Below are positions 1 through 64,000 of a DNA stretch of 64,000 bases, one piece after another (within the stretch, counting starts at the first letter, position 1; the number at the start of each line of letters is the position of its first letter). The stretch covers positions 62,001 to 126,000 of the forward strand of contig JAGVQM010000010.1 in the NCBI GenBank assembly GCA_020051695.1, written 5' to 3'. The stretch is from Candidatus Zixiibacteriota bacterium. Its GTDB lineage: Bacteria > Zixibacteria > MSB-5A5 > WJJR01 > JAJRUJ01. Position numbers and translations under genes: made by a program. The notes under the pieces were generated by a model. The model searched no databases and was not told the DNA's origin. It saw only the letters and a list, made by a program, of their open reading frames with translations.

Positions 1-12
1 TGCGCGGGAATT

Positions 13-309
13 TCATGACGGCACATCCTCCAGCCACTCGAGGTCGCGCGACTCCAACAGCCGCGCGGCGACTTCGCGCAGCACCTCCGTGCGATGGTAG
101 TAGCCGTCTTCCCGCCGTTGGCGAATCAGTCCGGCGGTGCGCTGGGCTTGTTGCCCGGCGCGGCCGGCATCGAGCGCCGGCGATACTGCCGGCTTGTCGG
201 CAGCAGCGGTTTCGGTCGTTGTTTCACCGCTTCGCCGCTCGATATGTGACCGAGCTCCGGCGGCCCCTCGATTGGGCGGCGACGAAGGATATAGCGGATT
301 TATTTCCAT
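13..309 (-). CDS. FlgM-like small protein (probable anti-sigma-28 factor)
   Basis: This 98-residue protein has a disordered, polar N-terminal half. Its C-terminal half (about residues 55-92) resembles the sigma-28-binding helices of FlgM, with the pattern IRQ..E.GYY.R.EVL.EVA..LL. FlgM binds FliA until the hook is finished and is then exported. The ATG at 309 follows a GGGGGAG ribosome site. It is the last gene of the filament operon in this window. flgM usually sits just before flgN, but the flgJ-flgN gap (29063-29129) holds no gene, so this would be a relocated FlgM. The match is by pattern only; it could instead be another small flagellar accessory protein. Confidence 0.5.
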   Translation of the reverse strand: MEINPLYPSSPPNRGAAGARSHIERRSGETTTETAAADKPAVSPALDAGRAGQQAQRTAGLIRQRREDGYYHRTEVLREVAARLLESRDLEWLEDVPS

Positions 310-350
310 AAGTTACTCCCCCTGGTTTCGGCGTCAGGTGTTTGTTTCGT

Positions 351-800
351 CTACCGTTTCTGGTCGACAAAGCGCGGGGCCGCTTTGGTCTGCAGGGCGG
401 TGTAAAACCGTCCGCCGTCGGCCAACTCCGACAACTCGGTTTTCAACCGGTCCCGTTTGGCGACAGCAATAGTCTCATTTTCGCCAGCCAGCTCCACACA
501 CTTGTTGATTAAGGACACGATATTGTCGACCAGCCGGGCAATATCCGGCGCGGTCAGGGCCTGCTCGAATCCCTGCGCGTTATGCTGCTTGGTCTGCAAG
601 ATTTTATCGTGGCTTTCCTGGATCCTTTTCTTCAGTTTTTCAACATCCTCGAAAATATCCAAAATCCGCGAATCCCGTTCATACTTCAACCAGTCGCGCT
701 GGCGGTCGAGCAGCACATACAACGACCGATAAAATCCAAGTTCTTCCCTGAGCAGCGAAGCCAGGGACCGCTGAAAATCCCGATTCGCAAGTGTCGTCAT
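351..800 (-). CDS. FlgN/FliT-like flagellar export chaperone
   Basis: A 149-residue, almost wholly helical protein with heptad-like charged segments. Size, helical composition and position directly after fliS match FlgN- or FliT-type chaperones, which keep FlgK/FlgL or FliD soluble and deliver them to the export gate. The ATG at 800 lies 6 bases after the fliS stop, with an AGGAAA ribosome site inside the end of fliS, suggesting coupled translation. A second FlgN-like gene lies at 28523-29062 beside flgK, so this copy more likely serves FliD. I cannot tell FliT from FlgN by eye. Confidence 0.55.
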   Translation of the reverse strand: MTTLANRDFQRSLASLLREELGFYRSLYVLLDRQRDWLKYERDSRILDIFEDVEKLKKRIQESHDKILQTKQHNAQGFEQALTAPDIARLVDNIVSLINKCVELAGENETIAVAKRDRLKTELSELADGGRFYTALQTKAAPRFVDQKR

Positions 801-806
801 GTTTTC

Positions 807-1256
807 CTATGCCTTAAGTGAGAGTCCCATCGGCCGCTGGGCCTCGGCGCCGACCAGGACGGCGGCGTTGTCGGCGCCCGCGACGGCCGATTTCTCGGTG
901 TCGGGGATTTGTTCCCAGGCCTCACGGACAGTCGTGAGGATGTTGATACACACGTTGATGGCTTCGGTCTGGTGCGTGGCATTGGCCACGCAAATCTGTT
1001 CGACAATGTACGAGTACAATGAGGCCAGGTTCGTGGCGATCTCACCGGCATCCATGTTCAACGTCGAATACAGGTGTAGCACGATTTTTCGCGCACGGTC
1101 CAGTTTGAGCCACGACTGGTCATATCGTTCCCGGGCAATTAATTCCTTCGCTTCGCTGAGGAACCTGATGGCCCCGTTATACAGCATCAGGATGAGTTCG
1201 CGCTGTGACATCCCGGCGACCTGGCTTCGTTGATACTGCTCGATGTAGTTTTCCAT
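807..1256 (-). CDS. fliS: Flagellin export chaperone FliS
   Basis: FliS binds the disordered C-terminus of flagellin in the cytoplasm and docks it on FlhA for export. The family opening is clear: a Y..Q motif near residue 8, then ELILMLYNGAIRFL at about residues 21-34 and a four-helix pattern through residue 130. Length (149) is slightly above the usual 125-135 because of an Ala-rich tail. It lies 24 bases after fliD and just before the FlgN/FliT-like gene, the standard fliD-fliS-fliT order. In several bacteria FliS also takes part in the FliW-CsrA-flagellin network, and fliW and csrA are in this window. Confidence 0.93.
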   Translation of the reverse strand: MENYIEQYQRSQVAGMSQRELILMLYNGAIRFLSEAKELIARERYDQSWLKLDRARKIVLHLYSTLNMDAGEIATNLASLYSYIVEQICVANATHQTEAINVCINILTTVREAWEQIPDTEKSAVAGADNAAVLVGAEAQRPMGLSLKA

Positions 1257-1280
1257 AGTTTTCCGGACGGACGACAGACG

Positions 1281-3599
1281 TTAGCCCCACAGGGACGAAA
1301 TGTTTTCAGACTGGGCTGTCAGATATGAACCCTGAGATTGCAGTTCGTTAAGGACTTCTTCCATCGTGCTGAACTGGAGCTCCAGATCCTCCCGCCGTTT
1401 GGCAAGGCGTTCGGTGTAATCTTCGATCAGTGACGCATAATACTCAGACTGGCTGTTCAACGCTTTGGTCCGCAGGGTAATGGCGCCGTTTTCTGAACGC
1501 GTCATCGAATCCAAAACGCGGTCCAGCCGGGCCGCAAAACCCTCCGAATAGGTGACCAGCGCCTCCGCCGCCTGGTGATCGAGATCGCTTTCACTGAGCT
1601 TGACCTCCAGCTTCAGCCCCGCGGTTGTGGCATTGCCGCTAGTGCCGGTCAGAACACGGCCGATACCGGTGGCGGCCTCACCGTTGATGGTCCCCTCGAC
1701 GTTCTTGCCGACGATGCTGTTTATATTGGTCAGCCCCAGCGTCTGGTACACGCTGTTGGCCACACCGAGGTCATAACTGGCCTGCGAGGTTTGCCCGTAG
1801 GAAGCGGAAGTCAGCTTGAAATAACCGTAATCACCGTTATCGACCCATTCCACGGTCGCACCGTATTTGCCGATATTCACGTCCGCATCAAGCTTCGCCT
1901 GCAGCTCAGCGGCCAGTTCGGTCCCGCTGGTATAGGTCTTTTCGGCGAGGGTGATCAGTTCGGAGGTCACCCCGTCGATGGTGATTTTCAGATTTTTATT
2001 GGTGGAGCCGATAATGACGGGGTCGGCGGCCGGATTGTTCAGGTCGTTTCCCTGAACATAGCCGTGGGTCGCGGCCTGGATGATATCCACGGCGTACCCT
2101 TCGGTGGTCGTAACCGTATCCACCGTTGCCGACAAAAATGTGATCAGCGGATTGTCCGAAACAGCCGAGGAGGTAAACAGGTTTTTGACCGCGTCGTAGT
2201 CCTCATCGATCGCGGCATACAATGCGGCGGCCCCCGAAAAGGACAGCTGCCCATCGTCCCCGGTACGGATGCCGATTGAGGCCAGCATGTTCATTGATTT
2301 CGGCAGTGTGGCCAGCGCCCCGGAAACCGTCGACCGGAGATATGACTGCATCGACAACAAATAGCCGTCGCCGATCAGGACCCCCGCTTCCCCGCTGTCC
2401 GCATTATACTTGAACTGCTCGTCAATTGTGGACATTACCTCGTTGTATTTATCCAGGACGTTCTGAATCGTGGTTTTAATCCCGTCTTTATCGACGGAAA
2501 CCACAATATCCACCGGCCCCGTGGAAACCTGCTTCAAATCGATCGTGACGCCGGGCATCAAGTCTTCCATTTTATTGGTCGCCGACGAAATGATGATTGG
2601 CGACCCGCCGCCCTGCGTTGAACCAACTGATATTTTGGCATCGGCCGCCACCCGCAAGGTCGGAGCGAACGACTGGACCTCGAAAGTATCGCCGCTTTTG
2701 AGGGCGCCCGCACCGAAAGTCAGTTTCAACCCGTCCGCGCCGGTGCCGGTCAGGGCGATTTCCGTATCGGCCTCATCGATTTCAAACGAACCGGAATTGG
2801 CCCCATCAGTCCAGGTGACCGTGATCGTGGAGGCGCCGACGGTCTGGACACCTGAACCGCCGATGGTAAACGTATATGTTTTGTTCTCCGCCCCGGAGTA
2901 CGCCGCGGTATCGCCGAGTGCAATCGTCGATGTCGATTCATCGGAAAGGTCGGCGGTCTCGACATCATCAAACACCGGCGTGACGAAATTCGGCTCGCGG
3001 CCGCCGGTCAGAGAGGACGAAATACTAATGGCATTGGACTTGCCGGTATTGGCCGCGGTCAGCACCAGACGGAACGCATTGAGCGACGACCCGTCATTGA
3101 CAATGGTTGCCGTCACGCCCATATTAGCGTCATTTATTGCGCTTTTCAAACCGGTGAGTGTATCATTACCCTCATTCAGCGTGATGGTCGTGGTCGAACC
3201 GTCCCCCACACTCAGCTCGAACGTGCCTGCCCCCAGCGAAGTGGTATCCGCGTCTTCGTACCCCTGGCTGGCAATCTGGTGGTTTTGGGCCAGGGCGTTT
3301 ACGTTCAACGTGAAATTACCCGGGACCGCACCGGTCCCGGCCGTCGCAGTCAGGACATCCTCATTGGAAACATAGACGTTATGAATATCAAAACTCGAGC
3401 GTTTGGTCAGGGGGGTTACAGTTGCCTTTAAGGCCAGCATCACCGCCGAAATGGAACTATACGTAGCTGATTTCTTCGTCGTTTCGGTCTGCTGTTCGGT
3501 CAAATGCGTGACCATGCCGCTTTCCGACTGGATGATCGCATTGATAATTGACGTGGTATCGAGATTCGAGATCAATCCATCGATTGAAAACCCTGCCAT
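1281..3599 (-). CDS. fliD: Filament cap protein FliD (HAP2), enlarged
   Basis: FliD caps the growing filament and folds incoming flagellin. The N-terminus (GFSIDGLISNLDTTSIINAI) is the family signature, followed by the D0 coiled coil. A flagellin-IN type segment lies near residues 145-200. The C-terminal D0 region has the usual E.R....L..QFS.ME pattern and ends in a helical tail. At 772 residues it is longer than the common 450-650; the excess is Ser/Thr/Asp/Gly-rich outer domain. The ATG at 3599 follows GAGGA. It lies between flaG and fliS in the filament operon. Confidence 0.93.
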   Translation of the reverse strand: MAGFSIDGLISNLDTTSIINAIIQSESGMVTHLTEQQTETTKKSATYSSISAVMLALKATVTPLTKRSSFDIHNVYVSNEDVLTATAGTGAVPGNFTLNVNALAQNHQIASQGYEDADTTSLGAGTFELSVGDGSTTTITLNEGNDTLTGLKSAINDANMGVTATIVNDGSSLNAFRLVLTAANTGKSNAISISSSLTGGREPNFVTPVFDDVETADLSDESTSTIALGDTAAYSGAENKTYTFTIGGSGVQTVGASTITVTWTDGANSGSFEIDEADTEIALTGTGADGLKLTFGAGALKSGDTFEVQSFAPTLRVAADAKISVGSTQGGGSPIIISSATNKMEDLMPGVTIDLKQVSTGPVDIVVSVDKDGIKTTIQNVLDKYNEVMSTIDEQFKYNADSGEAGVLIGDGYLLSMQSYLRSTVSGALATLPKSMNMLASIGIRTGDDGQLSFSGAAALYAAIDEDYDAVKNLFTSSAVSDNPLITFLSATVDTVTTTEGYAVDIIQAATHGYVQGNDLNNPAADPVIIGSTNKNLKITIDGVTSELITLAEKTYTSGTELAAELQAKLDADVNIGKYGATVEWVDNGDYGYFKLTSASYGQTSQASYDLGVANSVYQTLGLTNINSIVGKNVEGTINGEAATGIGRVLTGTSGNATTAGLKLEVKLSESDLDHQAAEALVTYSEGFAARLDRVLDSMTRSENGAITLRTKALNSQSEYYASLIEDYTERLAKRREDLELQFSTMEEVLNELQSQGSYLTAQSENISSLWG

Positions 3600-3619
3600 A
3601 ACGTCCTCAATTCAGTTTC

Positions 3620-3664
3620 TTCCCCGCCGGGGAAAGAGATTACGGGGCCGGCCTGGCCGGCCCC
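3620..3664 (-). other. Two stem-loops between flaG and fliD
   Basis: The 104-base gap holds two perfect inverted repeats. One has arms 3620-3625 and 3629-3634 (TTCCCC/GGGGAA, 3-base loop). The other has arms 3644-3651 and 3657-3664 (GGGGCCGG/CCGGCCCC, 5-base loop). Neither has a long T-run on the minus strand. They look like intercistronic RNA structures that could stabilise or attenuate the message between the abundant fliC/flaG part and fliD; that role is inference. Confidence 0.55.
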
Positions 3665-3703
3665 CCAATCTTTGCGATGACTACCAACCGTTAATTCGTG
3701 CAA

Positions 3704-4105
3704 CTACACAGTTTCGTCAAACACGACGCCCAGTAACTCCTGCAAATGTTGACGCAGGCGCAGGATTTCATCGGGCGGGATCTGCCGGATTACTTTTCGT
3801 GATTCCCGTTCGATGAGTTTGATCACCACGGTTTCCGTGTCGTTGTCGACAGACAAATTCAAGTCCACGGGTGATCGGTCGAACACGCGATTGACCAGCT
3901 CGACCGCTTCCTGCACTTTTTGAGAATTATTCTCGTCCGATGAGATCTCCCTGGCCTCGCGTGAGCCGACAAACTCGTCAACCGGAATATTTCCGGAGCG
4001 CGGCAGAACCGGGGCAGTGGACGTTTCGTCTCTCGCGGTCGATCCCGACCCGACAGCCGCCGCACGGTCCAAGAACTGTGGCGCTATGAAGAGATCATAG
4101 TTCAT
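3704..4105 (-). CDS. flaG: FlaG family flagellar protein
   Basis: FlaG proteins are small cytoplasmic factors next to fliD whose loss changes filament length in some species; the mechanism is not settled. The C-terminal 75 residues carry the family domain: a helix ending VNRVFDRSPVDLNLSVD, a strand that reads VVIKLIERESRKVIRQIPP, and a closing helix. The N-terminal 55 residues are disordered. The ATG at 4105 is preceded by GAGGTGA. The gene lies between the fliC 3-prime hairpin and fliD. Confidence 0.85.
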   Translation of the reverse strand: MNYDLFIAPQFLDRAAAVGSGSTARDETSTAPVLPRSGNIPVDEFVGSREAREISSDENNSQKVQEAVELVNRVFDRSPVDLNLSVDNDTETVVIKLIERESRKVIRQIPPDEILRLRQHLQELLGVVFDETV

Positions 4106-4134
4106 CAGACTTCACCTCACATTCCTCATGGTGG

Positions 4135-4162
4135 AGAGGCGGGGCACCCCTGCCCCGCCTCT
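4135..4162 (-). terminator. Strong stem-loop downstream of fliC
   Basis: A perfect 11-bp inverted repeat (arms 4135-4145 and 4152-4162, loop 4146-4151) lies 15 bases past the fliC stop. On the minus strand it is not followed by a T-run, so it may be an RNA stabiliser or partial attenuator at the end of the highly expressed fliC message rather than a classical intrinsic terminator. Confidence 0.5.
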
Positions 4163-4177
4163 ATAACCGCCATAGTA

Positions 4178-6379
4178 TTACCTGAACAATGACAGCACCA
4201 CCTGCGGAACCTGGTTGGCCTGAGCCAGCATCGAAGTACCGGCCTGCAACAATATCTGGTACCTGACAAACGTCGACATTTCGCTTGCCATATCCGTGTC
4301 TCTGATCGCGGATTCAGATGCTGTCAAGTTCTGCGCGGATATCCGCAAGTTGCGGAGGTTCGATTCCAGCGTATTTTTCTGGAAGGAACCGAGTTGGCCG
4401 CGGAGACTTGATACTTCAGAGATTGCTTCATCGATGACGGCCTGCGCGTCCTGGGCGCCGGTCACCGTCTGCACGTCAATCTGCGACAGACTGGTGTACA
4501 TATTACCGGCGATGTTCTTGCCCAGTTGGGTCGTGGTCATGTTGCGAATCCCTACCCGGGCCGTCTGACCGACATTGGCGCCGATTTGGAAAACGAGTGA
4601 CGAGTCGGTGTTGGAAAGCTGTTCCGACCCACCGTCGGAGGTCAGCGCGTAGTTGACTTTCAAATACTCGCTACGACCGGAATTCCAAATTAGCGTGTCG
4701 GTACCGGCGGTCACTTCTGTCTGCGGGCCGCCATCCAGACGGACCGAGAACTTCGCTGCATCAACGTCCAACAGCAGATCGCCGACATTGATGCCGTTGG
4801 CTGCGGTATTGATCGTGATATCAATGGTACCGCGGCCGACGGTCGTGGCATCGCCGGCCTTGTTTTCCAACGTCAAGTTGGTCGTCGCGTTGTACTTGAC
4901 GGACGTGATCTCGTTGGTGTAGCCGTCAAATGAAACCAAAGCGTTGGTGCCGGCGCGGGCCACGGTATCGGCGGCTGTAAAGCCCAGGATTTCTTCGGCT
5001 TCCGACGTCCCGGTGCCGTTGGAGTTCACCGCCATGTTGTAATCGCCGCCTTCGTCCGAAGTGATGAACTTCACCTTGTCCGTGCCGTCCACAGACGCGA
5101 CGACGTTGGCGACGGAACCAACGGCGACCAGCCCGAACGCATTGGTCAACGCCGTGTTGATATCAGTGACCAGATCGGTCATCGAAGCAAAAGTCTTGGT
5201 CGTCGTGGCCGAGACGATGTTCAACGAAGCCGTCGAACCCGAGAGGTTGGCCGTGGTGACCGTCATACTCACCACGTCTTTGGAGGCGCCACGCGTGGAG
5301 CGCGCGGTACCAAACGAAAATTGCGTGTTGTTGACCGCGGTGTTTGATTGGGAAACGAATTGCAGCGAGTACTTCGCACCGGCGTTGACCGGCCGGAAGT
5401 ACAACGTCCCGGACGCCGCGCCGACGCCGATCGAAACCGCTTCGATTTTGCCGTTGAGCGAGGCGTTGTTGGAGATCTGCGTGTTCCACTTGTCGGCGAC
5501 GGTTTGAATGGTATCGCCGTTCGCCACGGTGATGGTCAGCGTTTGCTGGCCGGTCGGATTGGAACCGACTTCAGCATAGTTGACCACCACTGTATAATCA
5601 CCGGCGTTGCCGGCGGTGGCGGTGCCGACCAGGGCCGCGGTGCCGATGGTGGCATAGGTCGCAGCGTCTGCCAGGGTCAGCTTGTTATTGAACGCATCCT
5701 GGAAATACACCGTGGTCCCGGTGCGGGTGGCGCCGGCCGAAGCCTGCAGGACGTTCACATTGTGCAAGCCGTCGGCAAGGTTGTACACCGTGCCACCGGT
5801 CTGCAGCGAAACCCCCAGCGAAGTGGAATTCAGCGTCGCCGAGGAATCGGCGGTCTTGGTGGCTACCACGGAGTGGACACCCGTGCTCAAACCCGATTCC
5901 TTGACCGTCATCTGGGACTGGTTAGCTGAAGTGATGGTCGCGTTGTTGTTGCGCGTGCCATCCAGCAGACTCTTGGTACCGAACTGCGTATTGCCGGCGA
6001 TACGGTCGATCGTGGCAATCGAGTTGTCGATTTCCGACTGGTCGGCAGCCAACTGGGTGGTATCGTTGAAACCTTCGTTGGCGGCGTGAATCGCCAGTTC
6101 GCGCATCTTGACCAACAGGTTGTTGATCTCGGTGAGCGCTCCCTCGGCGGTCTGGATCATGTTCATCGAACCTTCCGAGTTTTCGATCGCGCGGTTCAGA
6201 CCGGCAATCTGGGCCCGGAATTGTTCGCTGATCACCAGACCAGCGGGGTCATCGGAGGCGCGGTTGATCCGAAAACCTGACGACAGTTTTTCCATCGAAC
6301 CCGACAACGAGCGGGTGGTCATGGTCAGGTTGCGGTGAGCATCAAATGCCGCGATGTTGTGGTTGATTCGCAGAGACAT
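4178..6379 (-). CDS. fliC: Flagellin FliC, large
   Basis: This is the filament subunit. Residues 1-140 are the conserved D0/D1 helices (SLRINHNIAAFDAHRNL, LSSGFRINRASDDPAGL). The last 90 residues are the returning helices, ending in VVLSLFR. Between them about 480 residues form a large, Ser/Thr-rich surface domain with many Asn and a scatter of Tyr residues. The length (733) is well above the 270-500 usual for flagellins. Such a surface domain offers many O-linkage sites, fitting the adjacent glycosyltransferase and sulfotransferase island. It is read from a sigma-28-type promoter through a long leader with two hairpins, and its ribosome site is an exact AAGGAGG. Confidence 0.97.
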   Translation of the reverse strand: MSLRINHNIAAFDAHRNLTMTTRSLSGSMEKLSSGFRINRASDDPAGLVISEQFRAQIAGLNRAIENSEGSMNMIQTAEGALTEINNLLVKMRELAIHAANEGFNDTTQLAADQSEIDNSIATIDRIAGNTQFGTKSLLDGTRNNNATITSANQSQMTVKESGLSTGVHSVVATKTADSSATLNSTSLGVSLQTGGTVYNLADGLHNVNVLQASAGATRTGTTVYFQDAFNNKLTLADAATYATIGTAALVGTATAGNAGDYTVVVNYAEVGSNPTGQQTLTITVANGDTIQTVADKWNTQISNNASLNGKIEAVSIGVGAASGTLYFRPVNAGAKYSLQFVSQSNTAVNNTQFSFGTARSTRGASKDVVSMTVTTANLSGSTASLNIVSATTTKTFASMTDLVTDINTALTNAFGLVAVGSVANVVASVDGTDKVKFITSDEGGDYNMAVNSNGTGTSEAEEILGFTAADTVARAGTNALVSFDGYTNEITSVKYNATTNLTLENKAGDATTVGRGTIDITINTAANGINVGDLLLDVDAAKFSVRLDGGPQTEVTAGTDTLIWNSGRSEYLKVNYALTSDGGSEQLSNTDSSLVFQIGANVGQTARVGIRNMTTTQLGKNIAGNMYTSLSQIDVQTVTGAQDAQAVIDEAISEVSSLRGQLGSFQKNTLESNLRNLRISAQNLTASESAIRDTDMASEMSTFVRYQILLQAGTSMLAQANQVPQVVLSLFR

Positions 6380-6403
6380 GAGAAATTCCTCCTTGGATTT
6401 CCC
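6380..6403 (-). promoter_or_regulatory. fliC ribosome-site hairpin with GGA in the loop (candidate CsrA site 1)
   Basis: The last 24 bases before the fliC ATG can fold into a 7-bp stem: GGGAAAT at 6403-6397 pairs with ATTTCTC at 6386-6380, with one G-U pair. The 10-base loop CCAAGGAGGA contains the whole Shine-Dalgarno sequence. CsrA recognises GGA in hairpin loops and blocks ribosome binding. The arrangement matches the ribosome-site-overlapping CsrA site described for Bacillus subtilis hag. csrA and fliW are encoded at 26672 and 23994. Confidence 0.65.
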
Positions 6404-6404
6404 T

Positions 6405-6425
6405 GTCGGATATTCCGTATCCGAC
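6405..6425 (-). promoter_or_regulatory. Second fliC leader hairpin with GGA loop (candidate CsrA site 2)
   Basis: A perfect 8-bp stem (GTCGGATA at 6405-6412, TATCCGAC at 6418-6425) lies one base upstream of the ribosome-site hairpin. In the transcript the 5-base loop reads CGGAA, which puts a GGA in a tight loop, the classical CsrA-binding shape. Two neighbouring sites suit one CsrA dimer bridging both, as established for hag in Bacillus. Confidence 0.65.
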
Positions 6426-6616
6426 CGGTCCGTCTTCCCTGAAAACCGACCTCCAATGGTCTAAAATCGGCATCCTGCCGGGATCCTGTCATGTGGCTTT
6501 CCCTGTCAGCCACTGGTGCTGCGTGTGGATTCACTCTCCTTTCCGCCTGCAAGGCCGTGTCAACGAAGATTGTGTCGTGTCCAAATCGTGTAGTTTTCCC
6601 TTTTTCCACTACTTGA

Positions 6617-6642
6617 ATCGGCAGGGCAAATGCCCCCCTTTA
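6617..6642 (-). promoter_or_regulatory. Sigma-28-type promoter for fliC
   Basis: On the minus strand TAAA (6642-6639) is followed after 16 bases by GCCGATTC (6622-6615). The sigma-28 consensus is TAAA-N15-GCCGATAA, so the -35 core and six of eight -10 positions match with one extra spacer base. Transcription would start near 6607 and give a leader of roughly 230 bases containing both GGA hairpins. FliA itself is encoded at 42581-43519. Confidence 0.6.
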
Positions 6643-6871
6643 GGCAAAAACCGCGGCTGTGCAACAATAAGCCACCGGGGTCAAAGCGCGCGGTCACAAC
6701 TTCCTCGGCCGGCAAGCTCAGGGACGGCGTGGCAGTAATGGCCGGTAAGGTCTGTCCCGCCACGGGGTATCTTTGTCGGCAGCGGTATGGGAATCTTCCC
6801 CCACTCTTGGCGCCACCCCACAGGGGAATCCCGGTCCCCGTGTCCAAGTCCGAGTTTATACCTCGCGGGAG

Positions 6872-6893
6872 AGTATGGATAAAATCCCATACT
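6872..6893 (+). repeat. Inverted repeat just upstream of the plus-strand sigma-28 promoter
   Basis: AGTATGG (6872-6878) and CCATACT (6887-6893) form a 7-bp dyad around an 8-base spacer, ending 6 bases before the -35 element of the plus-strand promoter. It could be an operator or a hairpin followed by a short T-run (TTTT). No protein is implied by the sequence alone. Confidence 0.45.
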
Positions 6894-6898
6894 TTTGC

Positions 6899-6925
6899 TG
6901 AAGTCCGGCGGCCGCCGGCCGATAA
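6899..6925 (+). promoter_or_regulatory. Sigma-28 promoter for the APS kinase and sulfotransferase genes
   Basis: TGAAGTCC (6899-6906), an 11-base spacer and GCCGATAA (6918-6925) match the sigma-28 consensus TAAAGTTT-N11-GCCGATAA at 5 of 8, the exact spacer, and 8 of 8. It points at the plus-strand genes starting at 7047 and is back to back with the fliC promoter. This would place local PAPS synthesis and sulfation in the late flagellar regulon. Confidence 0.65.
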
Positions 6926-7046
6926 AACTAGAGCGGTATGCGCCACGGACGGCGTGGAACATCGGATTGATCCAGGGCCACAGTCCGGCGGGACACGGAA
7001 TTGTCCCAAAGTGGTCCTTGACCGACAGTTTGGGAGGAGCATCCTC

Positions 7047-7910
7047 ATGTCCCGCTTCAGAGGGAGTGTTGAACAACCCCATGCAGAGCAGTTTATTGTA
7101 GGTCGGGTTCCGAGTGAAGTCCCGCTACCGGCGGGACGTAACGAGAAACCCGACAGAGAAGCGTCGGCTTTCTCCGTTGCCGCCGTGGCGGGAACTCCGG
7201 AGACCAGCCTACACGTTTTTTCAACAAACCCCGGAATTTGGGACACCACTAGTGCGTCCCCGGCAGATAAAAACATTTTCAGTGCCGCCGCCGGTGTCGG
7301 CCGCGCAAAACGGGAAAAACAAAATGGACACCGCGCCCGGATCATCTGGCTTACCGGGTTGAGCGCTTCCGGGAAAACCACCATCGCCCGCGCGCTGGAA
7401 CAGCGGCTCTTTGAGCTGGGCTGCCATACCGCTGTCCTGGACGGCGATAACCTGCGTCATGGCCTGTGCGCCGACCTGGGCTTCTCACGTGAAGACCGGC
7501 AGGAAAATATCCGGCGGGTCGGGGAGGTCGCGCGGTTGTTCCTCGACACCGGTACGATCGCCATCAGCGCCTTCATTTCACCGTACGCCGCAGACCGGGA
7601 CAACATCAGGAAACACGTAGGGGACGGCGATTTCATCGAAGTATATGTAAAATGTTCGCTGGCCGAATGCGAACGGCGCGACCCGAAAGGTCTGTACCGA
7701 AAGGCACGCGCAGGTCTGATCACGGGATTTACCGGGTTGGACGACCCCTTTGAGCCGCCCGCAGCACCGGAACTGGTGCTTGATACCGAAGCATTGACTG
7801 TCAATGAAACAGTCAAGATTATCCTGGAATATTTGGACAACACCGGCGAGCCGTCCGGGAACATTGACGGCAATTGCAGCTCCGCTGTCTTAACAACAGA
7901 AACACTTTGA
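7047..7910 (+). CDS. cysC: Adenylylsulfate (APS) kinase CysC
   Basis: APS kinase phosphorylates APS to PAPS, the sulfate donor for sulfotransferases. The kinase domain covers about residues 99-275 and has the family motifs: P-loop GLSASGKTT, DGDNLRHGL, ENIRRVGEVARL, FISPY, PKGLYRKARAG and a DDPFEPP version of the usual DxPYExP. From the ATG at 7047, which has a good GGAGGA ribosome site, the protein is 287 residues. The first 95 residues are low-complexity and cross a palindromic repeat (7102-7154), so the true start may be later, although no other in-frame start has a ribosome site. It ends 8 bases before the sulfotransferase gene, an obvious two-gene unit. No ATP sulfurylase gene is seen here. 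Confidence 0.88.
   Translation: MSRFRGSVEQPHAEQFIVGRVPSEVPLPAGRNEKPDREASAFSVAAVAGTPETSLHVFSTNPGIWDTTSASPADKNIFSAAAGVGRAKREKQNGHRARIIWLTGLSASGKTTIARALEQRLFELGCHTAVLDGDNLRHGLCADLGFSREDRQENIRRVGEVARLFLDTGTIAISAFISPYAADRDNIRKHVGDGDFIEVYVKCSLAECERRDPKGLYRKARAGLITGFTGLDDPFEPPAAPELVLDTEALTVNETVKIILEYLDNTGEPSGNIDGNCSSAVLTTETL
7102..7154. repeat. Two-tier palindromic element inside the start of cysC
   Basis: An outer 8-bp inverted repeat (GTCGGGTT 7102-7109, AACCCGAC 7147-7154) encloses an inner 7-bp repeat (GTCCCGC 7119-7125, GCGGGAC 7131-7137) with a 5-base loop. Internal loops are 9 bases on each side. It has the look of a REP-like intergenic element, yet it lies in the open frame of the cysC N-terminal extension. 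Only one copy was noticed in this window. Confidence 0.6.
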
Positions 7911-7918
7911 GGTGACCC

Positions 7919-9994
7919 ATGAACCGTGCCCAGAGACGCGGAAAGCATAAACAGCGGAACACAACACAATCCGCCGCCCCGGCAATCGACGTGCAGCACT
8001 CGCTGCATGAGGCGTTCGCCGATTATCATGCCGGGCGCCGGCCTGCTGCTGCGCACAACTGCCGGATGGTTTTGGAGCAGGCGCCCGACCAGGTCGATGC
8101 GCTGCATCTGCTGGGGGTCATCACCAATGAGGACGGCAATCCCCGCGAGGCCGCCGGGCTGGTTTCACGAGCCATCACCCTCGACCCGGCACAACCGTCG
8201 TTTCATAACAGCATGGGTGTCATCCTGCGGTCACACGGGAAACTTGAGGAAGCGGCCACCTGCTATCGCACGGCGCTGAAGCTCGCTCCCGGTGATTCGG
8301 GCGCGATGAATAACCTGGCCAACACATTGCGTGACCAGGGGCGGTTGGCCGAGGCAGCAGACCAGTTGTCCCGTGCCCTGGAAATAAATCCGGCTGACGC
8401 TGCCACTCATTATAATATGGCCCTGGCGCTGGAGGACCTCGGCAAACTCGAAGACGCCGTCGTCAGCTATCGCCGGGCACTTGAATACGCTCCTGATGAT
8501 TCGAATACCATCGGCAATCTGGGACTGGTGTATTTGCTGCTGGGAAACCCGGCCGAAGCCCTGGTTTACTTTAACCGTTTGCTGGCCCTCGATCCGCAGG
8601 CCGCAGATACCCACAATAATATCGGCAATGCACATCGGCTGGCCGGGGACCTTGACCAGGCGACACTATCCTACCGCCGGGCCATCGCCTGCCAACCGCA
8701 GTATGCCGATGCGCACTTCAATCTGGGCCTCATTCAGCAGGAAGCCGGCGACCTGGAAGAAGCGATCGATTGCTACCAACACGCACTCGAACACAATGCC
8801 TTGATGGCCGCGGCCCACGTTGGTCTTGCCGAAATCTATGAAAAACAAAACCGACTGGACCGGCTGCCACACCACCTCACTGCCGCCATGCAGCTTGAAC
8901 CGGACAATGTGTCGGCCAACCGGCTGGCCGCCGTCATGTTGCGGCGAGAGGGAAAATACAAGGAAGCACTGCAAAAACTCTCGCGCCTGGCCTTGCCCGC
9001 CACGGAGGACCAAATAACAGAGAGTATCCATTTTGAACTCGGACGGCTCTATGACCTGGACCATCAAAGTGACCGGGCGATGCATCATTTTGCCGAGGGA
9101 AATCGGTTGCAGGTGCGAAACACCGACTCCCGCGTTGCCGACAAAGAACGCTACTTGGCCTGGATCAGACAACTGCGGGATTACTTTTCCCAGAACGGTG
9201 GTGCTTTCCACCCGCTCGCGTCGTGTTCGCCGGGTCTCAATACCCCGATGTTCCTAATTGGATTCCCCCGCTCCGGCACGACCCTGCTCGATCAGATTTT
9301 GGACAGCCACCCCCAAATCCAGGTCATGGAAGAAAAGCCAGCGCTGGAAAAAATCCTGCAGGATGTAGCCCGGAGGCTTGAGGGATACCCTCGCGCGCTG
9401 GCCGGTCTGAGCAACGACGACCGGGAACAGTTGCGCCTGCAATACTTCAGCATTGTGGAACAATCGCTGGTCCGGCGGCCGGACACGCTGCTGATCGACA
9501 AATTCCCCCTGAATATATGCCATGTCGGTCTGATCAACCGAATTTTCCCCGAGGCCCGGTTGATTCTGGCGCTCCGCCACCCCTATGATGTCTGCCTGAG
9601 TTGTTTCATGCAGTCGTTCGTGCTCAACGATGCCATGGCCAATTTTTCCACGATCGGGGACACGGCGGTCCTGTATGACGAAGTCATGCGTCTGTGGCAG
9701 CAAAGCGTCAGGATTTTTGCGCCGAATTTTCATAGCCTCCATTATGAATCACTCGTCGACGACTTCAGAGGCGAAGTGTCGTCTCTTTTGGAGTTCCTCG
9801 GTGTCGGATGGGATGACGCAGTGCTCAATTACACAACTCATGCCAAAACGCGGGGCTCAATCAATACGCCGAGTTATCAGCAGGTGACCGAGCCGGTCTA
9901 CCGGAGGGCGAAATACCGCTGGGAACGGTACCACTCATATCTGGAACCGGTCAAAGGGCTGTTGCATCAGCATGTGGAATACTTCGGCTATTGA
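7919..9994 (+). CDS. TPR-repeat sulfotransferase
   Basis: The 691-residue protein joins about nine to ten tetratricopeptide repeats (residues about 15-380) to a PAPS-dependent sulfotransferase domain (about 440-690). The 5-prime-phosphosulfate loop GFPRSGTTLL lies at about residue 448, a likely catalytic Glu in MEEKPAL follows, and the 3-prime-phosphate motif RHPYDVCLS is at about 553. Bacterial TPR-sulfotransferases resemble tyrosylprotein sulfotransferases, and their TPRs probably hold protein substrates. It starts 8 bases after cysC, which would supply its donor, and shares the sigma-28 promoter at 6899. No signal peptide is visible, so it should act in the cytoplasm before export. The target, flagellin tyrosines or flagellin glycan, is inferred from position. 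Confidence 0.88.
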   Translation: MNRAQRRGKHKQRNTTQSAAPAIDVQHSLHEAFADYHAGRRPAAAHNCRMVLEQAPDQVDALHLLGVITNEDGNPREAAGLVSRAITLDPAQPSFHNSMGVILRSHGKLEEAATCYRTALKLAPGDSGAMNNLANTLRDQGRLAEAADQLSRALEINPADAATHYNMALALEDLGKLEDAVVSYRRALEYAPDDSNTIGNLGLVYLLLGNPAEALVYFNRLLALDPQAADTHNNIGNAHRLAGDLDQATLSYRRAIACQPQYADAHFNLGLIQQEAGDLEEAIDCYQHALEHNALMAAAHVGLAEIYEKQNRLDRLPHHLTAAMQLEPDNVSANRLAAVMLRREGKYKEALQKLSRLALPATEDQITESIHFELGRLYDLDHQSDRAMHHFAEGNRLQVRNTDSRVADKERYLAWIRQLRDYFSQNGGAFHPLASCSPGLNTPMFLIGFPRSGTTLLDQILDSHPQIQVMEEKPALEKILQDVARRLEGYPRALAGLSNDDREQLRLQYFSIVEQSLVRRPDTLLIDKFPLNICHVGLINRIFPEARLILALRHPYDVCLSCFMQSFVLNDAMANFSTIGDTAVLYDEVMRLWQQSVRIFAPNFHSLHYESLVDDFRGEVSSLLEFLGVGWDDAVLNYTTHAKTRGSINTPSYQQVTEPVYRRAKYRWERYHSYLEPVKGLLHQHVEYFGY

Positions 9995-10308
9995 ACCGGG
10001 TCGCTCCGGCTGCCCTAAAATGTATAGGGACCGGCCTATAACTCAAGTCAAGTCGAGGGCGTAACCTCCGATATTATATACAGAACCGGCCTAGGACGGC
10101 CGGATTATTGGAACCGGCCGAGCCGGCTTTCGGCGGCACTGGCCGCCTGCCGCAGCGTCCGGGAGAAGACAATGGACTGTCGGTATAGTGGTACTGCATT
10201 CGGTGTATGGAGCCCTCCGCAGTCCCCAGTATCACATCCAAGTGATCAGTGTCCGCCTGCCGTGGCGGTACAACTATCGACGACTAACGCCCGAAGCGGA
10301 GAATGACT
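9995..10308 (+). other. Intergenic region with three stem-loops
   Basis: No gene is seen in these 314 bases. There are three small perfect inverted repeats: TATAGG/CCTATA (10023-10028, 10035-10040), CCGGCC/GGCCGG (10086-10091, 10098-10103) and CCGGC/GCCGG (10114-10118, 10122-10126). The last is followed by CTTTC and could be a weak terminator for the sulfotransferase unit. A sigma-28-like promoter is at 10048-10074. Confidence 0.5.
10048..10074 (+). promoter_or_regulatory. Possible sigma-28 promoter for the five-domain gene
   Basis: TCAAGTCG (10048-10055), an exact 11-base spacer and TCCGATAT (10067-10074) match the sigma-28 consensus at 5 of 8 and 6 of 8. The leader to the ATG at 10309 would be about 230 bases. 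The AT-rich run at 10071-10080 could equally serve another sigma factor, so confidence is low. Confidence 0.35.
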
Positions 10309-13300
10309 ATGTCGATTGATCCTGCAATACAATCAACAACAACGCAACAACCGAATACTCGGATATTGCTGAGCGGGCCGTTTGGTACCGGCCGGGTTGC
10401 CGGTGATTTGTTGTTGGAGGGGTTTTTGCAGTTATTCCGGGCTCATGAATATTTCCGGGATTACGAACCGGCTGCAATTTCGGACAATCCTGAACAAACC
10501 GCCAAAAATTTCGACATAACCACAATCCCCAACGACCTCGAATCGATCGCTCAAGCCCTCGCCGGGGGATCTGTCATGTTATCGATCGGTGAGACGTTCA
10601 CCGACGCCGACCAGCAAAAGACCGGGAAAACGACCGGTTCGCTCAAGCGATTGCTGGCTGGAATCATCGCCGGACGGCCGACCGGCGTGATCGGGGCGGG
10701 AATCGAACCGCCGGCGATGACCGGTATTGCCGCATTCTTCGCCGAAATCATGGCCCGGGTCGACATGTTCACCGTCCGCGACCAGGCCTCGGCCATCGCG
10801 GCGGCCCGCTCCGGACTGACCGCGCCGGCACCGACCACTGCCAATCCAACATTCGGGCTCCCGCTGTCATCGAATCAACGCCCGGCAACGGGGCGGCTGG
10901 GACTCGATGTATGCGGCTTGACGAATGTCGATGATAGGATTTCAGCGGAACTCATCTCCGCGATGAACCACCTCACCGCCCAGACCGGCCTGCACCCGGT
11001 CCTCTTCGCTGAAGAGCAAACCATCAATGATCAGAGCATCATCCATTTGCGCCAAAGTATAGACGGTGCCGAAGTCGTCCCCTTGACCGGACCGCCGACC
11101 GCGATGCTGGATGCGCTGGGGACGGTCGATCTGCTGTTAGGCACGCAATACCATACGATCGTCGGCGCCGCAAGCCGCGCCGTCCCCGCTGTAGCCCTTT
11201 GTTTCGACCCGGCAGTGCACGGACTGGCACCGCAACTGCGGCTGGGAAATTATGCGCTGAGTCCCGACCGATTCCAGGCCCCGCAAATTGTTCGCGCGGC
11301 GCTGCAATTATGGAATAATCGCGCGCGGGTCGTCCCGGCACTGGCAATGGCCTACGCAACCCGGGCCAAACTGGCCGGCGAAAACCTCGAGCACGTCAAA
11401 CACATGCTTTCTGTAACGCCTGACGTGCGGATTGCAGAATGTGACCTCAATGAGTTTGCCGCCGATTCGAGGACCCACGTCGGCGAAGTCCTGGAGGTCA
11501 CGAACAAATTTTTGTCCGCATCCCGGCGGCACGCGGCAGCCGATGTCCCCGCAACGGCCCGGGAAACAATTGAGCACAAACCTCTCCCCGCCGACCCGTT
11601 GGTCACGATCTACATCTGCGCCTACAACGCCGCGCCATGGATCGAGCAGGCCTTGTCCAGCGCGATAAACCAGACCTATCGCCATCTGGAAATTTTAGTC
11701 GTAGATGACGGCTCAACCGATGATACTGTCGCCAGGGTCCAGGCCTGTGATGACCCACGAATCAGTCTGCATCAAATCAAGCACGGCGGGATCGCCCGGG
11801 CGCGCACGTATGCCAAAGAACATTTCCGTGGTGATTTGATTGTCTGCCTCGATGCCGATGACTGGCTGGCGCCGGAACTGATTGCCAAAGAGGTCGCTCT
11901 CCTGCAGGAGCACCCTGAAATTGATGTCACCTATTGCGACCGTTACCTGGTCGATGAGCACGGGACACCGACCGGCGAAGTCTGGAATTATACCGATTAC
12001 CCGGAACCACGCCGGTTGCTCGGGGACATGTTCACCGGCGGACGGGGCCGCATCCCCAATGGTTCGATGATGGAACGTGCCGAGGTCGCCCGCGCAGTCG
12101 GCGCATACAACTCCGAACTGGCCACAACTGAAGATTTCGATTACGCCGCCCGGCTGGCCATAGTTGCGCGGTCGTTCCGCGGGATCAGCGAACCGCTGTA
12201 TTTCTATCGCAGCTTCATGTCCGGCGCCAGCGGCAAATGGGACGAACGTAATGAGGTCGTCACCCGGGTCTGGCGGGAAATGTGGGAACGGCATGGCGGC
12301 GAGTATCTCCTCGGCGAAGAACCGGGGCGCGGCCTGGCCGGAAAACAAAAGGAAGCCGCTTATTTATGCCGGGCGGGAGATATCGCCTGCCGGCACGGCG
12401 AGGCATACATCGTCAGCGGCGCTTCCCGGCATTTCTTTGCCTGTGCCTGCGAATTTTATGTCAAAGCGCTGGCCCTCGAACCCTATAATTATACTGCCGG
12501 ATCGCAGGTGATGAAACTGGCGGCAGCCGGGCATCTGAACCTGAAAAGCGAAACCGGCGCGGGGACCAATAAACACTCGCCGCAACTGGACACATTTTAC
12601 GCCAATCAGCCGCTCCTGGATGTGTTGTATGAACATGCAATCCCTGAACTGCTGGCCCGGGGCCGCGAGACAATTACCATCACCGTGTGGCAGGCCGGGA
12701 CGGGCTGCGAAGCGTACACGATCATCATCGAGGCGCTGCGCCGTGGTGTGCCCCCGGAAAAACTGCGCATGCGGGCTTATGATTCCCGCCCGGAAAAAAT
12801 CGAACAAGCCCGCGCCGGCGTGTATACCGACAGCGAATTGTTTAACCGGGGGCGCAGCCATTTCTCGCAAACCCTCGCCGATCGCTATTTTGAAAAGCAG
12901 GCCGACGGCAGATATCGGGTGCGGGAGGAGGTCGCCCGGCAGGTAACCTGGCACAAGGGCGATATCACCAAAAGTGACGGGATCGATCCCGCAGAGAAAT
13001 CGGACATAGTCTTCGCTTCCTCGCTCTGGGAGGCCATCGACACGCCGACGGCGGGGACCGCATTGGCGAACCTCACGGCGAATGTCCACGCGGACGGATA
13101 TCTATTCCTCGGCGGCTTCTATCCGTCGCGCAATGCCGCGCTGGCCGAATTGCGCAAGCTCGAACCTGTCCGGGAACGGTTCGAGGACATTCACGACGGT
13201 TGGCGCTACCGCCGGGGCGCCTATGGGAGCCGCCCGTACGGCCTCGAACCACTGGACCGCCGCTATCAGGAATGGCCCTGGCGTTACGGTTGTGCGTTTC

Positions 13301-15306
13301 GCCTCCGTGAAGTGAAACAACTTGATTACAAAGCGCCGAACTTACTCAAGGAATACTGGACCGAGCGGGGCCGAGTTTACAAATGGCAGTATCCGGCATT
13401 GCCGCTCAAAGACCTGCCGGTGCCCCAGCGCATGGTCGAAATGCTGCAGGATGAACAACCGGGCAGCGTGCTGGATTACGGCTGTGGCTTCGGCACGATC
13501 CTGCGGGAAGTCCGGGCGGTACTCCCCACGGCGCAGTTGATCGGCCTGGATATCTCGCGTACTGTGTTATTCGAAGGTTACAAATACATGCTGGACGGCA
13601 CACCCGTGGGGCTGGTCGAATCCGACGGCAAAACAGTGCCTTTCCCCGACAACAGTTTTGCCGCCACGTTTACCCACGTGACATTGATCCATGTCCCACA
13701 CGAGGAAATACGCGGTGTGTTGGCGGAAATGGTGCGGGTCACCCATGACACATTGTATATCGGGGAGTCGGCATACAAAGAGCATGAACAGTTTTATTAC
13801 TTCGCCCACGATTATCCGGCGTTATTCGCTGAAATAAATTTAGTCGCCGAGGAAATTGAGATAACCGATGCGCACAAACAACCCGGTACGCGGTTGTTCC
13901 GGATTGATGTCCGCCGGAAAGCAACCCGGTCTCAGGAAGCGGGCCGCGGACAAACGTCGTTTGCTGTTTCGCCGGCCGCAGTGTCCCCCAGACGACGGCT
14001 GCTGATCGTTTCCGACCGCCGTTCGGTCCATACGCGCCGCTTCTGCCGGTTTTTCCGCGAGCAGGGACATGATGTGCAATTATTCGATGGAGGGACCGAT
14101 TGGGAGGGGCTGGAAGGCATTGTCCAGCATGCCCCCGATCCGGTGCGATTCCCCGAAGGAGATGCCGACCGCCAGTTGTATTCGCGCGTAGCCCGCCTGC
14201 GGGAGATAATCACCGCGATGAAACCCGACTGGGTCCACGGTCATTACCTCATCGGCTGGGGCTGGTGGGCGGCACTGGCCGCCGGTGATACACCGCTGGC
14301 GCTGACCGCCTGGGGGTCGGATGTGTTCATGCTCCCCGAGGAACAATCCCATACGCGCAATATGACGCGCTGGGCGTTGCAGCTGGCCGACCGGGTGACC
14401 GCCGATTCTACAGCACTCGCCCAGGCGGCCGAACAACTGGCCGGAGACGGACGACAGGTCATGCTGGTCCCGTTCGGCGTCGATACCGAGGCCTTTCGGC
14501 CCGGCGCAGATCCCACGGCCCTCCGGCGGCGGTTGATGATCCCGGACGATGCCCGCGTGATTCTCAGCCCGCGGCAGATCAAACCCGGAACGAATATCCA
14601 GTTTATCATTGACGCCTTCCAGCAAATTGCTGCCGGGGAACCCCGCGCGCTGCTGCTTTTGAAAACATATTTGACGACATTCGAGAAGCAATCGGCGTTC
14701 ATGAACCTGATCCGCACCAAGCTCACGGAAACTGATTTGTGGGGCCGGGTGCGCATCGTCCATGACCTGCCGCCGGAACAAATCCCGGCACTGTATGCGC
14801 TGGCCGAAGTCACGATCAGCGTCCGCGACACCGACGGGACACCGTGCACGCTGTTCGAATCCTGCGCTACGGGCACGCCGGTCATCGCCGGTGACATCCC
14901 CAGTCTATCCGAATGGATCACGCATGAGGAAAACGGACTGCTGGTCCCGACCCGCAATGCCGACGCCATTGCCCAGGCCATCAGACAGGTATTCGCCGGC
15001 GGCCCGGAGATCGAACACATCAAGAGCACCGTGCGGGATTTCGCCCTTTCCCATGGCGATTATCGCCGCTGTTTCTCCCGCATCGAAGAGCTTTATTGCG
15101 CTCCGGCCCCCGGCAAACATGCACGATGCCGGACAACCACGATGCAAACACTTGCGGAAATGCGGGGACAAATGTGCGCGGCAATCGACCGGGGCGAATT
15201 CGACAAGGGGTTTGAAATATTTCAGACCATAAACAGACTGGTCGCCGGGGCCGACTTCGGCGCCGCAATTGAATACCGGACCGAGGAAATGCTGCAGCCG
15301 GCGTAA
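10309..15306 (+). CDS. Five-domain protein: pyruvyltransferase, GT2, CheR-like methyltransferase, methyltransferase, GT4
   Basis: This 1665-residue protein has five enzyme-like domains in one uninterrupted frame. Residues about 15-340 resemble polysaccharide pyruvyl transferases (GPFGTGRVAGDLLLEG near the start, LLLGTQYHTIVGA near 280). Residues 428-640 are a GT-A family 2 glycosyltransferase (VTIYICAYNAAPW, VDDGSTDDT, LDADDWL). Residues 758-940 follow the CheR methyltransferase pattern (ITITVWQAGTGCEAYT, then Y-D-S-R, A-R-A-G-V-Y and a YF...Y.V segment) but with a shortened SAM loop. Residues 1053-1200 are a class I methyltransferase (VLDYGCGFGTIL). Residues 1228-1600 are a GT-B family 4 transferase (FGVDTEAF, TPCTLFESCATGTPVIA). 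The ATG at 10309 is preferred over the one at 10303 because of GGAG spacing. It probably builds and trims a flagellin glycan; its sugar donors and order of action cannot be read. Confidence 0.85.
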   Translation: MSIDPAIQSTTTQQPNTRILLSGPFGTGRVAGDLLLEGFLQLFRAHEYFRDYEPAAISDNPEQTAKNFDITTIPNDLESIAQALAGGSVMLSIGETFTDADQQKTGKTTGSLKRLLAGIIAGRPTGVIGAGIEPPAMTGIAAFFAEIMARVDMFTVRDQASAIAAARSGLTAPAPTTANPTFGLPLSSNQRPATGRLGLDVCGLTNVDDRISAELISAMNHLTAQTGLHPVLFAEEQTINDQSIIHLRQSIDGAEVVPLTGPPTAMLDALGTVDLLLGTQYHTIVGAASRAVPAVALCFDPAVHGLAPQLRLGNYALSPDRFQAPQIVRAALQLWNNRARVVPALAMAYATRAKLAGENLEHVKHMLSVTPDVRIAECDLNEFAADSRTHVGEVLEVTNKFLSASRRHAAADVPATARETIEHKPLPADPLVTIYICAYNAAPWIEQALSSAINQTYRHLEILVVDDGSTDDTVARVQACDDPRISLHQIKHGGIARARTYAKEHFRGDLIVCLDADDWLAPELIAKEVALLQEHPEIDVTYCDRYLVDEHGTPTGEVWNYTDYPEPRRLLGDMFTGGRGRIPNGSMMERAEVARAVGAYNSELATTEDFDYAARLAIVARSFRGISEPLYFYRSFMSGASGKWDERNEVVTRVWREMWERHGGEYLLGEEPGRGLAGKQKEAAYLCRAGDIACRHGEAYIVSGASRHFFACACEFYVKALALEPYNYTAGSQVMKLAAAGHLNLKSETGAGTNKHSPQLDTFYANQPLLDVLYEHAIPELLARGRETITITVWQAGTGCEAYTIIIEALRRGVPPEKLRMRAYDSRPEKIEQARAGVYTDSELFNRGRSHFSQTLADRYFEKQADGRYRVREEVARQVTWHKGDITKSDGIDPAEKSDIVFASSLWEAIDTPTAGTALANLTANVHADGYLFLGGFYPSRNAALAELRKLEPVRERFEDIHDGWRYRRGAYGSRPYGLEPLDRRYQEWPWRYGCAFRLREVKQLDYKAPNLLKEYWTERGRVYKWQYPALPLKDLPVPQRMVEMLQDEQPGSVLDYGCGFGTILREVRAVLPTAQLIGLDISRTVLFEGYKYMLDGTPVGLVESDGKTVPFPDNSFAATFTHVTLIHVPHEEIRGVLAEMVRVTHDTLYIGESAYKEHEQFYYFAHDYPALFAEINLVAEEIEITDAHKQPGTRLFRIDVRRKATRSQEAGRGQTSFAVSPAAVSPRRRLLIVSDRRSVHTRRFCRFFREQGHDVQLFDGGTDWEGLEGIVQHAPDPVRFPEGDADRQLYSRVARLREIITAMKPDWVHGHYLIGWGWWAALAAGDTPLALTAWGSDVFMLPEEQSHTRNMTRWALQLADRVTADSTALAQAAEQLAGDGRQVMLVPFGVDTEAFRPGADPTALRRRLMIPDDARVILSPRQIKPGTNIQFIIDAFQQIAAGEPRALLLLKTYLTTFEKQSAFMNLIRTKLTETDLWGRVRIVHDLPPEQIPALYALAEVTISVRDTDGTPCTLFESCATGTPVIAGDIPSLSEWITHEENGLLVPTRNADAIAQAIRQVFAGGPEIEHIKSTVRDFALSHGDYRRCFSRIEELYCAPAPGKHARCRTTTMQTLAEMRGQMCAAIDRGEFDKGFEIFQTINRLVAGADFGAAIEYRTEEMLQPA

Positions 15307-15335
15307 ACCGCGGTGCGCGGATGAGAGGAATCGCC

Positions 15336-15515
15336 ATGGGTACGAATACGATTGCAGAAAAACCTCCGGCACCGGCGGATAGTCAGACTCGCCGCCGCGA
15401 AATGCTGGCCCTGGTTTATCGGTTGTTTACTCCGCGCCGCCGGGAACAGGAAGTGAAACCGACCGGTTGGACCACTCCCCCGCGGCCGGACTGTGATCTG
15501 GACAGCCCGTACTAA
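15336..15515 (+). CDS. Small hypothetical protein (59 residues)
   Basis: A 59-residue, basic and Pro-rich protein with a central helical stretch REMLALVYRLFTPRR. The ATG at 15336 follows AGAGGA at good spacing, better than the ATG at 15321. It lies 29 bases after the five-domain gene and 21 bases before the carbamoyltransferase, in the same direction, so it is almost certainly co-transcribed. I do not recognise the family. A membrane role is unlikely because no hydrophobic segment is long enough. Confidence 0.55.
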   Translation: MGTNTIAEKPPAPADSQTRRREMLALVYRLFTPRRREQEVKPTGWTTPPRPDCDLDSPY

Positions 15516-15536
15516 TCCGCCGAACGAGGCCTGCTG

Positions 15537-17228
15537 ATGAACGTACTGGGAATCTCGTGCTATTATCACGATGCTGCGGCGTGCCTGGTGCATGACGGTG
15601 AAATCGTTGCCGCCGCCGAAGAGGAACGTTTTACCCGGAAAAAACACGATAACCGTTTTCCGCGCCGGGCCATCGATTACTGTCTGACCGCGGGCGGGAT
15701 CACGGCCCGGCAGATCGATATCGTTTGTTTTTATGAAAAACCACTGCTGAAGTTGGAACGCATCCTGGAAACAGGCAGCCGGCGGCCGGAGGAATCGGCG
15801 GAACTAGTCAGCCGGCAACTGGCGCAAACGCTGCACGAGCGATTGTTCATCCCGGATGTCTTGCGTGAAGTCATCGGGTACCGGGGCCGGGTGGTCTATA
15901 CCGACCACCACCTGGCGCACGCTGCTTCGGCATATTATCCCTCGGGATTTTCCGAGGCCGCGATTTTGACCGTGGACGGTGTCGGCGAAAAAGCCACTAC
16001 CGCCCAGTTCAGCGGCAGGAATGGCCGGATCACCAAACTGCGGGAAATCGAATATCCTCATTCTCTGGGCTTGTTGTACAGCACGTTGACAGCGTTTCTG
16101 GGCTTCAAAGTCAACAACGACGAATATAAAGTAATGGGGCTGGCCTCGTACGGCACAGTGCGCCATGCCGATAAAATCCGGAAACTGATCACGGTCATCC
16201 CGGACGGCAGTTTCCGGCTGAATCTGGATTATTTCAGTTTTATGTCCGATCCGAACCGCATGTATGCCGACGCCATGATCGAGTTGCTCGGTCCGCCGCG
16301 TTTGCCCGGGGATAGTATCTCCGGTTATCATAAAGACCTTGCCGCATCGCTGCAGGCGGTCGTGCAGGAGACCATGGTGCACCTGGCCGGCTCGTTGTAC
16401 GACCAATGCGGCCGGGTGGAGAACCTCTGTCTTGCCGGTGGCGTCGGGCTTAATTGTGTGGCCAATTCACAATTGCAGAAGCACACGCCGTTCAAGCGGA
16501 TTTTTATCCAGCCGGCAGCCGGCGACGGCGGGTGTGCGCTCGGCGCGGCGTTATATGCTTCCCACGCCCTGCAATGTCTCCCGCAGGAACAACGGCGACA
16601 TTCATCCCTGTACGGTCCGGAATACAGCAACGATGAAATCCGTAATTTCCTGCAAAGCCGCGGCGCGGAATTCACTGTATATGACGAAGACGGCATCTGC
16701 GCCGCAACGGCCAAATTAATTGCGGAAAACCAGATTATTGGCTGGTTTCAGGGTCGCATGGAATTCGGGCCCCGCGCACTGGGCAACCGCAGTATCCTGG
16801 CCAATCCCCGCAATCCCGAAATGCAGGACATCCTGAACCGCCGGGTCAAATTCCGTGAGGATTTTCGGCCGTTCGCCCCGGCGGTGCCGGCCGAACGGGC
16901 GGCGGAGTATTTCGAGGTCATCGGCGAAAGCCCGTTCATGTTGTTCACCACGACGGTCGTCCCGGCCCGGGAACGGGAAATCCCCGCGGTCACTCATGTG
17001 GATCATACGGCCCGTGTTCAAACCGTCAGTAAAGCCGATAATCCGCGTTTTTATCATTTGATCGAACATGTCGACAGACTCACCGGCGTTCCAGTAGTGG
17101 TCAATACCTCGTTTAATATTCGCGGGGAACCGATCGTCTGCTCAATGGAAGATGCCTACAATTGCTTTTTGAAAACCGACATCGACTACCTGGTTATGGG
17201 CAATTGTCTGGTGGAGAAGGAATTTTAG
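15537..17228 (+). CDS. NodU/CmcH-family O-carbamoyltransferase
   Basis: This family uses carbamoyl phosphate and ATP to carbamoylate sugar or antibiotic hydroxyls. The N-terminal Kae1-like domain starts MNVLGISCYYHDAAACLV and carries the metal-binding DHHLAHAASAYY near residue 122, then VDGVGE. The C-terminal domain has WFQGRMEFGPRALGNRS (about 402-418) and the FREDFRPFAPAV segment typical of NodU and TobZ. The length (563) is normal. The ATG at 15537 follows GAGG. It sits between two 59-residue genes in the island and probably adds a carbamoyl group to the flagellin-linked sugar. Confidence 0.92.
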   Translation: MNVLGISCYYHDAAACLVHDGEIVAAAEEERFTRKKHDNRFPRRAIDYCLTAGGITARQIDIVCFYEKPLLKLERILETGSRRPEESAELVSRQLAQTLHERLFIPDVLREVIGYRGRVVYTDHHLAHAASAYYPSGFSEAAILTVDGVGEKATTAQFSGRNGRITKLREIEYPHSLGLLYSTLTAFLGFKVNNDEYKVMGLASYGTVRHADKIRKLITVIPDGSFRLNLDYFSFMSDPNRMYADAMIELLGPPRLPGDSISGYHKDLAASLQAVVQETMVHLAGSLYDQCGRVENLCLAGGVGLNCVANSQLQKHTPFKRIFIQPAAGDGGCALGAALYASHALQCLPQEQRRHSSLYGPEYSNDEIRNFLQSRGAEFTVYDEDGICAATAKLIAENQIIGWFQGRMEFGPRALGNRSILANPRNPEMQDILNRRVKFREDFRPFAPAVPAERAAEYFEVIGESPFMLFTTTVVPAREREIPAVTHVDHTARVQTVSKADNPRFYHLIEHVDRLTGVPVVVNTSFNIRGEPIVCSMEDAYNCFLKTDIDYLVMGNCLVEKEF

Positions 17229-17231
17229 ATC

Positions 17232-17411
17232 ATGGCCGAGGACTATTTCACGGAACAGCGCCTGACGGCGCTGATCGAGGAGGCGAAAGCCGCCGGCAGC
17301 ATCCCCGACCGGCTGGCCGAGGCCCTCACCACGCTGGGAAATAACATAGACCTGTTCCCACTGGAAAAAGACCCTGAACGCTATACAGTGGAATTTATTT
17401 ATCCCCATTAA
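17232..17411 (+). CDS. Small hypothetical protein (59 residues)
   Basis: The 179 bases between the carbamoyltransferase and the SGNH gene are filled by an ATG-TAA frame of 59 codons, starting 3 bases after the upstream stop and preceded by GAGAAGGA. The product starts MAEDYFTEQRLTALIEEAK, is acidic and partly helical, and ends in Y-P-H. Tight packing on both sides and a ribosome site argue that it is real. I do not recognise it. It could be a small partner of the carbamoyltransferase. Confidence 0.6.
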   Translation: MAEDYFTEQRLTALIEEAKAAGSIPDRLAEALTTLGNNIDLFPLEKDPERYTVEFIYPH

Positions 17412-17425
17412 ACCGGGGTGAGTCC

Positions 17426-19270
17426 ATGACTTTCTGCCTGACCCGCAATTACCGGCACACCCGGCAGAAACCGCCGGGACTATTTCGGGTGCTGTGTATC
17501 GGCGACTCGCAGACGTTCGGCGCGGGAGTATTTATTCAAGAGGCGCTCCCCGCCCGGCTGGAGCCGCTGCTGAACCGCGCCGCCTGGAATAAACAGGTGG
17601 AGGTCGTCAATGACGGCGTCTCCGGGTATGCACTGTATGATGAATGGCACCATTACATTTTGCGCAGCCATCATTATGAGCCGGACCTCCTGCTCATCAT
17701 CCTTTCCGAAAACGACGCGGAATTGTTCAGTTCCCAATGCGGTCCCGGCGGTCCCGGCCCCTACGAGGAACATATCCGCCGCTGCTGGGACACCCATTCG
17801 ATCCACCTGCCGCATTTCCGCCGGGTGTTTCAGGAAATCCGCGCCCAATTGGATGAAAAGCCGCTGCCGGTCATCGTGGTTTATTATCAGGTATACGGCA
17901 GCCCGCACCGCGAACAGCGCGGCGCAATCATCCGGCAGGAGTGCGAGAAAAACGGGCTGGACTTTGTCGATTTATCCGCGGAATTTTCCCAGGGGCCGGC
18001 CGAGGCCTACGATCCGAAGCTGATGGTCAGCGCCGCTGATTTTCATCCCTCTGCGGCAGCCCATCAAATGGCCGCGCAGAAACTGGCCCGGCATATCGTC
18101 CGGGGTGGTTATCTCGGTGAAGTCGCAGCGCCGCCCCTCCCCGAACCGGAAGTCTACAGGCGATTATTGGAAAACGCTGAACACCTGCGGCGGGCAGGCG
18201 GCCGCCCGGATTTCATTCTCAATTCTTTAGACCAACTGCTCACCGTCAAGCGCACCAGCAAGAATCGGATCAAGCTTCCGGCGGAATCGTTGATGAACGA
18301 CCGGGAATTTTCAGTTTTACAGCAGAATGTCCGCGCGCTGGCCGGACGCGGTGATATTGCGCTGTCACTCGAAGGGGCAAACTACGCGCTCCGGCAAAAT
18401 GCCGAGATGTTCCACCGGGGACGGAATACCGCGGCGGAACTGGTCAATTTATTATCCAAACAGTTGTTTGTGCTGGAAAACAGACTGGACGATCCGGGAC
18501 TTTGGAATTTTGCCTATGAGTCGGGACCGGATTCGCCACAACCACCGCCCCGGCCGGCAACATCTGCCGACCAGTTTCACTCCTGGCTGGTCCGGGCCGG
18601 CGCGGCCCGCGAAGCGCTCAAACAGGGTTTTGCGGCTGATTGCAGTAAGTTGCCGGGTTTTGCTGCCGCTCTCGCCCATCGTTTTGAACAGGCAAGTACG
18701 AGTAACCTCGAATATCTGCAGCACGGCGAAGAGATGATCAGTTCCTGGTTGAATCTTTACGCGTATTATCAATCACTGCGGGTACGGCATGAAACCCAGG
18801 CCTCACAGCCAACATTGCACGTCGCGTTTACTGCGCTGGCCGCAGAACTGGTCCGGCTGGCCGTGTTGATCGACAAGACAGCCGGGATGACACACCCGGA
18901 TATCATCCCGCGCATATTCTCCCGGCAGACACCACTCGAGGCGTTGTATTGTGCGGTGAAAATGAGTTCCACGGCCCCGGTGGCTACTACAATCGGCGTG
19001 CAATGGCAATCGTTCGTACCGGAGTTCCAACCGATGTATGACGTGCACTACCTGGTCCGGGACGGACAGCCGCATACGTACCGTTTTTGTCTGCCGTTGT
19101 CGGTGGCCGGACAACTTAAACTGGTGGTCTGCCCGCCGACAGAGGTGGAGTTGGCTGCAGTGGAATGTTATGTGGATGAAGATCGGCCGGTCTGCCTGTC
19201 TAATGCCGCACAGCACATCAGCAACGGCCAGCTGTGGATCAGTTTTCCCGATTTTGTTTCGCTATTCTAA
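17426..19270 (+). CDS. SGNH/GDSL-type hydrolase or acyltransferase with long C-terminal region
   Basis: Residues about 20-240 form an SGNH domain. Block I is GDSQTFGAG with the nucleophile Ser near residue 31, block II is NDGVSGYA, block III is ILSEND in place of GxND, and block V is ADFHPSAAAH with the catalytic Asp and His. Such enzymes add or remove acyl groups on glycans. Residues 250-614 are not recognised: a helical part, then a strand-rich end that could bind sugar. No signal peptide or membrane helix is clear, so it should be cytoplasmic. It is the last gene of the plus-strand arm and converges on the next gene with a 15-base gap and no visible terminator. Confidence 0.8.
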   Translation: MTFCLTRNYRHTRQKPPGLFRVLCIGDSQTFGAGVFIQEALPARLEPLLNRAAWNKQVEVVNDGVSGYALYDEWHHYILRSHHYEPDLLLIILSENDAELFSSQCGPGGPGPYEEHIRRCWDTHSIHLPHFRRVFQEIRAQLDEKPLPVIVVYYQVYGSPHREQRGAIIRQECEKNGLDFVDLSAEFSQGPAEAYDPKLMVSAADFHPSAAAHQMAAQKLARHIVRGGYLGEVAAPPLPEPEVYRRLLENAEHLRRAGGRPDFILNSLDQLLTVKRTSKNRIKLPAESLMNDREFSVLQQNVRALAGRGDIALSLEGANYALRQNAEMFHRGRNTAAELVNLLSKQLFVLENRLDDPGLWNFAYESGPDSPQPPPRPATSADQFHSWLVRAGAAREALKQGFAADCSKLPGFAAALAHRFEQASTSNLEYLQHGEEMISSWLNLYAYYQSLRVRHETQASQPTLHVAFTALAAELVRLAVLIDKTAGMTHPDIIPRIFSRQTPLEALYCAVKMSSTAPVATTIGVQWQSFVPEFQPMYDVHYLVRDGQPHTYRFCLPLSVAGQLKLVVCPPTEVELAAVECYVDEDRPVCLSNAAQHISNGQLWISFPDFVSLF

Positions 19271-19285
19271 ATAGACAACGCCGGT

Positions 19286-21442
19286 TCAGGCCCGGACCAG
19301 CCGGCCCTCGGCTTCGGCTTTCGCCTCCTGAAACTGCTTTTGCTGCACCAGGTGTTCGCGAATCTCGCGCAACCGTTCCAGCGTGGGCTGATGTTCCGGA
19401 TCGATTTTCAGCGCTTTTTGATACCCCATCAATGCCGCATCAAGACAGCCCTGGCTGTGGTAGCAGTCGGCCAGCCGCGTCCAAACGTCGGCCCGTACCG
19501 GACCGGCGGCCACCACGCTTTCATAACAGGTGATCGCCGCCTGCAGATCATCCAACCGGCAATACAGATCACCGAGGAATCCCTTGACGGCAACATCATC
19601 ATTGTGCCGTTGGACATATTCCGCCAGGGCCACACAGGCATCATCAATTCGTTCCAACCGGGCCAGGGAGATGCCCCAGTTCCGCAGAGCTTCGCCGAAT
19701 TCCGGAGCCAGCCCCGCCGCCCGGCGGTATAATTCCTCGGCAGCGGCATAATCGCCCTGGTGGAAACGGCAATTCCCCAGGTTGTTCAATAACCGGCAGT
19801 CAGCGGGCAGCTCATTCAAACAGCGTTCGTAATCCAGGGCGGCGGCCGGATAATCCTCTAGATCGAAATAAATGTCGCCGCGCAGCCGGTACCCCTCGCT
19901 GAACCCGGGATCGAAGCGCAACATGCGGCTGATATATTCCAGGGCCTGCTGCCGGCCGCCGCGTTCCTGTTCGATGATGGCCAGACGGTAACAGGCAATG
20001 GTGTTGGCTTCGCTTAACTCCAGCGCCCGGTGCAGGTGGGTTTCCGCCGCGCGGATATTGCCTTGCCGGTGCAGCACCTCCCCCAGGAATACATGACATT
20101 TGCCGTCGGTGGGAACAAGCTCCAGCTGCCGCTCCCAGTGACGGCGGGCCTGGTCATATTCCCCGAGCTGATAATACATCAAACCCAGCCGATAATGCGC
20201 ATCCAGATAGTCGTCCCGTTCGCCGAGGCATTTTTCGTACCAGCCCGCCGCCTCGGCGTGTTTATCTTCCATCTGGGCCACCAGGCCCAGGCCGTAATAC
20301 GCATTATGGCGGCTGTGCAAATGCATCAGGATTATGTATTCGGTCTGTGCGTGTTCGTCGTAGTGCAGCTGCCGGTCGAGATACTCCAGATAGTATTTGC
20401 GGGCAAGCTCGAGTTGCCGGGTGGAGGAATAGATGTGCCCCAGACTCAACAATGGATCCAGATAATCCGGCAGCAGCGACAACGCATAGTGGCACCATTT
20501 TTCCGCGTTTTTATAATCGCCCTTGTTGAAGTATGCGGTGACCAGCTGATGCGAACCCATCAAATGGATATGGCGTTCACCGGGTTTGTGCGGGTCGGAA
20601 AGCTCGACCGCCCGGCCGGCATGATACACCACGCGTTCCATCTGGTCGGCCGTGGGCACGTCCTGTTCGCCCCGGAGGATCTGGGCCATGTTAAAATGGG
20701 CGAAGCCGTAATCCGGATTTTCCTCGAGTTGCTGCAGCAGCATCGATTTGGTCCGTTCGACTTTTTTCGCCATTTTTTCTTTACTGAGGCCGTAGCCGTA
20801 ATGGCAAAATCGCACGGGGGAGCGCAGGACTTCTTCGTTCTCCGGCAACCGCAGCATATTGTGCACGATGCCTTCGTAGCGGGCCATTGTCTCGCGGCGG
20901 AAAAAGCGGACGGACGGTAAAAACGAGGTGTACAGCGCCTCGCCCTGGGAATAGTTGTATACCGAAATCGACAGCGCTCGGTATTCAGTAGTATACAAGG
21001 TCTTTTTCAACGCCGGGAGGTCTTCGGCGACCAGCTCCTCGTCGGCGTCGATAATGCAAATCCAGTCGCCGGTACAGTATTCGATCGAAACGTTCCGCGC
21101 CGCCGAAAAATCATTGCGCCATTCAAAATGATAAATCCGAGCGCCATATGACCTGGCGATTTCCACGGTCCGGTCGGTCGACCCGGTATCGACAATAACG
21201 ATTTCATCGGCCAGGTCTTTGATACTGCCCAGACAGTTGGCCAGCAGTTCCTCTTCATTTTTAACGATCATACAAACCGACACGGTCGGATGATCGGGAT
21301 AGGGAAGGGCCGCTGTCTGCTCTTGTGGATGTTGCGGCGAACTGCGCTTGTGCCTGACTGGCGGGGGGACCGGCGTGCCGTCGGCCTTGCGCACCACGCG
21401 GCTGCGCGTGGGGCTTTTTTTTGCTTTGCGTCGGGTAGTCAT
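19286..21442 (-). CDS. GT2 glycosyltransferase with C-terminal TPR array
   Basis: Residues about 50-285 are a family 2 glycosyltransferase of the SunS/beta-1,4-glucosyltransferase type: VSVCMIVKNEEELLANCL, IVDTGSTDRT, then the DADEE metal motif near residue 130. Residues 290-700 are a long run of TPRs (about a dozen). The first 45 residues are basic and disordered. GT2-TPR fusions are common in flagellin and peptide glycosylation, with the TPRs gripping the protein acceptor. It is 18 bases downstream of the next glycosyltransferase gene and forms a minus-strand pair with it. A role in putting the first sugar on flagellin is plausible but not shown. Confidence 0.87.
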   Translation of the reverse strand: MTTRRKAKKSPTRSRVVRKADGTPVPPPVRHKRSSPQHPQEQTAALPYPDHPTVSVCMIVKNEEELLANCLGSIKDLADEIVIVDTGSTDRTVEIARSYGARIYHFEWRNDFSAARNVSIEYCTGDWICIIDADEELVAEDLPALKKTLYTTEYRALSISVYNYSQGEALYTSFLPSVRFFRRETMARYEGIVHNMLRLPENEEVLRSPVRFCHYGYGLSKEKMAKKVERTKSMLLQQLEENPDYGFAHFNMAQILRGEQDVPTADQMERVVYHAGRAVELSDPHKPGERHIHLMGSHQLVTAYFNKGDYKNAEKWCHYALSLLPDYLDPLLSLGHIYSSTRQLELARKYYLEYLDRQLHYDEHAQTEYIILMHLHSRHNAYYGLGLVAQMEDKHAEAAGWYEKCLGERDDYLDAHYRLGLMYYQLGEYDQARRHWERQLELVPTDGKCHVFLGEVLHRQGNIRAAETHLHRALELSEANTIACYRLAIIEQERGGRQQALEYISRMLRFDPGFSEGYRLRGDIYFDLEDYPAAALDYERCLNELPADCRLLNNLGNCRFHQGDYAAAEELYRRAAGLAPEFGEALRNWGISLARLERIDDACVALAEYVQRHNDDVAVKGFLGDLYCRLDDLQAAITCYESVVAAGPVRADVWTRLADCYHSQGCLDAALMGYQKALKIDPEHQPTLERLREIREHLVQQKQFQEAKAEAEGRLVRA

Positions 21443-21460
21443 GATGTGTCTGCTGTCCGT

Positions 21461-23884
21461 TTACAATTGTTCAGTGTCCAAAATTGAGCACAGGCGTCCG
21501 ACCATCTTTTCCGGTGTCCAGAATTTCCTGACCCAGGCGGCGGTCTCCACCATTCTTTGCCGCAGGTCATCCGGCCGGGTCACCAGGTGATCCAGCATCT
21601 CATAGAGCGCATATGTTGAATCCGGCGTAAGCCAGGGCAGTTGATCGGTACCGAGGGTGTGCGCCAGCAAGGCGCGCGAATATTGATCGAGATAGACGAT
21701 ATTGACCAGACCCAGCGCCGAGTTTTCCAGACTGGTCAAGCCGAACCGTGGCGCGCCGAACGATAACCGGTCAAAACCGATGTGAATGCGCTGCCGGAAC
21801 GCCAGCGTATCCCGCTGGGTCATTTCGGCGCAGCGCCCAAACAACACATTGTCGCCGTGTTTCTTTTTCAGGTGGGCGATCAGCGGCACAAAAAGCTGAT
21901 GCCTGCCGCCCGCATACGGCGGCCGTTCATGAAACGTCACTGCCACCGGGCCGACCGAAAAATTTCCGCGCGTGTATTCCGGCGCATCCAGGTCCACGAC
22001 CGGCGGGATAAAAATCGAATCCGGGACATGCAGGCAAACATCCGGCGAGGGGGTAAGCACACGCCAACCCCGTTCGGTGAACCGCTGGTGGTACCAGTGG
22101 TAATTCCCCCGGACGGCGGGCGAACTGCACAACAGCGCCGCATACCGTTTGTGGCCGGAAACCGAACGCCAATTCAACTGACCAAATGGTATTTCATCGG
22201 TATCCTCCAGCCGGCCGTCACGGCGCACCGCTCCGGCGCCAATCCCGGCGGCAAAAATCAACCAATCGGCTTGTTTGGCCAAATCACGGACCTGCCGCTC
22301 AAAGTCGCTGTCTGCTGCGGGGTTTGCCGGCGGCGTGATCGTCACCGACGGATCGGCCGCCAACCGGGTTTTGTGGACCAGAACCCGGCAACGATGAGGT
22401 GAATATTTGTTCATGGCCCGGGCATATGCAGCCAACATTCCTCCGGGGTCGGTCGCGCCGATGATCAGACACTGCAACCCGGCCTTGCTTGAAGTACGCA
22501 ACTTCGGCGCCTGCCCTCCGGAAGATTGCGGCTCACCGGTGATTTCGGCCAGCCAGCGGCGGTGTACGGCATCACCGTAAGGTGAATCACCCGGGCAATT
22601 GCCCGCGGTCATCTGCCGGAGGTAAGGCGGATATGCCTCGGCACCTGCCGCCGCGAATTGCCGGATCCCCATACTCATCAAGCGGCGGGCCCAAATGCCA
22701 AGTTCATCCCCGGCCGTTTCAGCGAAAAAACCGAGCCGGGCGAACGCGGTGCGCCGAAACAGCGGCAGGGTGACACTGATCGCTGCGTTGTCGGGAGACG
22801 CGGAGGCAGCCGGCTGGTCTTCCGGACCATAGATCACGTCCAGTTCCGAGTGATTGTTGAACGCCGCGACCAGGTATTCGATGGCCTCAGGTCGCAACAG
22901 GTCGCCCGCATCCAGCACCAGGACCCACTCTCCCCGGGCGCGCTGAATCCCTTCATTCGCCGCCGCGGCCCAGCCGGTATGGACACGACCGAGATACACG
23001 ACCCGGTCAGCATACGCCGCAACTATCGCGGGCGTATTGTCTATCGAGCCGTCGTCGACCACCACGATTTCAATCGGGGAATATGTCTGCGCCAGGATAT
23101 TTTCAATCGTCGCAGGCAACGTGCCTTCGGCATTACGCACCGGGACGATAACTGAGACCATTCCCGTCACCGGCGGCGCCGCCAGTTCCGCCTCAGTGAC
23201 TCGGCTGCTCAATGGTTGTTTCCGGTGCAGATCACTGCCGTCCGGCATGTCCTGCAAAGCCTGCAGAAATTTCGTATGCCAGCTGATCAGCTCCGCCTCA
23301 CCCGGATTGGCCGCCAGCAAGCGCGAAGTCCAGGCGCTGCCGACCGCAAACCGGCCGGCGCCAAAAGCAAAATGCAGGGCGTTACCCCAGCATTTTTTAT
23401 AGGCCGGCGCTGTAGTCAGGCACCGTTCATAGGCCGCTTGTGCCTGTTCGGGGCGTTCGGTCGATGCATATAAGACCGCGAGGTCATTGAGCGCTCCGGG
23501 ATCATCCGGGCGCAGGCGCAGTATCGTTTGAAACTGTTCTTCGGCTTTATCGAGTTGTCCGGCCGCACAATAGAGAATCGCCAAATTGTGATAGCCATCG
23601 ACGGCCTGAGGCGCCAGACGAATCGCTTCGCAAAAGGCGGTCTCCGCCCGGGCCAGGTCACCCAATTCTGCGGCCACCGCGCCTTGCAGCAGGCGCAGAG
23701 AAACATCCTGCTGGTCGGACAAAATCAACAATTCCAGCGGGCTTGCAGCTTCCAACGGCAATCCGGCGGAGAGAAAATACTCGACGGCCTGCCGCAGATG
23801 GGCCGGTGAATCCTGATGTTGTTGGATGATCAATCGCTGCCGGGCGATTTCCTCCCGGTCAAGAGTGGCATGTATTGTGGTCAT
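21461..23884 (-). CDS. TPR, GT2 and GT-B-like multidomain glycosyltransferase
   Basis: The 807-residue protein has TPR-like repeats at about residues 25-230. A GT2 domain follows at 240-470 (VSVIVPVRNAEGTLPATI, VVVDDGSIDNTPAIV, LDAGDLL in place of DxD). The C-terminal region at about 500-800 resembles the CgeB/glycan-transferase GT-B fold (FERGWRVLTP-type strand, SLENSALGLVNIVYLDQYS). The metal motif reads D-A-G-D rather than D-x-D, so the GT2 half may have altered activity. The ATG at 23884 follows a GGGAAG site. It heads the minus-strand arm of the island, next to fliW. Confidence 0.85.
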   Translation of the reverse strand: MTTIHATLDREEIARQRLIIQQHQDSPAHLRQAVEYFLSAGLPLEAASPLELLILSDQQDVSLRLLQGAVAAELGDLARAETAFCEAIRLAPQAVDGYHNLAILYCAAGQLDKAEEQFQTILRLRPDDPGALNDLAVLYASTERPEQAQAAYERCLTTAPAYKKCWGNALHFAFGAGRFAVGSAWTSRLLAANPGEAELISWHTKFLQALQDMPDGSDLHRKQPLSSRVTEAELAAPPVTGMVSVIVPVRNAEGTLPATIENILAQTYSPIEIVVVDDGSIDNTPAIVAAYADRVVYLGRVHTGWAAAANEGIQRARGEWVLVLDAGDLLRPEAIEYLVAAFNNHSELDVIYGPEDQPAASASPDNAAISVTLPLFRRTAFARLGFFAETAGDELGIWARRLMSMGIRQFAAAGAEAYPPYLRQMTAGNCPGDSPYGDAVHRRWLAEITGEPQSSGGQAPKLRTSSKAGLQCLIIGATDPGGMLAAYARAMNKYSPHRCRVLVHKTRLAADPSVTITPPANPAADSDFERQVRDLAKQADWLIFAAGIGAGAVRRDGRLEDTDEIPFGQLNWRSVSGHKRYAALLCSSPAVRGNYHWYHQRFTERGWRVLTPSPDVCLHVPDSIFIPPVVDLDAPEYTRGNFSVGPVAVTFHERPPYAGGRHQLFVPLIAHLKKKHGDNVLFGRCAEMTQRDTLAFRQRIHIGFDRLSFGAPRFGLTSLENSALGLVNIVYLDQYSRALLAHTLGTDQLPWLTPDSTYALYEMLDHLVTRPDDLRQRMVETAAWVRKFWTPEKMVGRLCSILDTEQL

Positions 23885-23993
23885 CGCCTGCTTCCCTGCA
23901 ATGCGAAATGCGACTAGTTGGCGATTAATGGGTGCGGTCAGATGCCGTCCGGGTAATCGTCCGCACCGCCTGTCGCGCGGTGGATTACGTCGT

Positions 23994-24494
23994 TTACCCA
24001 GACATCATTTTTGTCGCCGATGCACTTACCGTGCTTTCACCGGCGCCGCCAAGCTGCGGCAGCAACGGATGGGTGGTGGAGTATGGTCCGTTGACCAGCA
24101 CCAATTGTTTGGCCAGATTATTCTTCGTGCAAATCACCACCGGCCCCTGGAGGTTGACGCTCATGCGCGACATATCGCCGTCGGGCACGGAAACAATGAC
24201 ATACGTCATGACCGAACCCGGATCGGACAACTCCAATTCACTAAGCTCACGCGGATCGACATCGATGCGATAATCGGCAAAAAAGACCAGGGGGTTGACG
24301 ATCACAAACGCCAGCGCCGGATCATCGAGCGACTGGAACCATTTAAACGGTTCGCTGTCGGGTGTCTCGATAATGACGAAGCTCCGGGAACTTTCGAAAC
24401 CCAGCAAACCCTTCGGGACAGCAATAATCAGCCGGGTGTCGACGGTGATTTCACCAAACCGCACGGTTTTGAGCTGTACCTGCTTTCCGGGCAT
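23994..24494 (-). CDS. fliW: Flagellar assembly factor FliW
   Basis: FliW binds newly made flagellin and, when free, binds CsrA and relieves its block on flagellin translation. The family pattern is clear: TVRFGEITVDTRLIIAVPKGLLGFE near the N-terminus, PFKWFQSLDDPALAFVIVNP at about residues 55-75, and VICTKNNLAKQLVLVNGPYS near the C-terminus. From the ATG at 24494, which has AAGGA, the product is 166 residues, close to the usual 140-160. Upstream TTG or GTG starts up to 24569 would add 25 residues without family support. It follows flgL by 82 bases and shares an operon with csrA. Confidence 0.93.
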   Translation of the reverse strand: MPGKQVQLKTVRFGEITVDTRLIIAVPKGLLGFESSRSFVIIETPDSEPFKWFQSLDDPALAFVIVNPLVFFADYRIDVDPRELSELELSDPGSVMTYVIVSVPDGDMSRMSVNLQGPVVICTKNNLAKQLVLVNGPYSTTHPLLPQLGGAGESTVSASATKMMSG

Positions 24495-24576
24495 TGGCCG
24501 GTCCTTTCCCGGGGGGCATGTATTCACCGGTTGGTGCTTAATGGTCGCCGCTGTGCTGATCACAACCAATTCCTTC

Positions 24577-26493
24577 TCAGCGCATAAAGTCGATCAAAGA
24601 CGGGGCGATAATGCGCGCAGTGGCATTAAGTGCCGCCTGATAAATATTCTCCTGACTGGCCAGATCGGTCGTCACTTTAAGTATATCGGCATCTTCCACT
24701 TCCGAAAGCAGGCGCAGCACCGACAAATTCAACTCGGTCAATCGAGAGTTGGTTGTCTCCAGCCGGACGACTTTGGCGCCGATGGATGCCCGCTGTTCCA
24801 GCAGACGGTTGGCCGCCTTCTCCAGCGCATCGATCATGCCGCCGATAGACTCCTGGTCATTGGTATCGAGCGCCTCCACCAGCAGCAACGTCGCGCCGAA
24901 AACGTCGGGGGAGCCATAAATCCCCAACCGCTTCGCCGAACCCAAATCGTCGGCGGAGGTAATCATCAGGGTCCGATCGTTGACCGTCGGCTCAACCTTG
25001 ATGCCCGTGGCCTGGTCATTGATCGAAGCAGTAATCGCCATCCCGGAATTGTTCAAAATATCAAGGACATCGCCGATGGTCACGGCCGGGGACAGATCGA
25101 TGCTGCGCACCTCGTCACCCTGGGCAATACGGATGCGCCCAAGATCGGCGCCCAGCGTATTAAACAGCTCGGTCACCGGCGTGGTCAGGGTCAGGACCGG
25201 ATCCAAGTCCGTGCCGTCCATGGTCACATGAAATGACCCCTCGATGCCCAGCGTGGAGGCCACATTTCCTCCGGCGGTTTCGGCCACGGTATAATCGGGT
25301 ACGGGCAGCAGATCAGCGCCATCCAACTGGCTGCCGACCACACCGGTAATTCCCAGATTATGCGCGGTGTGCTGCGAACTGAAATCTTCAATCGTCAATC
25401 CCAGGGGCGTGGCGTCGGTGATTGTCAAACCGGTATTCCCGGCATTAATGGTCATCTGCACACCCGCTACGCCCGCCGCGGCCAGTTGCGAATTAAATGC
25501 CGTCCGCAGATCGCCGACCGTTACTGCGCCTGAAATATCGATGGTCACATCGATGGCTCCGCCGTCGCTGACGCGGAACGTCCCGGGCACGGTCTCAACC
25601 CCGGCGCCGTTGCCCAGGTTGGCCAGGGCGGTCGCATCGGTAATTGTGCCGTTGGCGGTGGGCGTCAGGCGCAACGTGTTGCCAACCGGCGAGACCTCCG
25701 CCTGCAGATCGACAATCCCGCCGGCGGCCAGATCGGCATTGATCTTGTCGATGACGTCGCCGATCGTGGTCTCCGCTGAGACATCGATGGTGACCGTCGT
25801 TCCGGTATTATTGTCGATTATGTCAAACCGCCCGTTGGCCGGTGCGCCAAGGTCGACACCCGTGCCGTTATTCAGATTGGCCAGAAACACGTTGCGGGTG
25901 ACGCCGGGGTCGAGGTCGAAGCCATCACCCAGCACGGTTACCGGCGTAATCATTACTTCCGACCCAATCTGATTGGCTTCCAGCAGGGAGCCGGCGGCGA
26001 TTTCAACATTAATGCGGCCCTCGTCCCCCTGATAGACCACGCCGGTGGACGAGGCATTGAACGCCGCTGTCCGCGTCCGGTGGCCTGAGAAAATATAGCG
26101 GTCCTCGATTTTTGTATTGGTGGCGGCGAGCATCCGCTCAAAGATCGATTCCACCTCGCGCGCGGCCGCCGCCCGGGCGTTCGAGTCGTACGTATCATTC
26201 GCCAGGGCCACGGCGATCTCTTTGGCCGAATGGACAAAACCCGCGATGGAACCCAGGGTTTGTTCGACCATGCCCAGCGTTGACTCGGCCCAGGAGATAT
26301 TGCGCTGGTACTGTTCGATATCCGAAATTTGCGAACGGAACGATAAATCGCGGGTCACACCGATGGGGTCATCGGAGGGTTTGCCGATCCGCCGGGCCGA
26401 GGACAATTCGGTCTGCAGGGACATCAGCCGCGAGATGTTCCCCGAGAGGTTGCGGGAAACCCGGTTCACCATCATTTGCTGCGTGACTCTCAC
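24577..26493 (-). CDS. flgL: Hook-filament junction protein FlgL (HAP3), enlarged
   Basis: FlgL joins the hook-FlgK layer to the filament. The N-terminal flagellin-like helices (RVTQQMMVNRVSRNLSGNI) and the C-terminal helices (ALNATARIIAPSLIDFMR) are conserved. Between them sit about 400 extra residues with three flagellin-IN type modules (TIGDVIDKIN, TVGDLRTAFN, TIGDVLDILN). The length is 638 against the usual 300-500. The start is GTG at 26493, with GAGGAG upstream, overlapping the stop of a small ORF in GTGA. That overlap makes coupled translation likely. fliW follows directly. Confidence 0.92.
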   Translation of the reverse strand: MRVTQQMMVNRVSRNLSGNISRLMSLQTELSSARRIGKPSDDPIGVTRDLSFRSQISDIEQYQRNISWAESTLGMVEQTLGSIAGFVHSAKEIAVALANDTYDSNARAAAAREVESIFERMLAATNTKIEDRYIFSGHRTRTAAFNASSTGVVYQGDEGRINVEIAAGSLLEANQIGSEVMITPVTVLGDGFDLDPGVTRNVFLANLNNGTGVDLGAPANGRFDIIDNNTGTTVTIDVSAETTIGDVIDKINADLAAGGIVDLQAEVSPVGNTLRLTPTANGTITDATALANLGNGAGVETVPGTFRVSDGGAIDVTIDISGAVTVGDLRTAFNSQLAAAGVAGVQMTINAGNTGLTITDATPLGLTIEDFSSQHTAHNLGITGVVGSQLDGADLLPVPDYTVAETAGGNVASTLGIEGSFHVTMDGTDLDPVLTLTTPVTELFNTLGADLGRIRIAQGDEVRSIDLSPAVTIGDVLDILNNSGMAITASINDQATGIKVEPTVNDRTLMITSADDLGSAKRLGIYGSPDVFGATLLLVEALDTNDQESIGGMIDALEKAANRLLEQRASIGAKVVRLETTNSRLTELNLSVLRLLSEVEDADILKVTTDLASQENIYQAALNATARIIAPSLIDFMR

Positions 26494-26666
26494 GAGTGCG
26501 ACTCCTCATCATAACAAAAATCGGTATGAAGCGCCTGCGGCGGCGTCTGCAGCAGCGGTTTTTCCCGGACCGGGGATTTATCCCGCTCGGCGATCAGGCG
26601 GGCGTACGCCAACTGCGGATCGGTGATCCCGGATTGCTTTTCCTGTTGTTTCGGCCGCTTCCACAT
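26490..26666 (-). CDS. Small hypothetical protein between csrA and flgL (58 residues)
   Basis: An ATG at 26666 with GGAG nine bases upstream opens a 58-codon frame that ends in a GTGA overlap with the flgL start. The product is charged and Pro/Gln-rich, with a helical core (DPQLAYARLIAERDK). It starts 5 bases after the csrA stop, so there is no untranslated gap from csrA to flgL. The packing and ribosome site support a real gene. I do not recognise a family. Confidence 0.6.
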   Translation of the reverse strand: MWKRPKQQEKQSGITDPQLAYARLIAERDKSPVREKPLLQTPPQALHTDFCYDEESHS

Positions 26667-26671
26667 GATGT

Positions 26672-27004
26672 TTATCTCCGCGAACGGTAGTCCCGGGGCC
26701 CGCCCTTGCGCGGTGAGGGGATGGTGCGGTACCGCAATTCGGTGTGAGCGTGGTTCGATTGAGGCCCCAGCTTCACTTTGCCTTTAATCAACCGGGCAAT
26801 CGACAACAGGTCTTCCTTGATCGTCCGCGCGGCCTTGCGGTTTTCCTCCTGAATTTTGAGGTAGACCTCTTCACGATGGACGATAACGTGCGCCGGGGCG
26901 TCCACCCCGAGTCGCACCTGCCTGCCATAGATACCCAGCACGGTGACTTTAATATTGTCACCGATAGTGATGCTCTCCCCCAACTTCCGTGTCAGAATCA
27001 GCAT
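26672..27004 (-). CDS. csrA: Translational regulator CsrA with long C-terminal extension
   Basis: CsrA dimers bind GGA-containing hairpins and block translation; in FliW-containing bacteria the main target is flagellin. The core opens [16 protein letters not shown], has [18 protein letters not shown] and the VHREEVY segment with the RNA-binding Arg at about residue 44. The start is the ATG at 27004, with GGAGGG in a hairpin loop. The protein is 110 residues. The usual 60-75 are followed by about 45 extra basic residues rich in Arg, Lys and Pro. FliW-dependent CsrAs are known for a short C-terminal extension that FliW contacts; this one is unusually long. Confidence 0.95.
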
Positions 27005-27017
27005 CCACCCTCCGTGG
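27005..27017 (-). promoter_or_regulatory. csrA ribosome site in a GGA-loop hairpin (possible self-regulation)
   Basis: The 13 bases directly before the csrA ATG read CCAC-GGAGG-GTGG on the minus strand: a 4-bp stem whose loop is the ribosome site and contains GGA. This shape would let CsrA repress its own translation, as is known for csrA in Escherichia coli. The stem is short, so it is a suggestion only. Confidence 0.45.
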
Positions 27018-27025
27018 CAATCCAT

Positions 27026-27046
27026 GGGCGTTTCTGATAAACGCCC
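27026..27046 (-). other. Stem-loop between flgK and csrA
   Basis: A perfect 8-bp inverted repeat (GGGCGTTT 27026-27033, AAACGCCC 27039-27046) with a 5-base loop occupies the flgK-csrA gap, 22 bases upstream of the csrA start. No T-run follows on the minus strand. It may separate the flgK and csrA parts of the transcript or mark an RNA-processing site. Confidence 0.5.
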
Positions 27047-27101
27047 TCATCCTAAGTATCGGACGGTGGTACCTGACACTTTACCGCGTGGGGGCGGACA
27101 A

Positions 27102-28502
27102 TTATCGGCCACCAACACCCAACTCGTTGACGATGGTGCCGATGGCGTGGTCGATGGTGGTAATGACTTTGGCGGCTGCGTCGTAAGCGTGCTGGGCCCG
27201 GATCATGTTGGCCATTTCCTCATCAAGCGACACACCCTGGACCGACTGGCGGGAAAACTCCAGCTGTTCGAGCACCAGATCGTAGTTGTCCTTGGTGTCC
27301 TTGGCCTGTTCGGCCCGGGTGCCGATTAATCCGATTAGCGAATAATAAAATTCGCTCATAGTGGCCGAGCCGTTATTCAAGACCTGAGCGGACTTTAACT
27401 GCGCAATGCCCAGTGCGATCGTGTTGTTGCCCGGACTGGCTGCGGCCGAAGAGGCCGCAATATTGGCCAGACTGTTTTTCACTTCCTGCGACAAATCGAC
27501 CGTCGCGGCGGTCAGGCGGTTGGGGTCGAAGAAATTAATGCCGGTTTGGTCATTGGATCCGTACCCCGTCCGGTGCAGGGCATTGACCTCGGTGACCAGC
27601 CGGTAGACCAGACTATCCAACTGGGTAATATATTCAGGGAGCACGGCATCACGGGCTTCAATCAGCGAGGCCAGTTCTCCTCCGATCGAGCCCAGCTGCG
27701 TGCCGGTGCCCTGCCAGACAATCTGCCGGATGGTCATGGTCTGCGTGGCCTCGGTCTCGGTGCCCAGCGCCGTATAGTGCCCGCTGCCGATAAATTCCAT
27801 GGCGCCGATAAACACCCGCGCCGCGCCGGTGGATTCCTCGATTTGGGTCACATCCACTTTGTAGGATAATTGGTCGATGAGATAGTCCCGGCGGTCCCGC
27901 AAATCGTTGGCGGTGTTGCCGTCTAACTCCATGAACGCAATTTCCCGATTAATATTCGAAATCTCGGAAGCCATCTGGTTTAATTCGCTGACCCGCGCCG
28001 ACACATCGTCATCGAGATTTTTAATTACGGCGCTCAGACGTTGGGAGGCCTGCTGCAAGCCATTGATCAGCAACAAGGCCTGCTCCCGGATGGCTGACCG
28101 GGCGGTCTGGGAATCGGCAGCGGTGGTCAGGTTTTGCCAGGCATTGAAAAAGTTGTTCAATAAATCATTAAGCTGGTTTTCATTGGGTTCCATGAAAATG
28201 CTTTCCACCTGGGACATGGTGCGGTCCATGGCATCCCAGCGGCCCAGTTGTGCGTTTTCATCACGGTACTGGGTCGTCAGAAACAAATCCCGGATTTGCC
28301 GGACAGTGGCAATCTGTACGCCGGTGCCGTATTTCCCGTTCGCGTCTTCATAAGGCGTAGTCGATTCCAGCAATACCTGCTGCCGGGAATATCCCGGAGT
28401 GCTCACGTTGGCGATATTATGCCCGATGCTGGTCAGATTATATTGCTGCGAGAGGATGGCCCGCTTGCCGGCCTCCAACCCTCCAAACAGTGAAAACGGC
28501 AT
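27102..28502 (-). CDS. flgK: Hook-filament junction protein FlgK (HAP1)
   Basis: FlgK forms the first junction layer on the hook tip. The N-terminus FGGLEAGKRAILSQQYNLTSIGHNIANVSTPGYSRQ contains the rod/hook signature N-x-A-N-V-x-T-P-G-Y-S-R (quoted in parts: SIGHNIANVSTPGYSRQ). The C-terminus has the VSLDEEMANMIRAQHAYDAA and ITTIDHAIGTIVN pattern. The length (466) is normal. It follows flgN by 20 bases and precedes csrA. Confidence 0.95.
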   Translation of the reverse strand: MPFSLFGGLEAGKRAILSQQYNLTSIGHNIANVSTPGYSRQQVLLESTTPYEDANGKYGTGVQIATVRQIRDLFLTTQYRDENAQLGRWDAMDRTMSQVESIFMEPNENQLNDLLNNFFNAWQNLTTAADSQTARSAIREQALLLINGLQQASQRLSAVIKNLDDDVSARVSELNQMASEISNINREIAFMELDGNTANDLRDRRDYLIDQLSYKVDVTQIEESTGAARVFIGAMEFIGSGHYTALGTETEATQTMTIRQIVWQGTGTQLGSIGGELASLIEARDAVLPEYITQLDSLVYRLVTEVNALHRTGYGSNDQTGINFFDPNRLTAATVDLSQEVKNSLANIAASSAAASPGNNTIALGIAQLKSAQVLNNGSATMSEFYYSLIGLIGTRAEQAKDTKDNYDLVLEQLEFSRQSVQGVSLDEEMANMIRAQHAYDAAAKVITTIDHAIGTIVNELGVGGR

Positions 28503-28522
28503 CCCACACCTTCCTTGGCGGA

Positions 28523-29062
28523 TTACCCGATACGGTTGACCAGCGCTGCTGTTTTCTTGGTGGTCGTGCGCGGCGCATATTCCGGGGCGGTCGCCATGTT
28601 CCCGGCAATCAACCGGACCGTTTCCCTGATATGCATCATCGACCGGTTAATCAACATATCATTTTGCCGGCGAACATGCTGGATGTTCCCGGTAATGGAG
28701 AGCATCGTCTGCTGGAGCTGCTTGAGCCGCGCGGCATAGGTGCCCGAAAGGACATCGGTCAACCTGGACAGGGTCAGCTGTTGCGGGTCGCCGTCGATAT
28801 ATTCAGCCAGCCGGCCCAGCAGCCGACGCCGCTCGGTTTCCAGTTCCCGGGAAAAACGGATGGCCTGCTCCTGCTGTTGGACGTTTTGCTCGACGCCGGC
28901 CACATCGCTTTCCACGAGAAACCGTTGCTGGTCGGTCAGCAGTTGCAACAACGAATCAAGGTGTTCGACTTCCCGGGCAACGACTTGCGTCAATTGGCGC
29001 GTGATCTGGCTAACCGACTGCTCCGCTGCGGGGGCTAATGGCTGTTCTGCTGGACTAGACAT
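28523..29062 (-). CDS. flgN: FlgN-family chaperone
   Basis: FlgN keeps FlgK and FlgL in an export-ready state. The 179-residue product is helical throughout, with the family Q-rich long helices (ALLQLLTDQQRFLVE-like segment near residue 40 and NIQHVRRQNDMLINRSMMHI near residue 130). The ATG at 29062 is chosen over 29080 because AAGGA stands just upstream of it. The gene lies directly before flgK as in most flagellar clusters. A possible sigma-28 promoter is in the gap upstream. Confidence 0.75.
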   Translation of the reverse strand: MSSPAEQPLAPAAEQSVSQITRQLTQVVAREVEHLDSLLQLLTDQQRFLVESDVAGVEQNVQQQEQAIRFSRELETERRRLLGRLAEYIDGDPQQLTLSRLTDVLSGTYAARLKQLQQTMLSITGNIQHVRRQNDMLINRSMMHIRETVRLIAGNMATAPEYAPRTTTKKTAALVNRIG

Positions 29063-29095
29063 CGTTTCCTTCCGGTACACAGGTTCCCCTGCTTA

Positions 29096-29122
29096 CTATC
29101 GGCCAATCGCCATGATCCATGA
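29096..29122 (-). promoter_or_regulatory. Possible sigma-28 promoter for flgN-flgK-csrA-flgL-fliW
   Basis: On the minus strand GCCGATAG (29103-29096) matches seven of eight -10 positions. Eleven bases upstream lies TCATGGAT (29122-29115), only four of eight at -35. It sits in the 67-base gap between flgJ and flgN, where a class-3 promoter is expected, and would give a leader of about 27 bases. Confidence 0.4.
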
Positions 29123-29129
29123 CCATCCC

Positions 29130-29627
29130 CTATTCCCCGGGGTTATCCCGTACGCCCACCAGACTGCGATATGGCCGCGCGAGACCGCGCAGTGCCTCCA
29201 GGTCTTTCGCCGGCGTCGGGGCGGCCCCCTTGTCCAACACCAGCATTTCCTCTTTCGGCTGGGCATTCTCACCTGCAGCGGCAGAGTCCGCCGGTGAAAC
29301 TTGTCGATTGAGTGATTCGAACAACATCTCTCCCAGCCCGATACCGCCCTGCTGAGCCAGGTAGACCGCCATTTGTTCGTCGGTTATTTCGCGCATGGTC
29401 TCCATGCCGAACCCGGCTTCATCGGTCTTGGGCACGGTGGCCCGCATGCTTTTGAGCAGCTTGTACATAAACAGCGACTCGAAATCCTGCGATGCTTTGC
29501 GCAACCGGGACTCGCGCAAGCGCCGGTCGGCGCCCTCGTCCGCCGTTTTTAATTCTGCGGTACGCCGAAAATCAACATTTTCCGGCTGCGCCGTCGAGGG
29601 CAGTACTGCGGAAATTGGATCACTCAT
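29130..29627 (-). CDS. flgJ: FlgJ-like rod-binding protein without muramidase domain
   Basis: The conserved rod-binding domain is at residues about 45-115 (ASQDFESLFMYKLLKSMRA, then GGIGLGEMLFESL). It acts as scaffold for rod assembly in the periplasm. There is no C-terminal glucosaminidase domain, and the tail is short and acidic, ending at residue 165. Many bacteria outside the gamma/beta proteobacteria have this short form and use a separate muramidase. It is the last gene of the flgF-flgJ operon. Confidence 0.88.
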   Translation of the reverse strand: MSDPISAVLPSTAQPENVDFRRTAELKTADEGADRRLRESRLRKASQDFESLFMYKLLKSMRATVPKTDEAGFGMETMREITDEQMAVYLAQQGGIGLGEMLFESLNRQVSPADSAAAGENAQPKEEMLVLDKGAAPTPAKDLEALRGLARPYRSLVGVRDNPGE

Positions 29628-29648
29628 GGCTGCTTGAATCCGGGTCGA

Positions 29649-30812
29649 CTAGATGATAATCAGTTCACCCCGTAACGCCCCGGCTTTCTTCAACGCCTGG
29701 AAAATGGCAATGATATCACGCGGCGTGGCCCCGATACTGTTCAGCGCCTGTGCGACGTCGCTGATATTCGTGGACTCCTGCATATAAATGACCTTAGCTT
29801 CGGTTTCACTGACATCGATACTGGCCTGGGTCTGGGTCACCGTCTCACCCTGGGAAAAAGGCGCCGGCTGAGAGATAATCGGCTGGGCGCTGATCGTAAT
29901 CGTAATTGAACCGTGCGCCAGCGCTACCGGAGCAATGGTCACACATTCGCCGGCCACGATTGTGCCCGTCTTTTCATTGATCACTACCCGTGCCGGGACA
30001 TCCGGCGTCAGCGTCAGCATTTCCAGCGAGGCAATGAATCCCACCTTTCCGCCTTCGACCTGGAATTCGGGCGGAATCTCGACGGCCACCGACGCCCGGT
30101 CCACCGGGACCGCCGCATCGTAATACACGTCGTTGATCGCCCCGGCCACGCGTTGAATTGTGGTATAATCGGGGTTGCGCAGCACGATGCGGATTTTTCC
30201 GTCCAACGGCTCGAACTGCATTAATTCCGATTCCAGCACGCCGCCGTCGGGCACGCGGCCCACCAGGGTATAATTTTTGGCGACCTTGGAACCGCCGCCG
30301 CTTTGGACATTGAATCCGCCGGTCGATATCGGTCCCTGGGCATACCCGAACAACCGGCCGTCCAGCCCGGTCAAGGGGGTCATCAGCAACGTCCCGCCCT
30401 CCAGCGATTGTGCATCGCCCATCGAAGAGACCGTCACATCGAAATGTGAACCGGCTTTCATCTCCGGGGTAACCGCCGAAGTAACCATAACTGCCGCCAC
30501 ATTTTTGACTTTGATCTGTTCGGGGGCGACGGTCACACCCAATCTGGTCAGCATACTGGCCAGGGACTGCACGGTGAATTGCGTCCCGGCGCCGTCGCCG
30601 GTACCGTTGAGACCGACGACCAGCCCGTAGCCGAAAAGACGCACATCGGCCTGGCCGGCAATATCAGCGATGTCTTTAAGCCGCACGTAACCGGCTGCCG
30701 CCGGCAACGGAGGCAAGTTGACGAACACAAATGCGGCCAACCAGGCGCCAATCAGCGTTCGCCGCAGGCGCCGGCCGGTACGTCCTTCTGATTTTTTCGT
30801 TGCCCTGCCCAT
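29649..30812 (-). CDS. flgI: P-ring protein FlgI
   Basis: FlgI forms the P-ring around the rod in the peptidoglycan layer. An N-terminal Sec signal with an unusually long, basic n-region ends near AAAG at about residue 41. The mature protein opens VRLKDIADIAGQADVRLFGY and has the family LVVGLNGTGDG motif. The C-terminal ISDVAQALNSIGATPRDIIA and IFQALKKAGALRGELIII are typical. The length (387) is normal. It follows flgH by 19 bases. Confidence 0.96.
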   Translation of the reverse strand: MGRATKKSEGRTGRRLRRTLIGAWLAAFVFVNLPPLPAAAGYVRLKDIADIAGQADVRLFGYGLVVGLNGTGDGAGTQFTVQSLASMLTRLGVTVAPEQIKVKNVAAVMVTSAVTPEMKAGSHFDVTVSSMGDAQSLEGGTLLMTPLTGLDGRLFGYAQGPISTGGFNVQSGGGSKVAKNYTLVGRVPDGGVLESELMQFEPLDGKIRIVLRNPDYTTIQRVAGAINDVYYDAAVPVDRASVAVEIPPEFQVEGGKVGFIASLEMLTLTPDVPARVVINEKTGTIVAGECVTIAPVALAHGSITITISAQPIISQPAPFSQGETVTQTQASIDVSETEAKVIYMQESTNISDVAQALNSIGATPRDIIAIFQALKKAGALRGELIII

Positions 30813-30831
30813 TGGCTATCCCTACATACCG

Positions 30832-31413
30832 TTAAAAGACCCAATTCAGGAACCGCATGATCCAGCCCGGCCTGCTGCCGTTGGCTGCGATACCCTTGCC
30901 GCGATAGGTGATCTGCGCATCCGCGATTTGATAGGAATATATTGTGTTTTGCGGTGAGATGTCCTGCGGCCGGACTGTCCCGTTCAGGACCAGCATTTCT
31001 TTATCGTTATTGATCCCCAGCACGCGCGAACCTTCAATAACTAAATCGCCGTTGGGCTGGACACCGACGACCCGGACGGCCATCTGCGAAGTGATCGATC
31101 CGCTCCGCGAGGTTTTACCTTCGTTGGATGATTCATTTTTCGATGTGCCGTCCGCGCCGAAGACCGGGATCTCACCAAACGGAAAAGTGCCGAACCCCGG
31201 CCCGGCGTCCAGCGCGAATTTGCTGTCCTTGGTCGTTTCCGTGCTCGCGGTATTCGACGCCGAGGTTTTTTCGATAATCAGCACGGTCAGGATGTCGCCG
31301 ACCCGGCCGGCTTTCATATCGGTGAACAACGACATCGACTGATTGTACTGCTGGGCGGCCGAAGTCACGGCACAGGCCAGCACCAGCAACGCGGTTAACC
31401 ATAGTTTTTTCAT
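30832..31413 (-). CDS. flgH: L-ring protein FlgH
   Basis: FlgH forms the outer-membrane L-ring, so it is evidence for a diderm envelope. The product has an N-terminal signal (KKLWLTALLVLACAVTSAA) and the family core SLFTDMKAGRVGDILTVLI, ITSQMAVRVVGVQPNGDLVI and the C-terminal GNG-like segment. FlgH is usually a lipoprotein; here the only candidate lipidation Cys is at residue 14 in VLAC, a poor lipobox, so lipidation is uncertain. At 193 residues it is at the short end. Confidence 0.94.
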   Translation of the reverse strand: MKKLWLTALLVLACAVTSAAQQYNQSMSLFTDMKAGRVGDILTVLIIEKTSASNTASTETTKDSKFALDAGPGFGTFPFGEIPVFGADGTSKNESSNEGKTSRSGSITSQMAVRVVGVQPNGDLVIEGSRVLGINNDKEMLVLNGTVRPQDISPQNTIYSYQIADAQITYRGKGIAANGSRPGWIMRFLNWVF

Positions 31414-31425
31414 CTTGTGCTCACC

Positions 31426-32142
31426 TCATCCCCCCGCGCCGGGGCGCGAGATTTCAATGACTCCATTATCCACTGGAATACCGGTAACCAATTTTTTGGA
31501 AGAGAGGTTTTTCACGCGTACCGGACGGTCTCTCCAGCCGTCTTCGATCGCCTCCCCCATCGCCGTCAACAGGAGATTGGCGATCTGGTAGCGAATCGTC
31601 ACCTTTTCGCCCTGCAAGACCAATGGATTTTCTTCAACCGCCGCGCGGGTCAGCATGGTCCCCGGCCCCAGTGTCCGCCGCAGCCGATAACCGACACCTT
31701 CCTCCAGTGCAGTCAACGGGCGATCATCGCGTAAATTGACCTCACGGCGTTCGAGGAGCACATCGGCCGGACTGATAACCTCTTTGCGCTTAAGTCCGCG
31801 GGTGGTCACGAGGACTTCATCATATAAGGTAATATCCAGCGGCACCGGAAATGACCGTAACTCCTCTTTACCCCTGAACACGGTCACCCGCAATGTCACC
31901 AGTCCGGACAAATCGGCACTGCCGGGGTGAGTGATTTCCAGGGTCACCCCGTCCCAGTTTATTTCGGGGCGGATATAACGCCGGAACGTGAGTTCGAGAT
32001 CCTCGGGCGCCCACTGCGTCTGCTTTAGGATGTGTTGCCGGCAGGCCTGTTCGATAGTCTCCTGGATGCCGGCCTGCGCGACAGGCAGCCACGCGCCGGT
32101 CAGGAGGACTATCCCCATCAAAATTCGAAGAAACGCACGCAT
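31426..32142 (-). CDS. flgA: P-ring assembly chaperone FlgA
   Basis: FlgA is a periplasmic chaperone for FlgI. A signal peptide covers residues 1-24 (cleavage after AQA). The C-terminal SAF domain includes KRKEVISPADVLLERREV, GPGTMLTRAAVE and the strand pair ending IPVDNGVIEIS. The length (238) is normal. It lies between flgG and flgH, 8 bases after flgG and overlapping no gene. Confidence 0.92.
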   Translation of the reverse strand: MRAFLRILMGIVLLTGAWLPVAQAGIQETIEQACRQHILKQTQWAPEDLELTFRRYIRPEINWDGVTLEITHPGSADLSGLVTLRVTVFRGKEELRSFPVPLDITLYDEVLVTTRGLKRKEVISPADVLLERREVNLRDDRPLTALEEGVGYRLRRTLGPGTMLTRAAVEENPLVLQGEKVTIRYQIANLLLTAMGEAIEDGWRDRPVRVKNLSSKKLVTGIPVDNGVIEISRPGAGG

Positions 32143-32150
32143 GATCTTAT

Positions 32151-32939
32151 CTACCGTTTTAGGTTATTGGCCAGCGAGGCCATATCGTCGGCGGTTTGAA
32201 TGGCCTTGGAATTAATCTCGTATGCCCGCTGGGCGATAATCATATTGACCATTTCTTCCACCACTTCCACGTTCGACATTTCCAGATACCCCTGGGCGAT
32301 CTCGCCAAAACCGGCCGAGGCCGGATTACCCAGGATGGGATCGCCGGAGGAGACGGTCGAGGTGTACAGGTTGTGCCCGATGGCGTTCAAGCCACCGGAA
32401 TTGAGGAACTTGGCCAGTTCAAGTTGTCCAAGGTTCTGGGGTTCACCCTGCCCCGGTAACATGACCTGGACTGTACCATCCATGCCAATCGAAATTTTTT
32501 CGGCGTCCTGCGGAATCGTCAAATCGGGGACCAGGTAGAAACCGTCATTGGTCACCACCCGCCCGTCCGCCGAGAGTTTGAACGAACCATCCCGCGAATA
32601 GGCGGTAGTCCCATCCGGCATGGTAATCTGGAAAAAACCGTCGCCTGAGATCGCCAGATCCAGCGGCTGGTCTGTCGGGTTCAGACTGCCTTCAGAAAAT
32701 ATCCGCGAGGTGGAGATCGGTTTGGAACCATAACCGATTTCCAGGTTCACCGGCACCATACTTTCCGCGGCGGCGTTCGTCCCCGCCGTACGGATATTCT
32801 GGTACAACACGTCCTGGAATTCAACCTTGCTGCGTTTGAAGCCGGTCGTGTTGATATTCGACAGGTTATTGGCGATCGTATCCACATTCAACTGCTGGGC
32901 GACCATCCCCGATGCCCCGGTGCGTAACGCCCTGATCAT
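32151..32939 (-). CDS. flgG: Distal rod protein FlgG
   Basis: FlgG builds the distal rod. The N-terminus RALRTGASGMVAQQLNVD and NNLSNINTTGFKRSKVEFQD is the rod/hook family signature. The C-terminus GYLEMSNVEVVEEMVNMIIA and QRAYEINSKAIQTADDM is characteristic. The length (262) is exactly that of the family. It follows flgF by 40 bases in the same operon. Confidence 0.97.
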   Translation of the reverse strand: MIRALRTGASGMVAQQLNVDTIANNLSNINTTGFKRSKVEFQDVLYQNIRTAGTNAAAESMVPVNLEIGYGSKPISTSRIFSEGSLNPTDQPLDLAISGDGFFQITMPDGTTAYSRDGSFKLSADGRVVTNDGFYLVPDLTIPQDAEKISIGMDGTVQVMLPGQGEPQNLGQLELAKFLNSGGLNAIGHNLYTSTVSSGDPILGNPASAGFGEIAQGYLEMSNVEVVEEMVNMIIAQRAYEINSKAIQTADDMASLANNLKR

Positions 32940-32979
32940 TGTACAGACTCCCCTTTATCCCGGCAGGCCGGGCCGACTC

Positions 32980-33714
32980 TCACCGGCCGACCGTCCCGAG
33001 CTGGTTAATTGCTTTATCCAGCGACTGATCCTGGATTTGCACCATGCGCTGCGCGGTTTCGAAATGGCGATAACTTTCGATCATGTTCACCATTTCTGAG
33101 ATAATATTAATGTTGGAGCGCTCCAACGCGCCCTGGCGGACCGTGAAATCGACTGCCTTGGTCGGGTTCGGCGCGTCTGCAATTTTCCCGAATAATCCGG
33201 GAGAGGTGCGTTCCAGCGGATATGGCGCGGGGAAGGTGACTAGTTTCAGTATCCCGGTCGAAACGCCGTTCACGCTGATCCGGCCCCGCTCATCAACGGC
33301 AAACTCTTTCCCGGCAAGGGAGATTTCCCCATTTTCGGCCAGCACTGGATAACCGTCGGCGGTAACCAGCTTGCCTTCGCTGGACAACCCAAAGTTTCCG
33401 GCCCGCGTGTACATTTCACCGCTGGGCGTCGACACCGTGAAAAAAGCGTCACCATCCAGCGCCAAATGCAACCGGCTGCCGGTTTCCTCGATGGCGCCCG
33501 GCGAAAAATCGATGGCGATTTCGGCAATCTGGGGGATTTCCCAGTCTGCCTGAACCGTGGCGGCTTCTTGCCCGGCTTTGGAGAACTCCTGCGCAATGAC
33601 GAGTTCACGCTTAAAACCGGCGGTGTTGACATTGGCCAGATTATGGGCCGTGGCATCCTGCCGAATTACTTGCGGCAGCATTCCCGAGGCGGCGTCATAG
33701 ATACCCTTAAGCAT
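32980..33714 (-). CDS. flgF: Proximal rod protein FlgF
   Basis: A rod protein paralogous to FlgG. The N-terminus is GIYDAASGMLPQVIRQDATA and HNLANVNTAGFKRELVIAQE; the C-terminus is GALERSNINIISEMVNMIES and YRHFETAQRMVQIQDQSLDK. At 244 residues it has the FlgF length and is followed by flgG. The ATG at 33714 has AAGGA upstream. It is the first gene of the flgF-flgJ operon behind a sigma-54-type promoter. Confidence 0.94.
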   Translation of the reverse strand: MLKGIYDAASGMLPQVIRQDATAHNLANVNTAGFKRELVIAQEFSKAGQEAATVQADWEIPQIAEIAIDFSPGAIEETGSRLHLALDGDAFFTVSTPSGEMYTRAGNFGLSSEGKLVTADGYPVLAENGEISLAGKEFAVDERGRISVNGVSTGILKLVTFPAPYPLERTSPGLFGKIADAPNPTKAVDFTVRQGALERSNINIISEMVNMIESYRHFETAQRMVQIQDQSLDKAINQLGTVGR

Positions 33715-34081
33715 AACTATCCTTTCCCACCCCGCTGCATTGCAAGGGATATGCCGAACCGTCCGATTTTACTGCGGAGAAATTCCAGCAGGCCTTGGAC
33801 GATGGCTGCACATGGGTTTGTTACTTGAGCAATGTTATATATCTCATTGGTGCAAAACCACATCGGAGACGACGAAAATTCCACCACACCCATTCGATCC
33901 GGAGAAATTTATCGAACCCACCATTATTCGATCCTCGGAGATCGCTTCCGAAAAACGGCGTACGGAAAATCATGCCCCCCCTTGCGGCAACTCTTTCCTG
34001 TGCGGCGATTAAGCCGTATGTTACTGCGGCTGGAGATTCAAAGGCCAATCCAGCCGGGGACGGACGTATGGAGTTGCGGCG
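33715..34081. other. Divergent intergenic region, flgF and the creatininase gene
   Basis: In 367 bases I see the flgF ribosome site and its sigma-54-type promoter at the left end. Elsewhere there are overlapping open frames in several phases with no coherent protein pattern, and nothing else I can name. The promoter of the plus-strand creatininase gene is not obvious. Confidence 0.5.
33741..33757 (-). promoter_or_regulatory. Sigma-54-type promoter for flgF-flgG-flgA-flgH-flgI-flgJ
   Basis: On the minus strand the element reads CGGCATA-TCCC-TTGCA. GG (33755-33754) and GC (33743-33742) are exactly 10 bases apart, and the -12 TTGCA matches the sigma-54 consensus TGGCACG-N4-TTGCW fully. The start of transcription would be near 33730, about 16 bases before flgF. 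Confidence 0.65.
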
Positions 34082-35065
34082 ATGATCAGGAATTCCGGGG
34101 AAACTGGGGAAACAGGCATGCCACATCATGAACCCCCGCCATATCTGGCTTACGAGGAGCTCTCAACTTCCCAACTGGAAAAAATCGACCGGGAGCGAGC
34201 GGTAGTCATCATGCCCCTCGGCCCGCTGGAAGAACATGGCCCGCATCTCCCGTTTGGTGTCGATGCGTTTAATGCCGATTATGTGGCCGAGGAAACGGCC
34301 CGCTTGATTCACGGGATAGATGAATCGATCACCATCATTAAGATCCCCCTGTTATATCTCGGGACACATGTCTACCGGCGGGGAGGTTCGTTGTGGACGC
34401 GCCAGCGCGTTGTCCGGGATGCAGTAGTCGATTATGGCCGTTCTCTGGTGCGGCATGGGTTCAGGCGAATCGTTGTTGTCTCGGCGCATGGCGGACCGCG
34501 CCATTTCGTCGCCCTGGAAGAGGCGGCGGTAATTGTTTCCCGCGCCCGCGGGACCAAGATGATCTCTCTGACCTCGCGGCTGATCGTCGATTTTCTGCTG
34601 GGACGCTATGTCGAGGAAATTGCCGCCCAAATGGGTGGTGATTTTTCCGAGGAAGATCAAAAAATTCTGTCCATGGACTACCACGCGGGCTGGTGGGAAA
34701 CCTCGATGATGCTGTGGCTTAAACCGCACCTTGTCGCTCAAAGTTATGCGAAATTGCCCCCGGCGTTAGTCCCGCGGGCGCGTCTGCGGCCGGGCAGCCC
34801 ATGGACCGTGGGGCCGGGGCTGGGTTATCTCGGCGCCCCCGCGGCCGCCTCAGTCAAATTTGCCGAGGCCACAGCAGTGGTCCTGCGCACCGAAATCAAG
34901 CGGATCCTTGAGCATTTTTTGGCGGGGACCCTGCCCCCCAGCTCCGTGCGCTCGCCCTTATATTTTGTGCCGGTTTTTCGCACCAATTTTCGGCGCTGGT
35001 TGCTGCTTGCCGGCGGGGCCGTTCTTGCGACGGTCATTGCCATCCTGGCAATGCATGCCCGATAA
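34082..35065 (+). CDS. Creatininase-family amidohydrolase with C-terminal membrane anchor
   Basis: The fold family includes creatininase and MftE-like peptidases, which bind two metals. Visible ligands are in GPLEEHGPHLPFGVDAF (Glu, His, Asp), SAHGG (usual NGHGGN) and DYHAGWWETSMML (usual H-A-G-x-x-E-T-S). The last 25 residues form a hydrophobic helix (LLLAGGAVLATVIAILAM) after a basic stretch, unusual for the family, suggesting a tail anchor. The ATG at 34082 has GGAG; 34118 is an alternative start. It is a lone plus-strand gene among flagellar operons and has no known flagellar role, so the substrate is unknown. Confidence 0.82.
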   Translation: MIRNSGETGETGMPHHEPPPYLAYEELSTSQLEKIDRERAVVIMPLGPLEEHGPHLPFGVDAFNADYVAEETARLIHGIDESITIIKIPLLYLGTHVYRRGGSLWTRQRVVRDAVVDYGRSLVRHGFRRIVVVSAHGGPRHFVALEEAAVIVSRARGTKMISLTSRLIVDFLLGRYVEEIAAQMGGDFSEEDQKILSMDYHAGWWETSMMLWLKPHLVAQSYAKLPPALVPRARLRPGSPWTVGPGLGYLGAPAAASVKFAEATAVVLRTEIKRILEHFLAGTLPPSSVRSPLYFVPVFRTNFRRWLLLAGGAVLATVIAILAMHAR

Positions 35066-35091
35066 TGATAAAAACGTAAGCGGTATTCGGG

Positions 35092-35111
35092 AAAACGGCA
35101 GGTGTCTGCCG
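35092..35111 (-). terminator. Terminator-like hairpin after the FapA-family gene
   Basis: CGGCAG (35096-35101) and CTGCCG (35106-35111) form a 6-bp stem with a 4-base loop, followed on the minus strand by TTTT (35095-35092). It stands 13 bases past the stop of the minus-strand gene and also separates it from the convergent creatininase gene. It is a modest intrinsic terminator. Confidence 0.5.
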
Positions 35112-35123
35112 ATTGAGGAGAAA

Positions 35124-36575
35124 TCAGTCGATTTTAAGTTTGCTGCGGTCGAAAGCCGAACCCAGCACTTTGCCGAATTCAATTTTGTAGATCTTGCGTT
35201 CTTCCTTGCGCTGCAGTTCACCATAGATAAGGCCGAAATAGAATTTCGCCCCGGCGTAGGCCGTTCCCTCGACGGCAATCTGGGCTTTGGAATTTTCCTC
35301 GATCTTTTTTTCCAATTCGGCGATTTTTTCTTTCAGCGCGGCAATCTGCTGCGGCGCAGTCACCTGGAATTGTTTCAATTTTTCCAGGACCGGCTTTTTT
35401 GCCTCAGGGAGTTTATTGTCCATCTGCAACTTGATCAGTACCAGCAGACCCTCTTTCACCCGGGATAAATCAGTTTCCAGCCGTTCGATTTCCTGCCGGG
35501 TGCTGTTGTATTCCCCCATCAGCTTGGGGTCATAACCGACGCGCGCCACCGTGATTGTCCCGGTTTCATTGCCGACATCCCGCAGCCAGATCAAATTGCG
35601 CGCAGTACATTCACCGCCGACCAGCTTGCTTTTCCCCCCTTTGAAATAGACGGAGTTGCCCGACATCATTCGGGCGTTCATCGCCTCGCCGCCGATAATG
35701 ATGTCGCCGCCGGCAATAATCGTCTGGTTTTCCACATAACGCGCCGTGACATTGCCTTTGGCCACGATCCGGCCCTTGCCCTGTCCGATGAAACCGCCTT
35801 TGACCATGACATTGCCGCCGGACTCAATGGCCGCATCCATGACATTGCCGCCAATTTCCAGGTCGCCGCCGACTTTGAGGGTGTACCCGGCGTTCACATC
35901 ACCACGCACCTTCAATGAACCCAGCGCGTCGATATTGCCGGTTTCCACCGAAACATCCCCGGAAATGGTGCTGATCGGCTGGATGCTGATTCGGCCCCCG
36001 GCATAGGAGATCGAGCCGTCGGTTTTGGCGATGACCTGTAATTTATCCTTCGAGGCGTAAGTATTGCTGCCGATCGGCAGACTCTTATCCTTGCCCCGCA
36101 GCGCCGAGAGTTCCCGCCCCTGCACACTCATCCCCGGAATTCCGTCGGTGCGCTGGTGTTTGACGGCCAGAACGGTCCCTGCCGGTGCATTGCGCAAAAA
36201 ATCAATATTTTTATAATCGATCCGCCCGTCATCCCCGACTTTCGGGGCACGATCGACATCCAGGTCGACTTTGAATTCAATTCGTGCATCTTCGCCCGGC
36301 TGCGGCGGTGTCCCGGCAGCAACCTGGATTTTTTCATCGAGTTGTTCACCCTGTGCAATATGCCGGACCAGATCTTCGTTAAGACCGAAGACCACACATT
36401 CCTTGCGCAATGCGGCAAAGATGGTTTCCGGATCGAGCGGTAGTTGGGGAGGCGGATCCGAAGGGATGCAAACGAAAGCTGCCAACTTGTCCTCGGAAAT
36501 GCTGACCTGCACGGCGGGAAGCGTCTGCTCCGGCGTGGCCGTTTGTTTCGGCAATGAGGCGGTTTCGTTCGTCAT
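35124..36575 (-). CDS. FapA-family (DUF342) protein
   Basis: A 483-residue cytoplasmic protein with the DUF342/FapA layout. An N-terminal alpha-beta domain holds about residues 20-150. A right-handed beta-helix rich in Gly and Asn follows (GDVSVETGNIDALGSLKV, GGDLEIGGNV, GGDIIIGGEA) at about 195-340. A C-terminal coiled coil spans about 365-430. FapA-type proteins polymerise or bind membranes and are often found beside flagellar and chemotaxis genes; their exact job is not known. The ATG is at 36575. The 275 bases upstream (36576-36850) show no gene and no clear promoter. Confidence 0.88.
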   Translation of the reverse strand: MTNETASLPKQTATPEQTLPAVQVSISEDKLAAFVCIPSDPPPQLPLDPETIFAALRKECVVFGLNEDLVRHIAQGEQLDEKIQVAAGTPPQPGEDARIEFKVDLDVDRAPKVGDDGRIDYKNIDFLRNAPAGTVLAVKHQRTDGIPGMSVQGRELSALRGKDKSLPIGSNTYASKDKLQVIAKTDGSISYAGGRISIQPISTISGDVSVETGNIDALGSLKVRGDVNAGYTLKVGGDLEIGGNVMDAAIESGGNVMVKGGFIGQGKGRIVAKGNVTARYVENQTIIAGGDIIIGGEAMNARMMSGNSVYFKGGKSKLVGGECTARNLIWLRDVGNETGTITVARVGYDPKLMGEYNSTRQEIERLETDLSRVKEGLLVLIKLQMDNKLPEAKKPVLEKLKQFQVTAPQQIAALKEKIAELEKKIEENSKAQIAVEGTAYAGAKFYFGLIYGELQRKEERKIYKIEFGKVLGSAFDRSKLKID

Positions 36576-36850
36576 TACTATACCTACCCGTCAACAACAT
36601 CCGGTCAAACGAGTGCTCGCCATTCGCTTATTCCCTGCTGTTTGCAGCCGTCATGGCCTTGAAGTCGTGGAGGCCTCCCGCGGACGACCTGCCCGCGCGT
36701 AGCGCCCCTGATCTATTTATGTATGTCGGCCGGCAAGGTTCTTCGATTTACCGGGGTCGCAGGCAATACGGGGCGGCCGGAAATTCCCCAAGAACGGTTG
36801 CGGAGAGCACCCGCACGACGGGCGTACTGTTTTTCGGAAAACCAACGCGA

Positions 36851-37279
36851 CTATGAGGTTTCGTCGCTGGGCACGGGTACGGGTTGCACCCCAAGTTGTT
36901 CGGCGATCTGCTCGGCCAGGGCCAGAGCTTCATGCAAGCTTCGTTCGAGATGGGAAATCACATCGGCATTGAATACGCCTTTCTCCAATAGTAAGCGCAA
37001 TAACCGATCAGTGTCCTTAAATTGCCGTGGATTGAACCCTTGTTCGGCAGCATGTGCGACCTCGGCGACCTGGCGGGCAACCGAACTCATGCGCGTGACC
37101 ATACTGAAAATATCGTCATCCAGTTTACGCTTGTCGGAACCCGACCGTCTGAGCTTGGCGCCCGCCACGGCCAGGTTCAAGGCGAGCAGGCGGGCCTGTT
37201 CGCCGTAGTCGGCCACGGCCTTGATCAGTCGGCCAAGTTCCTCAACTGACTGCGTGCCGGCAGATTGTTCAGGATTCAC
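36851..37279 (-). CDS. Coiled-coil protein resembling an MCP signalling hairpin
   Basis: A soluble 142-residue helical protein. The segment ARLLALNLAVAGAKLRRSG (about residues 29-47) resembles the hairpin tip and descending helix of methyl-accepting chemotaxis proteins, where N-L-L-A-L-N-A-A-I-E-A-A-R-A is typical. The rest (about 60-120) is amphipathic helix with heptads. There is no sensor or membrane part. The start is GTG at 37279, overlapping the receiver gene by 11 bases, so the two are translationally coupled. It may be a minimal CheA/CheW-binding or receiver-binding partner; that is inference. Confidence 0.5.
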   Translation of the reverse strand: MNPEQSAGTQSVEELGRLIKAVADYGEQARLLALNLAVAGAKLRRSGSDKRKLDDDIFSMVTRMSSVARQVAEVAHAAEQGFNPRQFKDTDRLLRLLLEKGVFNADVISHLERSLHEALALAEQIAEQLGVQPVPVPSDETS

Positions 37280-37634
37280 CTTCGCCCCCCAGCACGCGAT
37301 CGACGACCTTGATCAACGCCGAGACATCCGGTGATTTCACCACATAGGCATCGGCCAGCCAGGTATGGAAATCGTTTTTATATGACCCGTACGCCGAATT
37401 CAAAACGATCGGCAGCTCGCGGTGCAGCCGGCGGATTTTGCTGACGGCTTCCAATCCGTCCTCGCCGGGCATCCGGATATCCATCACCACACAATCGATC
37501 GGCCGGCTTTCGACGATCGCCAGCGCGTTGGAGGCATCCTGCGCAGTCATGACTGCATACCCCGCCCGGCGGAATTCCTCATCATATAATTCCAGCAAAG
37601 CGGACTCATCATCGGCGATCAGAACTGTTTTCAT
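37269..37634 (-). CDS. Receiver-only response regulator (CheY-like)
   Basis: A 121-residue single receiver domain. The acidic pair is Asp8-Asp9, the phospho-acceptor is Asp52 in VVMDIRMPGEDG, the switch Ser80 is in LNSAYGS, and Lys100 is in VVKSPD, so all catalytic positions are present. The ATG at 37634 follows GGAGGG and is preferred over the one ten codons upstream. It overlaps the end of the kinase gene by 26 bases and the next gene by 11. With no output domain it must act through a protein partner. Confidence 0.9.
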   Translation of the reverse strand: MKTVLIADDESALLELYDEEFRRAGYAVMTAQDASNALAIVESRPIDCVVMDIRMPGEDGLEAVSKIRRLHRELPIVLNSAYGSYKNDFHTWLADAYVVKSPDVSALIKVVDRVLGGEGES

Positions 37635-39360
37635 TCTGTTCCCTCCTGCCGTATTCAAAATCAATTATCAGTCCCGGCCGGCCTTCGGCGCGGTCCATAG
37701 CCAGTGCGGCATGGTGTTCAGTCAGGTATTCCAGCGCCAGGTTGCGTTGCGCGGGCCCGGTCCCCCAGCGTCCTTCGAAAAATCCGGTGACCACCCGTTC
37801 CGCCCCGGTATTATTGATGTCGGCTTCCCGTGGCCAAATCCCCACCTGGGCCCCGCCGGGCGTTTGCCTGGCCCGTACAGTTACACGCGTGCCGGCAGCC
37901 AAATGTTCCGGCATCCCGGAAAACACTTCGAAAAACGCAAATCGCAGGGCATCCGGCCGTCCGGTAAGCAGATACCCGTCCAACCCTGCCTCGAGATGCC
38001 AGCTGATCCGTTGGGTGGAAAATTTCGTTTCCAGGACCTCCAGCGATTGCCGGAGGATCGGTTCCATTTCGAATGTCTGATGGGGCCGGCCCTGCCAGCC
38101 CTCGACGGAAATCACTCGGCGGAGCAATTCGGAAATGCGGTCCGCCTGTTTACAAATGACACTCAGCCCGCGATAATCATGGTCTTCCGGCTTTTTGGCA
38201 GACAGCAGGTTTCGTGCCCAACCGCCAATGATTGTCAGTGGATTGCGGATCTGATGGGCAACTTCGGCGGTGATCTCACCCACGACTGAAAAGCGTTCCA
38301 TGCGGGCGACAATTTCCTGAATCCCCGCGATTTTGCGGTGGGCTTCACGCAATTCGACGACCCGCTGCTCCAGCTTGTCGGCGAGGGCAGCACGTTCCAC
38401 GGCAAACCCGGCCTGTGCGGCGAGCATTTCCAATGCGCGCAGAGAATCGGCCGTAACCCGATTGCCGGTGATGCGGTGATCGGCCAACAACAAACCCACG
38501 ACCCGGTCCCGTGAACGCAGCGGCGCGCAGGCCAGTTCCCGGGCATCCAGTGAATCGAAAACGGCTTGCGCGTCGAGAGACATCTCGCTACCGGGATAGA
38601 TCACCCGGGCGGGCGCCCCCCGGAGGACGTCAGCAAACGGATTATGTGACCCGCCTCGCGGGATGCGAGTGGCGCGCACACGCCGGTTGACCTCGGCATC
38701 GTCGCCATCGAGGGCCAGGTGATACGTGCAGACTGCATCCAGCAACGCCCCGCATCCGGGCTGGGAAAGGGCATCCCAGATTTTGCCTGCCTGGGCCGGT
38801 CCTGCCGGTCCGATTGCCGTGCGGCCGACTAGCCAGTCGTTATCAGCTTCGTCAGCCAAAAACAGAAAGGCCCGATTGAATCCCAGTCCCTGGCGAGCAG
38901 TCACGCCGACCAAAATTACATTAAAGGTCTCCTGCAGACCCAGCGTCGAATTTAATGCCGCAGTGATTTCGCCGATTAACATCAACTGCCGCAGCCGGGC
39001 ATATGATTCAAAATACTGGCGGCGCTGCTGGTCGATCGCCCGCAGCGATACGTGGTACGTGCGGTATGCAGCACCCCGCGCGGGTTCAGCGCAGACCCAG
39101 ACTTCCAGCCATCGCTCGTGGTCGAGGGAAAGGGAAACACCGACATGACAGCCCGGTGTTTCATTGCTGCATTCCCGTGCGGTAATAAATTCCCGCAGGG
39201 CATCGGGGAGCGGCCCGACGGCAGTTTCCGCCCACCCCAGCAATTCCCGGGCCACACGGTTGACGGCCAACACTCTGCCGAAAGCATCAGCCGCCAGGAA
39301 ACCCACCGGCAACGATTCTACATCGCTGATGATCTCCGGCAATTGCGCGGTCGTGGACAA
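37609..39360 (-). CDS. PAS-GAF sensor kinase with eroded ATP-binding domain
   Basis: Residues about 10-110 are PAS-like (LPVGFLAADAFGRVLAVNRV). Residues about 145-320 are GAF-like. The HisKA helix carries an intact H-box EVAHQIRNPLTIIGG with His369. The C-terminal part aligns by position with HATPase_c, but the N-box Asn, the D-x-G-x-G motif and the G-x-G-L-G-L lid are missing (around residues 450-560). It therefore may not autophosphorylate. No ATG opens the frame; the start given is TTG at 39360 with no good ribosome site, so the start is uncertain. The receiver-only gene overlaps its end. Confidence 0.8.
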   Translation of the reverse strand: MSTTAQLPEIISDVESLPVGFLAADAFGRVLAVNRVARELLGWAETAVGPLPDALREFITARECSNETPGCHVGVSLSLDHERWLEVWVCAEPARGAAYRTYHVSLRAIDQQRRQYFESYARLRQLMLIGEITAALNSTLGLQETFNVILVGVTARQGLGFNRAFLFLADEADNDWLVGRTAIGPAGPAQAGKIWDALSQPGCGALLDAVCTYHLALDGDDAEVNRRVRATRIPRGGSHNPFADVLRGAPARVIYPGSEMSLDAQAVFDSLDARELACAPLRSRDRVVGLLLADHRITGNRVTADSLRALEMLAAQAGFAVERAALADKLEQRVVELREAHRKIAGIQEIVARMERFSVVGEITAEVAHQIRNPLTIIGGWARNLLSAKKPEDHDYRGLSVICKQADRISELLRRVISVEGWQGRPHQTFEMEPILRQSLEVLETKFSTQRISWHLEAGLDGYLLTGRPDALRFAFFEVFSGMPEHLAAGTRVTVRARQTPGGAQVGIWPREADINNTGAERVVTGFFEGRWGTGPAQRNLALEYLTEHHAALAMDRAEGRPGLIIDFEYGRREQNENSSDRR

Positions 39361-39428
39361 GATCGTATACCGATAGTTGATGTTTGGCCGGCAGAAAACT
39401 CCCGGGTAATATGTGCCGGCACTCGCGT

Positions 39429-40157
39429 CTATCTTAGTTCAGTTTTTTCCCGAACGGTAAAAGGCCCATCATCCAATAAGCCCTCTTCGGTGGCAACGGC
39501 CGGCATATTCTCAGCATGGCCGACCAGCCACTTGAACCAGGCGGAAATATCCCGCGCGGCCTGCCATTCCAGCCGGCGCGCATCCTGGTAAAATTGCGGG
39601 ACGGAGTTGTTGTAAACCGGGTCCTGACGTACGTCATCGGCCACCTGATAGGACCCGGCGCCCGATTTATCCATGCGAAACCGCTGGGAGGCCGCCAGCC
39701 GCCCGGTCGCGACATCGACCACACGCGCATCGACCAGCAGGCGGGAAACCGCCTTGCGGCGGATAAACAGATGCGGAATCGACAGCCCCTTTTTATAGTC
39801 GATGCCACGATCCACGACTTTGACCCACACCACCCAGCGCGTTTTTAGTGCGCACCCCAATGTCCCGAGCTTGGCGCAGTTAAACACCGAACCGTCGCCG
39901 AGACCAACAAACAATCCGGCGGCCTGTACCTCGTCGGGTTCGCGGATATCCTGCAGCCCGTTTGAACCCAGACGGTCAAGCAAAAGTTCTTCCAGCCCGC
40001 CCTCGCCGTGGATGCCCATCGAGCTGGTCACCCACACCGCCGTCCCGGTCAGGCCGGTTTGTCCGGCGAGCGCTTTCGCACTCAGGAACAGCAGGCACAA
40101 CGGCAGGACCCGCCACCAGACGGACACCCGGGATGTCATGAACGACCGGCCCATCAT
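39429..40157 (-). CDS. Secreted protein of unknown function, CsgG/FlgO-like pattern
   Basis: A 242-residue protein with a signal peptide (about residues 1-31, ending SAKALAG). The mature part has an alternating strand-helix pattern (EELLLDRLGSNGL, then a strand VDARVVDVATGRLAASQRF), which resembles periplasmic proteins of the CsgG/FlgO/TolB N-domain type. I cannot name the family with confidence. The start codon overlaps the end of the PilZ gene in ATGA fashion. It may be an envelope component of the flagellar basal body, given its position. Confidence 0.55.
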   Translation of the reverse strand: MMGRSFMTSRVSVWWRVLPLCLLFLSAKALAGQTGLTGTAVWVTSSMGIHGEGGLEELLLDRLGSNGLQDIREPDEVQAAGLFVGLGDGSVFNCAKLGTLGCALKTRWVVWVKVVDRGIDYKKGLSIPHLFIRRKAVSRLLVDARVVDVATGRLAASQRFRMDKSGAGSYQVADDVRQDPVYNNSVPQFYQDARRLEWQAARDISAWFKWLVGHAENMPAVATEEGLLDDGPFTVREKTELR

Positions 40158-40684
40158 ACTTTCTCCACGCCCGCGCCGGACATTTGTTTGCTGAACACAT
40201 AGCGGGATACCAACCGGTGCAACCGGTCGGAAAAACCCAGAGGATCACGGACCAGGTCGGCCAGCTGGTCGGCCAACCACGGTTCCTTAATCGAATCGGG
40301 GGTTAAAAATTCGATCCCGACCAGCCGCTCACCATCGGGGCAGCTCTCTACGCGTTTAACCCGGCCGAGGATATCCGACAGGGCATCGAAATCCTTGATT
40401 TTGAATTTCATCAACAGGTAATCATCCTCGCACAGATCGTCAAAAGTGGACAACAGCACGCCGCCGCCGGAAATATTCAGGATCATCCCGGACTTGTCCT
40501 TGAACGCCTTGCGGACGCTTTGTTGCTGTTCGTCGGCGATTAATTCCCGAACTTCGACCGGACTGAACACTTCCAGCCGGACCCAGCGGCGGCGCTGCAC
40601 GGCATCATCAACAGCAGTGTCTTTCCCGGCCTGTTTTTGCCCGGCATCCGGATCAACGAATAATTCAACCATGTAATCCTCCAC
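40154..40684 (-). CDS. PilZ-domain protein (probable c-di-GMP sensor)
   Basis: PilZ domains bind cyclic di-GMP and often brake flagella. Here RRWVRLEV gives the RxxxR motif (about residues 33-37) and NISGGGVLLST gives the (D/N)xSxxG motif (about 73-78), so the ligand site is intact. There is no YcgR N-terminal domain; instead a 60-residue helical C-terminus follows. At 176 residues it is a compact single-domain protein. It is the only visible link to c-di-GMP in the window. Confidence 0.88.
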   Translation of the reverse strand: MEDYMVELFVDPDAGQKQAGKDTAVDDAVQRRRWVRLEVFSPVEVRELIADEQQQSVRKAFKDKSGMILNISGGGVLLSTFDDLCEDDYLLMKFKIKDFDALSDILGRVKRVESCPDGERLVGIEFLTPDSIKEPWLADQLADLVRDPLGFSDRLHRLVSRYVFSKQMSGAGVEKV

Positions 40685-40698
40685 TCAATAATGTCGTG

Positions 40699-41853
40699 TC
40701 ATGCTTCTTTGCATAACCGTGATTGTTCGACCGCCAGCTCCACAATTTTGCGGGCCAGGGCGGTTTTGGTCGCGTCATTGCGATTTTTGTGGATGAATTC
40801 CTGCCCGTACCGAATTGCGGCAGTAAAAAATTCCCGGGCCTGTTCCAGTTCACCGGCGCGCCGCGCCAGTTCACCGATCATGTACGCCACTTGAATTTTC
40901 TGATTGCTGCCGGAGATCTCGCGCGATTCCTCATACGACTTTCGATAATGCCGCAACGACAGTGAAATCGCCTCGAATTCGTTCAGCGGCACCTCCCGGC
41001 TGCGGCGGACAAGCGTTTCGAGAAACTCGCCGAATGTCGGGTACCCGCCGAAGGAGTTTCCCAGGCCGCCGGACATAGTCGCGGCCGCGCCGGGCACCAC
41101 ACTCTCCGGGGTATCGCCGCGCCACGCCAATAACTCATCCATGGATCTGATGATGGGGTCAAGGTTGGTCGACCAGTTGCCGACTGCCATGCGATATGGA
41201 TCTTCCGACACCGGCCCGACCTGCGGCAGTTGATTGACCAGCCCCTGGAAACTTTCGACTTGCTGCCGGCAGTTATCGAATGTCTCCCGGAGTGAACCCA
41301 GCATCGTCTGCAGCCGTTTCCGCTGGACCTGTTCAACGTCGGCGCCACCGGTTTCCCCGCCCGCCATTTCCCGGAACAGCCAGGCAATCCGCAAATACCA
41401 GCGCCCCAGGTCCAGGGCTGAGGGCCGGTCGAGCAATTGTTCCGAAAAAACACCCAGCAGCAGTTTGGCGACGGCTGTTTCCCGTGGCGCGCCGGCCGGG
41501 TCGAGTGCGCTGCCCAGCAGTTTAATCGGCCCATGCTGGTCGGCCAGCTGGTTGAGATGTTTTTCCCGGATGGTTTTCTGCCGGAACGAGCGGAACGCCG
41601 AATCGGTTTTCCACTCCTTGAAGCTCTTGTTCAGCTCCCTGGTATAATAGCATGAACTACAGGTCGCCATAAAATACAACAGCGGATTGACCTGTTGGTA
41701 TTTGGGATTGCGCCACATCCGCTCCGTTGGGCAAAAATCCGAGTCACGCCCCTCCTCGATATATGCACCAACCTTGATGGTCTCATATTCGTTGATGGTC
41801 TTACAGACCGGACATTCGACTTTGGTCATAAACACGGGTACTTCGGATTTCAT
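40699..41853 (-). CDS. DUF2225-family protein
   Basis: A 384-residue cytoplasmic protein. The N-terminus has two Cys pairs, CPVC (about residues 14-17) and CSSC (about 66-69), the zinc-ribbon-like start of DUF2225, with the conserved DSDFCP.ER..NPKYQQVNPL-type segment between (in pieces: DSDFCPTE, PLLYFMATC). The C-terminal half is helical with a TPR-like pair (AYMIGELARRAGELEQAREF, AIRYGQEFI). No biochemical role is established. It lies 14 bases before the PilZ gene in a flagellar context. Confidence 0.8.
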   Translation of the reverse strand: MKSEVPVFMTKVECPVCKTINEYETIKVGAYIEEGRDSDFCPTERMWRNPKYQQVNPLLYFMATCSSCYYTRELNKSFKEWKTDSAFRSFRQKTIREKHLNQLADQHGPIKLLGSALDPAGAPRETAVAKLLLGVFSEQLLDRPSALDLGRWYLRIAWLFREMAGGETGGADVEQVQRKRLQTMLGSLRETFDNCRQQVESFQGLVNQLPQVGPVSEDPYRMAVGNWSTNLDPIIRSMDELLAWRGDTPESVVPGAAATMSGGLGNSFGGYPTFGEFLETLVRRSREVPLNEFEAISLSLRHYRKSYEESREISGSNQKIQVAYMIGELARRAGELEQAREFFTAAIRYGQEFIHKNRNDATKTALARKIVELAVEQSRLCKEA

Positions 41854-41861
41854 CGATCACC

Positions 41862-42212
41862 TCATTGTTGACGACGCGGACTGGTGGATGTGACAACCGG
41901 CTCTCCGGAGAGGTACTTCCCCATTTTTTCTCTCCATGAATCCGATTCCGTTTTTTTCAGGGACAACCGGCGGGAGACCGCGGCGGGCAGCCGGTAACCG
42001 GCGAGGCGGTCGGATGCTCCGACAGAGACCGGTTGAATGTGATTCGTAACGACCGGCGCCGCAATCGTCGGCTGAGGCCGGGGGGTGATGCTCTCCCGCA
42101 AATGGTCGGTGACCATTTTGACCGCCCACAGGGCCACGGCCACTATCGACAGTCGCGCCGCGACCGTCAGCCCGACTTCACGCCATAACTCTTCAGACAT
42201 TAAATATTCCAT
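41862..42212 (-). CDS. Small membrane protein (116 residues)
   Basis: One membrane helix near the N-terminus (LTVAARLSIVAVALWAVKMV, about residues 14-33) is followed by a basic, Pro-rich cytoplasmic tail. The gene ends 8 bases before the DUF2225 gene. No family is recognised. It is placed in the operon downstream of fliA, so it may be a motility accessory protein. Confidence 0.6.
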   Translation of the reverse strand: MEYLMSEELWREVGLTVAARLSIVAVALWAVKMVTDHLRESITPRPQPTIAAPVVTNHIQPVSVGASDRLAGYRLPAAVSRRLSLKKTESDSWREKMGKYLSGEPVVTSTSPRRQQ

Positions 42213-42239
42213 ACTAGACCTCGTAATGGTCGGACGCGG

Positions 42240-42560
42240 TCAGGCGCGGACGTCCAGATGTTTGATGGTTTCATCCGGTTTTTCCACATTGTTGTCCTGC
42301 TCTTCCTCGGCCGGTGTTTCCGACTCCTGTTCATGCGCATGTCCCTTGCCGTTTTTCTGCTGGTCCTTCTCGCGGTGGATAATCACTTCGTCGCTTTTTT
42401 CGGTTTCCTGTGGTTTGCGTTGTTGTTCGATATTTTTGCGTCGTACGCTTTCTCTGGTTTCCCGCTGGGCCAGCTCCGGCTGTGACTTTTCCAGTTGGGC
42501 GATTTTTTCCGCTGCCAGCGTTTTGGCCAGATTGTCCTGAATGGCGATTGGCCTGACCAT
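42240..42560 (-). CDS. Small charged protein (106 residues)
   Basis: The product has an N-terminal segment (RPIAIQDNLAKTLAAEKIAQ) that suggests an amphipathic helix, followed by a long run of Glu, Lys and Gln, probably coiled coil or disordered. The gene begins 20 bases after the fliA stop. I do not recognise it. Position and packing support it as a real flagellar-operon gene. Confidence 0.55.
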   Translation of the reverse strand: MVRPIAIQDNLAKTLAAEKIAQLEKSQPELAQRETRESVRRKNIEQQRKPQETEKSDEVIIHREKDQQKNGKGHAHEQESETPAEEEQDNNVEKPDETIKHLDVRA

Positions 42561-42580
42561 AGGTCATGCTCCACTCGTGC

Positions 42581-43519
42581 TTATGTCCCGAACCGTTCCT
42601 TGATCAGCATCCGCAGTTTGGTCACCGCCTTGGTGTGGATCTGGGACACCCGCGATTCGGAGATGGTCATGATCTCACCGATTTCCTTCAACGTTAATTC
42701 CTCGTAGTAGTACAGGGCGATAACCAGCTTTTCCTGTTCCGAAAGGTTGTTTATCGAATCAACCAGGTAGGCGCGAAGTTCCTGGCGCTCGATTTCACCC
42801 AGGATATGCCCATGGGCCTCTGAGCGGACCGTCTCCACCCGTGGGACCTGCCGGTTATCTTCCTCCCGGTACACCAGCTCGTCCAGCGACAGGAGGGTCG
42901 TGCCGGATACATCACTGAGCATACCGGCGAGTTCCTCGGCGGAAACCTCCAGCCCTTCGGCCAGTTCGCCCCGGGTCGGTGTGCGGCCCAGCCGGTTTTC
43001 CAGTCTCATCGTCGTGCGGTCGATTTGGCGTGCCTTGGCCCGCGTGGAACGGGGGACCCAGTCCAGCGACCGCAGTTCATCGAGGATGGCGCCGCGGATC
43101 CGGGGCACGGCATACGTTTCGAATTTGACGCCACGGTCGGGATCGAAATTTTTCAACGCCTCGATCAGACCAATGGCGCCGGTGGAGATCAGGTCCGACA
43201 GCTCGACGGATTTGGGGAAGCCCATGGCCATGCGGCCGGCCACATTGCGGACCAGCGGCATGTACCGCTTGAGCAGACTCTGCCGGACGTCCTGGTCGCC
43301 GGTGACTTTGTAGGCGGTCCATTGCCGGGCGAGGAATATATTCTGTCTGGACTTCTTATCTGTAACCGCGGGAATTGTGGTTTTCACGGCCGGTTGTTCA
43401 GACCGGCGCCGTGGTGCGTGCTTGGTGCATTTAGCTGTCACGATGGACACTCCACTTTCTCCGACCCCCGGACTGTCTTCCAGCCCATATGTATGTATCG
43501 GCGAAAAAATCGACGGCAT
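42581..43519 (-). CDS. fliA: Flagellar sigma factor FliA (sigma-28)
   Basis: FliA directs RNA polymerase to late flagellar promoters. Region 2 reads LLKRYMPLVRNVAGRMAMGF and DLISTGAIGLIEALKNFDPD, then KFETYAVPRIRGAILDELR with the conserved R-I-R-G-A. Region 3 is WVPRSTRAKAR; region 4 is LSEQEKLVIALYYYEELTLK and the helix-turn-helix EIGEIMTISESRVSQIHTKA. The 312 residues include a 60-residue N-terminal extension not typical of the family; the ATG at 43519 has GAGG. It follows flhF by 30 bases, with no flhG between them. Predicted targets in this window are fliC, the sulfation genes and perhaps flgN. Confidence 0.95.
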   Translation of the reverse strand: MPSIFSPIHTYGLEDSPGVGESGVSIVTAKCTKHAPRRRSEQPAVKTTIPAVTDKKSRQNIFLARQWTAYKVTGDQDVRQSLLKRYMPLVRNVAGRMAMGFPKSVELSDLISTGAIGLIEALKNFDPDRGVKFETYAVPRIRGAILDELRSLDWVPRSTRAKARQIDRTTMRLENRLGRTPTRGELAEGLEVSAEELAGMLSDVSGTTLLSLDELVYREEDNRQVPRVETVRSEAHGHILGEIERQELRAYLVDSINNLSEQEKLVIALYYYEELTLKEIGEIMTISESRVSQIHTKAVTKLRMLIKERFGT

Positions 43520-43549
43520 TTGCCTCAGGTGCAGACATCGTTATCCTCA

Positions 43550-44749
43550 TTATTCCTCGAAAATTTTCTTTTCATCCCCGTGCGGTTGCGGCCGGTCACC
43601 GCAGATATCCATAGCGATTCCGGCGCGAAGTTCGGCGTTCGTGAACGGCTCGATCTGTCCGCAGGGGGCGCTGCCCATCGTGTAATAGGCCAGCGGAAGC
43701 CGCGAGGCCGCCGAAAAGTACCGCACATCGGCGTGCGGCTGAGCGTCGTCCCAGTGCGAAACACACAAGTGCGAGGGAGTAAAGACTTTATACCGCTCAA
43801 GAAATAACGAATTGTATTTGCGACGGACCAGTGAAGAAAGGACCAGCACGACAATTTTGGCGTCCACAGCCCGCGCCAGCCGGCGCGCCACGCGCAGTCC
43901 TCCCTCATCCTCGGCCGGCAACTCACATTTAACAAACACCGGCCCTTCATTGTGCGCCGACAAGTAGCGCGACAGGCGGTCGATTTCATCAAAGCGAAAA
44001 CGTTTATGCTCCAGGTCGAATAACTTCGCCCAGCTGGCCAGCCGTCCGCCATCCGGCGCATGTTCGCCCTGGACCTCGACTACCGGCGGCGCGACTTTTT
44101 GCGTGCGCCACCAGTAGGCCAGCGATTTCATCAACATCGTCGATACCCCGCTCCCCGGCGGGCCGACAAAACACACGGTTTCGGGCAGTTGTCGCGCGGA
44201 CAAAAACGGGTCCGGCGCCGGGATCCGGTCCAACAGGTATCCGGCGTAGGCATCGGTCAATTCGGTTTTCAACCGGTGTTCGGAGTTCAGCCACTCCCGG
44301 ATATCGCCGTCGGCAAACCATCCTTCTTCCCCCACCGCCGGCTCATGTAACGCCCGCGATTCGGCCAACCCACTCAGCAATTGCTCGATATGCGCAACGC
44401 GCTCAAGGAGGTCTGCCCCCCCAGCGGCCGTCGCGTCCGGTTCCACGGTTTCGGGCCCCTGCTGAGGCGCGGCCTCCACGACGACGGACCGCTCATGGCC
44501 CAGCTCACCCTTCAAGTGCAACGTTTTGGGGCCGTCCGGGCCAAGCACCGGCGGTTTGAATGATTTCACCACGCCTTTGGGTGATTCGCTGGCCGCAGTT
44601 ACCGTCACCCGCGCCCCGGGACCACCGGCCCGTTCGGTCAGGCCGTTTTCCACCCGGGTGTCCAGGATCACGGCATTGGTCCCCAGGTCGTTTTTGATCT
44701 CGGCCAATGCTTCCCGCATCGTTGAAGCAGTGTAATTCTTAATCAACAT
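43550..44749 (-). CDS. flhF: FlhF homolog with lost GTPase motifs
   Basis: The position (overlapping flhA by 11 bases, ahead of fliA) and the N-terminal signature (NYTASTMREALAEIKNDLGT and NAVILDTRVENG) identify FlhF, the SRP-type GTPase that places flagella and controls their number. The length (399) is normal. The GTPase motifs are not kept. The P-loop (residues 196-203) is GPPGSGVS, with Val202 in place of the Lys. The DTYR, DTAG and TKLDE motifs are replaced by QGEH, VKCELP and SHWDD. The C-terminal SRASRLPLAYYTMG-like segment (ASRLPLAYYTMGSAP) still aligns. It is probably a non-GTPase scaffold. Confidence 0.88.
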   Translation of the reverse strand: MLIKNYTASTMREALAEIKNDLGTNAVILDTRVENGLTERAGGPGARVTVTAASESPKGVVKSFKPPVLGPDGPKTLHLKGELGHERSVVVEAAPQQGPETVEPDATAAGGADLLERVAHIEQLLSGLAESRALHEPAVGEEGWFADGDIREWLNSEHRLKTELTDAYAGYLLDRIPAPDPFLSARQLPETVCFVGPPGSGVSTMLMKSLAYWWRTQKVAPPVVEVQGEHAPDGGRLASWAKLFDLEHKRFRFDEIDRLSRYLSAHNEGPVFVKCELPAEDEGGLRVARRLARAVDAKIVVLVLSSLVRRKYNSLFLERYKVFTPSHLCVSHWDDAQPHADVRYFSAASRLPLAYYTMGSAPCGQIEPFTNAELRAGIAMDICGDRPQPHGDEKKIFEE

Positions 44750-46790
44750 GGTGCAACTCCAGGGTTCCTTCGGCCACGATCGGGCAATCGCTGGTCAGGT
44801 CGTTATACGACAACACGATTAACGAGGGATACCGCGGTTCGATAATGCGCCTGATCAGCAGGCGCAGATTCGGGGCCACGAACAGAATCGGCTGCTCGCC
44901 TTTCAACCGCATGGCCTCCATGAACCGGCCGACCTGCATGAGAAAATCTTCCTGCTCCTCCGGGGCCAGGGCCAATTGCAGCCCGGCCGGCGTCTGCTGA
45001 ATCGACTCGGCGACCCGCCGTTCGGTCAACGGGCCGATCGTGAAGACATGAATTTCGCCTTGTTCGTTTTTATAGAGTTCCGTGATATTCCGTTTCAATG
45101 CCCGGCGCGCATATTCCGAAAGAATATCCGGGTCCTTGGTGATGACCCAGTAATCGGAAATCGTTTCGAGGATCGTGGGCATGTCCTTGATCGGCACGCG
45201 TTCTTTCAACAGGTTTTGCAAAATGCGTTGTATCGGACCAAGGGTCACGGTCTTGCCGAGCACTTCTTCGATAATACCCGGGGCATCCTGCTTGTGGTGG
45301 TCCAGCAGGGTCTGCACGTCCTGGCGCTGGATAATTTCCGCAGCATAGGTGCGAATAATTTCGGTCAGGTGTGTGGACAGGACCGCCACCGGTTCGACCA
45401 CGGTGTAACCGCGCAATTCGGCCAGTTCCCTATGCACCGGCGAAATCCAGAAGGCCCTGAGGTTGAAGGCCGGCTCGACTGTGGGGATGCCGTCGATGAC
45501 TTCGGTGGCCGTGCCCGGATTGATCGCCAGCAGGTGGCTCATCATCAGTTCACCCTGGGCCACAGTCACGCCCTTCAACTTGAATTCGTACGCTGAGGGC
45601 GCCAGTTGCACGTTGTCCCGAATGCGGATCGGCGGGACCAGGATGCCGATTTCCCCAGCCAGCTGCCGGCGAATGATCGCCACGCGGTCGAGCAGATCGC
45701 CCCCGGAAGCGGAATCGACAATCGGGATCAGTCCATAGCCGATCTCGACTTCCAGGATATCCAGCCGCAGGAATGACTCCGGCGGTTCTTCCGGCGGACC
45801 GGCTTTGGCAGTTTCCTCCGGCACCGCGGCGGCAGCCAGCAACCGCTTGTGCTGCCGCGATGAAATCGCGGCTGCCGCACCGGCCAGCGTGCCCAAGAAC
45901 ATGAACGGCACAGTCGGCATCCCCGGCACAAAACTGAAAATCACCAGCATCGCCGCCGCTACGGCAATCGCCCGCGGGTAGGCGGTCAACTGGCGGGACA
46001 TATCGACGCCGATGTTATCCTCGGAAGCGGCGCGCGTCACCAGAAGACCGGAAGCCACCGAGATGACCAGCGCCGGAATCTGCGTCACCAGGCCGTCACC
46101 AACTGTCAGCAGCAAATATGTTTGCGCGGCTTCGGCAAGCGGCATGCCGTGCTGCAGCACGCCGATAATCAAACCGCCGACCACATTAATAATGGCAATA
46201 AGGATCCCGGCGACCGCGTCGCCACGGACGAACTTGGAAGCGCCGTCCATCGCGCCGTAGAAATCGGCTTCCTGGGCGATGGTCAACCGCCGGGTCTTGG
46301 CCTCCTCATCAGAGATCAGTCCGGCGTTCAAATCGGCGTCGATCGCCATCTGTTTGCCGGGCATAGCATCGAGGGTAAACCGTGCGGCCACCTCGGAAAT
46401 TCGCCCTGCGCCCTTGGTGATGACCACAAATTGAATGATGACCAGAATCAGGAAAATAATGAATCCGACAACATAATTACCTTTCACCACAAAATTGCCG
46501 AACGCGGTGATCACTTCACCGGCATAAGCCTCGCCGAGGATCAGCCGGGTAGACGCCACGTTCAGCGATAAGCGCAGCAGGGTCAAAATCAGCAGCATCC
46601 CGGGAAAAACCGACATCTGCAGCGGCTTGGTCACATACATCGTCGCCAGCAGCACGGTCACCGACAGCGTGATGTTAAACGCCAGCAGGAAATCCAGCAT
46701 CGCGGCGGGCAGCGGGATAATCAGCACGGCAACGATGCCGATAACGCCGATGGCAAAATATAAGTCTGCGCTTTTTCCCAGTTTAAGCAT
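44739..46790 (-). CDS. flhA: Flagellar export gate protein FlhA
   Basis: FlhA forms the nonameric export gate. Eight membrane helices lie in the N-terminal 330 residues, with the FHIPEP region (GRISEVAARFTLDAMPGKQM, then AIDADLNAGLISDEEAK). The C-terminal cytoplasmic domain docks chaperones. From the ATG at 46790 the product is 683 residues and starts MLKLGKSADLYFAIGVI, as in the family. The frame also has an ATG ten codons upstream (46820), with no clear ribosome site at either. It lies 54 bases after flhB. Confidence 0.97.
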   Translation of the reverse strand: MLKLGKSADLYFAIGVIGIVAVLIIPLPAAMLDFLLAFNITLSVTVLLATMYVTKPLQMSVFPGMLLILTLLRLSLNVASTRLILGEAYAGEVITAFGNFVVKGNYVVGFIIFLILVIIQFVVITKGAGRISEVAARFTLDAMPGKQMAIDADLNAGLISDEEAKTRRLTIAQEADFYGAMDGASKFVRGDAVAGILIAIINVVGGLIIGVLQHGMPLAEAAQTYLLLTVGDGLVTQIPALVISVASGLLVTRAASEDNIGVDMSRQLTAYPRAIAVAAAMLVIFSFVPGMPTVPFMFLGTLAGAAAAISSRQHKRLLAAAAVPEETAKAGPPEEPPESFLRLDILEVEIGYGLIPIVDSASGGDLLDRVAIIRRQLAGEIGILVPPIRIRDNVQLAPSAYEFKLKGVTVAQGELMMSHLLAINPGTATEVIDGIPTVEPAFNLRAFWISPVHRELAELRGYTVVEPVAVLSTHLTEIIRTYAAEIIQRQDVQTLLDHHKQDAPGIIEEVLGKTVTLGPIQRILQNLLKERVPIKDMPTILETISDYWVITKDPDILSEYARRALKRNITELYKNEQGEIHVFTIGPLTERRVAESIQQTPAGLQLALAPEEQEDFLMQVGRFMEAMRLKGEQPILFVAPNLRLLIRRIIEPRYPSLIVLSYNDLTSDCPIVAEGTLELHHVD

Positions 46791-46844
46791 CTTATGCTGC
46801 CTATGCCATGAACACGCCATTGACCGTCAGGTCCACTGTGCCCG

Positions 46845-47924
46845 TCACCGGTTGGCGGCCGTTTCCGGATGTTTTAACCGGTAGACATACGCCAGCACCT
46901 CGGCGACCGCCTTGTACAGGTTGGCGGGGATCTCCATCCCGATCTCCACGGCCTGATACAGCGTCCGGGCCAGCGGTTTGTTTTCCACAATCGGCACGCC
47001 GTGTTTGCGGGCGATTTCCTTGATCTTCTCGGCCAGCAAGCGCGCCCCCTTGGCTACCACCGTCGGCGCACCCATATTTTCGGCATCGTATTTCAGGGCC
47101 ACGGCCAAATGTACCGGGTTGGTGATCACCACGTCCGCTTTCGGGATCTCGCGGGACATCCGCATCCGCGAAAGCTCCTGCTGCACGCGGCGCATCCGCG
47201 AACGGGTGATCGGCGAACCTTCGTATTGTTTGATTTCTTCTCTGATTTCCTGTTTGGTCATGCGGATCGATTTCTCGAAATCCCACCGTTGATAGGCGTA
47301 ATCCAGCAGGGCCAGGACCAGCATCGCCAGAGCGATCTTCAGGGAAATATTGAACGCGGCCTTGCCGGTAAACGACAGCAGGTTGTACACGTCGCTGTCG
47401 AGCACTGAAATAAAGTTCTGGGACTCCGCACGAATAGCCGTATAGGCAATCCAGCCGATGATCGCCAGCTTGAGCAGGTTGCGCGCCAGGCCGACCAGCG
47501 ACTGCATGCTGACCAATTTCTTCAGCCCCTTGACCAGGTCGAGCTTGTCCAGTTTGGGTTCCAGCGGTTTGCCCGTGATGTGAAACCCCACCTGGGAAAA
47601 ATTGACCAACAACCCGGCCACGGTCAGGGCAATCATGACCGGGGCGAGGATAATCAGCAGCCGTATCCCGAAAGTAAAAAACAGTTGCGGGACCTGGTCC
47701 ACCGTAATATTCAGCGTCGCCGTGGATTGAAACAATTCGCGCATCACATCGGACATCTGGCGCATCATCAGCGGCATGGCAAAAAACAACGTCAAAACCC
47801 CGACAAACAGGATGGCGAACGAATTGAGCTCCACCGACCGGGCGACCTTCCCGTCTTTGCGGGCGTCCTGCCGCCGTCGCTGGGTCGCCGGTTCCGTCTT
47901 TTCTTGAAAGGATTCTTCCGCCAT
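46845..47924 (-). CDS. flhB: Export switch protein FlhB, with NPVH cleavage motif
   Basis: FlhB sets substrate specificity of the export gate through self-cleavage. Four membrane helices are in residues 30-210, then the cytoplasmic domain. The cleavage motif, normally N-P-T-H, reads NPVH here ([16 protein letters not shown], about residues 270-285). The product length (359) is normal. The N-terminus [20 protein letters not shown] and the [20 protein letters not shown] segment are family signatures. It lies 27 bases downstream of fliR. Confidence 0.96.
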
Positions 47925-47951
47925 GACTTATGTCCCTGCGTGCCACATCAG

Positions 47952-48740
47952 TCACGAACCCGTCATCGCCGCAATAATCGCCGTAGTCTGCCCCTGCACT
48001 TGCAAGAGCAGCTTGGAAAACACATAACTCAACAGGGGAATACTCGCGGCCAGCACCAGCATCCCCACACCGATTTTCAACGGAAAACCAACGATGAAAA
48101 TGTTCATCTGCGGGACCGTGCGCGCGACGATACCCAGCGCGACGTCGGTCAAAAGCAGGGTGACAATCATGGGGGCGGCGATTTTCACCGCGATGACGAA
48201 CATCAATCCAGTCAGCCGGATCAGTTTTTCCGGCACCAGCGACGCGGTATGGAGCGAGCCCAGCGGCACGACCCGAAAACTGTCGAGCAGTGATTGCAAC
48301 ACCAGATGATGGCCGTCGATCAACAAAAAGATCAGCATCAGCAGGATGAATTTGAACTGCCCCAGCAAGCTGACGCTTTGTTCGGTATGGGGGTCGATCA
48401 CATTGACAATGGCGAAACCCATCTGCATCCCGGCGGCCTGCCCGGCCGACTGGACACCGAAAAACAAGATCGCATAGGCAAAACCGATAATCCCGCCGGC
48501 GATCATCTCCCGGACCGCGAGTGCCGCCAGTCCCGGAAGGTCCACAGCCACCTCGAAACCCGCGGCCGGCATCAGCGGCGCCACCAGCCAGGCCAGCACC
48601 AGCGCAATGGCAATGCGCAGCCGCTGGGGAACCTGCGAATGCCCCCAGAACGGGGCGATAACAAAAAATCCCCCCAGACGGAACAGTACCAGAATGAAAA
48701 CTTCCAGTTTGTCGGCGGTTACGTCCCATAGCTCCAGCAT
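47952..48740 (-). CDS. fliR: Export gate protein FliR
   Basis: FliR is a core membrane subunit of the FliPQR gate. About six hydrophobic segments are seen, with the family segments FRLGGFFVIAPFWGHSQVPQ and GFAIVNVIDPHTEQSVSLLG. The frame can start at TTG 48749, but the ATG at 48740 (MLELWDVTADKLEVF) matches the family N-terminus, giving 262 residues. It is separated from fliQ by a 230-base gap with a sigma-54-type promoter. Confidence 0.93.
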   Translation of the reverse strand: MLELWDVTADKLEVFILVLFRLGGFFVIAPFWGHSQVPQRLRIAIALVLAWLVAPLMPAAGFEVAVDLPGLAALAVREMIAGGIIGFAYAILFFGVQSAGQAAGMQMGFAIVNVIDPHTEQSVSLLGQFKFILLMLIFLLIDGHHLVLQSLLDSFRVVPLGSLHTASLVPEKLIRLTGLMFVIAVKIAAPMIVTLLLTDVALGIVARTVPQMNIFIVGFPLKIGVGMLVLAASIPLLSYVFSKLLLQVQGQTTAIIAAMTGS

Positions 48741-48789
48741 GACTCTCAATCACTTCCGGGCATATCTCCCCTTTTTCGTCAAGGGCTTT

Positions 48790-48806
48790 AGCAAGCCCAT
48801 TGCCGG
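48790..48806 (-). promoter_or_regulatory. Sigma-54-type promoter upstream of fliR
   Basis: The minus strand reads CGGCAAT-GGGC-TTGCT. GG (48804-48803) and GC (48792-48791) are 10 bases apart and the -12 TTGCT is consensus. It lies in the unusual 230-base gap between fliQ and fliR and would restart transcription for fliR-flhB-flhA-flhF-fliA. The same stretch also forms a 6-bp hairpin (GGGCTT 48783-48788, AAGCCC 48793-48798). Confidence 0.55.
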
Positions 48807-48970
48807 AGCGGAAAAATATTTGTAAGTCGTTCAGGAGCTATGGGTTGAGGAAATAATCGCTGCGAGGGTTTTATGGTGATCCGGAAATATTTTCCTTTTC
48901 ATCGTACCGGAGATGCGGGAAAAAAATTCCCTGTCCGTTGCGGCATCAATACCGCGCACCATGGGACCCG

Positions 48971-49237
48971 TCAGGTTAGCCCGGGAATACTGCCATACAA
49001 CTGAGTGGTGAAGGTCACCAGCCGGTTGATAATCCACGGCAGGAAAATCAACAAGGCAATGGCCACCGCCAGGATTTTCGGGATGAACGTCAGCGTCATT
49101 TCCTGGACCTGAGTCACCGCCTGCAGAATCGAAATCGACACGCCGGTAATCAACCCCAGGATCAGCATCGGTGCGGAAATGATCAGTGTGAGAAAAATGG
49201 CATCGCGGCCCAGAGTCATCACCCATTCAGTAGTCAT
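48971..49237 (-). CDS. fliQ: Export gate protein FliQ
   Basis: An 88-residue protein with two membrane helices (AIFLTLIISAPMLILGLITG and ILAVAIALLIFLPWIINRLV) and the family Q-A-V-T-Q-V-Q-E-M-T-L-T-F-I-P-K segment between them. It belongs to the FliPQR export gate. The ATG is at 49237, 43 bases after fliP. The 230 bases after its stop contain no gene. Confidence 0.96.
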   Translation of the reverse strand: MTTEWVMTLGRDAIFLTLIISAPMLILGLITGVSISILQAVTQVQEMTLTFIPKILAVAIALLIFLPWIINRLVTFTTQLYGSIPGLT

Positions 49238-49280
49238 ATTTCCAGTCCCCTGTCCATAAACACGACCGGCAGTCAGCTCG

Positions 49281-50051
49281 TCAATGGAATGACTCCACCA
49301 GCGAGCGGACTACCAGATACCAGCCGTCAACCAGCACAAAGAGCAATAGTTTAAACGGCATGGCGACCATGATTGGCGGCAGCATCAGCATCCCCATCGA
49401 CATCAGGACCGAGGCCACCACCATATCGATAATCAAAAACGGAATGAACAACACAAACCCGATCTGGAATGACAACCTCAGTTCCGAGATGACAAACGCC
49501 GGCAAAATTACGCGCAGCGGCAGCTCCGCGGCGTTTTGCGGCTTGGGCAGTCCGGACAGCTGGATAAACAGTCCGAGGTCTTTATCCCGCACTTGCCGGA
49601 GCATGAACTCCTGGACCGGCTTGAGGCCGTCGGTAAGGGCTTGCTCTTTGGTTTTGGCCCCATCCATGTATGGCTTAACCCCATCCTGGTAGACACGTTC
49701 AGCGGTTGGCGCCATAATAAAAAAGGTCAAAATCAGTGCCAGCCCGATCAACAACTGCGGCGGCGGTGTCTGTTGCTGCCCCAGCGCATTTTTTAGAAAC
49801 GACAGTGAGACGACAATCCGCGTAAACGAAGTCATCATAATGACGATGGATGGCGCCAGCGACAGCACGGTCAGCAGCAGGACGATCTGCAACGTGACCG
49901 ACAGGTCGGTCGGTGAATCCGACGGTTCCACGCCGACCGAAATTTTCGGCAGCCCCTGCGCCTGGGTCGCGGCTGTACATACCAGCACCAGGCCAACTAT
50001 CAACAGGCCGATGCGCCCAGTTTTGCCCATGATATACCGCGCCGTGTTCAT
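49281..50051 (-). CDS. fliP: Export gate protein FliP
   Basis: FliP forms the pentameric core of the gate. A cleavable signal (about residues 1-32) is followed by membrane helices and the family motifs SFTRIVVSLSFLKNALGQQQ and PPPQLLIGLALILTFFIMAP. The C-terminus is VASVLMSMGMLMLPPIMVAM and DGWYLVVRSLVESF. The length (256) is normal. The start overlaps the fliO stop (ATGA). Confidence 0.97.
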   Translation of the reverse strand: MNTARYIMGKTGRIGLLIVGLVLVCTAATQAQGLPKISVGVEPSDSPTDLSVTLQIVLLLTVLSLAPSIVIMMTSFTRIVVSLSFLKNALGQQQTPPPQLLIGLALILTFFIMAPTAERVYQDGVKPYMDGAKTKEQALTDGLKPVQEFMLRQVRDKDLGLFIQLSGLPKPQNAAELPLRVILPAFVISELRLSFQIGFVLFIPFLIIDMVVASVLMSMGMLMLPPIMVAMPFKLLLFVLVDGWYLVVRSLVESFH

Positions 50052-50575
50052 GATGCCTTCGAGGGACTGCCCGCCGTCATCGCGTTGACCGCGACGCTGG
50101 TCCGGGCCTGTGAGAACACCTGCTGCATCCGCGATTTGGCTTCATCCAGGGTGTTGCGGAAACCGGGTTGTCCGGCTGCGGCGGTGCGAAATTGATTTTT
50201 TTCCTCCGGCGATAATTCGGTCAGGAAATTGATGCCGTTTTCCGTTACGCCCAGAAGGATGACGCGTTCACCGACCGCGACAACATCCAGTGAGCGTTTG
50301 GGGGCCAGCTGCACCCGGTCGATAATCCGCACCGGGCGCTCTTTTGACTTCCCCGGCCAGCGGCGGGTCATCAGCCGTTTCAGACCCCAAACCGACAATA
50401 AAATCATGCCGATCACCCCGGCCAGGGTCAACACCAGCCGCAAGACCAGTCCGACCATTGAATCGCTTTCCAGTGTCTGCACCCCGGATACCGTCGTCGA
50501 ATCGGCGACCTGGGCTGCGGCGTTCAGCGTCGACACCAGCAGTAGTACGATGACTAAAAGCAGCACGCGTCTCAT
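50048..50575 (-). CDS. fliO: Flagellar biosynthesis protein FliO
   Basis: FliO helps assemble FliP. It has a signal-like N-terminus (RRVLLLVIVLLLVSTLNAAA), a membrane helix near residues 45-65, and the RIIDRVQLAPKRSLDVVAVG segment typical of FliO. The 175-residue length is at the long end because of an Ala/Ser-rich tail. It lies between fliN and fliP. Confidence 0.88.
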   Translation of the reverse strand: MRRVLLLVIVLLLVSTLNAAAQVADSTTVSGVQTLESDSMVGLVLRLVLTLAGVIGMILLSVWGLKRLMTRRWPGKSKERPVRIIDRVQLAPKRSLDVVAVGERVILLGVTENGINFLTELSPEEKNQFRTAAAGQPGFRNTLDEAKSRMQQVFSQARTSVAVNAMTAGSPSKAS

Positions 50576-50597
50576 TAAACCCTCCCCCGGCTCGAAC

Positions 50598-51278
50598 TTA
50601 GAGACTTTTTATGCGGTCTTGCGGGGACACCAAAGTGGTAATCCGAATGCCGAAATTTTCATCGACAACCACAACTTCCCCCTGTGCAATAATCTTGTCG
50701 TTGACCAGCAGGTCGACCGGTTCTCCGGCCAATTTATCCAGCTCCACAATCGACCCCCCGCCCAGGGCTAGGATATCGGCGATCGCCATTGTCGTCCGCC
50801 CCAATTCGATGGAAACCGGCAATTTAACGTCCATCAACAGATCAAAGCTGCGGGCTTCACCGGCGCTACCGGTGGTGCCTAATTGCGGGAACTCAGCGGT
50901 CTGGGCCATCACCGATCCTGATTGCATCCGGTCGAAATCCATGCTCGGTGTTTTAATCTTGTTCATCGCCGAATGGTCGATGCCGTCGAGGGCTTCGGCT
51001 TCAGCCATCTGCGCCAGCATTTGTTCTTCGGCGATGCGGTCAGCGTCCGAAGTGCCAACATCCGCTGCCGCGCCTTCGCTGATTCCCCCATCGATCTCCG
51101 CCATCTGCGCCAGCATCTGTTCCTCGGCCAGGCGATCGGCTTCCGACGGTGATCCCGCCACTTCTTCAATGAGGCGGTCGGCATCCTGATCAGACTCAGC
51201 CGGTATTTCTTCGGCTGTCTCCGGGATCTGTTCTCCGGTATCCGACGACTGTTCCGGGAGTTCGGGTTCTTCAGGCAT
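50598..51278 (-). CDS. fliN: Motor switch protein FliN with repeated acidic extension
   Basis: FliN is the lowest ring of the C-ring. The C-terminal 80 residues are the SpoA domain ([54 protein letters not shown]). The N-terminal 145 residues are strongly acidic, with two copies of an ADR(L/I)[11 protein letters not shown] unit, 35 residues apart, kept nearly identical at DNA level too. FliN is usually 80-140 residues; here 226. FliY in some phyla is longer but carries a CheC-like phosphatase domain, which this lacks. Confidence 0.92.
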
Positions 51279-51323
51279 CAGTTTTCCTCAAGTGGCAATG
51301 TTCAGCGTTTGAGTAACACATGG

Positions 51324-52295
51324 TTACAGCGTCTCCAGTATTTCAAAACCGCGTTTTTTACCACAAAGTCCGGGCCGCGCCAGGAATTTCGGACACCCTT
51401 CCACCAGGACCGTGATGGATTCGCGGACCTGCTTGTCCAGGGCAATCACATCGCCGATCCTGACATTCAAGAAATCGCGGATGGAGATTTCCAGGTCTCC
51501 CAGTCTCGACGAGACCGTGGCCGTCACCCGCGAGAGGTTGTCGACATTGATGTCCCGGTCGATGGTGGAAATTGTTTTGGTGGTCGCATCGATCCACGAT
51601 TGGCCTGATAATTTTGCCGCAATCGGTTCCAGGGTGACAAACGGGTAACAAATGGTCAGTATGCCGGAGGACGACAGCATTTTGACCTGGAACGTGATCA
51701 CGATAACCGTCTCACCCGGCGGCACAATTTGAATAAACTGCGGGTTGGTTTCGAACCCGGTGCTCTCGATGTTCACGACATTAATTCTTTTCCAGGCCTT
51801 GCTCAGTTCCTGCATCACCCGGTTGGCGATGCGCACCATAACCGCCCGTTCGATACCGGTGAGTTCCCGCTCGGTTTCGATGGCTTTGCCGGTCCCGCCG
51901 AACATCCGCTCAACGAAACCGAAGGTCAACGCCGGATTAAAATCCAGGATACATTTACCTTCCATCGGGGCCATGGTAAACGTATAGGAGCACGACGGCG
52001 AAACCAGCGACATAATAAATTCCGAATAGGTGATCTGGTCGACAGACATCAGTTCGATATCCACCACCGCGCGGAAAATGCCCGACATAACCGAACCCAG
52101 ATGGCCGCCGAAATTGTCGTGGACATTTTCCAGCGTCCGGATCTGGTCCTTGGACACCCGGTTGGGGTGTTTAAAATCGTAGGCGACGATCGATTTTGAT
52201 TCGACCAGGCCCTCGGCTTTTTCCTCGGTTTCCTCGCCGGCCGACACCGTCGTCAATAGGGCATCGATCTCGTCTTGTGAGAGAATTTGCGCCAT
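51324..52295 (-). CDS. fliM: Motor switch protein FliM
   Basis: FliM links CheY-P binding to the switch. The N-terminal CheY-binding peptide is ILSQDEIDALL (residues 3-13). The middle CheC-like domain has the GGxG segment in RMFGGTG (about 128-134). The C-terminal SpoA domain ends in a KKRGFEILETL-type tail. The length (323) is normal. It lies between fliL and fliN. Confidence 0.96.
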   Translation of the reverse strand: MAQILSQDEIDALLTTVSAGEETEEKAEGLVESKSIVAYDFKHPNRVSKDQIRTLENVHDNFGGHLGSVMSGIFRAVVDIELMSVDQITYSEFIMSLVSPSCSYTFTMAPMEGKCILDFNPALTFGFVERMFGGTGKAIETERELTGIERAVMVRIANRVMQELSKAWKRINVVNIESTGFETNPQFIQIVPPGETVIVITFQVKMLSSSGILTICYPFVTLEPIAAKLSGQSWIDATTKTISTIDRDINVDNLSRVTATVSSRLGDLEISIRDFLNVRIGDVIALDKQVRESITVLVEGCPKFLARPGLCGKKRGFEILETL

Positions 52296-52303
52296 AAGTG
52301 GAC

Positions 52304-52765
52304 CTATTGCAAAACGTAATCAACAAAATAGACGGCCAGAATTTTGTCCGGTCCCAGCAACTTATTGAGGCGTTCGGTTATTTCCCCACGCATCATCTCC
52401 CGCTCGGTGGTATTGGTCAACTGTTCCACCGTGCGCGAGGACAGGATAGTAATCAGCAGGTCGCGCACCGGCATCTGCTGCCCTTCGAGCTGCACGACCG
52501 TTTCATGGCCGGCCACTTCCAGCCCGATGCTGGCCGACAGAAAGCGGGTCCCGGACGTCCCCGTCGGATTGACCAGCAGTTCCTCGACCATGAAGATTTC
52601 GCCCCCGGCTTTCCCGGTGTCGCTGCCGTGTTTGTCGTGGGCCGGCGGTTCGGCCGGCTCCTCGGCAACCGCCGCCTCCTGGGGCGCAAGGAATTTGCTG
52701 ACCACGAAAAAGGCCGCGCCGGCCATGACCAGTACCACCACCACCAGCGTGATAATCGTTTTCAT
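52304..52765 (-). CDS. fliL: Flagellar basal body-associated protein FliL
   Basis: A single-pass membrane protein (LVVVVLVMAGAAFFVVSKFL at the N-terminus) with a periplasmic FliL domain. The motif EELLVNPTGTSGTRFLSASI and the C-terminal LNKLLGPDKILAVYFVDYVLQ-like end (in part GPDKILAVYFVDYVLQ) are family features. FliL forms rings around stator units. It follows flbD with only 3 bases between. Confidence 0.9.
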   Translation of the reverse strand: MKTIITLVVVVLVMAGAAFFVVSKFLAPQEAAVAEEPAEPPAHDKHGSDTGKAGGEIFMVEELLVNPTGTSGTRFLSASIGLEVAGHETVVQLEGQQMPVRDLLITILSSRTVEQLTNTTEREMMRGEITERLNKLLGPDKILAVYFVDYVLQ

Positions 52766-52768
52766 TGT

Positions 52769-52996
52769 CTACACCCGTTGTTCTGCGGTTGACGTCGTGC
52801 AACCCGGCACCGCCCTGGCATCACACATCCGCCGAAAGGCAGCGACTTTGTTGATCACCTGCTCCTCCGATTCGCGGACGATAATCTTTTTCCCCGTGGT
52901 CAGACTGACCAAGGTGTCCGGAGTGACTTCGACAAACTCGATTAAATCGGAGTTGATCACAATCACTCGGCCGTCAAGTCTCGTCAATCTCACCAT
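52769..52996 (-). CDS. FlbD-family flagellar protein
   Basis: A 75-residue protein with the family pattern: VRLTRLDGRVIVINSDLIEF at the N-terminus, then E-x-x-P-D-T-x-x-x-L-x-x-G-K-K-I-x-V-x-E-S. Its function is unproved. In many phyla this gene is followed by motA and motB; here fliL follows directly. It precedes fliL and follows flgE by 71 bases. Confidence 0.9.
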   Translation of the reverse strand: MVRLTRLDGRVIVINSDLIEFVEVTPDTLVSLTTGKKIIVRESEEQVINKVAAFRRMCDARAVPGCTTSTAEQRV

Positions 52997-53067
52997 CAGC
53001 AGTCCCGGGCGGCCTGCGCGCAGGCCGCCCGGCCTCCACTATGTCCGCGTATCAGACTCCATGTTCA

Positions 53068-55005
53068 TTACGATTTCAGGTTGACCAGTTCGTTCAACAA
53101 TTGGTCCGAAGTGGAAATCACCCGGGCATTGGCCTGGAAACCGCGCTGGGCAATGATCACGTCGGTGAATTCCTGCGCCAGATCAACATTGGACGATTCC
53201 AGCGCACCGGACGACAGACTGGCATTGATCGTCGCCCCGGCCACGCCTTTGATCGCGTCACCAGAGTTGGCTGAGGCCGAAAACAGCGTTTCCCCGACTT
53301 TCAGCAAACCGCCCTGGTTGTTGAAATCGGCCAGCAGGATCTGGGCCAGCGTCCGGGAGATACCGTTGGTGAAAATACCGGTGATCGTCCCGCTCTCGTC
53401 GATGGAGATCTTGTCCAGCATCCCCATGCCGTACCCGTCCTGGTTTTTCGTGATCGCCGTGAACGGGGCCGAAAAACCGGTCAAACCGTCGTGTTCACCA
53501 CCGGTACCGGGGAACAACTTGACATTCATGACCGCGGCGCCGTTGTTCGGATCGATGACCATGCTGTTGGACAAATCGCCGAACGTGAACGAGGCCAGGG
53601 CGCCGTTGTCGGTAAACGTGACTTCACCTTTGTACCCCGAACGCAAAATTTCATTGGCCGCGGTGGAAACTTCCCACTTCCAGGTGTTCGGTACCAGCCG
53701 TTTGGTAAAGGTGAACACCGCAGTGTGTTTGCCGCCCTGCGAATCATAGATGGTAATCGACGTCGCGTGCTGCGTATCGGCCGTTTCAATGACCGCAGTT
53801 CCAGCGGCGAGTTGTGAAGAGGAAATGATCGTCACCCCGCCATCACCCAGATCGGTGATCCCGGTAACCAGTCCGGTCGTCTCATTGACCGACACACTGA
53901 GGTTGATCGCCGGCAAAGAGGTTTCACCCGTGGGTTGAAATACATCACTGACCACGAAGGTGTGCGCGGTGCCGTTGTTGGCGCTCACCGTGTCGGCGGC
54001 CGTGTTGAATACACGCCGCACGACATTAGTATTACCCGCCACAGCATCACACATGACTTCGATATGGTACGTGGTGCCATCACCGGCAAACGTCCGGGTC
54101 AACTGAATTTCACCGCCGACAAGCTCGGCGTCAACGCCCTGAATAGCGTTCATCGCGGCAATCAGATCGGCGACTGTCGAATTGAGCGTCAGGCCGGTTA
54201 CCGGGGTGGCGACATCGCCGTCCACGGAAATCCGGAAATTACCGTCATCCAATCCGACCTGGGTAATTCCCAGATCGGCGCCCAACAAATCGTTCATCGC
54301 CAACGCCCCACCGGTGGCATTGGTCCCGGTAAAAATTGAATTGGTCGGCTGCGTACCGGTAATCGTCAGCGTGTGTGTCCCGCCGGCGCCGTCAATGGAC
54401 ATCCCGGTCACTGCATCGATATTGGTCTCACCGCTGGAGACCAGTGTTGCCGTGGCCGTCGTGGCCGTGGCATTCAAGTTGTTCGCTAATTGAATTGATG
54501 TGGTGCCCCGTGCGGGGTCCTGCTGTCCGAACGGCAAATCAATATTCCCCAGCGCGGCGGTAGCCGGCACGGTACCGTCATTGTTGGCCATCTTGCCCTG
54601 GACATACATCCCGTTCGCGGTATTCACCAGGTTGGAATTGGCATCCAGCCCGAACGCCCCCGAACGTGTATAGTATTCACCATAACCGTCCGAGAGAATG
54701 AAAAATCCCGCCCCCTGGATCGCCAAATCGGTTAACACACCGGTCGTTTCCAACCCGCCCTGGGCGAAGATATTGTCGACCGACGAGACCGACATGCCCA
54801 AACCCATCTGGACGGGGTTGGTGCCACCCTGGCTGCCCACGGGCCGTCCGGCGCCGCGGATCGTCTGTACGAGTGCCTCACGGAACGTGACCCGTCCCGA
54901 TTTAAACCCCACGGTATTGATGTTGGCAATATTGTTGCCGACGAGGTTCATGCGCACCATATGGTTGCGCAGCCCCGAGACGCCGGCAAAAAGCGCGCTC
55001 ATCAT
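53068..55005 (-). CDS. flgE: Hook protein FlgE, enlarged
   Basis: FlgE is the hook subunit. The N-terminus SALFAGVSGLRNHMVRMNLV and GNNIANINTVGFKSGRVTFR is the family signature. The C-terminus GALESSNVDLAQEFTDVIIA and QRGFQANARVISTSDQLLNE closes the D0 coil. At 645 residues it is larger than usual (400-ish); about 200 residues of beta-rich, Thr-rich sequence lie in the middle. The start overlaps the end of the previous gene by 4 bases. Confidence 0.95.
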   Translation of the reverse strand: MMSALFAGVSGLRNHMVRMNLVGNNIANINTVGFKSGRVTFREALVQTIRGAGRPVGSQGGTNPVQMGLGMSVSSVDNIFAQGGLETTGVLTDLAIQGAGFFILSDGYGEYYTRSGAFGLDANSNLVNTANGMYVQGKMANNDGTVPATAALGNIDLPFGQQDPARGTTSIQLANNLNATATTATATLVSSGETNIDAVTGMSIDGAGGTHTLTITGTQPTNSIFTGTNATGGALAMNDLLGADLGITQVGLDDGNFRISVDGDVATPVTGLTLNSTVADLIAAMNAIQGVDAELVGGEIQLTRTFAGDGTTYHIEVMCDAVAGNTNVVRRVFNTAADTVSANNGTAHTFVVSDVFQPTGETSLPAINLSVSVNETTGLVTGITDLGDGGVTIISSSQLAAGTAVIETADTQHATSITIYDSQGGKHTAVFTFTKRLVPNTWKWEVSTAANEILRSGYKGEVTFTDNGALASFTFGDLSNSMVIDPNNGAAVMNVKLFPGTGGEHDGLTGFSAPFTAITKNQDGYGMGMLDKISIDESGTITGIFTNGISRTLAQILLADFNNQGGLLKVGETLFSASANSGDAIKGVAGATINASLSSGALESSNVDLAQEFTDVIIAQRGFQANARVISTSDQLLNELVNLKS

Positions 55006-55487
55006 GGGATCTGACCTCCTCTACCGGCGAAAGCCCCCTCAGTGGAGGTCCGGCCTTCTCCGAAGTTATCCGTTAATGATTGATTATTTTCTGTTGTGTC
55101 TGCGCGATGCAGGACCACCGCGGAATCAATATGAGTGAATACGCCTTCCGCCAGTCCCTTGGCATCGAGTGCGGTGACAATCGAACGGCTGGGTACCGCC
55201 GCAACGACGGCCAGGTTATCCAGCAGGAACAACGCGTTTTTCGACCCTTTCTGCTCGGCCAGGTCGAAGGCCTCGTTGATCTGGTCGGCGACCTGCTCAT
55301 CGATGACCAGTCCGCGGCGGACGAGGCGGTCGGCGGCATGCATCGACAACGAAATCGATCTACTGTGCAGCCGGTCGGCAAGGACCGCCGCAAATTCGGA
55401 ATTCCGCCCCGGCCGTGGGCCGTGCGCGGGAGTTCCGGTGAGCGGAGTCGCTGCGCCGACATTGTTGGTGGTTATATTCGTCATCAC
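55002..55487 (-). CDS. Putative flagellar protein of the TIGR02530 family
   Basis: A 161-residue protein of a family found next to flgD and flgE in many Gram-positive and deep-branching bacteria. The core reads SMHAADRLVRRGLVIDEQVA, then KGSKNALFLLDNLAVVAAVP, and VFTHIDSAVVLHR near the end. The function is unknown. The start ATG at 55487 lies 9 bases after the flgD stop and the stop overlaps flgE, so it is part of that operon. Confidence 0.82.
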   Translation of the reverse strand: MMTNITTNNVGAATPLTGTPAHGPRPGRNSEFAAVLADRLHSRSISLSMHAADRLVRRGLVIDEQVADQINEAFDLAEQKGSKNALFLLDNLAVVAAVPSRSIVTALDAKGLAEGVFTHIDSAVVLHRADTTENNQSLTDNFGEGRTSTEGAFAGRGGQIP

Positions 55488-55496
55488 CGGTAACCC

Positions 55497-56249
55497 TCAA
55501 GCGGCGGAAATTTCCTGCACATCCGCCAGCGAAACCAACACGCCATCAACGTCGAGATACGGCTGCCCGTCGAAATATTTCACCCCATCAACCTTGCCCT
55601 GGAACGAGACCCCGGGATGCCATTGTTCGCCGGCCGCATCGACGGCAATGATCTGGTATCCATAATTCCCGCTGGGCAGACGGCCGCCGTTTGCATCCTT
55701 GCCGTCCCAGGTCAGGGAGTGCGAACCAGCGCCCTCAGCACCGGTCGACAGGACGCGGACGATCTGTCCCGCTTCATTGTAGATGGAAACCGCCACGGAG
55801 TTCGCAGCGGATTCGAGGTCGTAATTGATTTCGACCTCGCCGGAGTCGCCCATCGCGATGGCGTTCGATTGCCAGACGACCGTCCGATCAATCAGGTTTG
55901 CGGCCATCATGTTGTTGATGGTCTGGGCGCCCAGGAGGTTGACGTCCTGGCTGCCGGACAACAGCGTGTGGATTTCGTCGAGTTTGCTCAATGGTGTCAG
56001 ATATTCGGCCAGCCCCATACCCGATGCGAGGGTATCATTAATATTGTTCATCTGTTCTAAAGATGAAAACTGGGCCAGTTCCGCGATAAACGTGCCGTCC
56101 TCCGACGGGCTGAGCGGGTCCTGGTTTTGCAGCCGGGTAATAAACAATTTGAGGAAATCGTCTTTCCCCAATTCTGTGCTCACGGTCCGCTGCGTCGGAT
56201 TGTACGCGTCATACCGCGGGATATCACTGATGTTGAAATCATCGGACAT
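55497..56249 (-). CDS. flgD: Hook cap protein FlgD
   Basis: FlgD caps the growing hook. The N-terminal export and assembly region is ELGKDDFLKLFITRLQNQDP, followed by PSEDGTFIAELAQFSSLEQM. The C-terminal domain has FlgD-Ig and Tudor-like strands (TWDGKDANGGRLPSGNYGYQ near residue 200). The ATG at 56249 with GGAGG is preferred to the GTG at 56264. It lies between fliK and the TIGR02530 gene. Confidence 0.94.
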   Translation of the reverse strand: MSDDFNISDIPRYDAYNPTQRTVSTELGKDDFLKLFITRLQNQDPLSPSEDGTFIAELAQFSSLEQMNNINDTLASGMGLAEYLTPLSKLDEIHTLLSGSQDVNLLGAQTINNMMAANLIDRTVVWQSNAIAMGDSGEVEINYDLESAANSVAVSIYNEAGQIVRVLSTGAEGAGSHSLTWDGKDANGGRLPSGNYGYQIIAVDAAGEQWHPGVSFQGKVDGVKYFDGQPYLDVDGVLVSLADVQEISAA

Positions 56250-56270
56250 ATCATCATCCTCCACTGGCCG

Positions 56271-58130
56271 TTAAGCCATCATATTCAGTGTCCCCGGTCC
56301 GGCCGCTGCGCCGCCTGCTCCCGCGCGCACTGCGGCTGCCGAAGCGGACTCCCTGGTACCGGCGGCCTCCTGATAGCGGCGGTTTGCCTTTTGCCTGTAC
56401 GTGTAGCGGCGTTTGTGCGGGTCGGCATCGGGATGACTCGGCGAAGTGCCGAGAGTGTGCCCCACCGTCACCTCGAATTTATCGATGACCAGTCCCGCGT
56501 CAGCCAGCGTGCGCTGCAAATCGGCCAGATTTCGCTCGACGGTCATTTGTGCGGCGGGAGACTGGACCACGACCCGCGCGGACAGATGGTTTTCGAGGGC
56601 GCGGATGGTCAGTTTCACCATCCCCAGTGACTCGGGGACCAGCCGCAGCCGAATTTCCGCCGGGACTTTGAGCGGTGTACGCAATGATTCGGGTTCAAGG
56701 ATAAATTGGGTGCGCGGCTCTTCGGATTTGCCCGCCGTCGTTTCAGTTTTCACCGCCGGGGCAGTTTCCGCGCCGGTCGGAAGTGTTGTCGGTTTGATCT
56801 CCGCGTCTGCCGGGAGTTGCGTCGCCTGGGTTTTGATTTTAAGCCCCTCCGACAGCTCCGGAGCGGCCGGCGCCGCCGCAATCTTCGACAGCAGGGTCAT
56901 CGGCGTTTCCTGGGCAGACTCCCGGTTTAATGCAGCAAAATTGCCTTGTTCCTGTTTTTGTCCACGAGTATCGATCGCGGCGACGGCTTGGGCGGTGACA
57001 TTCACGGGACGGGAACTTATTTTAGTGCCCGACTCGCTGGTCGATTCCGCTTTGGCCGCCGGGTTTTTGGTCACGGGGACGTTCAAGGCCTCGATCTCGG
57101 TTTCAGGGAAACAGGCAGCCGGCTTTGTGACCAACTGGCCCTGCAGTGCAGTTGCGTCAGGCGCGGCAGAGGACAAGATGGTCGTCTGCGTGCCGGTGGT
57201 GAGGGTAGCGGGAATTCCCTGCGCTTCGACTGCCTCCGCCAACGGCGTTCCGGTGAAATTTGTCGGCACCGTCAAAATTCTCGTCGGCGTCGGGATTGCG
57301 CTTTCGACAATCGTTTTTGCTGCTGTCTCCGGAATTTCGGTCCAGATAATTCGGTGTTGATCATTCGCCGGCATAACCGGAATAGCCGCCCCACTGCCGG
57401 TGCCGTTGTGGACGACAGATGAAAGATTCACACTGGACTCTTCCACTTTGATCCCGGTTATGGAGACAGACTCGCCACGTGGGGTGGACAAGGCCGTTTG
57501 GTCTTCGGTAAGTTGAATTTCGCCGGCCGCCGGCGCCGGAGCTGCAGCTTGCATCTGCTGATCCACTGCCGACTCCGCGGTACCGGCCCACGCATGGGTC
57601 GGGATCACCGGCAACGGTACGCCGATATGTTGCAGCGCGGCCAATAGCGTTTCGACTTTCGCCGGTTGGGTGACGCTTTGCCGCAAGTTATCCAGGGGAA
57701 TTTGTGTTTTCCCGGCGGGCGTTACATATTCCACCGGCACAGCCGGAGGAGAATAAGCAAAGGGAGTATGTTCGGGCGCCTCCATGGCTATATCGGCCGA
57801 CTTCAACAGCAAGTCGGCCCAGGATTCCACCTGAGAACCCGTTTCGATGCCGGTCAGCGGAACCGCCTGTTCACCCGACCGCAACGCCGTCAACAGCACG
57901 TCCGTCAGGCCGCCTTTGTCACTGCCGGGAATTGCCCCGCCGGAGGTTTCCGACCCTTCCCCGACTCCATGTTCAAATTCTACAGGCAGCGATTCCATTG
58001 ATAGCAGGGACAGCAGGAACATGCCGAAATCGACCCGGCCTTCCCCCGTGCCCGAGCAGGTCACACCGACCGGGTTGGTTACCCCGAACATACTCTGGGT
58101 TATCGTTGTCAACTGGCTCGTCTGCATCAT
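56271..58130 (-). CDS. fliK: Hook-length control protein FliK
   Basis: FliK is exported and signals FlhB to switch substrates when the hook is complete. The C-terminal domain (about residues 490-590) has RTPLKVPAEIRLRLVPESLG and KLTIRALENHLSARVVVQSP, the Flg_hook signature. The remaining ~490 residues are Ala/Pro/Thr/Ser-rich and unstructured, the ruler. Its total length (619) exceeds the Salmonella protein (405), which would fit a long ruler, though hook length cannot be read off directly. Confidence 0.9.
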   Translation of the reverse strand: MMQTSQLTTITQSMFGVTNPVGVTCSGTGEGRVDFGMFLLSLLSMESLPVEFEHGVGEGSETSGGAIPGSDKGGLTDVLLTALRSGEQAVPLTGIETGSQVESWADLLLKSADIAMEAPEHTPFAYSPPAVPVEYVTPAGKTQIPLDNLRQSVTQPAKVETLLAALQHIGVPLPVIPTHAWAGTAESAVDQQMQAAAPAPAAGEIQLTEDQTALSTPRGESVSITGIKVEESSVNLSSVVHNGTGSGAAIPVMPANDQHRIIWTEIPETAAKTIVESAIPTPTRILTVPTNFTGTPLAEAVEAQGIPATLTTGTQTTILSSAAPDATALQGQLVTKPAACFPETEIEALNVPVTKNPAAKAESTSESGTKISSRPVNVTAQAVAAIDTRGQKQEQGNFAALNRESAQETPMTLLSKIAAAPAAPELSEGLKIKTQATQLPADAEIKPTTLPTGAETAPAVKTETTAGKSEEPRTQFILEPESLRTPLKVPAEIRLRLVPESLGMVKLTIRALENHLSARVVVQSPAAQMTVERNLADLQRTLADAGLVIDKFEVTVGHTLGTSPSHPDADPHKRRYTYRQKANRRYQEAAGTRESASAAAVRAGAGGAAAGPGTLNMMA

Positions 58131-58132
58131 GG

Positions 58133-58828
58133 TTACTCGTTCAATCCCAGGAGAATGGTGGTGATCCGGGCCGCGCGCGTCGCCGGCAGCATGGCCAGAA
58201 CCCGCGATGCCGAGGCCGTTTTCATCTTGGGCAGGACCGCCACAATAGTATTGTCATCCAGTTGTTCCATCAATTTGCCGACTTCATCTTGTTTCATGCC
58301 GTCAAAAAGTTTGGCTAAATAGGCCACTCGTTCGCCCTTGATCAGGTCTTTTTTGGCGAGCAGGTTTTCGACTTCCCGCCGCAACGATTCCAGTTGTTTG
58401 CGTTCGATGGCGATGGCCATTTTATCCGACAGGATTTTCTTTTTTTCCAGTTCGATCCACGAAATTTCGGCCAGCGTATCCGGCGCTTCCTGGGCGAAGT
58501 TGAACTCGATTTTGCCTTCCTCATCATCGGCAAAGGCGGGGGCATCCTGCTCGGCATGTTCGGCAGTGGCCGGCTGCGGTTTCGTCGAATCAGCGGCATG
58601 TTCCGCTGTGGCCGGGTCCACCGCGGGCTTTTTATCAAAGACACCCATGGTGAAACTGAAAATGCCCAGAAACACGACAAAGGCCACCAGGGCGCTCACC
58701 GTCAGGATAATCGGCGAGGGACCCGACTTGGCCGCGGGCTTACTCTCAGTTCCTTCTCCTCCCGCTTCGGGCGCTTCGACCGGCTCTTCGGCAGGCGGGG
58801 CTTCTTCTTTTTTCTTTCCCTTAGCCAT
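58133..58828 (-). CDS. MotE-like flagellar protein
   Basis: A 231-residue protein with a disordered acidic N-terminus, one membrane helix (about residues 41-62), and a periplasmic coiled coil ending in an MgtE-N-like domain. That end has YLAKLFDGMKQDEVGKLMEQ and VLAMLPATRAARITTILL. MotE in other species is a periplasmic chaperone for the stator-associated protein MotC; here the target is unknown because no stator gene is present. It is the first gene behind the perfect sigma-54-type promoter. Confidence 0.8.
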   Translation of the reverse strand: MAKGKKKEEAPPAEEPVEAPEAGGEGTESKPAAKSGPSPIILTVSALVAFVVFLGIFSFTMGVFDKKPAVDPATAEHAADSTKPQPATAEHAEQDAPAFADDEEGKIEFNFAQEAPDTLAEISWIELEKKKILSDKMAIAIERKQLESLRREVENLLAKKDLIKGERVAYLAKLFDGMKQDEVGKLMEQLDDNTIVAVLPKMKTASASRVLAMLPATRAARITTILLGLNE

Positions 58829-58880
58829 GGTCTGTCATATCCTCATATAGTCCGACCATACTTCATCCCGCCGGTCATTG

Positions 58881-58896
58881 AGCAACGCCCGTGCCA
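58881..58896 (-). promoter_or_regulatory. Sigma-54 promoter for motE-fliK-flgD operon
   Basis: The minus strand reads TGGCACG-GGCG-TTGCT, a complete match to the sigma-54 consensus TGGCACG-N4-TTGCW. Transcription would start near 58870, about 42 bases before motE. It lies in the 215-base gap between fliJ and motE. This is the strongest promoter signal in the window. Confidence 0.85.
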
Positions 58897-59043
58897 TTCG
58901 TCATATAACGGCGCGAAAAATTCTTTAACCTGGGAATTGCGAATACGTTGCGGCGAAAATTATTTTGTTGGAGCGGTTCGTTGCATGAGGAGTGGCACTC
59001 GTGAGAGAGTTGTTCTTTCCATTTGCGCAGGAAAAATTTTCCG

Positions 59044-59511
59044 TCATCGGGACCTGTCAACCCGGGCCTCCCGCTTACTCAGGTATTTTTGCCGCGCGGT
59101 CTCATCGATTTGTTTTTGTTTTTCCCGCTGGGCTTCAACCTGGTATTCCGCGAGGCGTTTGTCATGCAGGCGGTCGAGGACTTTTTTATCTTTGGTCTTT
59201 TCCATCAAATCTACACGCGTTTCCTCGAGATGTTCTTCAGCGGTAGCAACATTTTTCCCCTGCCGCGCGACGTTGTGTTCGGTGGCGGTCAGGTAGCGCC
59301 GCGCCGCAGCCACACATCCGACCGTAAACCGTCCCTGCGCGGCGTCGGCGTACACCAGGGCGGCCTGTTGTCGTTTATCATCCAACGCGGCCAGGCGCTT
59401 AAGTTGCTCGGACAGCAGCCGTCGCGCGCGCAGGAACCCGGCCTGCGACTGCCGGCGCTGCGTTTCTCGAATTTGCCGGACCTTCTCCAGCCGGAACTGG
59501 AATGCCTTCAT
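59044..59511 (-). CDS. fliJ: Flagellar export chaperone FliJ
   Basis: FliJ is a coiled-coil stalk that couples the FliI ATPase to FlhA. The ATG at 59511 (MKAFQFRLEKVRQIRETQRR) is the family start and follows GAGG. The 155 residues are almost wholly coiled coil with many Arg, Glu and Gln. An in-frame ATG at 59565 gives 18 more residues with no support. It overlaps the end of fliI by 113 bases, an unusually long overlap. Confidence 0.85.
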   Translation of the reverse strand: MKAFQFRLEKVRQIRETQRRQSQAGFLRARRLLSEQLKRLAALDDKRQQAALVYADAAQGRFTVGCVAAARRYLTATEHNVARQGKNVATAEEHLEETRVDLMEKTKDKKVLDRLHDKRLAEYQVEAQREKQKQIDETARQKYLSKREARVDRSR

Positions 59512-60835
59512 CTTTGAGTACCTCAACCAGTTGCTGCCAGCCGTCTTCGGGATCCGCCGTCTCAAAAATTCCCTGACGGAGGAATTTGCGCATGGGACTG
59601 ATCTTCTTTAACGCCAGGTCGATTTCAGGTGAAGCCCCCGGCTTATAAGCCCCGATATTGATCAGGTCCTCCGCCTCCCGATAGGTCGCCATAATATCCT
59701 TGAACCGGTTGGTCAGCGGCAGCTTGTCCTGTGGAGTCACCTCAGGGGCCACGCGGGACACCGAATCAAGGATATCGATGGCCGGATAGTGGTTTTGCGA
59801 GGCCAGCCGTCGCGACAAAACAATGTGACCGTCAAGAATCGAACGAACGGTATCGGCCACCGGTTCGGAAAAATCATCACCCTCGACCAGCACGCTGTAA
59901 ATCCCGGTGATACTGCCTTTGGCCGAGCGCCCGGCACGCTCGAGCAACCGTGGCATCATCGCGAACACCGACGGCGGATAGCCGCGCGTGGTCGGCGGTT
60001 CCCCGGCGGTCAGCCCGACTTCACGCTGGGCCATGGCCAAACGGGTAATCGAATCGATCAGCAGCATCACATTTTTCCCCTGATCGCGGAAATATTCAGC
60101 AACGGCCGTGGCGACAAATGCGCCTTTTAATCGTTCCAGCGACGGCCGGTCGGAGGTGGAGACCACCATCACCGTTCGTTTGAGCGCCTCGGGACCAAGA
60201 TCGCGGTCGAGAAAATCGCGGACTTCCTTTCCCCGCTCTCCAACCAGCCCGATGACAATGACATCAGCGTCGGAGTTGCGGGCGATCATCCCCAGTAATG
60301 TACTTTTGCCCACACCGGATCCGGCAAAGATGCCCATGCGCTGTCCGCGTCCCATGGCCAGCAGAGTATCGATGGCGCGGATCCCGGTCGATATGTGTTC
60401 GTCAATGCGCGGACGGCTCATCGGCGGCGGCGGGTCGGCATCGACTACCTGCCGTCTGACATTGGGCAACTCCCCTTTGTTGTCGATCGGCCGGCCCAGG
60501 CCGTTGATTACGCGGCCCAGCAGACCCTCGCCCACCGGGACGGTAAAACGTCCGCCGGTCGGGGCAACCACGCACCCCGGCCCGATCCCCGACGTATCGC
60601 CGAACGGCATCAGAATCAGCCGCCCTTTGCGAATGCCGACCGCTTCGGCAATAATTGTTGAGCGCTGGCCGAGACGTTCGATGATGCAGGTCTCTCCGAC
60701 ATTGACTGCCGGACCTTCCGATTCGACGGTCAACCCGACGACTTCCACCACCCGTCCGGCAGGACGGATTGTGGCCGCCTGGTGCAGCAGTTCGAAATAG
60801 CGGCCGTAGTCGATGGCGGGCGCGGCGGCGTTCAT
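59399..60835 (-). CDS. fliI: Flagellar export ATPase FliI
   Basis: FliI hydrolyses ATP to help unfold and feed export substrates. The Walker A is GIFAGSGVGKSTLL (about residues 170-183), with VMLLIDSITRLAMAQREVGL carrying the Walker B and PTTRGYPPSVFAMMPRLLER the family signature. The normal C-terminus falls near residue 441. The frame then runs 37 residues further (Ala, Pro and Arg-rich) across fliJ before its stop. The start overlaps fliH in ATGA. Confidence 0.96.
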   Translation of the reverse strand: MNAAAPAIDYGRYFELLHQAATIRPAGRVVEVVGLTVESEGPAVNVGETCIIERLGQRSTIIAEAVGIRKGRLILMPFGDTSGIGPGCVVAPTGGRFTVPVGEGLLGRVINGLGRPIDNKGELPNVRRQVVDADPPPPMSRPRIDEHISTGIRAIDTLLAMGRGQRMGIFAGSGVGKSTLLGMIARNSDADVIVIGLVGERGKEVRDFLDRDLGPEALKRTVMVVSTSDRPSLERLKGAFVATAVAEYFRDQGKNVMLLIDSITRLAMAQREVGLTAGEPPTTRGYPPSVFAMMPRLLERAGRSAKGSITGIYSVLVEGDDFSEPVADTVRSILDGHIVLSRRLASQNHYPAIDILDSVSRVAPEVTPQDKLPLTNRFKDIMATYREAEDLINIGAYKPGASPEIDLALKKISPMRKFLRQGIFETADPEDGWQQLVEVLKDEGIPVPAGEGPANSRNAAPAVAGRVPARATAAVRAT

Positions 60836-61530
60836 GCGTTTTCTCCGGGACCCTGCGGCTCGTGGGCGGCATCAGTCCAGATTTGTTTCAGGACTGCCAG
60901 CCGCTTTTCCACACGGGCATCGACTGTTCCCCACTGTGTCTCCACGAGGCAGCCGCTGGATTGAATTCCCGGGTCTTCCCGCACCGAAAACCGGGCAATG
61001 TCCTCGAAGTCGTTGCGGTGTTCAGCCAGCAGTTTCTTGATATGCGCTGCATCAGCCGGCGCGCAGATAATCGTCAGCTCATCCTTGGTGGCAAGCAGGT
61101 TAAATGCCGCGCGGAGTGTTTCGCCGATTTTCTCCGGATGATCCGGGCGGCCGGAAATTATTTTATCGACCGCGGCGAGGACCAATTCGATCAACTGTGT
61201 TTCAGAAACAGCAAAGGCGTCACGCCGGGCGGTAGCCAATTGGTTCAACAATCCGGCCCAGCGTGACTGTTCGGCGACCAGCCGCTGCGCGGCCTCCCGG
61301 CCCGCCTGACGATACCCCTCTTCCCGGCCGGCGGCCAGTGCCGCATCCCGTTCGGCTTCATAATGACTGCGCAGGGTTTCGATCTCGGCCAGGTGTTTCA
61401 ATTCGATATGCCGCAGGCGTACTTCGGGGTCCGATTCGTCATCGAGGTTGCCGCCGTTGGGCAACCCGAGTTTGTATGACCGGGACGCCAGTCGGACCGC
61501 GGGCAGAACCCGCTTAGACGATGACGTCAT
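60832..61530 (-). CDS. fliH: Flagellar assembly protein FliH
   Basis: FliH is the peripheral stalk and negative regulator of FliI. The 232 residues have a charged N-terminus, a long coiled coil with a GxxxG-like AAGREEGYRQAGREAAQRL segment (about 66-84), and the C-terminal domain with DPGIQSSGCLVETQWGTVDA, the family signature. It overlaps fliG by 17 bases. Confidence 0.88.
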   Translation of the reverse strand: MTSSSKRVLPAVRLASRSYKLGLPNGGNLDDESDPEVRLRHIELKHLAEIETLRSHYEAERDAALAAGREEGYRQAGREAAQRLVAEQSRWAGLLNQLATARRDAFAVSETQLIELVLAAVDKIISGRPDHPEKIGETLRAAFNLLATKDELTIICAPADAAHIKKLLAEHRNDFEDIARFSVREDPGIQSSGCLVETQWGTVDARVEKRLAVLKQIWTDAAHEPQGPGENA

Positions 61531-62524
61531 CCTTGCCTCCGCGCCCGCTGATAACTACCTGGCCTTCTTCCTCAAGACGCCGGATCGATTCAACGATCTT
61601 CTGCTGCGCGCTCTCGACGTCGGACAACCGCATCGGTCCGAGGAACTCCATTTCTTCTTTGATCATCGTGGCCACGCGGTCGGACACGTTGGTAAAGATC
61701 TTCTTCTTGATTTCTTCGGAAGCTGCCTTAAGCGAAATGGCCAGATCCTTGGTCTCGACTTCCTTCAGCAACCGCTGCACCGAACGATCGTCGAGCAGGA
61801 TCAGGTCTTCGAAAACGAACATCATATTCTTGATTTCCGCCGCCAGGTCGGCGTCCTCGGATTCCATCGTCTGCATGATGTGTTTTTCTGCCGAGGTCTC
61901 GATCAGGTTGAGGATATCGGCCACGACTTTGGTCCCCCCGGAAATCGACAGATCGCGCGCGCTGGCACCCTCGAATTGGTTTTCCAGTTCCTGCTCCATC
62001 TGGTGCAGGATTTCCGGAGAAATTTTTTCCATCGTCGCGATACGCAACGCGACTTCCGACTGCAATTCCGGCTGCAACTCAGCCAGCACGGCCGCGGCGC
62101 TCTGCGGGGAGATCTGGGTCAACAGGACGGAGATCGTCTGGGGATGCTCGTTCTGAATAAAACTTACCAATTGTTTGGGGTCGATGTTGCGCAGCAGCGT
62201 GAACCCGGTCTGCCGCAACGACCCTTCCAGCCGTTTGAGAATCTCGTCGGCCTTGGAGGTACCCAGCGCGCTGTCCAGGATCTGGCGGGCGTAATCGACA
62301 CCGCCCTGGGCAACGTATTCCCGTGCCATAAAAATCGTATGGCACTCTTTGATTACCTTCTCTTCGACTTCGGGCGGGATGTCCTTGAGATTGGCGATTT
62401 CAATCGTCAGTTTCTCGATTTCCAATTCATTGAGGTTCTTGAACACCGCGGCGGAAACCTCGGTCCCGAACACCACCAGGGCTACGGCGGCCTTTTCCAA
62501 CGGTTTAAGGTTGTTGACATCCAC
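61514..62524 (-). CDS. fliG: Motor switch protein FliG
   Basis: FliG transmits torque from stator to rotor. The N-terminal FliF-binding domain begins KPLEKAAVALVVFGTEVSAA. The middle domain has the E-H-P-Q-T motif (LVSFIQNEHPQTISVLLTQI, about 113-132). The C-terminal torque helix is present (MFVFEDLILLDDRSVQRLLK, with charged residues retained). The length (336) is normal. The start is GTG at 62524, with GGGGGA upstream. Confidence 0.97.
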   Translation of the reverse strand: MDVNNLKPLEKAAVALVVFGTEVSAAVFKNLNELEIEKLTIEIANLKDIPPEVEEKVIKECHTIFMAREYVAQGGVDYARQILDSALGTSKADEILKRLEGSLRQTGFTLLRNIDPKQLVSFIQNEHPQTISVLLTQISPQSAAAVLAELQPELQSEVALRIATMEKISPEILHQMEQELENQFEGASARDLSISGGTKVVADILNLIETSAEKHIMQTMESEDADLAAEIKNMMFVFEDLILLDDRSVQRLLKEVETKDLAISLKAASEEIKKKIFTNVSDRVATMIKEEMEFLGPMRLSDVESAQQKIVESIRRLEEEGQVVISGRGGKDDVIV

Positions 62525-62558
62525 GACGGCAGTTCCCCCGGCTCAGCAGCCCGGCCCG

Positions 62559-64000
62559 TTATTCAATCATCATCGTCCGGATGACCTTGGCTATTTCTTC
62601 CGGGCGTTCCTTGGCTACTTCGGACATCTGATCGGTCAGCTTCGGTTTGCGTTTTTCCGGCATGATCGGTTCGGCCGGTTCGTCCTCAATTCTTTGTACC
62701 GGCGCCGGTTTCGGCGGCGGCGGCGGTGGCGGCACCCAGGCTTTGACCGCCGAGACGATCTTTTTCCACATCTTGCGGATAAACAGGAACGCAATCACCA
62801 GACCGATGACTTTCAATGCCTTCATCCCGATGTCCATGAAGAAATTACGCTGTTCGAGTTTGTCGAGCTCGGACTGCTCATCCTTGAAATAATCGCGATC
62901 GAACTGCACGCTGACCATCTCGAAACTGTCGTGACGGTTGTCGTCATAACCAACGGCATTTTTCAACGCGCCGGATAATTGGGAGATTTCTTCGGTGGAG
63001 CGCGGCGTGAATGCCGGTTCGCCGCCTTCTTCGGCCGGCGGACCGTATTTGCCGTCGACGATGACCGACAACGTGAGTTTTTCGATGTTTCCGGTTTCGG
63101 CGATGATGCGCTGCACGGTCTTATTCACTTCATAATTGGTAATCGTATTTTCTTTTTTGACCTGGCTGCCCGCATTGCCGCCCTCGGCGGTCGCGGAATT
63201 ATCGGAAGTCGTTTCTTCATTGCGCTCCTGCGAGACAATGGCCAGGTTGTCCGGATCGTATTCCTCGACCGTCTTTTCCACCTGCTCAAAGTTCAATTTG
63301 GCGTTCACACGCACGAGAGAACGCCCCGGCCCGATGACCCCGTCCAACAGCGACTGGGCTTTGTTTTGCAAATATGATTCCACGCTCTTCTGCAGGTCCA
63401 ACTGTCGCGCCGACAGCATGGCCACCGGGTCGCCGCTGGCGGCCGGCGACAACAGGTTGCCGGCATAATCGAGGATCGTGACGTTTTCCGCATGCAGGCC
63501 CTCGACCCCGGAGGCCACCAGTTGCTGAATCCCGTTGACCTTGCGTGGGTCCAGCCGGGCGCCCGCGCGCAATTTGACCACCACCGACGCGGTGGGAGCG
63601 ATTTCATCTTCGACAAAGAGCTTCTGTTCCGGCATCACAATATGCACCCGCGCCGAGGCGACCTCGGATAGACTGGAAATTGTGCGGGTGAGTTCGCCCT
63701 CCAGCGCGCGCCGGAAGTTGAGTTTCTGGACAAATTCGGTCATGCCCATCGTGGATTTGTCAAAAATCTCGTACCCCATGGCCCCGCCGGAGGGCAGGCC
63801 GGCCGAGGCTAGCCGCACCCGGGCTTCGCCGATTTTGCTTTCCTCGATCGAGACTGTTGCGCCGCCGCCGGAAAGCCGGTATGGGATCTTCATCTGCTCC
63901 AGTTGATCGACGATCGCGCCGACTTCTTCGGCCGGCAAATCGGCATACAGGACACCGTACGTCATATGCTGCGCCCAACTGTAAATCAGTACTGTACCGG
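62559..64000 (-). CDS. fliF: MS-ring protein FliF, 5-prime end beyond the window
   Basis: FliF forms the MS ring in the inner membrane. The ring-building motifs are present: GVLYADLPAEEVGAIVDQLE, FRRALEGELTRTISSLSEVA, ARVHIVMPEQKLFVEDE and VEGLHAENVTILDYAGN. A C-terminal membrane helix (about 80 residues before the end) and the FliG-binding tail follow. The frame stays open to the right edge, past the ATG at 63965, with GTVLIYSWAQH before it, the end of the first membrane helix; the true start therefore lies beyond 64000. The family is about 530-570 residues, so roughly 50 or more are missing. Confidence 0.96.
   Translation of the reverse strand, partial: GTVLIYSWAQHMTYGVLYADLPAEEVGAIVDQLEQMKIPYRLSGGGATVSIEESKIGEARVRLASAGLPSGGAMGYEIFDKSTMGMTEFVQKLNFRRALEGELTRTISSLSEVASARVHIVMPEQKLFVEDEIAPTASVVVKLRAGARLDPRKVNGIQQLVASGVEGLHAENVTILDYAGNLLSPAASGDPVAMLSARQLDLQKSVESYLQNKAQSLLDGVIGPGRSLVRVNAKLNFEQVEKTVEEYDPDNLAIVSQERNEETTSDNSATAEGGNAGSQVKKENTITNYEVNKTVQRIIAETGNIEKLTLSVIVDGKYGPPAEEGGEPAFTPRSTEEISQLSGALKNAVGYDDNRHDSFEMVSVQFDRDYFKDEQSELDKLEQRNFFMDIGMKALKVIGLVIAFLFIRKMWKKIVSAVKAWVPPPPPPPKPAPVQRIEDEPAEPIMPEKRKPKLTDQMSEVAKERPEEIAKVIRTMMIE

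Follow-up and report, generated by a model that had tools for sequence, protein, structure and literature searches.

A single APS kinase gene and a TPR-sulfotransferase gene beside flagellin: a candidate pathway for flagellin sulfation in a bacterium of the Zixiibacteriota

What is the function of an APS kinase gene and a sulfotransferase gene that lie side by side and diverge from the gene for flagellin? We analysed a stretch of DNA of 64,000 nt (the window, C12:62001-126000) from a genome of 3.53 Mb that is 98.9% complete. As far as the sequence can tell, the pair probably puts sulfate on the flagellar filament. The pair consists of the following features.

7047-7910, plus strand: cysC, APS kinase, 287 aa as read (PF01583, NCBIfam, kinase motifs aligned with relatives)
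About 7067-7231, no strand assigned: dispersed repeat, read through by the cysC frame (genome matches)
7919-9994, plus strand: TPR-sulfotransferase, 691 aa (PF13469 and TPRs)
9245-9817, plus strand: TPST-like sulfotransferase domain, residues 443-633 (PF13469, PDB matches)

CysC matches PF01583 over its full length and above the cut-off (E=3e-65), scores 270 bits with the NCBIfam adenylyl-sulfate kinase model (cut-off 163), and has intact catalytic motifs in an alignment with relatives. Its stop codon ends at 7910 and the following gene begins with the ATG at 7919, so that the sequence-only reading of this DNA was right to describe cysC and a PAPS-dependent TPR-sulfotransferase separated by 8 bases. 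The second protein contains TPRs (Pfam) and a PF13469 domain above the cut-off (E=4e-38). The top PDB matches to this domain are human TPST2 and TPST1 (E about 1e-14), and polyketide-synthase sulfotransferases such as CurM are also among the matches. The positions equivalent to R78, E99, K158, and S285 of TPST2, which we take to be the catalytic residues, are identical (numbering derived from the alignment), and they are also kept in relatives from Paroceanicella, Comamonas, Kluyvera, Thalassospira, and Azospirillum. A structure prediction without alignment yielded a confident TPR superhelix at residues ~22-345, and the confidence for the sulfotransferase domain was below 50. A scan of species genomes with the TPR-sulfotransferase retrieved only distant relatives, mostly aligned over the TPR part.

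The sulfur metabolism of the host was also inspected. The profile search with PF01583 identified cysC as the only APS kinase of the genome, the neighbouring TPR-sulfotransferase is the only PF13469/PF00685 sulfotransferase, and a PF01507 reductase was not detected, at a genome completeness of 98.9%. The PAPS thus has one apparent user, and within the scope of these three families cysC looks dedicated to its neighbour, in agreement with the earlier proposal of a dedicated PAPS-making gene. The gene for the sole PF01747 ATP sulfurylase forms a run with aprB and aprA on contig 14 and has qmoC in its vicinity, an arrangement that resembles dissimilatory sulfur metabolism. Because the only ATP sulfurylase gene adjoins aprBA, CysC probably draws on the respiratory APS pool.

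In the whole set of 132 genomes of the phylum, a PF13469 protein is present in 12, a strong APS kinase in 18, and both in 10. An APS kinase is thus found in 10 of the 12 genomes with a sulfotransferase, compared with 18 of 132 overall (Fisher p=8e-9, kinship ignored).

The genomic surroundings of the pair bear on the destination of the sulfate. The genes from fliC to flgK are listed here.

4178-6379, minus strand: fliC, flagellin, 733 aa; proposed to accept the sulfate or to carry its acceptor (flagellin models, PF00669)
10303-15306, plus strand: 1667-aa fusion with pyruvyltransferase-like, GT2, CheR-type and other methyltransferase, and GT4/GT1 domains (Pfam)
15537-17228, plus strand: NodU-like carbamoyltransferase (PF02543/PF16861; NodU model matched below its cut-off)
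17426-19270, plus strand: GDSL/SGNH esterase-like protein (PF13472)
19286-21442, minus strand: TPR-GT2 glycosyltransferase a (PF00535 and TPR; order relatives 45-55% identical)
21461-23884, minus strand: TPR-GT2 glycosyltransferase b (PF00535 and TPR; order relatives 29-40% identical)
23994-24569, minus strand: fliW (PF02623)
24577-26493, minus strand: flgL (flagellin N/C and hook IN domains; named from domains and place)
26672-27025, minus strand: csrA (PF02599)
27102-28502, minus strand: flgK (PF22638)

The genes cysC and TPR-sulfotransferase are divergent from fliC. In all four loci of the order that were read, i.e. G124 (same family), G128, G129, and G130, fliC adjoins relatives of the two TPR-glycosyltransferases, and the stretch read reaches flgL in G124, G128, and G130. 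From the start of fliC to the nearest TPR-glycosyltransferase gene, the distance is 526 bp in G124, in contrast to 12,906 bp with five island genes in the window, and compared with these four loci the cysC island is present in the host genome only. Because the island occupies an interval that is otherwise conserved between fliC and TPR-GT2 genes, it is placed, by its gene neighbourhood, within a flagellin-modification locus. The island enzymes are of glycan-decoration types (Pfam).

An alternative is that the island makes or decorates another surface polymer, e.g. capsule, LPS, or exopolysaccharide, and came to lie in the flagellar cluster by chance. The island genes are indeed generic glycan enzymes, and in three class members (G094, G080, and G083) an APS kinase gene lies close to one for a TPR-less sulfotransferase, with no flagellar genes around them. 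APS kinase/sulfotransferase pairs are therefore not flagellar by rule and occur in more than one setting. However, the conserved fliC/TPR-glycosyltransferase interval is the very place that the island occupies, the enzyme of the window is of a different, TPR-bearing type, and no flippase or polymerase domain was detected with Pfam in the island genes. We therefore regard a non-flagellar polymer as unlikely. The sequence-only reading had named close relatives with the pair far from flagellar genes as evidence that would count against flagellin sulfation. None was found: a PF13469 sulfotransferase is present in none of the eight other genomes of the order, and G094, G080, and G083 are not such cases, since they are not close relatives. 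The search for cysC, TPR-sulfotransferase, and fliC as a unit, which the same reading had suggested, yielded no instance in the 131 other genomes of the phylum and partial parallels in G114, Paroceanicella, and Comamonas. In G114, cysC and a TPR-less sulfotransferase gene are followed by a methyltransferase gene and converge with the end of a fliC-fliD cluster, a placement that may be due to chance.

For an analysis of the putative expression of the pair, the upstream regions were searched for sigma-28 promoters. The following sites and the sigma factor gene were identified.

6899-6925, plus strand: sigma-28-like site of cysC, TGAAGTCC-N11-GCCGATAA, upstream of the start at 7047
6615-6642, minus strand: sigma-28-like site of fliC, TAAAGGGG-N12-GCCGATTC (motif)
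27083-27056, minus strand: sigma-28-like site of csrA (motif)
42581-43519, minus strand: FliA/WhiG-type sigma factor (TIGR02479)

The claim that fliC has a sigma-28-type site of its own (6642-6615) held. The claim of a sigma-28 promoter with a perfect -10 upstream of cysC held in part: the -10 is perfect, and a FliA-type sigma factor is encoded in the window, with a FliA_WhiG (TIGR02479) score of 269.5 bits against a cut-off of 189.6. Altogether 12 of the 13 scored positions agree (TAAAG plus GCCGATAA). In contrast, the -35 and the spacing of the cysC site deviate (TGAAG, 11 bases) from the best fliC and csrA sites in the order (TAAAG, 12 bases), and TAAAG with N12 is also found upstream of fliC in G124, G128, G129, and G130. 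An equal site occurred by chance in the 300 nt upstream of cysC in 0.03% (0.0003) of Markov-1 sequences, a value that applies to one upstream region, several of which had been inspected. The pattern TAAAGN14-15KCCGATW is matched exactly at four places in the genome, including one upstream of fliC and one upstream of csrA; the reversed-pattern control also had four, so across the genome this pattern is close to the background level. The window has no copy of the exact consensus TAAAGTTT-N10-12-GCCGATAA. GCCGATAA alone is found 12 times in the window (2.3 expected), and thus the -10 by itself proves little. We infer late-flagellar expression of the pair from a candidate sigma-28 promoter that is plausible, albeit unproven.

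The off-consensus promoter and the repeat within cysC could together indicate a weak or decaying pathway with little expression. The N-terminus of CysC is ~60 residues longer than in most relatives when read from ATG 7047, and the repeat makes up much of this extension. It has 16 further partial matches elsewhere in the genome (E<1e-4) and includes an inverted repeat at 7102-7154 (71.7%). The reading frame nevertheless stays open throughout, ATG 7047 is preceded by a good Shine-Dalgarno motif, GGGAGGAG, and the catalytic motifs of both CysC and the sulfotransferase are intact, so that we regard decay as quite improbable.

Which part of the flagellin might receive the sulfate? Glycosylation and methylation are known modifications of bacterial flagellins. 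Because the pair lies together with glycan-decoration genes, an O-glycan is more likely than tyrosine as the acceptor, and TPR-guided sulfation of a flagellin O-glycan in the cytoplasm is our leading, though tentative, proposal. In this model, Sat would convert sulfate to APS, chiefly for the respiratory AprAB pathway, and CysC would phosphorylate a share of it to PAPS. The TPR arm of the sulfotransferase would bind flagellin in the cytoplasm, and the enzyme would move the sulfate of PAPS onto the O-glycan that the TPR-glycosyltransferases had attached. Enzymes of the island that transfer methyl and carbamoyl groups would work alongside the sulfotransferase, and the exported filament would bear negatively charged sulfate esters. 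Several observations count against glycan sulfation, i.e. the occurrence of the exact unit in one genome, the imperfect promoter, the repeat in the N-terminus of CysC, and the flagellar cluster of Paroceanicella.

Parallels outside the phylum were sought with a tblastn search of annotated plasmids with the TPR-sulfotransferase, which retrieved 22 loci. Annotation was available for 21, and in 14 of these 21 the sulfotransferase gene is no more than about two genes away from one that encodes an exported or surface protein. This is a raw count, uncorrected for background, from loci that include several related strains and were sorted by our own reading of the annotations. Autotransporters are the neighbours in Kluyvera, Thalassospira, two Azospirillum, and Pacificitalea, and TonB-dependent receptors in Asticcacaulis, two Pseudoalteromonas, and two Novosphingobium. 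Comamonas has the TPR-sulfotransferase together with cysC, a cadherin-domain protein (adhesin), and type I secretion genes, Sulfitobacter a type I system and a calcium-binding protein, and Cereibacter a porin. The closest parallel, to judge by the genes, is the alphaproteobacterium Paroceanicella profunda, in which a TPR-sulfotransferase gene is divergent from a flagellin gene within a flagellar cluster, independently of the pair in the window. A second sulfotransferase gene is found at the opposite end of this cluster. The 48 kb of this cluster that were viewed lack an annotated glycosyltransferase gene, and thus direct sulfation of the protein fits better there than sulfation of a glycan.

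The main rival to glycan sulfation is accordingly a flagellin tyrosine as the acceptor, i.e. a TPR-guided bacterial tyrosylprotein sulfotransferase. It gains from the Paroceanicella cluster and the exported neighbours of the related enzymes, from TPST2 and TPST1 as the closest solved structures with a conserved catalytic set, from the TPR arm, which suggests a protein partner, and from the 14 Tyr of FliC, most of which are in the variable middle region (the protein also has 161 Ser/Thr). However, the Paroceanicella flagellin has a single Tyr, and order relatives that lack the sulfotransferase have flagellins with 9-13 Tyr (G124 partly read), so that the Tyr number does not track the enzyme and does not decide the acceptor. 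In addition, PF13469-like enzymes have other acceptors, e.g. the CurM-type polyketide-synthase sulfotransferases, and the pair in the window is grouped with glycan-decoration genes. We rate tyrosine sulfation as fairly unlikely. When the glycan and tyrosine forms are taken jointly, flagellin sulfation is favoured with moderate confidence: the proposal of a candidate flagellin-sulfation system is strengthened by the flagellin-modification locus and the Paroceanicella pair, and it is weakened by a promoter that is not clean and the repeat in cysC.

Known systems share single features with the locus. Nod-factor decoration involves the NodU carbamoyltransferase, the NodH and NoeE sulfotransferases, and the NodPQ donor genes. 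The window likewise has genes for a sulfate donor, a sulfotransferase, and a carbamoyltransferase together; the similarity to NoeE is weak, and neither the NodU nor the NoeE match reaches its cut-off. Nod factors are lipo-oligosaccharides, in contrast to the flagellin proposed as the target here. The rax system of Xanthomonas has its own PAPS genes, raxP and raxQ. Its RaxST is a tyrosyl-protein sulfotransferase of the exported peptide RaxX, with a divergent raxX/raxST control region, and it is an example of a bacterial enzyme that sulfates an exported peptide encoded by a neighbouring gene (PMC8872720). The divergent arrangement of a sulfotransferase gene and an exported candidate substrate is similar in the window, but RaxX is a small type I-secreted peptide (PMC8872720) and the neighbour here is flagellin; unlike RaxST, the window enzyme carries TPRs, and an APS kinase gene adjoins.

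The TPR-guided model is borrowed from FlmG of Caulobacter, a flagellin O-glycosyltransferase with TPR and GT-B domains whose interaction with flagellin was tested by two-hybrid assay (PMC7591256). Both enzymes have an N-terminal TPR arm and a C-terminal transferase, and cytoplasmic action on flagellins is predicted here as well; FlmG transfers sugar (PMC7591256), whereas the window enzyme is predicted to transfer sulfate from PAPS. In Halobacterium salinarum, Agl30 and Agl31 are involved in sulfation of the N-glycan that archaellins and other glycoproteins carry (PMC11980604, PMC11239922), and we likewise propose a swimming filament with a sulfated glycan. However, that system is archaeal and N-linked, with an alkaline-phosphatase-domain annotation and a location in an N-glycosylation cluster, and the window encodes a PF13469 enzyme with TPRs. 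In Halobacterium, a truncated sulfated glycan led to bundled filaments (PMC11239922), and deletion of a single sulfotransferase changed motility little if at all (PMC11980604).

The sequence-only reading knew of no described bacterial case with a dedicated PAPS-making gene in the late flagellar regulon. In the one open-access library that was searched, the sulfated swimming filaments were archaeal only, and no description of a sulfated bacterial flagellin was found there, though an account in a subscription journal is possible. The cysC/sulfotransferase locus is real, coherent, and unusual, and sulfated bacterial flagellin is a well-placed hypothesis. Since the donor gene has apparently one use in the genome, the pathway is unusually easy to test, and Paroceanicella profunda D4M1, with its divergent flagellin/TPR-sulfotransferase pair, is recorded as a strain grown in culture.

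Sulfate modification is known for archaeal swimming filaments, and to judge by the library searched its occurrence on bacterial flagella would be new. A sulfated flagellin would give the filament an acidic surface; the effects can only be guessed, and bundling, adhesion, phage binding, and immune recognition could change. A wider generalization, which we consider possible but rather doubtful, is that TPR-sulfotransferases are a general cytoplasmic class that sulfates exported surface proteins encoded beside them, with flagellin as one branch. If true, this class would be a bacterial protein-sulfation system for autotransporters, TonB-dependent receptors, type I adhesins, and flagellin.

The cysC reading frame contains a dispersed repeat with an inverted repeat (window 7067-7231), for which 16 more partial matches (E<1e-4) were found in the same genome. 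Downstream of the TPR-sulfotransferase gene, the island encodes one long protein:

10303-15306, 1667-aa single-chain protein; domains: pyruvyltransferase-like, GT2, CheR-type methyltransferase, second methyltransferase, GT4/GT1

Another contig of this genome, G000:C14, carries a short second flagellin of 255 aa (L103:7833-8600), distant from the flagellar cluster, and no sigma-28-like site was found upstream of its gene. The same contig contains sat-aprB-aprA with qmoC close by (L027:6530-12250), a grouping like that of dissimilatory sulfate or sulfur metabolism. In G114, a genome of the same phylum set, cysC is accompanied by genes for a TPR-less sulfotransferase and a methyltransferase, convergent with the end of the fliC-fliD cluster (L092:9607-11826).

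On plasmids (loci L110-L128 and L130-L132), genes for exported or surface proteins are frequent neighbours of TPR-sulfotransferase-type genes, i.e. within about two genes at 14 of the 21 annotated loci, a raw count uncorrected for background. The Comamonas endophytica plasmid (L121:1-12382) has a same-strand row of genes for a giant cadherin-domain protein, a TPR-sulfotransferase, TolC/ABC/HlyD, and cysC. On the flagellar plasmid of Paroceanicella profunda, flagellin and TPR-sulfotransferase genes are divergent, and the opposite end of the flagellar cluster carries a second sulfotransferase gene (“family 2”) (L133:1-425 and 34282-37292 for both observations).
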